Assembly (NCBI GenBank): GCA_019163135.1
Contig: JAFLKR010000030.1
Span: 1 to 32,696, forward strand
Origin: Desulfobulbaceae bacterium
GTDB lineage: Bacteria; Desulfobacterota; Desulfobulbia; Desulfobulbales; Desulfobulbaceae
DNA: 32,696 nucleotides
Direction: 5' to 3'
Position numbers and translations under genes: made by a program
The notes under the pieces: generated by a model
What the model saw: only the letters and a program-made list of their open reading frames with translations
Databases searched by the model: none
Told to the model about the DNA's origin: nothing
Part shown: one piece after another, positions 1-32,696 of the stretch
How positions within the stretch are numbered: position 1 is the stretch's first letter
How the letters are laid out: each line of letters starts with the position of its first letter

Positions 1-424
1 TTTGATCCGATGCTTGCGCACGACTCTGTTCGGCGAGGCGCGTGGCGTCATGAACGGTTTGCTGAGCCTCTGGAATGGTTGCATTGGCGGCACCTGCGGA
101 ACCGTTAATGGTTGTGTCGGTGGCCTCTTCGGTGGATTCTTCCTGGTCTGGTGACTTGGGGGCGACTGGCAGCGTTTTTACGCGGGAATGTTCGCTATCC
201 GGTTCGCTCAATGTTTCAGTTTGGGTCGAGGTATCTTCAGGGGTGGAGGTCGTTGATTGGTCTGTGTGTTTGAGAGCGCTATTCCTGGTATTGGCGGTCT
301 GTCCCCGAGAGGCTGTCGCCAGATGGTTGGCAAAGGCGTCATCTTGCCTGGTCTTGCCGGCAGATGTGCTGGTCGGCCTTGCGGTAGACATCAGGTCAAC
401 AGGTGCGGGGGCAGAAAATTGCAT
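1..424 (-). CDS. fliK: FliK-like flagellar hook-length control protein, N-terminal part (cut by window edge)
   Basis: An open minus-strand frame begins with ATG at 424 and runs without a stop to the window edge, giving about 141 residues. The visible part is a low-complexity chain rich in Thr, Ser, Ala, Gln and Glu with no recognisable domain, which is typical of the N-terminal half of FliK. The diagnostic C-terminal FliK domain would lie outside the window. Only 3 bases separate it from the stop of the motE-like gene, and it follows fliH-fliI-fliJ, the usual place for fliK. FliK is known to be a secreted ruler that switches export specificity when the hook is complete. The name rests on position and composition, not on a conserved motif. 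No strong ribosome binding site is visible, so translation may be coupled to the gene upstream. Confidence 0.6.
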   Translation of the reverse strand, partial: MQFSAPAPVDLMSTARPTSTSAGKTRQDDAFANHLATASRGQTANTRNSALKHTDQSTTSTPEDTSTQTETLSEPDSEHSRVKTLPVAPKSPDQEESTEEATDTTINGSAGAANATIPEAQQTVHDATRLAEQSRAQASDQ

Positions 425-427
425 AAA

Positions 428-949
428 TTACCGTTCCAGGGTCGAGAATTCGGTGGTCAGTTTCGCCGCTTTTTCCCGTTCCATGCTGTTGAGGATTTTG
501 GCGGCTGATTTCGTTTTCATTTTTGCAAGAATAGCGGTCGCCAGTTCCAGATCGATGGTGCCAAGGATCGTTGCGGCTTTTTCTGCGGTCATTTTTTCAT
601 ATACCTTGGCAAGTTCCTGAGTCCGTTTGGTTTCTGCGGCTTTTTTTTCGGCCTGCTGCTTTTCGATTCCTAAACGAAGCTGGTTGAGCTGGTCTATTTT
701 CTTATCGACCTCACTTTCCAATCTCTTTAGTTCCTTTTTCTTGTTCTCCAGTTCTTCGCGTTCCTTTGCAAAAGGCGAGTTGTTCTCTCCTTGCAGGGAT
801 TCCATAATTCGTCGCTCCTCCACCGAACCGTATTGTTTTTCCTGGTTTGCTTTGACAGGATTACTGGCGCTCTTGTCCGCTGCAAAAATGAAAGTAGCTG
901 TAAGCATGGCTATAAAAGATGTAACGAGAAATATTTTTTTCAAGGTCAT
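428..949 (-). CDS. MotE-like flagellar protein (MgtE N-domain-like)
   Basis: A 173-aa protein. Residues 1-24 form a signal peptide or membrane anchor (KKIF, then a hydrophobic run ending FAA), so it is probably periplasmic. Residues about 45-115 are a Lys/Glu-rich coiled coil. Residues about 117-165 contain short helical repeats (EKAATILG, LATAILAKM, SAAKILNSM) like those of the MgtE N-terminal domain. This architecture matches COG3334, the MotE family, whose founding member in Sinorhizobium is a chaperone for the motility protein MotC. In other phyla the gene commonly sits among flagellar genes, but its role there is less clear. Here it lies between fliJ (48-bp gap) and the fliK-like gene (3-bp gap), so it is almost certainly a flagellar operon member. 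No MotC gene is in the window, so the chaperone role cannot be transferred directly. Confidence 0.75.
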   Translation of the reverse strand: MTLKKIFLVTSFIAMLTATFIFAADKSASNPVKANQEKQYGSVEERRIMESLQGENNSPFAKEREELENKKKELKRLESEVDKKIDQLNQLRLGIEKQQAEKKAAETKRTQELAKVYEKMTAEKAATILGTIDLELATAILAKMKTKSAAKILNSMEREKAAKLTTEFSTLER

Positions 950-997
950 TTTGCAGCCTCCAGAAGGCTTTTGTGTCGTACGCTGAGGGACGTATCT

Positions 998-1441
998 CTA
1001 ACGCTGCTGTTTTCTCGCATGGGAGAGCACCGCGATTTCATCGAGCATGCCGGCTTCCTTTTTTTCCAGATATTTGGCATAGGCGGCATTCTGTTGCTCA
1101 CGGATTTTTTCCATTATTTTTCTATCTTTACTGGTCTTGATCAGTTGTTTCCTTTTATTTTCAACCTGAACCTGCTGTTTATCTAATTCGGTTTGTCGAC
1201 GCGCGGCTTCCTCTTTTACCAGTTCGATTCGGTGATCAAAGAGGATCAGCCGGTCTACGGTGGTGCCGTGTTCTTGGTCCCATCGCAGGCTGCTGTACAA
1301 CTCGGCCAGTTCTGCGTTGACTTCGAGCAGCGCTTCAAGCAGGCGGGCTTCCACCTCCAGGGCCTGATACAATCGTTGCCTGGCCATATCTTCGAGCTGT
1401 TGCCGGTATTTGAGAACAGCATGCAGGGTGAAGGGCTTCAT
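998..1441 (-). CDS. fliJ: Flagellar export protein FliJ
   Basis: A 147-aa protein that is almost entirely alpha-helical and charged, predicted to form the two-helix coiled coil of FliJ. It opens with FTLHAVLKYRQQLED, the typical FliJ start ('F.L..vL.yR...ed'). FliJ is the central stalk of the flagellar type III export ATPase. It sits in the FliI hexamer like the gamma subunit of F-ATPase, contacts FlhA and escorts export chaperones. The ATG overlaps the fliI stop by 4 bases (ATGA), indicating translational coupling with the ATPase. Length and position (fliH-fliI-fliJ) are normal. Sequence conservation in this family is low, so the call relies on the start motif, coiled coil and context. Confidence 0.88.
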   Translation of the reverse strand: MKPFTLHAVLKYRQQLEDMARQRLYQALEVEARLLEALLEVNAELAELYSSLRWDQEHGTTVDRLILFDHRIELVKEEAARRQTELDKQQVQVENKRKQLIKTSKDRKIMEKIREQQNAAYAKYLEKKEAGMLDEIAVLSHARKQQR

Positions 1442-2823
1442 GATGTTTCATCCGTGGTTTCATCAGTGCTTCGCCGTTCAAAGCCTTTACGGCCAGGCCT
1501 TCGTCGGTCGGTTGCCTGCCGGTCGCTGACCAGATCCCCCATGACGGCAATGGTCTCTTCCAGGGTGGAGGCTTCATCAAATCCCTGGGCCAGGAAAGTG
1601 TTGATGCCCTCAATGCGCGAAATGGCGTAATCGATCTTTTTGTTGCTGCCGGCGGCATACGCACCGATATTTATCAGGTCTTCGGATTCCCGATACACGG
1701 CCATGACGCTGCGGGCCTTGCCTGCCAGTTCACGGTGCCGTGCCGAGGTGATATCGCGCATGACCCGGCTGGTTGACATCATTACGTCAATGGCCGGATA
1801 ATGGTTTTTAGCCGCCAGACTTCTTGAAAGCACAATGTGGCCGTCCAGGATGGATCGGACCGAATCGGCCACCGGTTCAGTCAGGTCATCGCCGTCGACC
1901 AGGACGGTGTACAGGCCGGTGATCGATCCCTGATGCTGGAAATTGCCGGCGCGTTCCAGGAGTTTGGGCAAGGTAGCAAAGACGCTGGGGGTGTAGCCCT
2001 TGGTGGTGGGGGGCTCACCAATCGAGAGGCCGATTTCACGCATGGCCATGGCGAACCGGGTGACGGAATCCATCATTAAAAGGACATTTTTGCCTTGTTG
2101 CGAGAAATATTCGGCGATGGCGGTGGCGACGAAAGCGCCGCGCATGCGCAACAGCGGCGATTGATCCGAGGTGACGGCAATAATTACTGATTGTCGCAAT
2201 CCCTCGGGCCCCAGGTCGCGCTCGATAAATTCTTTGACCTCCCGGCCGCGTTCACCAATCAGGGCAATGACATTGATATCCGCTTTCGCGTATTTGGCCA
2301 TCATGCCGAGCAGGACGCTTTTTCCGACGCCGGACCCTGCCATGATCCCCATCCGCTGGCCTATGCCGCAGGTCAACAGGCCGTTGATCGCCCGGATGCC
2401 GAGGTCCAGCGGTTGCGTGATGGGTTCACGCTGCATGGGACTCGGCGGCAGGGAGTAGAGCGCTTTTTCATGGGGCAGATAGAGAGGGGGGCCTTCGTCC
2501 AGCGGTTGACACATGCCGTCGAGGACCCTGCCGAGCAGCGATTCGCCGATGTTAATGGTGGCTTGTTCCTTCTTGACCCGGATCAGGCTGCCGGGGCCCA
2601 GGCCGCGTAGTTCCCCCAAGGGCATCAACAGCGCCCGGTTGTTATTGTAGCCGACAATTTCAGCGGGGATGATGTCACCCCCCTGGATCGGGGTGATTTC
2701 GCAGAGAGAACCAATGGAAGATCGGGGGCAGGAACCTTCGACGACTAAACCGACAATGCGATGGACTTTGCCGTAGACCCGAATGGGGGAAAATGATTGA
2801 ATGGCGTCGGAGGCACTGGGCAT
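1438..2823 (-). CDS. fliI: Flagellum-specific export ATPase FliI
   Basis: A 461-aa F1-beta-like ATPase that powers or gates flagellar type III protein export at the cytoplasmic membrane. Visible motifs are Walker A GSGVGKS (residues 163-169), the catalytic-glutamate stretch IGERGREV (189-196), Walker B NVLLMMDSVTR (246-256), and GEPPTTKGYTPSVF shortly after, characteristic of FliI/SctN. The N-terminal part (1-110) matches the beta-barrel region. After the family core there is a short hydrophilic tail rich in Arg, Thr, Asp and Glu. The frame is open for 24 codons upstream but contains no start codon, so ATG 2823 is the only sensible start; its ribosome site is weak (AGAG). An unusual 155-bp gap separates it from fliH, whereas the other export genes overlap or nearly so. 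Confidence 0.97.
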   Translation of the reverse strand: MPSASDAIQSFSPIRVYGKVHRIVGLVVEGSCPRSSIGSLCEITPIQGGDIIPAEIVGYNNNRALLMPLGELRGLGPGSLIRVKKEQATINIGESLLGRVLDGMCQPLDEGPPLYLPHEKALYSLPPSPMQREPITQPLDLGIRAINGLLTCGIGQRMGIMAGSGVGKSVLLGMMAKYAKADINVIALIGERGREVKEFIERDLGPEGLRQSVIIAVTSDQSPLLRMRGAFVATAIAEYFSQQGKNVLLMMDSVTRFAMAMREIGLSIGEPPTTKGYTPSVFATLPKLLERAGNFQHQGSITGLYTVLVDGDDLTEPVADSVRSILDGHIVLSRSLAAKNHYPAIDVMMSTSRVMRDITSARHRELAGKARSVMAVYRESEDLINIGAYAAGSNKKIDYAISRIEGINTFLAQGFDEASTLEETIAVMGDLVSDRQATDRRRPGRKGFERRSTDETTDETS

Positions 2824-2945
2824 GGGGCGTTTCGCTCTATAATTAGGGTCAGTTGGCGAGTGGGTGCGTTTGCACGCGGAAAGGATCGTTGCGGCCGGCT
2901 ATCCTGTCACGCCAGAATACGGGCGGATTGGTTTGCATAGCGGCT

Positions 2946-2962
2946 CTTCCCGCACCGGGAAG
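2946..2962. repeat. Perfect short hairpin in the fliH-fliI gap
   Basis: Two 7-base arms (CTTCCCG and CGGGAAG) flank a 3-base loop just after the fliH stop. There is no T-run on either side, so it is not a classical terminator. It could stabilise the fliH mRNA end, cause partial attenuation, or be chance in a GC-rich spacer. The rest of the gap holds only a 29-codon open frame (2849-2938, minus) of doubtful reality. Confidence 0.45.
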
Positions 2963-2978
2963 GGGGGCTCGGGCTCGG

Positions 2979-3716
2979 TTATTCTTCTGGCGAAGCTGGC
3001 AGGAGATCGGGCTGCTCCTGGAGGAATTCCTTCATGCTTTCCATTTGGGTCTCAATGGTTGCGTCCACCGAGCAGGTTAACGATTCCAGCAGGCAACCGC
3101 CTCTGGTCATGGCGGCGTCGGTTTTGAAAACTATGCGCTCCAGTCCGCGGATGGCGGCTATGAGTTCCGGGGCTTTCGCTTCGGCGAAGGCTAGATCGGC
3201 GGGGTGGAGGGTCACGTAATATTCTTCGCTGGCAATGGCATGTTCCAGGGCATTCTGCAGGGTGGTCGCAATGATGTTGCGCGGAGTGGCCAACTCCTGG
3301 CCCAGAATCTTTTTGCTGAGCGCTATGATCAGATTGACGATGTCGCCATAATTTTGCGCCAGCATTTTTTTTCGCTGGTCGTCAATCTTTTGACAGGCTT
3401 CGGCCAGGGCCTTGACAGTTCGTTGAACATCGAACTGATGCTGCGCGACCATATTGGTCATCCCTTGATCGTAGGCCTCTTTTTTAAGAGCCTCCAAATC
3501 GATCGGCGGCGATGGTTCAGGCGCAACTTGCTGTGCATGGTTGCGGCGGGGTTCGTCGCCGTTTGCGGCAAGCGCTGAAGGCGAACCCGGCGGGTGAGCA
3601 CCGTTCGGGCCCGCAGCAGGGGCGCTCGCCTTGTTCACGGGCCCGGCAATGTTACGCTGGATCAGGGGGGTAGGCGTGAAATGTGAGTCTTTCTTGAAAA
3701 TTTTAGACGAACTCAT
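2979..3716 (-). CDS. fliH: Flagellar assembly protein FliH
   Basis: A 245-aa protein from ATG 3716. FliH is the stator-like regulator of the FliI ATPase, tethering it to the C-ring and the export gate. The first ~80 residues are a variable Pro/Ala-rich segment. The middle is a long helix, and the C-terminal ~130 residues carry the FliH/V-ATPase subunit E-like domain (AQNYGDIVNLIIALSKKILG, then LHPADLAFAEAK and a DAAMTRGGCLLES stretch typical of FliH). I chose ATG 3716 because AGGGA lies 7 bases upstream. An alternative ATG at 3734 would add six residues and has no clear ribosome site. The gene overlaps the end of fliG by 14 bases, so the two are probably translationally coupled. Confidence 0.9.
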   Translation of the reverse strand: MSSSKIFKKDSHFTPTPLIQRNIAGPVNKASAPAAGPNGAHPPGSPSALAANGDEPRRNHAQQVAPEPSPPIDLEALKKEAYDQGMTNMVAQHQFDVQRTVKALAEACQKIDDQRKKMLAQNYGDIVNLIIALSKKILGQELATPRNIIATTLQNALEHAIASEEYYVTLHPADLAFAEAKAPELIAAIRGLERIVFKTDAAMTRGGCLLESLTCSVDATIETQMESMKEFLQEQPDLLPASPEE

Positions 3717-4713
3717 CGCCACTTCCCTTGCCAAGAACGAGTTTGCCTTCTTCCTCGAGCTTCATCGCAATTTTGACAATTGTCTGTTGCATGGCTTCAA
3801 CCTCAGAAAGGCGGACAGGGCCCATGGCTTCGAGGTCATCTTTGATCATTTCGGCGGCCCTGGATGACATGTTGGAGAAAATTTTCTCTTTGATCTCATC
3901 GGAGGCGGTTTTCAAAGCCATGGTCAGGCTATCGTTATTCACCTCCCGCAGAACCATCTGGATAGCCCGGCCGTCCAAGGCGCAGAGATCTTCGAAGGTG
4001 AACATCATCTTCCTGATGTCTTCAACCATGTCCGGATCAATTTCCGTTAAACTGTCGAGAATTTCAGAGTCGAGATTGTCGGTCATGTTGTCGAGTATTT
4101 CCACGACTTTCTTGAGTCCGCCGACCTGCCGTTGTTCCTGAGCGCCGACTACGATGCCGATTTCTTTGCTCAGGGCATCTTCAATCCGGTCGATGACCGC
4201 TGGGGAAACTTTGTCCAGAGTGGCGATTCGATGAATAACATCCGCCCGTTTTTCTTCCGGTAGTTTGGCAATAATGGCGCTCGCGTGTTCGACCGCCTGG
4301 GTAGATAAGACCAAGGCAAGGGTCTGCGGATGTTCGCGTTCCAGAAGTCCGGCTACCATCGAGGGTTGCATTTTGGCTATGGTCTCCAGGGGGCGGGACT
4401 CGCTACCGGTGACGAGTTGGCGCATCAGGCTGGATTCTCTGGAGGTGTTTCCGGAAAGGGCGATGAGTTTCTTGGCAAATTCCTGGCCTTTCACTACCAG
4501 GCCGGCATGGCTCACGGTGGAGAGTTCAAAATCTTCAAGCACCATCTTTTGGGTTTCTTCGGGAATGTGCACGATCCCCGACATGCAGCGTGTGATCTTG
4601 AAGATGTCCTCGTCCGACAGTTCCCGCAAGAGCTTGGCCGCCGTCTCTTCGCCCAGGCAGAGAAGTAATATTGCCGCCTTTTTGAGCCCTGTGAGTTTTT
4701 CTACTGCCGCCAT
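3703..4713 (-). CDS. fliG: Flagellar motor switch protein FliG
   Basis: A 336-aa protein of normal length with the three FliG regions. The N-terminal domain (LTGLKKAAILLLCLGEETAA) binds FliF. The middle domain carries the EHPQ motif (127-130) that contacts FliM. The C-terminal domain has the MFTFEDL hinge and the charged torque helix that meets the stator (DGRAIQMVLREV, then MSSRAAEMIKDDLEAMGPVR). FliG forms the upper C-ring and converts stator movement into rotation; phospho-CheY acts through FliM on it. The start has a weak ribosome site (AGG nine bases upstream). The gene sits 59 bp after fliF and overlaps fliH, as expected for the MS-ring/switch block. Confidence 0.97.
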   Translation of the reverse strand: MAAVEKLTGLKKAAILLLCLGEETAAKLLRELSDEDIFKITRCMSGIVHIPEETQKMVLEDFELSTVSHAGLVVKGQEFAKKLIALSGNTSRESSLMRQLVTGSESRPLETIAKMQPSMVAGLLEREHPQTLALVLSTQAVEHASAIIAKLPEEKRADVIHRIATLDKVSPAVIDRIEDALSKEIGIVVGAQEQRQVGGLKKVVEILDNMTDNLDSEILDSLTEIDPDMVEDIRKMMFTFEDLCALDGRAIQMVLREVNNDSLTMALKTASDEIKEKIFSNMSSRAAEMIKDDLEAMGPVRLSEVEAMQQTIVKIAMKLEEEGKLVLGKGSGDEFV

Positions 4714-4772
4714 GGATACCTGAAATATTAGGAAAAGGAAGTGATGAACATTATTTTGCGATGATAGTCGTG

Positions 4773-6368
4773 TTAACCCTTATCCTGAATCCAGCTCTTG
4801 AGGACATGGGCACTGAAAACCGGATTTTCCTCCACCTCAGATTTAATCTTCTTTAGCGGATCTTTCGCCCTCGTTTCACCGGCAGCACCGCCATGTTCAC
4901 CTCTGGCCTGTTCGGTTTCCATTTGCTCGACAGTTTTATAGTGTTGGGTGACATCTCGTTTTAAGGTCTTCATAAGCGGCCGGATCATGAGGAAGTAGAG
5001 GAGTGCGCCTCCAAGCAGCAGGAGGCTGTAGCGGATGAGCGGCATATATTGGGAGAGCACCTTAGAAGCAAACCCTTCGGTTTCAGCGGTTTCTGCCGAT
5101 TCAAGGAACGGCATGGAGGTGACTTCGATTATGTCACCCCTGGTTTTGTCCAACCCCAGCGCCGAGGCTACCATAGTCTCAAGGGCTTTGAGTTCCGCTT
5201 CGGTCCTCGCTTCGGTTTTCGCCGGTTCTTTATCCTTGGCTGGGGCGACCTTGTCGGCAACCAGCACCGAGACGGAAAGCTTGCTTACCGTACCAACCGG
5301 ATTGGTGGTTTTGGAGACGACCTTGCTGATCTCGTAATTAGTGGTGCGCTGCGATCGACTAGAAGGCGGCGAGGCCCCCGATGGTTGGGCGGTGGGGCCC
5401 TCAAGGTTGGATTGGACGCCGGGTACGCCGCCGGTTATTTCCGACCCGGTTCTTTCCTCGCTCTGCTGTTCGCTGCGAATGACCGGTTCTTCCGGATCAA
5501 AGGTTTCTTCGGTTTTTTCTTTGTGGGCAAAATCCAGGATAGCGGTAACCCGCACCATCGCATTTTTGGCCCCCAGCGATTTATCGAGCAGGGCCTGGGC
5601 ACGTTCCTCCATGCGATGTTCAACTTGCATCTGATATTCTAACATGTCGGGGGAGATATTGCCGGACAATCCTTTGCCGCCAACGCGGGAAAGTACATTG
5701 CCATTTTGATCGATAACCGTGACCTGCTCAGGGCTTAATCCCTCGATGGAACTGGAAACCAGATGAACGATACCTTCGGTCTGGGCTTCGCTCAATCGTT
5801 TCCCAGGAGCGAGTTTGAGAATGATCGAGGCGGTTGCCGGTTGCTGCTGATCCTTGAATAATCGTTTTTCAGGCAAGGCCAGATGGACCCGGGCCGACTC
5901 CACCGGGCCGAGCGAGGCTATGGTGCGGGAGAGCTCGCCTTGTAACGCTCTTGAATAATTAACTTTCTGAACGAAATCGGTTAGGGCGAAGGATTGCTTG
6001 TCAAAGATTTCAAAGCCAACCCCACCGCCTTGCGGCAACCCCGACGAGGCCAAGCTTAACCGGGTTTCATAGACATTTTTAACCGGCACCAGAATATTGC
6101 GGCCGTTGTTGGCGAGTTGATAGGGGATGTTTTGCCGCTTGAGCACTTCGATCATGGCCGAGGCATCCGATTCCGCCAGATTGCCATAGAGCAACTGGTA
6201 ATCGGCGGTCCTCGCCTGGATGATGATGAAGGCAAACAGGCCGATAGAAATGACGGTCACTGCAGCCAGGGCCATCTTGCGCGGCAAAGGCCACCCTGCA
6301 ATCGTGGCGATGAACATCTGCAATGCGTTTTTCGGTTTCTGAGGGGAAACCTCTGTTGGTTCAGCCAT
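4773..6368 (-). CDS. fliF: Flagellar MS-ring protein FliF
   Basis: A 531-aa inner-membrane ring protein, the assembly base of the flagellum and housing of the export gate. Two membrane helices are visible at about residues 31-51 and 444-463. Between them is the large periplasmic part with ring-building motifs, including QLLYGNLAESDA, GVGFEIFDK and a long stretch around ESARVHLALPEKRLF typical of YscJ/FliF secretin-like domains. A disordered Ser/Thr/Pro-rich loop follows near residues 300-340. The cytoplasmic tail (about 490-531) ends with an acidic/amphipathic FliG-binding segment (ENPVFSAHVLKSWI). Length is normal. It lies 78 bp downstream of fliE and 59 bp before fliG. Confidence 0.97.
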   Translation of the reverse strand: MAEPTEVSPQKPKNALQMFIATIAGWPLPRKMALAAVTVISIGLFAFIIIQARTADYQLLYGNLAESDASAMIEVLKRQNIPYQLANNGRNILVPVKNVYETRLSLASSGLPQGGGVGFEIFDKQSFALTDFVQKVNYSRALQGELSRTIASLGPVESARVHLALPEKRLFKDQQQPATASIILKLAPGKRLSEAQTEGIVHLVSSSIEGLSPEQVTVIDQNGNVLSRVGGKGLSGNISPDMLEYQMQVEHRMEERAQALLDKSLGAKNAMVRVTAILDFAHKEKTEETFDPEEPVIRSEQQSEERTGSEITGGVPGVQSNLEGPTAQPSGASPPSSRSQRTTNYEISKVVSKTTNPVGTVSKLSVSVLVADKVAPAKDKEPAKTEARTEAELKALETMVASALGLDKTRGDIIEVTSMPFLESAETAETEGFASKVLSQYMPLIRYSLLLLGGALLYFLMIRPLMKTLKRDVTQHYKTVEQMETEQARGEHGGAAGETRAKDPLKKIKSEVEENPVFSAHVLKSWIQDKG

Positions 6369-6446
6369 AGTGCATCCCTGCTGCTGTTATCGGTTAAAAA
6401 TGAGGGTCTGTATTTTTTTTATGCCGTTACGAACCCAGAACTACCA

Positions 6447-6743
6447 TCAGACCTGCATCCGCATGATTTCCTGGTAGGCGTCAATGGCTTTATTCCTCAC
6501 CTGAATCATGTATCGAAGGGAGATGTCGGCCTTTTCCATGGAAATCATGGCCCCGTGCAGATTTTTTTCGTCACCGGCATGCAGTTGTTGCATGGCTTGG
6601 TCAGCGGTCTGCTGGGTTTGGTTGGTTTCGGCCACCATGGTTTTAAGGATATCACCAAACGATGACTCCGCCTGGGTCGCCGCAGAGGCGTTTGTTTGCA
6701 CCGGGGTGGTGAGCGCCGGGGCAATGCTCTGGATTGCTTCCAT
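6447..6743 (-). CDS. fliE: Flagellar hook-basal body protein FliE
   Basis: A 98-aa protein of the usual FliE size. The C-terminal half has the family signature: SFGDILKTM, then QTADQAMQQLHAG, DISLRYMIQVRNKAIDAY and a final EIMRMQV. FliE is the adaptor between the MS ring and the proximal rod and is the first rod-type substrate of the export apparatus. It has no cleavable signal, as expected for a type III substrate. The start lies 3 bp after the flgC stop, giving the classic flgB-flgC-fliE order in which all three products build the base of the rod. Confidence 0.95.
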   Translation of the reverse strand: MEAIQSIAPALTTPVQTNASAATQAESSFGDILKTMVAETNQTQQTADQAMQQLHAGDEKNLHGAMISMEKADISLRYMIQVRNKAIDAYQEIMRMQV

Positions 6744-6746
6744 GGA

Positions 6747-7184
6747 TTATCTCCCGATTTCGAGTGCTTTCATGGCCATGCGTTTGGCCGATTTGATAGT
6801 AGTGGTGTTGGCCTCGTAGGAGCGCGTCGCCGACATCATGTCGACCATCTCCTTGATGGTGCTGACATTAGGCATCTCTACATACCCATCCTCTTTCGCA
6901 TCCGGGTGCGAAGGGTCATAGATGCGTTGCGGCGGGCTCTTGTCTTCGATAATTCTGGCAACCTTGACCCCCTGGACCTGCCCTTGGGGCCGCATGGATT
7001 GGTCCAGATGCTGTTTGAAGGGGAGTTTTTCGGTTTCAAAGACCACCGATTTCTTCTTATAAGGCCCACCTTCCGGGGTAGAGGTGGTCTCGGCGTTGGC
7101 GAGATTGCTGCTGATGGTATTGAGCCGGGTTGTCTGAGCCTTCAGTCCTGAGGCTGCTATGTCAAAGGTCGTAAAGATATCCAT
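6747..7184 (-). CDS. flgC: Flagellar basal-body rod protein FlgC
   Basis: A 145-aa proximal rod protein. The N-terminus has the rod/hook family motif (FDIAASGLKAQTTRLNTISS followed by NLANAET). The C-terminus has the matching helix motif (NVSTIKEMVDMMSATRSYEA, then a short tail ending KALEIGR). Both ends pair into the coiled coil that packs the axial structure. AGGAG lies 6 bases before the ATG. A -24/-12 promoter-like site overlaps the end of flgB just upstream, so flgC-fliE-fliF and later genes may have a second promoter besides the operon's first one. Confidence 0.96.
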   Translation of the reverse strand: MDIFTTFDIAASGLKAQTTRLNTISSNLANAETTSTPEGGPYKKKSVVFETEKLPFKQHLDQSMRPQGQVQGVKVARIIEDKSPPQRIYDPSHPDAKEDGYVEMPNVSTIKEMVDMMSATRSYEANTTTIKSAKRMAMKALEIGR

Positions 7185-7216
7185 ATTGACTCCTGGTTGA
7201 TTGTATATTTTATCTA

Positions 7217-7232
7217 TGCAAATTATGCGCCA
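7217..7232 (-). promoter_or_regulatory. Candidate sigma-54 (-24/-12) promoter before flgC
   Basis: On the minus strand the site reads TGGCGCATAATTTGCA, against the consensus TGGCAC-N5-TTGC(A/T). It has the required GG-N10-GC spacing and one mismatch in the -24 box. It overlaps the flgB stop codon and would start RNA roughly 20 bases before the flgC ATG. Sigma-54 control of flagellar genes is well known, and an activator gene is present at 15907-16989. Being inside an operon, it would be a secondary promoter. It could still be chance. Confidence 0.5.
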
Positions 7233-7636
7233 CCGTTTGCGGCGTATTTAAGCAGGGAGAGTTTTTTGCTCAACATAGTGATCGCGGTCTCATAGAGGAT
7301 TTCGTTCTTAGAGAGCTTGATCATTTCCTGTTCAACACTGACGCTGTTCTGATCGCCGATGCCGGTGGTGTCCCTTTTGGTGTTGACGGTACCGGTCACC
7401 TGGTCGAGGTTGGTCGGGGTCAGGGGAATGTGATTGGGTTGGGTCGATACCGAGCGCAGGCCGTTTTCCGACAGGGCATTTTTGAGTTGATCCTCAAAGG
7501 TGAAGGATTGGGCCGAATAACCGGGGGTCTCGGCATTGGCGATATTGGCGCCGATGATCTCCTGGTTCTTAGAGCGAAGATCAAGCACCTTTTGAAGCAT
7601 CTGGGTAGTAGTGTCGAACTGCTGAATGCCGGGCAT
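7223..7636 (-). CDS. flgB: Flagellar basal-body rod protein FlgB
   Basis: A 137-aa proximal rod subunit. Near the N-terminus is the rod-family segment (VLDLRSKNQEIIGANIAN followed by AETPGY). The C-terminus has the partner helix (VSVEQEMIKLSKNEILYETA, then MLSKKLSLLKYA). I chose ATG 7636 because GGAGGT lies 6 bases upstream and the protein then begins MPGIQQFDTTTQML, as in the family. The same frame is open upstream to ATG 7741, but that extension would overlap the TPR gene and has no family match. It follows the TPR gene by 64 bp. Confidence 0.95.
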   Translation of the reverse strand: MPGIQQFDTTTQMLQKVLDLRSKNQEIIGANIANAETPGYSAQSFTFEDQLKNALSENGLRSVSTQPNHIPLTPTNLDQVTGTVNTKRDTTGIGDQNSVSVEQEMIKLSKNEILYETAITMLSKKLSLLKYAANGGA

Positions 7637-7700
7637 AACGGACCTCCGATGTTTATGAGTCTCGATGGCGGCCGACAGGGTTGTATCAACCGCTTTCGGA

Positions 7701-10130
7701 TTATTTTTTTTGCTGCAGTTGCAAGATCGCCGCTTCTTCACCGGCGAGTTTGGTCCAGAGAGGATCTTTTCCTTTTTCGGCTAATTCTTTGAACAGCTTA
7801 AGTGCTTGGGTGGTATTGTTTTTTTTCGATTCAATCTGTGCCAGTCTGAATTGAGCCTGCTCTATGTCACTCCCTTGTTCTTTCATCCGCCCAAAAGCTT
7901 GGGCAGCCAGGTCATCCTGGCCGGTTTGAAAATAGGCTTCCGCCAGGAGCAGGGTGGCTTGGTTGGCGGCGATTATGGGCTGCAATTCGGGGTCGGACAG
8001 GGTGTCAATCACCTCCTGCCACCGTTTCAACTCGAAAAAGATGCGGGCTTTGAGCAATTCGAGTTGGGGGGTCCGGTGGCGAGTGTCGGCTTGGAGGAGT
8101 TTAACAGCCTGGTCGAATTGGCCACTTGCATACAGCGCCCGGATCTTGAACAAAAAAATCGCTGGTTCATCGTTACCTTTGGGGTAATTGAGCAGATAAC
8201 GGTCGGCGTACTCTTCCACCTGGACGTAACGATCGGCATCAAAAAGTCCTTGAAGCAGCGGCAGATAAATTTTTTCTTTGTCGGCTTCAGACGAAATTTC
8301 AAAAAGGTATTGATAGGTCTGGGCGGTCTGATCAGCCAGGCCGAGATTGCTGTAGGCGTTGGCTAAATCATAAAGCAGGTTGGTGTTGAGCCAGCCATTG
8401 GAGAAAAAAGATTTGTTCTGTTTGGCCAAGACCAGGGCTTTGACGTATTCTTTATCTTTAACCAATTGCTTGATAACCACTGGCAACTGTTCGATGAGCA
8501 AAGCTTTGGTTTCCAGGCGCAGCCTTCCCGACTGAAAGCTTCGCAGTATTTCCATGCACTGGGCCACGCTTTTCTGGCGATCTCCGGCGAGTGCGTTAAC
8601 CAGGGCCTGTTTGAAAGCGGCCTCTTCCCGGAGCGCTACGGTATCGGCCTGGGTTGCCATTTTACCGTAGGCGGTTTCCGCAGATGTTGCATTCATCCGT
8701 TTGGCCACGAAATCCAGATCGATCTGTTTAAGGAGGGCCCGTGCCCCGCCCTCGGTGCGGGAAAAAGCATCCTGGATTTGCTGGAGATCGATTCTGGCCT
8801 TCTTCTCGGTTGCCGAAATATGGAGTTCGGCCATAGCCAATCGGTAGAGCGCCAAATCCTGACCAGGTTTATTGTTGAGCAGATCACCGAGCAGTCGATA
8901 TTTTTTGGCCGCCTTTGGAAAGCGCTTGTCGGTGTACAGGGCGTCGCTGAAATGGGCCAGGGACATGGGGTCGGTATCGATGATGGGCGATTGGCTTTCA
9001 AGTTCCAGGTAGGCTGTCAGCGCTTTGGCTTTTTCTTTTTTCTGGTAGAGGAGGTCGGCCTGTCGCAGGAGTCGGACCGCCCTGAGGGCTTCGCTGCGGA
9101 CGACATCGTCACGAACCAGGATTTTTTCGGCATCAGCGGTTCGTCCGGACATCAGGGCTAATTCAGCCAGCAAGAGGTTGCAATGGGCTGTAAAGGGGAT
9201 GTTATTTTCTATTTTCTTGAAGAGGCCCGTGAGTTCATAATAGGCGGAAATATGGTCTCCCTTGATTGCCTGCTGATAAATCTGGAGCAGTTGGGCGAGG
9301 GAGGCCATCAGGGTGTCCGGGTATTGGAGGACAATTTTCTGCAAGAGGGCGTGCGGTTCTTTGTATTCCCCTGCTCTGACCAGGGCTTCGCCATAGGCCA
9401 GTGCCAGTCGTTCCTTTAAGGATTCGTCAGGTTGGTTTTCCAGTTGCATCCGTAGTCGTTGGTACACCTGAGACCATTTATTTTCATTGGCCAAGGCCTG
9501 GATCTCCGCGGGCAACCACAGTTCATCGGCTAGTTTTGGCGGCATGGCCGCAGCCAGCGGGAACGGCGGCAGCAATAGCCTGGGAGGAACTGCGATCTCC
9601 ACCGGCGATTCGTACCCCGTGAAAAACGAAACCCAATTTTTGGCATAGGCGGAGGCCGTCACCGGGTTGAGCGCATCGGCATCAGCCCGTTTGACAGTGG
9701 CAACCCCTTGTAATTTTGAGGAGAGTTCCTGGGAGGTGGCGACAAGCGGATCACCCAATATAATATCAAGCACGAGGGTGGCGCTTTCTTTGTTGCTCTC
9801 CGCCATAACCTTCTGCGGAGGATAACGAAAATAGAAAGAAAGAACGGTTTTTGATTTTTGTTGCGCATTGACCATTTTGATCATTTTGCCATCGGTGGGC
9901 GGCGGCGCCAGATGGTCTGCCAGGAGGGTGTCCTGCAGTTCAAGGTCGATTCTCCGGCCGGTGGTGGTCGTGGTGAAAGCGGGCAATAGATCAAAGTGCA
10001 GCGTGAGTTGCAAGTGGGGGGCCGCATCGGTGCGATTGATGGCTTTCAATAGCACAGCAGCTTGTGCAGAACCATTTGAGCACAGAATGCCAACAAGCAG
10101 AAGTGTGATGATAAGGCTGCGATTGATCAT
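7701..10130 (-). CDS. Exported TPR-repeat protein heading the flagellar operon, AMIN-like N-terminus
   Basis: About 809 aa. From ATG 10130 it starts with a signal peptide (MINRSLIITLLLVGI followed by LCSNGSAQA), so the protein should be periplasmic or envelope-bound. Residues about 25-130 are a beta-rich segment resembling AMIN-type domains (LQLTLHFDLLPAF, then RIDLELQDTLLADH). From about 200 onward there are many degenerate TPR-like helical repeats (for example ALAYGEALVRAGEYKEPHALL, ANAYSNLGLADQTAQTYQYL, LLAEAYFQTGQDDLAAQAFG). I do not recognise a named family. Its position as first gene before flgB and behind a -24/-12 site suggests an envelope role in flagellar assembly or placement. ATG 10166 is a possible earlier start; ATG 10217 lies at or before the promoter candidate and is unlikely. 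No strong ribosome site decides between 10130 and 10166. Confidence 0.75.
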   Translation of the reverse strand: MINRSLIITLLLVGILCSNGSAQAAVLLKAINRTDAAPHLQLTLHFDLLPAFTTTTTGRRIDLELQDTLLADHLAPPPTDGKMIKMVNAQQKSKTVLSFYFRYPPQKVMAESNKESATLVLDIILGDPLVATSQELSSKLQGVATVKRADADALNPVTASAYAKNWVSFFTGYESPVEIAVPPRLLLPPFPLAAAMPPKLADELWLPAEIQALANENKWSQVYQRLRMQLENQPDESLKERLALAYGEALVRAGEYKEPHALLQKIVLQYPDTLMASLAQLLQIYQQAIKGDHISAYYELTGLFKKIENNIPFTAHCNLLLAELALMSGRTADAEKILVRDDVVRSEALRAVRLLRQADLLYQKKEKAKALTAYLELESQSPIIDTDPMSLAHFSDALYTDKRFPKAAKKYRLLGDLLNNKPGQDLALYRLAMAELHISATEKKARIDLQQIQDAFSRTEGGARALLKQIDLDFVAKRMNATSAETAYGKMATQADTVALREEAAFKQALVNALAGDRQKSVAQCMEILRSFQSGRLRLETKALLIEQLPVVIKQLVKDKEYVKALVLAKQNKSFFSNGWLNTNLLYDLANAYSNLGLADQTAQTYQYLFEISSEADKEKIYLPLLQGLFDADRYVQVEEYADRYLLNYPKGNDEPAIFLFKIRALYASGQFDQAVKLLQADTRHRTPQLELLKARIFFELKRWQEVIDTLSDPELQPIIAANQATLLLAEAYFQTGQDDLAAQAFGRMKEQGSDIEQAQFRLAQIESKKNNTTQALKLFKELAEKGKDPLWTKLAGEEAAILQLQQKK

Positions 10131-10449
10131 AGGGTTTTGTCGGCAGAGAGTGCGGCTTGCGGTCATGTGGCCAAAGGGGAACCATGCTGGATACTCTTCA
10201 AGCAATAAACATTCCATGCAAAGCCTGCGGACTGTTTCGGTGTGCGGTCTGCTGTTTGGTTGTATTAAATCAATAAACCGAGGCCGGTAGCTCTTTTCGG
10301 CAAAGCTGATGGCAGTGTCATATTTTTGGCGTTTGCGATAGTGTCGACTGTTTCATTGGCAGACGTCATGGGATTTGCTATCGTGGGACCGGTCAGCAGA
10401 GTTTTTTAACGATAAGGTTCAGGACTACGCAAGTTCTCGGGAGGAAGAG
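10131..10449. other. Divergent intergenic region between flagellar operon and chemosensory genes
   Basis: About 320 bp with no supported gene. It should carry the promoters of both the leftward flagellar operon and the rightward CheA-like gene. I see the leftward -24/-12 site (10201-10216) but no convincing sigma-70, sigma-28 or sigma-54 site for the rightward gene. The CheA-like frame is open back to a TTG at 10375. Confidence 0.5.
10201..10216 (-). promoter_or_regulatory. Candidate sigma-54 (-24/-12) promoter for the flagellar operon
   Basis: On the minus strand the site reads TGGAATGTTTATTGCT. The -12 box (TTGCT) is perfect, GG-N10-GC spacing is exact, and the -24 box has two mismatches to TGGCAC. 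Transcription would start near 10190, about 60 bases before ATG 10130 of the TPR gene, which fits a first-gene promoter. Recognition by sigma-54 RNA polymerase and the activator at 15907-16989 is inferred. Confidence 0.5.
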
Positions 10450-12240
10450 GTGAGGGTTCCAGAGGAAGACTATACAATACTTGAAGATTTCGTGCAGGAG
10501 AGCCTGGCAGGGGTGAAGCGCGCAACTCCTTTTGTCAAGGCCTTGGTGGAACAACCCGACCGGGAGGATATTCTGCCCAAGGTGACCGAGCATTGTTTTC
10601 ACCTGTTTCATTCCATTAAGGGTACAGGCGGTTTTCTTCAACTTGATCAGCTGGTACGTCCAGCCGAGGCGATGGAATATCTGCTTGACCGGATTAGATC
10701 CGGAGTGCAGTCGTTCACACCCATGCTGGTCTCCTTGCTGGCCGAATCCTGTCAATTCATGGAGAAGGGATTACCGCTGCTGCTGATTAATAAAAGCGAT
10801 GAACGCCTGGCCACTTCGGCTCAAGCCTTGACTGCGGCTATTTTTCAGGCCATGAAGGTCGGGGAAGAAGATTCCTGGGTCGATGGGTCGGCAGCCTTGG
10901 AGCCGCATGGGATGCACGATACTTTCTTATTGGAAACCGAGAATCTTTTGACCACGGCGGAGCAGGAGTTTGTGCTCTGGGATTTTATCGCCATGGATCA
11001 TCAGCGAATGGAGGATTTATGCCGCCTGCTGCATCGCTTAAAGCAAAATTTCGCGCTTTTTGAACTGAAGGATCTGGAACGATTATGTCTGGCTCTTGAG
11101 TCCGCCTTGACCCGTTACCTCCAGGGTGAATTTTTCCAGACCGAATATCCCGAAAGGGTCTTTTTGCGAAGTATCGATGCGGTGCGGAGCGCCTTGACCA
11201 GTATCACCCGCCTGGGCGATGTTGCCGTCACCGGCCTGGATCATCATCTGGCCGCTCTGCAGGGTTTGATGCGGCAACCGATCGGCACTTTGCTGATCGA
11301 GGCTGGCCTGGTGAATCCCCAAGTCATCGAAGATGCCCTTGAGGTGCAGAAAAGTTGCCGGGATACAACGCCCCGCCGTTTGGGTGAGGTCTTGGTGGAT
11401 ATGGGAGAGGTGACCCCGGACCAGATCCAGCATATCCTCCAGGCGCAGCATAGTAATCGCGCGCGGGCGGCACAGGCGGAAACTATACTCAGTAGCGTCT
11501 GTCAGCCTCAGGGGCAACCGTCACCGGCAAGCGCTGTCTATAATGAAATAAGCATCGATGGCCGGAAAATTGCAAGAATTGTAGAGTTGGTCAATCAACT
11601 GGCGGTGCTGTACCAACCGGAAGGAGCCGCTGCCGGTATTTTTTCGGAATTGAAGATGCTGGCGAAATCCTGTAACCAGGAAGCCCTTGCCGCTTTTTCC
11701 TCCCGACTGAAGCGGTTGGTGCATGACTTGGCGGTGCAATATAATAAACGGGTCTATTTCGTTATCGAAGGCATTGATACCCTCCTCGACCAGCGCGATA
11801 TATTTCTCCTGGCCGATCCGTTGCTGTATCTTCTTCGTAACGGCGTTGAGCATGGCCTGGAAACCGTCGAGGAACGAATGCTGGCAGGGAAAAGAAAGAG
11901 CGGCAAATTGACGTTGACCGCCCTGCAGCACGGTGCTGAAATCTGGGTGAGTATTGAAGACGATGGTCAGGGTTTTGACATGAAGAAAATAGCTAACTTG
12001 GCCGTTGCCCAAAACTTGGTCGATAGAGAAGGTGTTGCCAATCTCACCCCTCGGGAACTCGCGCAACTCTTCTTTCGATCTCAGACCTCTATCGACAACG
12101 ATTCGCAAGGCGCACCGGGCCAGAACGCCGGTTTGACCTTAGTCAGGGACCGAATCCAGCAGTTGCAGGGCAGGGTTGAGATGCTGACTCGCCCTGACAA
12201 GGGGACCAGGATAACCCTAAAGGTACCACAACAGCACTGA
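10450..12240 (+). CDS. CheA-like histidine kinase lacking the CheW-like regulatory domain
   Basis: About 596 aa from GTG 10450, which has GGGAGG 5 bases upstream; a TTG at 10375 would add 25 residues. An HPt domain comes first, with phosphoacceptor His54 in HSIKGTGGF. A second HPt-like helical region holds a degenerate motif (HRLKQNFALF, His195). Residues about 276-335 look like two MshEN-type half repeats (IGTLLIEAGLV, LGEVLVDMGEVTPDQI). A CheA-type dimerisation stretch follows (DGRKIARIVELVNQLA, about 370-387). The C-terminal ATPase has an N box (LLRNGVEHG), a G1 box (DDGQGF) and a final glycine-rich strand (PDKGTRITLKVP). CheA normally continues into a ~130-aa P5 domain that binds CheW and receptors, but this protein stops there. 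It is followed by cheY and cheX-type genes, so CheY is its likely target. Input must differ from classical CheW-coupled receptors. Confidence 0.85.
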   Translation: MRVPEEDYTILEDFVQESLAGVKRATPFVKALVEQPDREDILPKVTEHCFHLFHSIKGTGGFLQLDQLVRPAEAMEYLLDRIRSGVQSFTPMLVSLLAESCQFMEKGLPLLLINKSDERLATSAQALTAAIFQAMKVGEEDSWVDGSAALEPHGMHDTFLLETENLLTTAEQEFVLWDFIAMDHQRMEDLCRLLHRLKQNFALFELKDLERLCLALESALTRYLQGEFFQTEYPERVFLRSIDAVRSALTSITRLGDVAVTGLDHHLAALQGLMRQPIGTLLIEAGLVNPQVIEDALEVQKSCRDTTPRRLGEVLVDMGEVTPDQIQHILQAQHSNRARAAQAETILSSVCQPQGQPSPASAVYNEISIDGRKIARIVELVNQLAVLYQPEGAAAGIFSELKMLAKSCNQEALAAFSSRLKRLVHDLAVQYNKRVYFVIEGIDTLLDQRDIFLLADPLLYLLRNGVEHGLETVEERMLAGKRKSGKLTLTALQHGAEIWVSIEDDGQGFDMKKIANLAVAQNLVDREGVANLTPRELAQLFFRSQTSIDNDSQGAPGQNAGLTLVRDRIQQLQGRVEMLTRPDKGTRITLKVPQQH

Positions 12241-12250
12241 GACATTATTA

Positions 12251-12296
12251 GGGAAAAAGCAACTTGGCAGGAAGAAACCTTGCTTTCCCTGTTTTG
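12251..12296 (+). terminator. Terminator-like hairpin after the CheA-like gene
   Basis: Arms 12251-12262 (GGGAAAAAGCAA) and 12280-12289 (TTGCTTTCCC) pair, with two extra A's bulged on the left. A 17-base loop lies between them and GTTTT follows. The T-run is short, so it may terminate only partly. A weak -24/-12-like match (AGGAAGAAACCTTGCT, 12269-12284) overlaps the same bases, so either reading is possible. Confidence 0.5.
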
Positions 12297-12408
12297 GTCT
12301 TGATAGAATGACCAATATAATAATACTTCCGCCTCATTTTTTGGATTTGTTGAAGTGGAAAGCGCGCTTACTATGCGGAAGCTATACTATGACCAAGAGG
12401 AGAAAATA

Positions 12409-12780
12409 ATGGCAAAGAATGTACTGCTCGTTGACGATTCCAGCACGATGCGAAAGATCATCAGCCGTTCGCTGCGTCAAGCAGGGCTTGATTTTGGAGA
12501 GATTTATGAAGCTGGCGACGGTCAGGAAGCCTTGGCTATGCTCGAGAAGGAATCCATTGATATCGTTTTGAGCGACATCAATATGCCCAATATGAATGGA
12601 ATTGAGTTCCTTCGTGAAAAGGGCAATCGTCCCGCCATCAAAGATATCCCAGTTTTTATGATCTCTACCGAAACCGGTGAGGATATCATCGGCGAAGCCA
12701 AGAGTCTGGGGGCCATCGGTGCTCTGAAAAAACCTTTTACCCCTGATAAGGTCAATGAGGTTCTCGGACCGTTCATGTAA
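12409..12780 (+). CDS. cheY: Chemotaxis response regulator CheY
   Basis: A 123-aa single-domain receiver. The acidic pair is Asp9-Asp10 (LLVDDSSTMRK), the phosphoacceptor is Asp56 (VLSDINMPNMNG), the Ser/Thr switch is in MISTETG (86-87), and the conserved Lys is Lys108 in KKPF. There is no output domain, so it is a diffusible CheY expected to bind FliM/FliG at the flagellar switch. I chose ATG 12409 because AGAGGAG lies 7-8 bases upstream and the product begins at the first beta strand. The longer frame from 12355 adds residues with no family match. Its donor is probably the CheA-like kinase just upstream, and the CheX-type proteins downstream are its likely phosphatases. Hairpins on both sides suggest it can be made as a separate transcript. 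Confidence 0.95.
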   Translation: MAKNVLLVDDSSTMRKIISRSLRQAGLDFGEIYEAGDGQEALAMLEKESIDIVLSDINMPNMNGIEFLREKGNRPAIKDIPVFMISTETGEDIIGEAKSLGAIGALKKPFTPDKVNEVLGPFM

Positions 12781-12812
12781 AAATAAAGCCGTTTGATAGA
12801 GAGACATTCTTG

Positions 12813-12851
12813 CCTGTTGAACATGACGGATGTCATCCGGAACAGGTTTTT
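12813..12851 (+). terminator. Rho-independent terminator after cheY
   Basis: A nested hairpin has outer arms CCTGTT (12813-12818) and AACAGG (12841-12846), inner arms ATGAC and GTCAT (12823-12827 and 12832-12836), and a small internal loop between them. TTTTT follows at 12847-12851. This is a good intrinsic terminator shape, 33 bases after the cheY stop and before the ribosome site of the next gene. Confidence 0.65.
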
Positions 12852-12869
12852 GGATAGGGAGGGTAAGGT

Positions 12870-13346
12870 GTGAATGGTACTAACAGTTTTTCCGAAATCA
12901 ATGATAAGATCATTGAGGCAACAATAGAAATATTCACCGGCATGGTGATGATGGAGATTTCGGTAGGCGGAGAGCCGTTGCTGACGCTCGGGCCATTGAA
13001 AAACTCAATCACTGGCATGATCGGTCTGGCCGGCATCCATAAAGGAGTGCTCGCCGTCCATTTTCCCAAGCAGGTAGCATTGGATGTTACCAGCAGCTTT
13101 CTCGGGATGGAAGTCAGCGAGATCGACGCCGATGTTCAGGACGCCATCGGTGAGATCGCCAACATACTTGGCGGTAACCTTAAAACCATTCTCTCTGATC
13201 GGGGCAAAGATATCCAACTTTCCCTGCCGTCGACCATTTATGGCGACCAGTACGCCTTTACCTCCCAGGCCGATGTGGATCAGGTTATTCTGCCCTTTCA
13301 GGCGCCTTCCGGAATGTTTTATGTCGAGGTGGAACTTGAGCGATAA
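12870..13346 (+). CDS. CheX-type chemotaxis phosphatase (first copy)
   Basis: A 158-aa protein of the CheX/CheC/FliY fold. The phosphatase signature Glu-x-x-Asn is present in DAIGEIANILGG (Glu95, Asn98). In this family the pair positions the CheY phosphoryl group and a water for hydrolysis. The surrounding pattern also fits: a long first helix (DKIIEATIEIFTGMVMMEI), then IGLAGIHKGVLAVHF and a closing strand (GMFYVEVELE). The start is GTG 12870 behind a GGAGGG-type ribosome site. A second, related gene follows after 48 bp and probably arose by duplication. The likely role is to remove phosphate from the CheY encoded just upstream. No receptor-modifying genes lie nearby. Confidence 0.85.
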   Translation: MNGTNSFSEINDKIIEATIEIFTGMVMMEISVGGEPLLTLGPLKNSITGMIGLAGIHKGVLAVHFPKQVALDVTSSFLGMEVSEIDADVQDAIGEIANILGGNLKTILSDRGKDIQLSLPSTIYGDQYAFTSQADVDQVILPFQAPSGMFYVEVELER

Positions 13347-13394
13347 TATTTTTGCCGGTTGCAAGTAACGGACTTCTATCAAGGGAGTATTTTT

Positions 13395-13850
13395 TTGGAT
13401 TTAGAAAATGTTTTAATCCAGGCCACGTTGGAGGTCTTCGCCGCCATGATTTTCATCGAAATCACGCCGGAGAAACCGTTGGAGGCTGGAGCGGCAATGG
13501 AATACAACCTAACCAGTCTCATCGGGCTGGCCGGCGATTTCAAAGGTATTCTCGCCATCCAGTGCCCCGCAGAGGTGGCGATGGGTATCACTGGAGCCAT
13601 GCTCGGCATGGAGGTGACGGAACTCGGCGTGGATGCCCAAGACGCCATCGGTGAAATTGCCAACATGGTGGCCGGTGGCCTTAAAGAGGCGTTAACCTCC
13701 TCCGGGAAAAAAACAGAGTTGGCCATTCCCACCACTGTTATCGGTACGTCCATCAGGACCAGCGGTCTTTCCGGATCCTCACGGGTCATGATCCCGTTTT
13801 CCAGCCCACTGGGACAGTTCGGGGTCGAACTCAGATACATCATTACCTGA
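13395..13850 (+). CDS. CheX-type chemotaxis phosphatase (second, paralogous copy)
   Basis: A 151-aa paralogue of the preceding gene, sharing the helix start (VLIQATLEVFAAMIFIEI), the segment IGLAGDFKGILAIQ and the phosphatase motif DAIGEIANMVAGG (Glu87, Asn90). I chose TTG 13395 because AGGGAG lies about 8 bases upstream and the product then aligns with the first copy; a TTG at 13359 would add 12 residues without a ribosome site. The two proteins have diverged clearly outside the core, especially in the C-terminal half, so they may form a heterodimer or act on different phosphorylated partners. CheX is known to work as a dimer. Confidence 0.82.
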   Translation: MDLENVLIQATLEVFAAMIFIEITPEKPLEAGAAMEYNLTSLIGLAGDFKGILAIQCPAEVAMGITGAMLGMEVTELGVDAQDAIGEIANMVAGGLKEALTSSGKKTELAIPTTVIGTSIRTSGLSGSSRVMIPFSSPLGQFGVELRYIIT

Positions 13851-13853
13851 GGG

Positions 13854-13869
13854 AAAGAGTTAACTCTTT
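13854..13869. repeat. 16-bp perfect palindrome after the CheX pair
   Basis: AAAGAGTTAACTCTTT is a perfect palindrome without a loop, lying 3 bases after the stop of the second cheX-type gene. It could be the site of a dimeric DNA-binding protein or the stem of a weak terminator (ATGTGCTTTTG follows). The sequence gives no further proof of either. Confidence 0.4.
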
Positions 13870-13986
13870 ATGTGCTTTTGCCGAAATATATAAAACAATG
13901 TCTGATAGCGTGTCGTACCGCTGCTTGTCCGTTAGGTCACGCTTAGGCGGCATGGATAGTCAATTCAACCGAATCTGTAGGATCGA

Positions 13987-14002
13987 TGGTCGATCTGTTG
14001 CT
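13987..14002 (+). promoter_or_regulatory. Weak candidate sigma-54 site before the tandem CheX gene
   Basis: TGGTCGATCTGTTGCT has exact GG-N10-GC spacing and a perfect -12 box, but three mismatches in the -24 box. It would start RNA about 35 bases before ATG 14047, a sensible distance. It sits in a 196-bp spacer, which suggests the tandem CheX gene has its own promoter. Confidence 0.35.
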
Positions 14003-14046
14003 TGGGGTCGGGTCGGGATTCTTTTCAGCTTAACGATGCCTGCGTG

Positions 14047-15894
14047 ATGAAAGCCAGAGAACGCTTCGATAAAATATTGCTCTCCTGCTGTACCCGGATC
14101 CAGGAAGAGGTTGCCTCTCTGGTCGGTAAGCCGTTCAAATTAGGCGAGCCCCAGTTCCGAGAATGCAGTAAGGCAGATTTGTTCACAGAGCCCGGTGGCA
14201 AGCGTGTGCTTGCTCATGTCCGGATCGATGGAGAACTCCTGGGCGCGGGCTGCTTGCTGGTTGGGATCAGGGACGCCATCCAGATCGGCGGCGCGCTCAT
14301 CATGCTTCCTGAATCCGAATTGGCAAGTTTGAGCGCCGAAGAACAGTATTCCGAGGAATTGCAGGATTCTTTCGGAGAGGTGGCGAATATCGTCTGCGGG
14401 GCGATCACCGTCATTTTTGAAGAGCAATATCCCAAAAAAGTGCGTTTTGTCAGGGTAGAGCAGGAAGTTATTATCCCGGTTACGGTGGATATCGAATCCG
14501 AATTGCCGATTGCTGATGGTTCGTACTACCTGATGACCGTTCCCATGTGGTTGGATAATCGTGATCTTGGCGGTCTCGATGTGGTCTTCCCCGCAGTGCT
14601 TTTTGGCTTGGCCTCGGAGGCTGCCAAAGAAAAGGCTGCTTCCGAGGAGGTCGCGGCAAAGGTGACACCTGTTCCGGAAGTACAGCAACCTCACGAGCAG
14701 GAGCCGATAGGGACGATCGAGGGCAAGGGGGGCGATGCAAGGGGGGAGGAAGAGGTCGGCATTCTGGAACGACCTGGAACCGCAGTTGCAGAGGAACCCG
14801 GTCAACCGGTGCACACCAAACAAGATCTTGAAAAGCAGAAAAGAATTGTTGATGAACTGCTGAAAAACAGCATGGCCAAGATGTGCGAGGAGGTCAGCGC
14901 CCTGCTCGGGGGGACGCTGAAGGTCGTACCCACTGAGCACGCCGCTTTTTCAAAAGCAGATTTTTTGGAGCAGGCCGGCGGCAAGCAGATTATGGCCCGC
15001 ATGGATATTCGTGGCGAAGGGCAGGGCGAGGCCTTTCTGTTTGTGGATATCAAAACTGCCGTGTATCTGGGCGGCAGTCTGATTATGCTACCGGAAGGTG
15101 AACTGGAGGCGACTGTTCGCAACGAAGACTTCGGGGACGACGCCAATGATGCCTACGGTGAGGTAACCAATATCATCGCCGGTGTCTACACTGCCGTCTT
15201 TGAGGAACAATACCGCACCAAACTCGGGTTTGTGAAGACCTCAATGGAACCGGTCACTCCGGTCAAGGTCGATGTCGAATCCGACGATATCATTCCCAAT
15301 CAACCCTATTATCTCTCCGCCGGGCAGATGCAGTATAACGGCAAGGACCTGGGGAGACTGCAACTCGTTCTGCCGGCCCGGGTGCTGGAACTGGAAGATC
15401 TCCTTAAGCTCGAAGAGGAGACGGCCGCAACAGGCGAAGCGCAGAGCAAGGCCATGCCCAAACCGGCAGCCAAAGATCCAGGCCTATCGCCCGCAGAGCC
15501 TGGCCGCCTGCAGGGAAAAGCCTCTGAGAGTGCCGATATCCTCATCTTCACCGATGACGATACGGAAGGCGATCGAATCGCTACGGCCTTGCAGCAGTTG
15601 GGCTATGTTTCCCGTACGCTGCATTTCAAAGATTCGGTGGGTAGCTTGTTGACTCCGCGTATTCAGATGGTTTTTTTGGTGATGCAGGAGGTGAGCGAGC
15701 AGGGATTTGGGGTGGCTATCAAAATCAGCAGTGCAGGATTGTCGGTGCCTCTGGTGGCTGCCGGTCCGGCCTGGACCAGGACGTTGGTGCTGAAAGCTGT
15801 GAAATACGGAGCCTGTGATATCCTCATTACCCCCTCTGCACCGGCCGATGTCCGGGAAAAAATAGAGCTCAATCTGGTGAAAAGAGCTGCCTGA
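14047..15894 (+). CDS. Tandem CheX-type protein with C-terminal degenerate receiver domain
   Basis: About 615 aa from ATG 14047; no strong ribosome site is visible, and a TTG at 14002 would extend it by 15 residues. There are two related CheX/CheC-like domains at about 5-190 and 265-455. Each has the Glu-x-x-Asn phosphatase motif (DSFGEVANIVCG, Glu111/Asn114; DAYGEVTNIIAG, Glu372/Asn375) and shared blocks such as GGALIMLPE/GGSLIMLPE and AVFEEQY/VIFEEQY. Charged linkers separate them. Residues about 495-612 have a receiver fold. The acidic cluster (FTDDDTEGDR) survives, but the phosphoacceptor Asp is replaced (QMVFLVMQEV), the Thr position reads VAAGPA, and the Lys-Pro reads ITPSAP. It should not be phosphorylated and may act as a docking domain. 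Likely role: a multivalent CheY phosphatase or scaffold. It converges with the sigma-54 activator gene with 12 bp between stops. Confidence 0.8.
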   Translation: MKARERFDKILLSCCTRIQEEVASLVGKPFKLGEPQFRECSKADLFTEPGGKRVLAHVRIDGELLGAGCLLVGIRDAIQIGGALIMLPESELASLSAEEQYSEELQDSFGEVANIVCGAITVIFEEQYPKKVRFVRVEQEVIIPVTVDIESELPIADGSYYLMTVPMWLDNRDLGGLDVVFPAVLFGLASEAAKEKAASEEVAAKVTPVPEVQQPHEQEPIGTIEGKGGDARGEEEVGILERPGTAVAEEPGQPVHTKQDLEKQKRIVDELLKNSMAKMCEEVSALLGGTLKVVPTEHAAFSKADFLEQAGGKQIMARMDIRGEGQGEAFLFVDIKTAVYLGGSLIMLPEGELEATVRNEDFGDDANDAYGEVTNIIAGVYTAVFEEQYRTKLGFVKTSMEPVTPVKVDVESDDIIPNQPYYLSAGQMQYNGKDLGRLQLVLPARVLELEDLLKLEEETAATGEAQSKAMPKPAAKDPGLSPAEPGRLQGKASESADILIFTDDDTEGDRIATALQQLGYVSRTLHFKDSVGSLLTPRIQMVFLVMQEVSEQGFGVAIKISSAGLSVPLVAAGPAWTRTLVLKAVKYGACDILITPSAPADVREKIELNLVKRAA

Positions 15895-15906
15895 AACAAA
15901 TCCGTC

Positions 15907-16989
15907 CTACTCCGCTTCTTCCTCCCCCAACCACCCGCCCAACAACTCCTTTTTCTTGATTTTTTCCAGCAGCGTGGTCCGTTTGAGGTTAAGCAGGCGA
16001 GCCGCTTCTTTTTTGTTTCCCTGCGTTATTTTAAGGGCCTGGATAATCAATTGGGTTTCAAAGTCATTGACCAGGGCGTTGAAGTCAATACCGGTCTCCG
16101 GCCATATATCTTCGGTTGCGGCATTGCCCCTGGAAAAGAGCATCAGTTGTTCGGGCTGGGTCACATCATTCAATTCTGGCTGTAACGTTACCCCGGTCGG
16201 TTGGATAGGCTGACCGCCGTTTCGGTATTTTTCGGGGAGATCGTTGACGCCAACAAGGGAGCCGCCATGAAGGATAGTCATGTGTTGCACCAGGTTTTCC
16301 AATTCCCTGACATTGCCTCGCCAGGGGAAATGGGCCAGGGCCAGGAGGGCGGCGGCATTAAATCCCAACAAGGGATGTTTTTTATTTTTCCCGAGGGCTT
16401 TGATGAAATAATCGATGAGGAGCGGGATATCTTCCGTCCGTTCGCGTAGGGCCGGGATGGAGAGCGGGATGACGTTGAGCCGATAATAGAGGTCTTCCCG
16501 GAACTTGCCGTCAGCCACCATCTGTTCCAGATTGCAATGGGTAGCGGCTATCACCCTGACATCCACCGGGATCGCTTTCAATCCACCCACCGGTTCGAAT
16601 TCCCGCTCCTGCAAAACACGCAGCAGTTTGGCCTGGAGCACCGGCTTCATATCGCCGATTTCGTCAAGAAACAGGGAGCCATTGTGGGCGTATTCGATCC
16701 GGCCTATTTTTGGCCCCGTGGCTCCGGTGAAGGCACCTTTGGTATAACCGAACAGTTCGCTTTCCAGGAGATCGTCGGGGATGGCCGCACAGTTGACCGG
16801 GACAAAATGATGCGAGCATCGCGGGCTGTGGGCATGAATTGCCTTGGCCACCAGTTCCTTGCCAGTTCCTGATTCCCCTTGAATGAGGACGGTACTGATA
16901 TCATCCTCGGCGAGTTTGGAGATCAGCTTGAACAGCTGTTGCATGGATTGGCTTCGGCCGATTATCCCATAAAAAGTATCAGTGAGCAT
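15907..16989 (-). CDS. Sigma-54-dependent transcriptional activator without sensory domain (FlrA/FleQ-like context)
   Basis: A 360-aa enhancer-binding protein. The AAA+ domain starts almost at the N-terminus. It has Walker A GESGTGKE (38-45), the sigma-54-contacting GAFTGA loop (85-90) and Walker B GSLFLDE (104-110), then [15 protein letters not shown] and [15 protein letters not shown] Fis-type helix-turn-helix lies at the C-terminus ([20 protein letters not shown], about 325-344). All motifs needed to remodel sigma-54 polymerase are intact. The N-terminal receiver, GAF or FleQ domain of most relatives is absent, as in PspF. It lies 3 bp after a stand-alone cNMP-domain gene, so the two are probably co-transcribed and may act together. 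Given its neighbours, it is a good candidate regulator of the flagellar operon, but other targets are possible. Confidence 0.9.
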
Positions 16990-16992
16990 GGC

Positions 16993-17514
16993 TCATTGGG
17001 GGAGTTTGTCTGCGAGTTTACTGGTGGTCAGGCGCATATTGAAGCTCAGCAATCGCATGATAATTTTTAAAAGGATAACGCCCATTGCAGGATAGGATTC
17101 GGTCAGGATGTCGAACCCTTGCTTAGTCAAGATAATGACAACCGAGGGTTGTCGGGCGATCACCGTGGCGGATCGGGGTGACCGGTCGATAATCGACATT
17201 TCGCCGATGGTATTGCCCTTACCGAGTCTGGCGATGACACGGTAGTCGCCGGCGGTTGTTTTTTTGAGGACATCGAGTAGCCCGCGCACGACAAAACACA
17301 TAAAATCGCCTTGGTCCTCTTCGACGAAGAGGTGTTCCCCGCGCAGTATTTCAGCAAAACGCATGTGGCGGGCGAGAACATCGAGGTCATCGGTTTTAAA
17401 AACGTCAAACAACGGCAGGGTAAGAATGAGATCCCTGGTTTTTTCCTCATTTTCGTTAAGCTCTTGAACGGGTGCGGCGGTTTTTTTCATAACAAAGGGC
17501 GCACGGGCAATCAT
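16993..17514 (-). CDS. Stand-alone cyclic nucleotide-binding domain protein
   Basis: A 173-aa protein (ATG 17490 is an alternative start giving 165 aa). Residues about 35-150 form a single cNMP-binding beta roll: LPLFDVFKTDDLDVLARHM, RGEHLFVEEDQGDFMCFVV, then the phosphate-binding-cassette region GNTIGEMSIIDRSPRSATV, which keeps the Gly-Glu and Arg-Ser-Ala pattern that contacts cyclic nucleotides in CRP. There is no C-terminal helix-turn-helix, so it is not a CRP-type DNA-binding protein. The C-terminal helix (LLKIIMRLLSFNMRLTTSKL) may dimerise or bind a partner. Its stop is 3 bp from the start of the sigma-54 activator, which lacks a sensory domain; a trans-acting sensor role is a reasonable inference. 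The ligand (cAMP, cGMP, c-di-GMP or none) cannot be told from sequence. Confidence 0.82.
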   Translation of the reverse strand: MIARAPFVMKKTAAPVQELNENEEKTRDLILTLPLFDVFKTDDLDVLARHMRFAEILRGEHLFVEEDQGDFMCFVVRGLLDVLKKTTAGDYRVIARLGKGNTIGEMSIIDRSPRSATVIARQPSVVIILTKQGFDILTESYPAMGVILLKIIMRLLSFNMRLTTSKLADKLPQ

Positions 17515-17672
17515 TACCAGTCAGAAAAGGTTACAGACTTTTTGGTGTCCTCTGGTACAGTTACAAATAAGTTTACCACAGGTGAACCGTGAAATACAAG
17601 GGACTTTCAATTATAGTGTCATTATCTTGACAACGAAGTGCTGGCAACTGAAAAGGTATTAAGGTGATTGAT

Positions 17673-18167
17673 ATGTGCATGGCACCAAAGGCGGCAAGAT
17701 TATTGACGGCTATGTTCTTCTGTTGTTTTTTGTACTGTTCCTCTGCCCAAGCCTGGGAGGGGGTGGTTGTAACTGTACCAGACGGCGATTCTCTTGAGGT
17801 GAAACAAGGAGACCTTGTGCACAAGATACGACTCTATGGCATCGATTGTCCCGAATACGGTCAGGCCAGTTGGATAGAGGCCAGAGGGTTGACCAGGGCC
17901 ATGGCCCTGGGGCAGCGAGTGAGCGTTGAGCCAATGGATACCGACAAGTACGGGAGAATCGTCGCTTTGGTCTGGAGCCAAGGGGGGCAGGTTAATAGTG
18001 AGTTGGTTCGAAAGGGCCAGGCCTGGGTGTATCCGCGCTACTGTCAGAAGCAACCCTTGTGCCGGGACATGAACGTCCTGGAGCAAACCGCCAGGGCGGC
18101 AAGGCTGGGGTTGTGGCATCAACCTAACCCGACGCCGCCGTGGTCATGGCGGCATTCAAGACCGTAA
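17673..18167 (+). CDS. Secreted thermonuclease (SNase-like) family protein
   Basis: A 164-aa protein from ATG 17673 (AAGGTG 6 bases upstream; an in-frame GTG at 17664 is also possible). The first ~27 residues are a signal peptide ending SSAQA, so the enzyme is exported. The staphylococcal-nuclease fold follows with its catalytic set: the calcium-binding Asp in VPDGDSLEV, Arg and Asp in IRLYGIDCPE (with the catalytic Glu), and the second Arg in DKYGRIVALVW. A Cys-rich C-terminal part (RYCQKQPLCRD) may form a disulfide, as in periplasmic relatives. The family cleaves DNA and RNA with calcium. The gene stands alone between the activator operon (divergent) and nuoN (convergent), with no functional link to either. 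Confidence 0.88.
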   Translation: MCMAPKAARLLTAMFFCCFLYCSSAQAWEGVVVTVPDGDSLEVKQGDLVHKIRLYGIDCPEYGQASWIEARGLTRAMALGQRVSVEPMDTDKYGRIVALVWSQGGQVNSELVRKGQAWVYPRYCQKQPLCRDMNVLEQTARAARLGLWHQPNPTPPWSWRHSRP

Positions 18168-18304
18168 CCCCGGTCTGATCTCGGGCCTGGAGGCGAGGTC
18201 CGTGACCATTATTGGGATGCGGCAGGCAAGCATTCCCCTGCTATGGGGTGGGGCAGATCTATCGAGCGGGAAAAACTGTTCTTTCCTGGTTGAAGAAGAG
18301 CCCG

Positions 18305-19750
18305 TTACATTCCCGCCAAGGCTGCGGTGGTCCAATCCAGGAGCGGCCCCGGAAAAAAACCGAAGCCGAGCACGCCAAGCAGGCAGAGGCCAAGTGCCGC
18401 GGTCATTCCCGGAGAAAAAGAGCAGGAGATGGTCTGCTGCGACTCGCTCATATACATATAGCGTACCACCCGCAGGTAAAAATAGGCGGAGATGGCACTG
18501 AACAGGACCGCGCCGATTACGGTCAGGGTATACCCGGCGGAAAAGGCCGCCTTAAGCAGATAGAACTTGCCGATGAATCCGCCGGTCGGCGGAATCCCGG
18601 TCAGGGAAAAAAGAAAGACCAGCATCATGGCAGCGGCCAGAGGATGCCGGGAGGCCAAGCCCTTACAGTCATCCAGCGATTCATGGGGCTGGTCGGGGGT
18701 GGCCAGAAGCATGAGAATGCCAAAGGCTCCCATGTTCATGAACAGGTAAATAATCAGATAGGTCATGGTGGCGGCCAAGCCCTCGGCAGTGCCGGCCAGC
18801 AGGCCGAGCAGGGCATATCCGGCATGGGCGATGGCCGAATAGGCCAGCATCCGTTTGAGGCTCCGCTGGCACAGCGCGGTGATGTTGCCCACCGCCATGG
18901 TCAACAGGGCCAGCACCGCCAGCACTGGGCCCCAATGTTCGTGGAGTTCGGGCAAGCCAAGGAACAGCAGGCGACCGAAGATGGCGAAGCCGGCCACCTT
19001 GGGGCTGACGGACATGAAGGCCGTTATCACTGTGGGGGCACCTTCATAGACATCCGGAGTCCAGAGGTGAAACGGTGCCACAGCAACCTTGAAACAAAAA
19101 CCGGCGATCAGCAGGGCAAGGGCCGCCATCAGGGCAGGATTGTTGCCCAGATGCAGCGTGGCGATCAGTTCGGCGATCCGGGCGATGTCGGTGGTGCCGG
19201 TCAGTCCGTAAAGCAACGACATCCCGAACAAGAGCAAGGCTGAGGCAAAGCTGCCCATGAGGAAATATTTGATTGCAGCCTCGCTGGTGCGCTGCTCTGT
19301 TTTGTGCAATCCCACCAGGGCATAGATCGGCAGGGCCATCAGTTCAAGTCCCAGGTAGAGGACCATCAAGTCGCCCGCTGAAGCCATCATCAGCATACCG
19401 ACTGCGGAAAAGACCATCAGGCTGTAATATTCTCCCTGCCGAAGACCGATGATGCGGCAAAAATGTTCGCTCATCAGCGTGGTCAGTATCACCCCGGCCA
19501 GGCAGGTGCTCTTGAAGACGATTGCATAGCCGTCAACCAGAAACATGCCGCCAAAGGCCACGGACGGTCGAGAGCCTACGACCATGGCCAGAGTGGTGAG
19601 GCAGCCGACCACGGTCAGCCAGGGCAGTACTTGCCGCTGCCGGGGGACGAAGATATCAAGACCGATCAGCAGCACGCCGATACCGATCAGCAGCAGTTCC
19701 GGTAGGATGGGTTCAACAACGGCCCAGTTGATAGCCACGGTAGGGATCAT
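18305..19750 (-). CDS. nuoN: NADH-quinone oxidoreductase subunit N
   Basis: A 481-aa antiporter-like membrane subunit of complex I, homologous to Mrp antiporter proteins and to NuoL/NuoM. About 14 hydrophobic helices are visible. The signature region FKVAVAPFHLWTPDVYEGAP leads into PTVITAFMSVSPKVAGF, with conserved charged residues inside membrane helices (the Lys of FKVAVAPFH and the Glu of LGLELMALP) that form the proton path. GGAG lies 5 bases before ATG 19750. It is the last gene of the nuo operon, as usual, but is separated from nuoM by 172 bp that hold a 51-codon open frame. I see no clear terminator in the 137 bp between its stop and the convergent nuclease gene. Confidence 0.97.
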   Translation of the reverse strand: MIPTVAINWAVVEPILPELLLIGIGVLLIGLDIFVPRQRQVLPWLTVVGCLTTLAMVVGSRPSVAFGGMFLVDGYAIVFKSTCLAGVILTTLMSEHFCRIIGLRQGEYYSLMVFSAVGMLMMASAGDLMVLYLGLELMALPIYALVGLHKTEQRTSEAAIKYFLMGSFASALLLFGMSLLYGLTGTTDIARIAELIATLHLGNNPALMAALALLIAGFCFKVAVAPFHLWTPDVYEGAPTVITAFMSVSPKVAGFAIFGRLLFLGLPELHEHWGPVLAVLALLTMAVGNITALCQRSLKRMLAYSAIAHAGYALLGLLAGTAEGLAATMTYLIIYLFMNMGAFGILMLLATPDQPHESLDDCKGLASRHPLAAAMMLVFLFSLTGIPPTGGFIGKFYLLKAAFSAGYTLTVIGAVLFSAISAYFYLRVVRYMYMSESQQTISCSFSPGMTAALGLCLLGVLGFGFFPGPLLDWTTAALAGM

Positions 19751-19767
19751 TATCGCTCCGTAAATAT

Positions 19768-19923
19768 TCAGGTTGTTTGTCTCTTGGACGGTAGTCCGTT
19801 AGACAGAAAAGGGTCATCAGCAGGGTCTCTAAACAGTCTTAACCGGTCATTTCCAGTCACTCTCTGGCTGTCCATTCTCAGACGAAAAACCGACAATCTT
19901 GTTATCTCAACCACTGGTTCCAT
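19768..19923 (-). CDS. Hypothetical 51-aa small ORF between nuoM and nuoN
   Basis: An ATG overlaps the nuoM stop in a TAATG arrangement, and the frame runs 51 codons to a TGA 17 bp before the nuoN ATG, filling the gap almost exactly. The product starts MEPVVEITRLSVFRL and ends PSKRQTT. It is basic and polar with no membrane helix and no family I recognise. Against it: there is no ribosome site apart from coupling to nuoM, and several Arg codons are AGA, unlike the CGC/CGG-rich neighbours. It may be a real small protein or just an open spacer. Confidence 0.3.
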   Translation of the reverse strand: MEPVVEITRLSVFRLRMDSQRVTGNDRLRLFRDPADDPFLSNGLPSKRQTT

Positions 19924-21434
19924 TAAGGGGGCGGTATCAGGCCGGGTACCAGAAGCGTTCCGGCCAGCCCTACCCCATTGACCTGATCGAGCAGATGGCC
20001 GACCGAGACATGGAGAAAGCCGAGCAGGGCGTTGGGATAGAGGCCAATCCAGAAAATAAGCAGGACCATGGGCAACAGGGTGAGAATCTCCCGCAGGTTC
20101 AGTTCAACCAAGCCTCGCATGGATTCCTTGATTTCATTAAAAAAGATGCGCTGATAGAGCCAGAGCATGTACCAGGCCCCCAAGATCAGGCCGGAGGCGG
20201 CGATCACCGCCGTCCATGGCAGGCGTTCAAAGCCGCCGAGCAGAATAAGGAATTCGCCGATAAAGCCGTTGGTGCCGGGCAAACCCACCGCCGCCAGGGT
20301 AAACAGCAGAAAAAAACCGGCAAACACCGGCATGGTGGAGGCCAGGCCGCCGTAGGCGACGATCTCTCGGGTGTGGGTGCGTTCGTAGATCATGCCGATG
20401 GCCAGGAACAGGGCACCGGTGACCACGCCGTGATTGATCATCTGCAGAATCCCCCCCTCCAGTCCCCGTTGATTGAGGGCGAAAAGTCCCAGTGTGACAA
20501 AGCCCATGTGACTGACTGAACTGTAGGCGATCAAACGTTTGAGATCGGTTTGTGCCAGGCAGATGATCGCCCCGTAGACAATGGCGATCACCGAGAGAAT
20601 CAGCATGGGCAAGAGCATCTGCTGGGTGGCATCGGGCAGGATGGGCAAGGAGAAGCGGAGGAAACCGTAGGCGCCCATCTTAATCAGCACCCCGGCCAGG
20701 ATGACCGATCCGGCGGCTGGGGCCTCGGTATGAGCATCCGGCAACCAGGTATGCACCGGCCACATTGGTACCTTGACCGCAAAAGCAGCAAAAAAAGCCC
20801 AGAAAAGGATCAGTTGCAACTTAAGCGAATAGGGTTGACCGGCGAGTTGGAGAATGTCGAAGGTATGGCCGCCGTTCTGGTAGAGCAGAATAATCCCCAC
20901 CAGCATCAGCAGGCTGCCGACTAAGGTGTAGAGAAAAAATTTAACGGTGGCGTAAATCCGCTTTGGTCCGCCCCAGACCCCGATGATCAAAAACATCGGG
21001 ATGAGCATGGCCTCCCAGAAGATGTAGAAGAGGAAAAAGTCGGTGGCGCAGAAGACTCCCATCATCGCCCCTTCCAGCACCAGCAAAGCCACAAAAAATT
21101 CCTGCACCTTGTGGGTGATGCTTTCCCAGGACACCAGGATAGAGAGGACGATAATCAGGGCGGTGAGCAGGAGGAAAAGTACGCTGATGCCGTCGATGCC
21201 GAGGGCATAGTTGATGTTCAGGGCCTTGATCCAGGGGTGGTGCTCCTGAAACTGCATGAGATAGGTGGTCTTGTCGAAGAGCAGAAGGGCCGGCAAGCAG
21301 AGCAGGAACTCGATCAGACTGATGAGCAGCGCCATCAGGCGAATAGTCGCGATCTGCTGCCGCGGCACGATCAGCAGCGAAAGCCCGCCAAGGACCGGGA
21401 AGAAAATCAGGGTGCTGAGGAGAGGTATCGACAT
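19923..21434 (-). CDS. nuoM: NADH-quinone oxidoreductase subunit M
   Basis: A 503-aa antiporter-like subunit of the complex I membrane arm. It has the essential Glu in the FYIFWEAMLIPMFLIIGVWGG segment, the Lys-containing helix (FAVKVPMWPVHTWLPDAHTE, then APAAGSVILAGVLIKMGAYG), and the later conserved block IAYSSVSHMGFVTLGLF. Length and helix count (about 14) are normal. NuoM conducts one of the translocated protons and docks between NuoN and NuoL. It begins 30 bp after the nuoL stop and ends overlapping the start codon of the small open frame that precedes nuoN. Confidence 0.98.
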   Translation of the reverse strand: MSIPLLSTLIFFPVLGGLSLLIVPRQQIATIRLMALLISLIEFLLCLPALLLFDKTTYLMQFQEHHPWIKALNINYALGIDGISVLFLLLTALIIVLSILVSWESITHKVQEFFVALLVLEGAMMGVFCATDFFLFYIFWEAMLIPMFLIIGVWGGPKRIYATVKFFLYTLVGSLLMLVGIILLYQNGGHTFDILQLAGQPYSLKLQLILFWAFFAAFAVKVPMWPVHTWLPDAHTEAPAAGSVILAGVLIKMGAYGFLRFSLPILPDATQQMLLPMLILSVIAIVYGAIICLAQTDLKRLIAYSSVSHMGFVTLGLFALNQRGLEGGILQMINHGVVTGALFLAIGMIYERTHTREIVAYGGLASTMPVFAGFFLLFTLAAVGLPGTNGFIGEFLILLGGFERLPWTAVIAASGLILGAWYMLWLYQRIFFNEIKESMRGLVELNLREILTLLPMVLLIFWIGLYPNALLGFLHVSVGHLLDQVNGVGLAGTLLVPGLIPPP

Positions 21435-21464
21435 GGATGAAGCTTCCGGTAGAAGGATTTTGGT

Positions 21465-23396
21465 TTAAATTCTGGCCAGGAGGACGACAATGAGCACCAG
21501 GGCGCCGCCGCCCATCCAGGCGAGATAATGCGAGACCTGCCCATCCTGAATCCGCCGCATTTTCTCGGAAAGCACCCCTATGGAGCGAGGAATGCCGTTG
21601 ACTACGCCCTCAATGCAGCCGATATCGACGATCCGCAGCAACACCCGGCGACTAAAAGCCAAGGTCGGTTGAATGAGGACGTTGTTGTAGAGTTCATCGA
21701 TATAATACTTGTTGCTCAACAAACGGTGCACGAAGGCCATCCGTTCGGCCAGCAGGGTGGGCAGATGGGGTTTGAGCCGGTACATATAAAAGGCCAGTGC
21801 GATGCCGCAGACTCCAGCGAGGATGGAACCGCCCATGAGCAGGGCTTCCACTGTCCCGGAGACATGGATATGAGGATGGCCGAGCACTGGTTCCAGAAAA
21901 TGAGCCCAGTGATTGTCGCCGCCTAGGATGGCGGGGATGCCGAACCAGCCGGCGGTGACCGCACCGACGGCCAGCAGCATTAAGGGTCCGGTGACCACCA
22001 GCGGAGATTCCTGAAGATGATGGCGCTGATGATCGGTGCCGCGAAACTCGCCGTGGAAGATCAGGAAAAAGAGCCGGAAAGAGTAAAAGGCGGTCATGAA
22101 GGCTACCAGCGTGCCGATAGCCCAGGCGAATTTGCCGGCGCCGAGTTCGGTATTGAAGGCCATGAGCAGTATTTCATCTTTGCTGAAAAAACCGGCCAGC
22201 CCGGGAACGCCCGAGATGGAGAGCGAGGCGAGCAGAAAGGTCCAGTAAGTGATCGGCATATACGGTTTTAAGCCGCCCATGGAGCGTACATCCTGTTCGT
22301 GGTGCATCCCGAGGATCACTGAGCCGCAGCCGAGAAAGAGCAGCGCTTTGAAAAAGGCATGGGTGAACAGATGGAAAATACCGGCGGAATAGGCTCCGAC
22401 TCCACAGCCGATGAACATGTAGGCCAACTGGCTGACCGTAGAATAGGCGACCACCCGTTTAATATCGGTCTGCACCAGGGCGATGGTGGCGGCGAACAGG
22501 GCGGTGACCGCCCCGAGCACAGTGATCAGGTTGAGTGCGAAAGGGGAAAGCGCAAATATGGGATTGCAGCGGGCGACTAAAAAGACGCCGGCAGTGACCA
22601 TGGTGGCGGCATGAATCAGGGCGCTGACCGGGGTTGGCCCCTCCATGGCATCGGGCAGCCAGATATGAAGCGGAATCTGGGCCGACTTGCCGATGGCCCC
22701 GCAAAAGAGGAGGAGGGCGATCATGGTCGCCAGGTTGATCTGGCTGCCGAACAGGGAGATCGTCTGTCCGTCCAGGGCGCCCACCCGGCTGAAAACCTCT
22801 TGGTAATGCAGGCTGCCGAATTGGGTGAAAATCAGAAACAGTCCCAGGATAAATCCGAAATCACCGAAGCGGTTGACAATGAAGGCTTTTTTACCGGCAT
22901 CGGCAGCGGATTTTTTTTCGTAGTAGAAGCCGATCAGCAGATACGAAGACAGGCCGACCGCTTCCCATCCAAAAAAAAGCTGGAGAAAATTGTTGCCCAG
23001 CACCAGCATGAGCATGGAAAAGGTAAACAGGCTTAAATAAGCGAAGAAGCGATAATAGCCGTCTTCACCTTTCATGTAGCCCACCGAATAAATGTGGACG
23101 AGTGCACTGATGCTGGTGACTACGATCAGCATGACAGCAGTCAACTGGTCCACCAGGAAACCGAAGGAAACAGTCAAGTTGCCGGACTGGATCCAGATGT
23201 AAATATCCTGGTTGATGATTTCACCGGACCGGACCCGAAAAAAGGCGGCCAAGGCGCAACCGAAGGAAATCAGAACGGTAATGATCGGCAGCCAGTGGGC
23301 CCGTGTACCCCAGCGTTTTCCTAAAAGCAGGGTCAGGACAAAGGAGGCCAGCGGCAAGAGCGGGATGGCAAGCAGAGAGGCCGGCATGTTGTTCAT
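21465..23396 (-). CDS. nuoL: NADH-quinone oxidoreductase subunit L
   Basis: A 643-aa distal antiporter-like subunit of complex I. The core is clear: LQLFFGWEAVGLSSYLLIGF with the conserved Glu, then GAIGKSAQIPLHIWLPDAME and GPTPVSALIHAATMVTAGVF with the Lys and His residues of the proton path. The C-terminus extends into the long lateral helix and last membrane helix that brace NuoM and NuoN. The ATG at 23396 overlaps the nuoK stop by 4 bases. ATG 23387, three codons later, has a better-placed AAGGA, so translation may start there. Size is normal for bacteria that use the 11- or 14-subunit enzyme. Confidence 0.98.
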   Translation of the reverse strand: MNNMPASLLAIPLLPLASFVLTLLLGKRWGTRAHWLPIITVLISFGCALAAFFRVRSGEIINQDIYIWIQSGNLTVSFGFLVDQLTAVMLIVVTSISALVHIYSVGYMKGEDGYYRFFAYLSLFTFSMLMLVLGNNFLQLFFGWEAVGLSSYLLIGFYYEKKSAADAGKKAFIVNRFGDFGFILGLFLIFTQFGSLHYQEVFSRVGALDGQTISLFGSQINLATMIALLLFCGAIGKSAQIPLHIWLPDAMEGPTPVSALIHAATMVTAGVFLVARCNPIFALSPFALNLITVLGAVTALFAATIALVQTDIKRVVAYSTVSQLAYMFIGCGVGAYSAGIFHLFTHAFFKALLFLGCGSVILGMHHEQDVRSMGGLKPYMPITYWTFLLASLSISGVPGLAGFFSKDEILLMAFNTELGAGKFAWAIGTLVAFMTAFYSFRLFFLIFHGEFRGTDHQRHHLQESPLVVTGPLMLLAVGAVTAGWFGIPAILGGDNHWAHFLEPVLGHPHIHVSGTVEALLMGGSILAGVCGIALAFYMYRLKPHLPTLLAERMAFVHRLLSNKYYIDELYNNVLIQPTLAFSRRVLLRIVDIGCIEGVVNGIPRSIGVLSEKMRRIQDGQVSHYLAWMGGGALVLIVVLLARI

Positions 23397-23695
23397 CCTT
23401 TCAGTTGGTTGATGGTGTCGACATGGACGGTTCGTCGACTGCGGTAGAGGCTGATGGCGATGCCGAGCCCGATGGCCGCTTCGGCCGCAGCCACGGTTAT
23501 GATGAAAAAGGTGAAGGCCTGACCGCGCAGGGATTCGAGGAAATGACTCAACGCCACCAGATTAAGGTTGACGCCATTAAGCATCAGCTCAATCGAGAGG
23601 AACATCACAATCACATTTCTCCGGGTGAGAAACCCGCAGACGCCGATGCAGAACAGGATGGCAGCCAAGGCCATATACCAGGACAGGGGGATCAC
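23393..23695 (-). CDS. nuoK: NADH-quinone oxidoreductase subunit K
   Basis: A 100-aa, three-helix membrane subunit (MrpC homologue). The two buried glutamates essential for proton transfer are present, in MFLSIELMLNGVNLNLVA (helix 2) and ITVAAAEAAIGLGIAI (helix 3). The start is GTG, with GAGGTG about 5 bases upstream. It overlaps nuoJ and nuoL by 4 bases at either end, a tight coupling typical of this part of nuo operons. The C-terminal tail (HVDTINQLKG) matches the family. Confidence 0.97.
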   Translation of the reverse strand: MIPLSWYMALAAILFCIGVCGFLTRRNVIVMFLSIELMLNGVNLNLVALSHFLESLRGQAFTFFIITVAAAEAAIGLGIAISLYRSRRTVHVDTINQLKG

Positions 23696-24273
23696 AGCGA
23701 CACCTCTTTGCGGTTGGGGTGTCCGCAGGTTTGAGACTCTTCAGGCGCTTCAGGTTCCAGCGGTATGTTTGCTTCCCGGCGCGCCAGCACCAACCCGCCG
23801 ATCAAGGCGATCAGCAGGATAAGTCCGGCGATCTCAAAGGGCAGCAGATAGGTGGAATACATCTCCTGGCCTAAGGCCTTGGTATGGGTGAGTTCTTTGA
23901 TGGCGCTCATTGACCAGACGCCTTTCTCACCCAGGATGAAGGAGGGAATGACGAAGAGCAGGCCGCCAGCCAGACCGACGGCGATGATTCTGCCAAGCCA
24001 GGCGCTGGGAACAAAGGCATCCAGGTTTAATTCCTCGCGCAAGCTGACCAGAAACAGCACGAAAAGATACAGTACCAAAATGGCCCCGGCGTAGACGATG
24101 ATCTGCACGGCCGCTAGAAATTCAGCGTTCAGGGTCAGATAGAGCCCTGCCATGTGGAAAAATAACACCAGCACCATCAGGACGCAGTGGACCGGATTGC
24201 GGAGGCTGATGGCCAGAATGCCGCTGCTGATGATCATCAGAGCACAGTAGCCGAAAAAAATCTGGGTAAACAT
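23692..24273 (-). CDS. nuoJ: NADH-quinone oxidoreductase subunit J
   Basis: A 193-aa membrane subunit with five predicted helices. The family block NPVHCVLMVLVLFFHMAGLY then LTLNAEFLAAVQIIVYAGAI contains the pi-bulge helix (VQIIVYAGAILVLYLFVLFL) that rotates during coupling in complex I. I chose ATG 24273, preceded by AAGGGGGA, giving the family start MFTQIFFGY. The frame is open 88 codons further upstream, but that part overlaps nuoI and looks like out-of-frame nuoI sequence. The stop overlaps the nuoK start. Confidence 0.96.
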   Translation of the reverse strand: MFTQIFFGYCALMIISSGILAISLRNPVHCVLMVLVLFFHMAGLYLTLNAEFLAAVQIIVYAGAILVLYLFVLFLVSLREELNLDAFVPSAWLGRIIAVGLAGGLLFVIPSFILGEKGVWSMSAIKELTHTKALGQEMYSTYLLPFEIAGLILLIALIGGLVLARREANIPLEPEAPEESQTCGHPNRKEVSL

Positions 24274-24286
24274 GGATTCCCCCTTG

Positions 24287-24925
24287 TCAGGATTGTTCCG
24301 GCCCGTGGTGCTGCCGCCATTTTCTGCCGACCACCTGCTGCTCACCACTCCATTCAGGAGAGACGGGCAGTCGCTTCGGGGCGGGCAGGGTCTGTTCGGG
24401 CAAGCCGCGGGGCCGCCAGAAGGGATTGACATATTCTTCGACCGGTCGATCCAACTGGGCGGCAAACCGGTCCCAGTTGCCGAGTAATTGCTCCATGGTG
24501 AAGTAGAGGGAACGCCGATCATAGGAGCCGTACTCATAGAACTCGGTGAGAACGATGGCGTTGACCGGGCAAACTTCCTCGCAGTAGCCGCAATAGACGC
24601 AGCGCAGACTCTCTATCTGATAGTCGTCAATCACTCTGCGGCTGCCGGGTTCCTTGTCCTTGTGCGAGCGAATGCGAATGCAGCGCGACGGGCAGACCAT
24701 GGCGCAGCGCATACAGCCGACGCATTTGCTTTTGCCGGTCTTGGGATCGCGCACCAAGGCATGCTGGCCGCGGAAGCCGGTGCGAATCTGCGGTTTTTCT
24801 TCAGGATATTGGCGGGTGATCGGCTTGGAAAAGAGCCGTTTAAGCGTCAGAGCCATGCCCTGAAGGATCTCCGCCTGGAAGATGGTGGCCAGCAGGCCGC
24901 GTTTGGGTTTGTATTGAATCTGCAT
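24287..24925 (-). CDS. nuoI: NADH-quinone oxidoreductase subunit I (two 4Fe-4S clusters)
   Basis: A 212-aa ferredoxin-type subunit carrying clusters N6a and N6b, which pass electrons toward NuoB. The two Cys-x2-Cys-x2-Cys-x3-Cys-Pro motifs are CVGCMRCAMVCP (Cys68, 71, 74, 78) and CVYCGYCEEVCP (Cys109, 112, 115, 119). An amphipathic N-terminal helix (TIFQAEILQGMALTLKRLF) fits the membrane-surface anchor of NuoI. The C-terminal tail beyond the second motif is long and Pro/Arg-rich (RPRGLPEQTLPAPKRLP). In an operon without nuoE/F/G, NuoI is the exposed entry point where ferredoxin or another donor could deliver electrons. Confidence 0.98.
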   Translation of the reverse strand: MQIQYKPKRGLLATIFQAEILQGMALTLKRLFSKPITRQYPEEKPQIRTGFRGQHALVRDPKTGKSKCVGCMRCAMVCPSRCIRIRSHKDKEPGSRRVIDDYQIESLRCVYCGYCEEVCPVNAIVLTEFYEYGSYDRRSLYFTMEQLLGNWDRFAAQLDRPVEEYVNPFWRPRGLPEQTLPAPKRLPVSPEWSGEQQVVGRKWRQHHGPEQS

Positions 24926-24941
24926 TTTTTGAATTTCCCCC

Positions 24942-25910
24942 TTATCCGATCATCGCCTTGAGGCAGGCGGTGACAACGATATTTACCAGGGCCAGGGGGA
25001 TCAACAGCTTCCAGCCCAGATCCATCAACTGATCGTACCGGTAGCGCGGCAGGGTCGCCCGAATCCAGATAAAGATGAACATGAACAGGTAGATCTTGAG
25101 CAGGAACCACAGCGGCGGGAAAAAAGGAACCGCAAAGGGCCCGTTCCATCCGCCCAAAAAACAAACCGTGCCGATGGCGGCCATGACCATCATCCCGATG
25201 TATTCGGCCATGAAAAAGATGGCGTAGCGCATGCCGCTGTATTCGGTGCAGTAGCCGGAAACTAACTCGGTCTCGGCCTCGGGCAGGTCAAAGGGCACCC
25301 GGTTGGTCTCAGCCAGCATGGAAATAAAAAAGACAAAAAAGCCGATGCATTGGGGCAGAAGGTACATGCCGAGAATGGAGTTGCCCTGGGCCTCGACGAT
25401 CTGGGTCAGGTTGAGCGAGCCGGACATGAGCATCACGCCTACCAGGCTCAGTCCCATGGCAATCTCATAGCTGATCACCTGGGCCATGGAGCGCAGGCCA
25501 CCGAGAAAACTGAATTTCGAGTTCGAGGCCCAACCGGCCAGGACTACCCCGTAACTGGCGAGTGAACTCATCGCAAAGATGAACAGCAGCCCGATATTGA
25601 TATCAGCTAGGACCCATCCTTTGGCAAAGGGCAGCACGGCAAGCGAGGTCATCATCGCCACCAGGCAGATGATCGGTGCGGCCATGAACGTCGGCCGATC
25701 AGCCTGCTCGGGGATGATATCCTCTTTGAAAAAACTCTTGATACCGTCGGCAATGGGCTGCAAAAGACCGTGCCAGCCAACCTGCATCGGTCCCAGACGC
25801 ACCTGCATGTGCCCAATAATCTTGCGCTCGAAATAGGTAGCGTAGGCCACATGGAGCATGACCAGAACAAATAAAACAATGATCTGCACAAGCATGAGAA
25901 GGATGGTCAT
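24942..25910 (-). CDS. nuoH: NADH-quinone oxidoreductase subunit H
   Basis: A 322-aa membrane subunit with eight helices that helps form the quinone cavity and the link to the proton channels. Strong signatures are ERKIIGHMQVRLGPMQVGWH, LLQPIADGIKSFFKEDIIPE, RVPFDLPEAETELVSGYCTE and the final RATLPRYRYDQLMDLGWK. The conserved charged residues of these loops are all present. GAGGAA lies before ATG 25910. It follows nuoD by 49 bp, the largest gap in the front half of the operon; nuoG would sit here in a 14-gene operon but is absent. Confidence 0.98.
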   Translation of the reverse strand: MTILLMLVQIIVLFVLVMLHVAYATYFERKIIGHMQVRLGPMQVGWHGLLQPIADGIKSFFKEDIIPEQADRPTFMAAPIICLVAMMTSLAVLPFAKGWVLADINIGLLFIFAMSSLASYGVVLAGWASNSKFSFLGGLRSMAQVISYEIAMGLSLVGVMLMSGSLNLTQIVEAQGNSILGMYLLPQCIGFFVFFISMLAETNRVPFDLPEAETELVSGYCTEYSGMRYAIFFMAEYIGMMVMAAIGTVCFLGGWNGPFAVPFFPPLWFLLKIYLFMFIFIWIRATLPRYRYDQLMDLGWKLLIPLALVNIVVTACLKAMIG

Positions 25911-25959
25911 ATCGTTCCTCGGTCTTCAAGCAGGCCGGTTACATGGTGAAAGAAAACAA

Positions 25960-27186
25960 TTAGCGGTCAGATTCGCCCAGAACCACATCCAGGCTGCCGA
26001 TATTAGCGATCAGGTCAGCGAGCATTTCTCCCTTGGCAATGGTCGCTAAGGCCCCAATATGGATGAAAGAGGGGGAACGGATGTGCATCCGGTAGGGCCG
26101 GTTGTTGCCGTCGGAAATAAAGTAGAACCCCAGTTCGCCCTTGGGCACCTCGGTGGCTACATAGATATCGCCGCTCAGGTAGAGATCGCGGTCGCGGATC
26201 AAGCGGATCAGGCCGGTGCCGTAGGTGCTGGAACCGGCTTCGATCCGGGCGGGCACCTTGTTGGGCATGACCAAGTCCGGGGCATCCAGGCCGATGATCG
26301 GGCCGGGGGGCAGTTGATCGATGCATTGCTGGATGATGTGCACCGACTGATGCATCTCCTCCATGCGGCAACGGTACCGGGCATAAATGTCGCCGTCACT
26401 GCCTAGCGGCACCTCGAATTCGACTTGGTCGTAGGCGTCGTAGGGCTGATGCTTGCGCAGATCATAATCGACCCCTGAGCCCCGCAGGCATGCACCGGTG
26501 AGGCCGAGGGCCAATGCTTGATCGCCGGAAACAACGCCCACGCCGACGGTACGCTTGAGCCAGATGCGGTTGGTGTCGATCAGGGTTTCGTATTCTGCGA
26601 TCCTGGAAGGAAAGATATCGAGAAACCGCTGCAGTTCATCGATGAAATAGGAGGTGACATCCTGGCGTACTCCGCCGATCCGCGGATAGGAAAAGGTCAA
26701 CCGGGCGCCGCACAATTCCTCGAACAGGTCGAGTAGGATTTCGCGTTCGCGGAAGCAGTATAAAAATACGGTCATGGCCCCGATGTCGAGGGCATGGGTG
26801 GCGAGCCACAATAGATGAGAACAGAGGCGCGACATCTCGCAAACCAAGGTGCGGATGTACTGCGCTCGCAAGGGCACTGAGATGGCGAGTAATTTTTCAA
26901 CGGCCAGGCAGTAGCCGACATTGTTGGCCATAGCCGCGATGTAGTCGAGTCGGTCGGTGAGGATCAGTGCCTGGCTGTAGGTGCGGTTTTCCGCCAGCTT
27001 TTCAAAACCGCGGTGGAGATAGCCGACCTGGGGCTTGCATTCGATGATGGTCTCCCCGTCGAGTTCGAGGTCAACCCGAAGGACGCCGTGAGTGGCCGGG
27101 TGCTGGGGCCCCATGCGTAAGGAGTAGCGTTCGGCCTCGCCGTCGGCTACCGGAATTTCAAGGGTCTGTTTGAGCGGTGGGGTCAT
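25960..27186 (-). CDS. nuoD: NADH-quinone oxidoreductase subunit D (49-kDa)
   Basis: A 408-aa subunit homologous to NiFe-hydrogenase large subunits. It lines the quinone-binding pocket with NuoB. Diagnostic stretches are MGPQHPATHGVLRVDLELDG (holding the quinone-binding His), VGYLHRGFEKLAENRTYSQ, RIGGVRQDV and the C-terminal GSLDVVLGESDR. The hydrogenase metal-binding cysteines are missing, as in true NuoD. The gene is separate from nuoC, unlike the enterobacterial nuoCD fusion. A GAGGAGGAG ribosome site lies just before ATG 27186, and the start overlaps the nuoC stop by 4 bases. Confidence 0.98.
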   Translation of the reverse strand: MTPPLKQTLEIPVADGEAERYSLRMGPQHPATHGVLRVDLELDGETIIECKPQVGYLHRGFEKLAENRTYSQALILTDRLDYIAAMANNVGYCLAVEKLLAISVPLRAQYIRTLVCEMSRLCSHLLWLATHALDIGAMTVFLYCFREREILLDLFEELCGARLTFSYPRIGGVRQDVTSYFIDELQRFLDIFPSRIAEYETLIDTNRIWLKRTVGVGVVSGDQALALGLTGACLRGSGVDYDLRKHQPYDAYDQVEFEVPLGSDGDIYARYRCRMEEMHQSVHIIQQCIDQLPPGPIIGLDAPDLVMPNKVPARIEAGSSTYGTGLIRLIRDRDLYLSGDIYVATEVPKGELGFYFISDGNNRPYRMHIRSPSFIHIGALATIAKGEMLADLIANIGSLDVVLGESDR

Positions 27187-27767
27187 GGCTCCTCCTCATC
27201 GGGCTGGTTCTGGCCGTGAGCGTGACCTGCCGGGTCAAAGCCGTGCTGATCGAGTTCTTTTATCTTTTCCAGCAGTTCGGTTATGCCGGTCCATTCTTCC
27301 TTGCCCTTGAGCGGATACTCCTTGCGCAGGGGATGGCCTTTCCAATCCTCGGGCAGCAGCACCCGCCGCAGATCGGGATGACCGTTGAAGCTGATGCCCA
27401 TCAGGTCATAGGTCTCGCGTTCCAGCCAGTTGGCCCCGGACCAGAGGCCGACCACGGAATCGATCGCCGGCTCCTTATCGCCAACCTCGGCCCGGATACG
27501 GATCTCATGGCGCAGGGGAATGGAGTAAAGATTGTAGACCACCTCAAACCGTGACAGGCGTGGGTCCTTGCGCCGAACATTATCCACCCCGCAGAGCGAG
27601 CGGAGATGGTTGAGACGCAGATCGTCGGTGTCGCGCAGCCAGCGGAGGATAGCGACAATTCGGCCGGGACGGATGATCACTGCGGTCTGGCCCTGGTGGG
27701 TGACGGTGTCCAGAAACTCGTCGGGAAACTCGGCCCGCAACCGGTCGGCTATCGCCATTGACTCCAT
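27183..27767 (-). CDS. nuoC: NADH-quinone oxidoreductase subunit C (30-kDa)
   Basis: A 194-aa peripheral-arm subunit that packs against NuoD. The family signature is visible: [20 protein letters not shown], then [20 protein letters not shown] and RKEYP. I chose ATG 27767 because AAGGAG lies 8 bases upstream; ATG 27758 would remove three residues. The start overlaps the end of nuoB by 19 bases. The C-terminus has an added His/Gly-rich tail ([20 protein letters not shown]) past the usual end, which could bind metal but may have no function. Confidence 0.96.
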
Positions 27768-28270
27768 CGGAACTGCTCCTTGCGAATCTTTTCCTGTAAC
27801 TTGATGAACCCTTCCATCAAGGCCTCGGGCCGCGGCGGGCAACCGGGTACATAGACATCCACCGGCAGGATCTGGTCCACTCCCTGAGTCACCGCGTAGG
27901 TGTCGAAGACCCCGCCGCTGCAGGCGCAACTGCCCATGGCCAACACATAGCGGGGTTCCGGCATCTGATCGTAGACCCGGCGTAACACCGGTGCCATCTT
28001 TTTGGTCAGGGTGCCGGCCACCACCATACAGTCGGCCTGGCGCGGGCTGGCGCGGAAGAGGATGCCGAAGCGGTCGAGATCGTTGGTCGAGGCCCCGGCA
28101 TCCATCATTTCAATGGCGCAGCAGGCCAAGCCGAAGGTGACCGGCCAGATCGATCCGGCCCGGCCCCAGTTGACCAGGGCATTGAGCGGCCCGAGCAAGG
28201 CATTGACCCCCGGAATGTAGCGAACCCCTTCTTCCAGTTTGACCATGGACGGTTCGGTTATTTCTCCCAT
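27749..28270 (-). CDS. nuoB: NADH-quinone oxidoreductase subunit B (cluster N2)
   Basis: A 173-aa subunit that holds N2, the last iron-sulfur cluster before quinone. The four ligands are present: the adjacent Cys50-Cys51 of [10 protein letters not shown], Cys115 in [10 protein letters not shown] and Cys144 in [13 protein letters not shown]. Other conserved parts are RYVLAMGSC and [20 protein letters not shown]. Its start overlaps the nuoA end by 13 bases. NuoB, C, D and I form the connecting arm on which an electron-input module must dock. Confidence 0.98.
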
Positions 28271-28632
28271 TGCAGTACCCCTTTTTTCCAGGCATAAACA
28301 TATCCCACCAGCAGCAGAAAGATGAACAGCAGCATCTCCACCAGGGCGAACAGGCCGAGACGGTCATAGCTCACGGCCCAGGGATAAAGATAGATGGCTT
28401 CAACATCGAAGACCACAAAGAGGATAGCGATCAGGTAGAACTTGACCGAAAACCGCATCCGCGGCGCCTCGGTCGGCTCATTGCCGGACTCGTAGGCAAT
28501 CAGTTTTTCGTGGTAGGGCCGGCTCAGCCGGAAAAAACGCCCCACGAAAAGGGTCAGCACTCCAAAAAGGATGCCGAAGAGCAATAGTAGCAAGATGCCC
28601 AGATATTCCTGGGGGATGGGGGAGGCGTCCAT
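28258..28632 (-). CDS. nuoA: NADH-quinone oxidoreductase subunit A
   Basis: A 124-aa membrane subunit with three helices. The signature [20 protein letters not shown] then [20 protein letters not shown] is typical, including the Asp/Glu pair in FDVEAI near the quinone cavity. I chose ATG 28632, preceded by AAGGAAA; the longer open frame upstream overlaps the 4Fe-4S gene and has no NuoA similarity. Only 14 bp separate it from the 4Fe-4S protein gene, so the oxidoreductase pair and nuo genes are very probably one transcript. Confidence 0.97.
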
Positions 28633-28646
28633 GGCTGCGGTTTCCT

Positions 28647-29150
28647 TTAGCGCCGGTTGTGCAGCAATTGCTCGGCAAAGGCCTGCCGGGCGGTTTCGGA
28701 AGCCTCGGCCGGGGTGGTGAAGGTCAGGCAGCCGGTGGTGCACTTGGTGACGCAGGCCGGTTCCAATCCCTCATCGATCCGGTCTTTGCACAGGTCGCAT
28801 TTTTCGACCTTGCCGGTTTCGGGGTTCCATTGAGGCACGGTCCAAGGGCAGGCGGTGATGCAGGCCTTGCAGCCGACGCAGGACTTGGCCTCGACAAAGA
28901 CGATGCCGTCCTGGTCGCGTCGCCGCATAGCACCGGTGGGGCAGGCATCGACGCACCAGGCCTTTTCGCAGTGGAAGCAGGAAAGATATACAAAGGCAAT
29001 GCTCGGGACCTTGCTTTCATTGGAGGTTACCTCGATCATCCTGCAGTAAAAAGCGCCTGGCCCGCTGTGGTTTTTATCTTTGCAGTGGACCTCACAGGCC
29101 CGGCAACCGATGCAGTCGGCCACATCCTGGGTGATGATATATTTACTCAT
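28647..29150 (-). CDS. Four-cluster 4Fe-4S electron-transfer subunit (PsrB/DmsB-like)
   Basis: A 167-aa ferredoxin-like protein with sixteen cysteines in four cluster motifs: Cys13/16/19/23 (CIGCRACEVHC), Cys58/61/66/70 (CFHCEKAWCVDACP), Cys91/94/97/101 (CVGCKACITACP) and Cys118/121/133/137 (CDLC, then ACVTKC). This matches the beta subunit of DMSO-reductase-family enzymes, which carries electrons to or from the molybdenum subunit. It has no signal peptide or membrane helix, so it acts in the cytoplasm. AGGAG lies 8 bases before ATG 29150. It is sandwiched 2 bp after the molybdopterin gene and 14 bp before nuoA. No membrane anchor (PsrC/NrfD or DmsC type) is encoded beside it, so its electron partner may be complex I itself; this is inference. 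Confidence 0.9.
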   Translation of the reverse strand: MSKYIITQDVADCIGCRACEVHCKDKNHSGPGAFYCRMIEVTSNESKVPSIAFVYLSCFHCEKAWCVDACPTGAMRRRDQDGIVFVEAKSCVGCKACITACPWTVPQWNPETGKVEKCDLCKDRIDEGLEPACVTKCTTGCLTFTTPAEASETARQAFAEQLLHNRR

Positions 29151-29152
29151 AG

Positions 29153-31252
29153 TTATTTCTCCTGCGATGGGGCCAAGGTGACGGTGACAAAACTTTCCGC
29201 GAGATTGAGACCGCCACCGGCCTGGTCCCATTCCTTCAGTTTACCTTTCATGAAAACCTGGTCGGCGAGTCCCTTGCCAAACGACCGTTTTTTGGCGGGC
29301 ACGTCGGTGCCGAAGCCGTGGAGCATGAACACCGCCTCGGGATGGATCAGGTCGGTGACATAGGCGGCGATTCGGCCCTGCTCATCGCCGGCACCAACCA
29401 GTACCTGATCGCCGTCCTTGACACCGATTGTTTTGGCCGCCGCGGGATGAATCCATAGTTTGTTAACATCAAGCAGTTCGCACAGAATCGGGTTGTTTTG
29501 GTGCTGGCCATGGGCTTGGTAGCCGTTGCGGCCAAAGAGTAGACGGAAACTACCATCGGGCGGCGGTTCAGGGGCGACATAGGCAGGCAGCGAGGCTACC
29601 CCCATGGCTTCCCACTTTTGATTGACGAGCTCGATTTTGCCTGATTCGGTGCCGAACTTGAGCTTGTCCCGATCATACCAGATGGCCTGGTCGCTCAGTT
29701 TGACAAAGCCTTTGGCGTCGAAATCGGCCAGGGTCAGACCGGTGTCCTGAAGTTGGTACTGCCAGATGTCTTCAATCGTCGTAAAGGGGAACAGGTCGCC
29801 TTTGCCCATCCGCCTCGCCAGTTCGAGGTAGATCTCCCAACCGGCTTTAGTGTTATTTAAAGGTTTGACGCACTGCTGCCGGCGACCGAATCCGGGTTTG
29901 AGCCCTTTTTCGGTGCGTAGGATGTCATCGCGTTCGAGAAAGGTGTTTTCCGGCAGGATGACATCGGCAAACCAGGCGGTTTCGCTGAAATTAATGTCGA
30001 CGGCCACAATCAGGTCGAGTTTGTCGAGGATCCGCCGCTGCTCCTTGGTGTCGGGCAGGGCGATGAAGGGATTGTGTCGATGGACGAAGTAGGCCTTTAC
30101 CGGATAGGGTCTGCCGCTGTCGATAGCTTCATAAGCGGTCTGGAGCATGCCTGCACCCTTATCCCACTGGGGATAACGGGTGCCGCAGCCGTCGGCCCGT
30201 TCTTCGTTCACTCCCGGCACTAAGGCGGCCAGGCTCTTGAGACCCAATTTACCCGCATCCTTGGGGCCCTTAGGATAAAAAAGGCCACCGGGTTGCTCGA
30301 TGCTGCCCATCAGCGCATTGATAATATGGATCATGCGGGAGGCATGGAAACTGTCGCGGTAGCGGGCAAGCATCCAGCCGGGATGGATGATCACCTTAGG
30401 GCGGTCTTCGTTGAGTTCCCGGCAGAAGGCTTGGATTTCTTCGGCTTTGATCCCGGTCTCTCTTTCGGTCCACTCGGTGGTGTAGGGCTCAAGGAAGGTT
30501 TTGAATTCCGCAAGGCCATTGATGTATTTATCCGCGAAATCAAGGTCGTAATAATGGTTGTTGACGATGCAGTGGGCCATGCCCAACAGCAGGGCATAAT
30601 CGGTCCCCGGTTTAATCTGCCAGTACCGGCTGGCCTTGCCGGCGGTGACCGAAGCTCGCGGGTCGATATAGGTGACCCTCGCGCCATTCTTGATGCCCTT
30701 GAGGAAGCTTTTTACTTCCTTGACCTTCAGTGACTCAGTGATGTTGCGTCCAAAGAGAACAATGTGGCGGGCGTTCTCGTAATCGTAGGCGAAGTCCTTA
30801 CGCCCCAGGCCATAGACTGATTTGGCTGAGTGGTGGACATTGCGGCCGCAGGTACAGTCGTGGTTGATGTAGTTGGGGGAGCCCAGCGCTTTAACAAAGG
30901 CTTGACGGAGATCGGCAAAAGGACCGCCCCGGTCGGACAACATAATGGACCGGCTCCCGTGTTCGGCAATAATGGTGTTGAGCCGACTGGCGATATACTC
31001 ATAGGCTTCGTCCCAGGAGGCTTCCCGCCATTGGCCTTGGCCGCGGTTTCCCATGCGGAGCATCGGAGCCGTGGGGCGCTGCTTGTCCATCCGTTGGGCT
31101 AAGGCGGCACCACCCTTGGCACAGAGACTGCGGCCCATGCCGCCATCATGGCTGTTTCCCTCGATCCAGAGAGGCTTGCCAGCTTCGACCTGCACGGTGA
31201 TTGGGCATCGCACGGCGCACATACCGCAAATACTATATTTTGTCTCTTTCAT
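29153..31252 (-). CDS. Cytoplasmic molybdopterin oxidoreductase (PsrA/PhsA-like family)
   Basis: A 699-aa DMSO-reductase-superfamily catalytic subunit. Cys9/12/16/44 (CGMCAVRCP, then RSLCAKGG) bind the proximal 4Fe-4S cluster. The cofactor-binding pattern follows, with Cys133/Cys135 in HDCTCGRNVHH as likely molybdenum ligand, then VTYIDPRASVTAGKA and IKPGTDYALLLGMAH. A C-terminal molydopterin-dinucleotide domain is seen near LWIHPAAAKTIGVKDGDQVL. The sequence is closest in pattern to polysulfide/thiosulfate reductase A chains, not to formate dehydrogenase (no Cys/Sec-His site). It has no Tat signal, so unlike exported PsrA it stays in the cytoplasm. I chose ATG 31252 (AAGGA 5-6 bases upstream); ATG 31258 is too close to that site. 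It appears to be the first gene of the nuo operon. The substrate is unknown. Confidence 0.88.
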   Translation of the reverse strand: MKETKYSICGMCAVRCPITVQVEAGKPLWIEGNSHDGGMGRSLCAKGGAALAQRMDKQRPTAPMLRMGNRGQGQWREASWDEAYEYIASRLNTIIAEHGSRSIMLSDRGGPFADLRQAFVKALGSPNYINHDCTCGRNVHHSAKSVYGLGRKDFAYDYENARHIVLFGRNITESLKVKEVKSFLKGIKNGARVTYIDPRASVTAGKASRYWQIKPGTDYALLLGMAHCIVNNHYYDLDFADKYINGLAEFKTFLEPYTTEWTERETGIKAEEIQAFCRELNEDRPKVIIHPGWMLARYRDSFHASRMIHIINALMGSIEQPGGLFYPKGPKDAGKLGLKSLAALVPGVNEERADGCGTRYPQWDKGAGMLQTAYEAIDSGRPYPVKAYFVHRHNPFIALPDTKEQRRILDKLDLIVAVDINFSETAWFADVILPENTFLERDDILRTEKGLKPGFGRRQQCVKPLNNTKAGWEIYLELARRMGKGDLFPFTTIEDIWQYQLQDTGLTLADFDAKGFVKLSDQAIWYDRDKLKFGTESGKIELVNQKWEAMGVASLPAYVAPEPPPDGSFRLLFGRNGYQAHGQHQNNPILCELLDVNKLWIHPAAAKTIGVKDGDQVLVGAGDEQGRIAAYVTDLIHPEAVFMLHGFGTDVPAKKRSFGKGLADQVFMKGKLKEWDQAGGGLNLAESFVTVTLAPSQEK

Positions 31253-31660
31253 ATGCATCCTTTGGGTGCGAGGTGCAAAGCCATTCGAACCGTTGCTTCA
31301 ATGGCGACTTCCGCACTTTTGTTTAAGTAGGATTGATGGAAATGATCAATAGTTTCCCAGAAATCCTCGGGTAAAAAACGTTATGAATTCAAGCTGTAAA
31401 ATACAAACATTGATTTTGCGGCCAAGGATAACTGATTAGGAGTTTGATAACCAATCCTTTTTTACTGAGGGGTGTTTTTTTCCAATCGCCCCTCTTCCTC
31501 GGAACTGGAGACGATTGAAGATTCATTACCTCTGGAAGATTTGATATGTCTTCTATGTTTTTGGTATTAAATATATTTATTGATCAATACCGTCTAGAGT
31601 GACCCTTGATTTTTAAGGGGGTGCGATACTGTTTCCCAAAACCGGTGGGGATGTGGCGTA
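31253..31660. other. Leader/upstream region of the mopB-nuo operon
   Basis: About 400 bp with no gene that I can support. It must contain the operon promoter. It is AT-richer than the genes and holds a GAGGGG/CCCCTC inverted repeat around 31467-31495 and a GGTATT/AATACC inverted repeat around 31563-31591. Neither is a recognised operator. Confidence 0.4.
31398..31425 (-). promoter_or_regulatory. Weak sigma-70-like promoter candidate for mopB-nuo
   Basis: On the minus strand TTGGCC (31420-31425) and TATTTT (31398-31403) are 16 bases apart, about 145 bases before the mopB start. The match to TTGACA/TATAAT is poor; it is listed only as the best site seen. Confidence 0.2.
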
Positions 31661-31661
31661 A

Positions 31662-31802
31662 ACGTCTCCACGGTGGTGGGACATAGAACGAGGCCTGCAT
31701 CTGGAGGGTAACCCCGTCATCACTACCAACGCCACCGTTGATCGGATGATCCACCAATCGATCATTATCACCGTCAAAAGCGCTTCCAGGCGATTCTACT
31801 AA
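31662..31802 (+). pseudogene. IstB-like remnant (IS21-family helper ATPase), C-terminal scrap
   Basis: A short plus-strand frame with an upstream stop at 31659 and its own stop at 31800. It translates to a piece resembling the end of IstB: GNPVITTNATVDRMIHQS then IIITVKSASRR, compared with the usual pattern GDPVI-T-x-LLDRLLHHS-x-I-x-I-x-G-x-SYR. Everything N-terminal, including the Walker motifs, is missing, so it is a dead fragment. The match is short and made by eye. Confidence 0.5.
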
Positions 31803-31917
31803 TCATACCAACGCATCCGCCCTCAAATAACGAAAACTATCTTTCCGGCAGGCATCAGGGCCACTTTAAATCGGTTTTAATCCCCCCAACGCCTGTCAAG
31901 ATGAGGCAACTTCTACG

Positions 31918-31947
31918 GGGTCAGTAACGATACGCCTAAAGGGTCAG
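31918..31947. mobile_element. Possible IS21-type terminal repeats
   Basis: Two copies of GGGTCAGT start at 31918 and 31941, 23 bases apart, downstream of the istB-like scrap. IS21-family ends often carry several spaced repeats of this kind. The second continues into TTTTTATCGGCGGTGACC. This supports the mobile-element reading of the region but is not proof. Confidence 0.4.
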
Positions 31948-32173
31948 TTTTTTATCGGCGGTGACCACACCGCTGGCCAGAATTCGTTCGGTGGTGCAGT
32001 TTTAGCCGTGATTATGGATCCCCTGAGTGACGAAGCGTCCCACGGCTGCCGGCCGATCTTACCCTGTCAAGCAGCCTCTGGCTTGAATTGGCGGTCTTGA
32101 AAAGGATCAGTAGTCAACCACCGGTTTTTAATCTAAAATATATCGATTTCTCAAGTCATTACGGCTTTCGCAT

Positions 32174-32280
32174 TGTTCCATTGTTCCTTGCGGGGTGCGC
32201 AAGAGCAATGATAAAGGGCTGGTTGAGAACGCGATCGGTCACATGAAAAAGAATTTCCTGACCACCTATAATGAGGCAAC
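32174..32280 (+). pseudogene. IstA-like remnant (IS21-family transposase)
   Basis: An internal scrap in one plus-strand frame, CGVRKSNDKGLVENAIGHMK then KNFLTTYNE, resembles the IstA stretch just after the catalytic core (pattern N-x-KG-x-VE-x-V-x-Y-V-K-R-NFL). No start and no flanking transposase sequence are recognisable. It lies downstream of the istB scrap, the reverse of the normal istA-istB order, so the two pieces come from a rearranged element or from different insertions. Confidence 0.5.
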
Positions 32281-32353
32281 GGGTCGTAGAAGGTATTTTA
32301 GGCTAGGAACCGTGCTGATTGTATGGTATGAACAGTCCGGAATTTAAATACAC

Positions 32354-32430
32354 GGACGGGTAGCTCAGCTGGATAGAGTATTGGCCTCCGAAGCCAAGGG
32401 TCGCGGGTTCGAATCCCGCCTCGTTCACCA
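32354..32430 (+). tRNA. tRNA-Arg (anticodon CCG)
   Basis: A 77-base cloverleaf including an encoded CCA. The acceptor stem pairs GGACGGG with CTCGTTC (two G-U pairs), followed by discriminator A. The D arm contains TAGCTCAGCTGGATAGAG. The anticodon stem is TTGGC/GCCAA around loop CTCCGAA, with anticodon CCG at 32388-32390, reading CGG codons. The T arm is GCGGG-TTCGAAT-CCCGC. It is not next to other tRNA genes. CGG-type arginine codons are frequent in the neighbouring genes. Confidence 0.95.
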
Positions 32431-32438
32431 ATAATATT

Positions 32439-32475
32439 AGCCACTTAGCAGGGTTTTAGCTAGGTGGCTTTTTTT
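32439..32475 (+). terminator. Rho-independent terminator after tRNA-Arg
   Basis: An 11-base stem, AGCCACTTAGC (32439-32449) with GCTAGGTGGCT (32459-32469) and one G-U pair, with a 9-base loop, followed directly by a T-run (32470-32475). It starts 8 bases after the tRNA 3' end and is the clearest terminator in the window. Confidence 0.9.
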
Positions 32476-32696
32476 CGTTTTGTGATGCTATTGTGAAGCC
32501 AAATTGGGCGGTTGGTTTTATAGATACTCTTTTTGGTCGCCGTGGCAGTGTCCGGTGGTTGGTGATAAAAAGGTGTCGCTCTGGTCACCGGGTCCACCAG
32601 GTTCGGTGACGATTCCCGCCGATTCCTGGCGGCTGGCCTGCTTCCTGGTAGGCCGTGATCCAAATCGCGGTGGTCTGGTCTGATACCTTGCCTGGT
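32476..32696. other. Unassigned window end
   Basis: About 220 bp after the tRNA terminator. A minus-strand frame (32460-32663) overlaps the terminator and has no protein-like features. A plus-strand stretch stays open for about 60 codons to a TGA near 32680, but lacks a ribosome site and any recognised motif. I see no supported feature. Confidence 0.4.

Follow-up and report, generated by a model that had tools for sequence, protein, structure and literature searches.

In the Cle system, c-di-GMP is bound by the CheY-like protein itself. The Cle proteins of Caulobacter (PMC5677366, in the part of that account available to us) feed c-di-GMP information into CheY-like flagellar motor control, as the locus described here may likewise do; the candidate c-di-GMP receptor here, however, is a CheA derivative. 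The available portion of its description (Wang et al. 2016, PMC5013675) defines the MshEN domain by a pair of motifs of 24 residues each, 5 residues apart, and gives a relaxed pattern for them; the same portion already reports the association of MshEN with CheA and CheX. In PilF, the available part of the structural account (PMC11731258) gives a GSPII-C domain that has three motifs, binds c-di-GMP and carries Pro at position 1 of motif II. What we report as new is the P5-less, degraded form of MshEN-CheA, the association itself being known. In the literature searched, no MshEN-CheA was described as lacking P5 or as catalytically degraded, and the domain-combination supplement of PMC5013675, which lay outside that search, may list the architecture.

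We analysed a stretch of 32,696 nucleotides from a Desulfobulbaceae bacterium (contig JAFLKR010000030.1), referred to here as the window, and within it the gene at 10450-12240, whose product we call the window protein. MshEN-CheA proteins that retain P5 (a paralogue in the source genome, L061, and 20 relatives, L133-L152) share with the window protein an HPt, an MshEN between HPt and P3, and the CheA P4; unlike it, they have both P5 and an identifiable P3 (20/20 relatives and 7/7 MshEN paralogues), and their N, G1 and G2 boxes are intact. Canonical CheA (Thermotoga maritima, E. coli) shares the P4 sequence and fold (1i58, which matched residues 417-593 of the window protein in a PDB sequence search, E 1.8e-33; 4xiv), whereas the window protein has no P5, a shrunken P3, a degraded G2, an extra HPt-like bundle and MshEN.

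Domain layout and genomic setting

The reading frame begins with a GTG start preceded by the purine-rich GGGAGGAAGAG, a good ribosome-binding stretch, and it encodes HPt, degenerate HPt, MshEN, shortened P3 and CheA ATPase, in that order. The features of the gene and its surroundings are as follows.

7223-7741, minus strand: flgB, beyond the TPR gene in the divergent flagellar operon
7701-10217, minus strand: TPR protein of the divergent flagellar operon, by which the locus is recognised in relatives
10450-12240, plus strand: CheA-derived gene, 596 aa, without P5 (open reading frame, profile searches)
10450-10881, plus strand: HPt1, P1-like, residues 1-144 (Pfam Hpt, PDB CheA P1 matches, AlphaFold helices)
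10609-10611, plus strand: His54, candidate phospho-acceptor in the HSIKG of HPt1 (motif table)
10906-11214, plus strand: degenerate HPt2-like bundle, residues 153-255 (Pfam Hpt 155-222, alignment)
11032-11034, plus strand: His195 of HPt2, with KG replaced by KQ (alignment)
11278-11448, plus strand: predicted MshEN-type c-di-GMP domain, residues 277-333 (NF053729.1, superposition)
11278-11349, plus strand: MshEN motif I, residues 277-300 (motif table)
11377-11448, plus strand: MshEN motif II, residues 310-333, RLGEVLV, with Glu at position 11 (motif table)
11560-11697, plus strand: shortened P3-like helical stretch, residues 371-416 (AlphaFold model; no Pfam recognition)
11698-12234, plus strand: CheA P4 ATPase domain, residues 417-595 (Pfam, PDB sequence matches, fold)
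12118-12135, plus strand: degraded G2 box GQNAGL in P4 (motif counts)
12409-12780, plus strand: CheY (Pfam), 88-98% identical in 19 orthologous loci
12870-13346, plus strand: CheX phosphatase 1, GEIAN motif (Pfam)
13359-13850, plus strand: CheX phosphatase 2 (Pfam)
14002-15894, plus strand: tandem CheX-like domains with a REC-like C-terminus (profile searches)

Pfam recognised Hpt in two stretches of the window protein (best 155-222, E 1.7e-14) and HATPase_c at 461-595 (E 3.9e-12), and returned no match to CheW or H-kinase_dim. The AlphaFold model, built from 43 aligned relatives, has a mean pLDDT of 85.7, with values below 50 at 143-152, 353-366 and the ATP-lid region 547-557; it has a five-helix HPt1 followed by a second HPt-like bundle, a short P3-like hairpin (371-387/393-430) and, at the C-terminus, a GHKL ATPase fold of CheA type. 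Foldseek ranked CheA P3P4 and P4 first for this model, with the P4 fold matching 8oyq_B at a TM of 0.91 by target. A preliminary description of this gene, made from the sequence alone, had proposed an HPt domain, a second degenerate HPt-like region and a terminal ATPase, all of which Pfam, the PDB matches and the AlphaFold model bear out; the CheA-like dimerisation stretch that it also named survives as the short hairpin in the model, shrunken and without Pfam recognition. A DUF4388 candidate in the window protein was dropped, its 19.5 bits lying below the cut-off of 25.

The minus strand of the window encodes FliJ, the FliI ATPase, FliH, FliG, FliF, an FlgC-like rod protein and FlgB, and the usual locus reads flgB and TPR on one side, then the kinase-like gene, CheY, CheX, CheX and the tandem-CheX gene, followed by a sigma-54 activator and a cNMP-binding protein. 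In CheY, 94 of 123 columns were invariant across 20 sequences, and its 88-98% identity compares with 49-87% for flgB and 30-80% for the kinase-like gene; judging from these alignments, the constraint on CheY is far above that on its neighbours, and unusual for a CheY. Both CheX1 and CheX2 keep the motif E and N in 18 loci each. The tandem-CheX product has 630 residues in two CheX-like halves; its REC-like C-terminus gave no Pfam receiver match, and a phospho-Asp is absent by eye. Only the C-terminal half of this protein is retained in G018 and G025 and only its end in G038, and the tandem-CheX matches in G031, G008, G048, G033, G038, G049 and G065 are each reported with one stop codon, which may lie inside the gene or outside it.

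Across 73 genomes of the family we found the kinase-like gene in 24, CheY in 32 and the tandem-CheX protein in 40; the gene and CheY occurred together in 20, the gene alone in four (G023, G024, G028 and G038; completeness 100, 56, 76 and 85%) and CheY alone in 12. The tandem-CheX protein, whole or in part, was present in all 24 genomes with the kinase-like gene (in G038, its end only). We read ten of the CheY-alone loci: in nine, less than 1.2 kb separates TPR from CheY and nothing there matches the gene, and in the tenth (L158) the distance between the two is 6.4 kb. The kinase-like gene is thus accessory at the locus, and since 12 genomes have CheY without it, CheY does not depend on its product for phosphate in general. 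The source genome has other CheA genes and 20 GGDEF matches, so that the cell probably has both phosphate donors and c-di-GMP available. A search of named genomes gave 30 loci, of which 20 had N-terminal matches and came from in or near Desulfobulbaceae (mostly named Desulfobulbus, Desulfogranum or Desulfobulbaceae, with three under none of these names); the remainder comprised one Spirochaetota relative (L093) and nine loci matching the MshEN part only. Desulfobulbus rhabdoformis carries a P5-less orthologue (L086, 7950-9773) that has lost the HPt1 His (KLFSLLN) and stands outside the 23 orthologues counted below; Desulfogranum mediterraneum (L083) has the gene as well.

The MshEN domain

The NCBIfam model NF053729.1 (MshE-related c-di-GMP domain) covered residues 277-333 of the window protein over its full length (model positions 1-53 of 53) at 45.5 bits versus a cut-off of 38, and it matched 23 of 23 Desulfobulbaceae orthologues at E 0.001 or better. 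Among PDB entries compared by sequence, PilF matched residues 276-345 (E 6.9e-6) and MshE 5htl matched residues 274-334 (E 0.0013). The modelled helices 278-284, 290-302, 311-317 and 323-351 reproduce the short-long-short-long pattern of MshEN, and a separate AlphaFold model of residues 260-350 (pLDDT 83.7) aligned with c-di-GMP-bound MshE 5htl_A at Z 9.4 (rmsd 1.8 over 60 residues) and with five PilF GSPII-B entries at Z 8.5-8.8 (8pdk: 8.7). The six best structural rows were all MshE or PilF, the PilB N-terminus reached Z 6.0, and unrelated structures appeared from 5.5. Foldseek E values for this small model were weak (0.038 at best), and helical bundles can reach middling Z by chance; the MshEN claim therefore rests on sequence and fold together. 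A structural match of residues 276-335 to MshEN had been set beforehand as a test in the preliminary description, and the 5htl alignment supplied it.

Motif I fully satisfies the relaxed pattern, taken from the available portion of PMC5013675, and motif II breaks it at position 11 alone, which is Glu; motif I fits in 21 of 23 orthologues, the window included, and position 11 of motif II deviates in 22 of 23. The spacer between the motifs has 9 residues in the window protein and 9-11 among orthologues, versus 5 in that portion of the source. The earlier impression of short repeats without a clear full consensus needs correction in that both 24-residue motifs are present. Position 1 of motif I is Pro in every one of the 23 orthologues, and G3 and G10 of both motifs, together with Q24 of motif I, are invariant in the same set; in three ATPase-less orthologues (L058, L059 and L060), Gly has replaced Q24 of motif II. 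The GSPII-B domains of MshE and PilF (5htl, 8pdk) resemble that of the window protein in having two 24-residue motifs and a four-helix bundle, and differ from it in their spacer of 5 instead of 9 and in Arg, Lys or Leu at position 1 of motif I instead of Pro. No stretch similar to the C-terminal MshEN subdomain was matched in the window protein. From motifs and fold we infer that this MshEN binds c-di-GMP, and a c-di-GMP input to the window protein, which had earlier been called conceivable, is now strongly suggested by sequence and model.

Loss of P5 and the state of the catalytic residues

We aligned 23 loci from the 24 family genomes that have the gene (G050, split over two contigs, was excluded) and set them against 20 P5-bearing relatives from other families of the same order; 23 genomes outside the family had matched at E 1e-20 or better, and 20 were fetched, without G187, G226 and G227. 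In this comparison set, motif I of L145 is missing from the alignment, and the end of a contig truncates L133. By Pfam, CheW (P5) was found in 0/23 orthologues vs 20/20 relatives and H-kinase_dim (P3) likewise in 0/23 vs 20/20, which confirms the original observation that the window protein has no CheW-coupling domain. The gap between the window gene and the downstream CheY measures 168 bases, so no P5 is concealed there, and a P5 hidden by a frameshift or in the pre-CheY gap was excluded, the gaps of relatives being small too. A separately encoded P5, also looked for, was not among the window proteins scanned; the source genome does encode CheW domains at other places. One frame of 520 residues in that genome (G000:C53, about 18423-19862; L069) has three consecutive CheW domains.

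All 20 P5-bearing relatives (723-856 aa) match the MshE c-di-GMP model and have MshEN in the same position, and the special step was therefore a loss and not an insertion. A new MshEN insertion into a P5-less CheA was rejected on this ground, and of the 'inserted MshEN-like region' first proposed, the MshEN stands and the insertion does not. In the tree, the 23 orthologues and the 20 relatives fall on either side of a branch supported at 100/100; the basal forks among the 23 did not resolve, and L056 and L057 sit on long branches. Because domain content and tree agree, the P5-less form would most simply have arisen by a single loss within Desulfobulbaceae. Judged by frame length, no short form occurred outside the family in a phylum-wide sample of 394 genomes drawn from a larger group, in which 11 outside-family genomes with matches had open frames of 754 aa or more. 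P5 is present in the Spirochaetota relative (721 aa), and the paralogue L061 of the source genome (704 aa) has both MshEN and P5. In another family, locus L147 has a P5-bearing relative at the same flgB-TPR place (6221-14062), with a PBP-like protein, an MCP receptor, CheW and CheR downstream; this arrangement is likely the ancestral form of the locus.

The N-box His and the G2 box are important for CheA catalysis. In the window protein, the HSIKG of HPt1, the N-box Asn (N464) and the G1 box are all intact, two of the three G2 glycines are kept and the N-box His has become Tyr; the last two changes weaken the reading of the protein as a working CheA-type kinase. Across the family, the HPt1 His is present in 16/23 orthologues vs 20/20 P5-bearing relatives, its states requiring at least five changes on the tree, and the seven proteins that lack it retain MshEN. 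HxxKG of HPt2 was found in 0/23 orthologues vs 18/20 relatives, and E173, W177, R222, G226 and P234 of the HPt2-like bundle are invariant in the 23. Among the 20 orthologues that have the ATPase, the N-box His is kept in 11 and the G2 box in four (absent from the window protein), vs 20/20 relatives for each, when G2 is counted as GRGxG[ML] (a pattern without Arg would also accept L044); N464 and G1 are intact in 20/20, and G561, the last G2 glycine, is conserved in at least 90% of all alignment rows. The ATPase domain is absent from the remaining three (L058-L060, one genus), proteins of 409-411 aa consisting of HPt1, the HPt2-like bundle, MshEN and a short tail, all of which retain the HPt1 His (HSLKG twice, HSLQG once). 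Near the family base, L055 has HPt1, N-box and G2 all intact and, going by these motifs, could be an active kinase.

We then compared mean pairwise identities by domain in the 20 ATPase-bearing orthologues (the three ATPase-less proteins excluded) and the 20 relatives, which come from several families. MshEN, the most conserved domain among orthologues by identity, stood at 54.4% vs 45.9% in relatives, and the HPt2 core was about equal (46.4% vs 47.3%); identities were 37.3% vs 50.9% for HPt1, 24.4% vs 71.9% for P3 and 40.7% vs 67.3% for P4. We estimated dN/dS by a simple counting method for eight pairs; dS reached saturation in window-L040 (HPt1, P3, P4) and in L043-L050 (HPt1, HPt2, P3, P4). 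Window-L039 gave 0.08-0.17, that is, purifying selection on all five domains, with P4 at 0.11 and MshEN at 0.15; the constraint on MshEN was thus not stronger than that on P4, and L039-L040 and L044-L045 likewise ranked MshEN no more constrained than P4. Values in other measurable cases were 0.09-0.40, with 1.24 for P3 of L046-L047 and 0.97 over 16 tail codons of L058-L059. Purifying selection between the window and L039 indicates that the gene is in use and that P4, too, is maintained in the window's subclade, and a neutral pseudogene in that subclade was rejected.

Possible roles of the protein

Taking sequence and model together, we put at roughly 0.5 the probability that the window protein is a c-di-GMP receptor or adaptor derived from CheA and not chiefly a kinase, and the comparison suggests a chemotaxis kinase turning into a signal receptor within the Desulfobulbus group. 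The ancestor would have been a receptor-array CheA with the order HPt-HPt-MshEN-P3-P4-P5, from which P5 was lost in Desulfobulbaceae, so that the protein can no longer join arrays through P5; in this form, as a bar to array entry through P5, the earlier claim that the protein cannot join arrays in the normal way is upheld. The catalytic parts have since decayed, further in some genomes than in others, and MshEN has stayed the most constant, along with invariant residues in the adjoining HPt2-like bundle. The present protein would act mainly as a cytoplasmic receptor or adaptor whose MshEN binds c-di-GMP and which probably dimerises via the short P3-like hairpin. Binding may alter the way in which CheY or the neighbouring CheX proteins are held by the HPt-like surfaces, a contact that we infer, and may in this way tune CheY-P at the flagellar motor, with phosphate for the adjacent CheY presumably supplied for the most part by the cell's other CheA proteins. 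Residual autophosphorylation by the window protein is possible. A more sharply drawn version, in which a CheA was converted within one family to a c-di-GMP-gated, non-enzymatic adaptor (a pseudokinase) coupling the messenger to CheY/CheX at the flagellar base, jointly with a series running from the seemingly intact kinase L055 through the degraded window clade to the ATPase-less L058-L060, we offer tentatively, as something a little short of probable. Several findings count against an adaptor: the window protein and its two nearest relatives keep HSIKG of HPt1 intact, N464 and G1 are kept wherever there is an ATPase, G561 is conserved in nearly all rows, P4 is under purifying selection between the window and L039, with a dN/dS lower than that of MshEN, L055 could be an active kinase, and the MshEN motifs depart from the available published pattern and from MshE/PilF in Pro at position 1, Glu at position 11 and the spacer of 9.

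The same residues speak for the main alternative, a soluble working kinase, which, freed from the arrays by losing P5, would autophosphorylate His54 and phosphorylate CheY under c-di-GMP, at least in the window lineage; the intact HSIKG, N464 and G1, the retained P4 fold with its low dN/dS, and the gene order kinase-CheY-CheX-CheX all fit it. We nevertheless consider such a kinase rather unlikely, since a full G2 is missing from 16/20 and the N-box His from 9/20 ATPase-bearing orthologues, the ATP-lid region is modelled with low confidence, the HPt1 His has been lost in 7/23 and the ATPase in 3/23, and 12 of 73 genomes have CheY without the gene; the last three counts likewise weaken the earlier proposal of a kinase for the adjacent CheY. 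The absence of the gene from those CheY-bearing genomes, the stepwise losses and the two high dN/dS values (P3 of L046-L047, tail of L058-L059) could also be read as decay, in which case MshEN would be just a stable helical module that binds no c-di-GMP, the protein would have little role in motility, and CheY and CheX would suffice. Purifying selection on five domains in window-L039, the values of 0.09-0.40 in the other measurable cases, and the invariance of G3, G10 and Q24 of motif I and of G3 and G10 of motif II, make a decaying remnant improbable. More improbable still is a phosphate sink or shuttle, in which HPt1 would receive phosphate from CheY-P or another CheA and thereby buffer CheY-P, with c-di-GMP setting access to HPt1 and the ATPase dispensable: the three ATPase-less proteins do retain the HPt1 His, and CheX phosphatases adjoin the gene, but the seven orthologues without that His still keep MshEN.

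If a receptor or adaptor derived from CheA is indeed encoded here, the family would offer a route from an array-bound chemotaxis kinase to a free second-messenger receptor, with intermediates in named Desulfobulbus and Desulfogranum isolates. It would also give CheY control a direct c-di-GMP input that acts through a derivative of CheA and differs from Cle and PilZ effectors, and the automatic annotation of such genes as 'CheA' may overstate their kinase activity.

Beyond the flagellar/CheY block, and adjoining it, positions 18305-31258 of the window hold complex I-like (nuo) genes, and the distal end of this stretch encodes a molybdopterin oxidoreductase and a 4Fe-4S protein.
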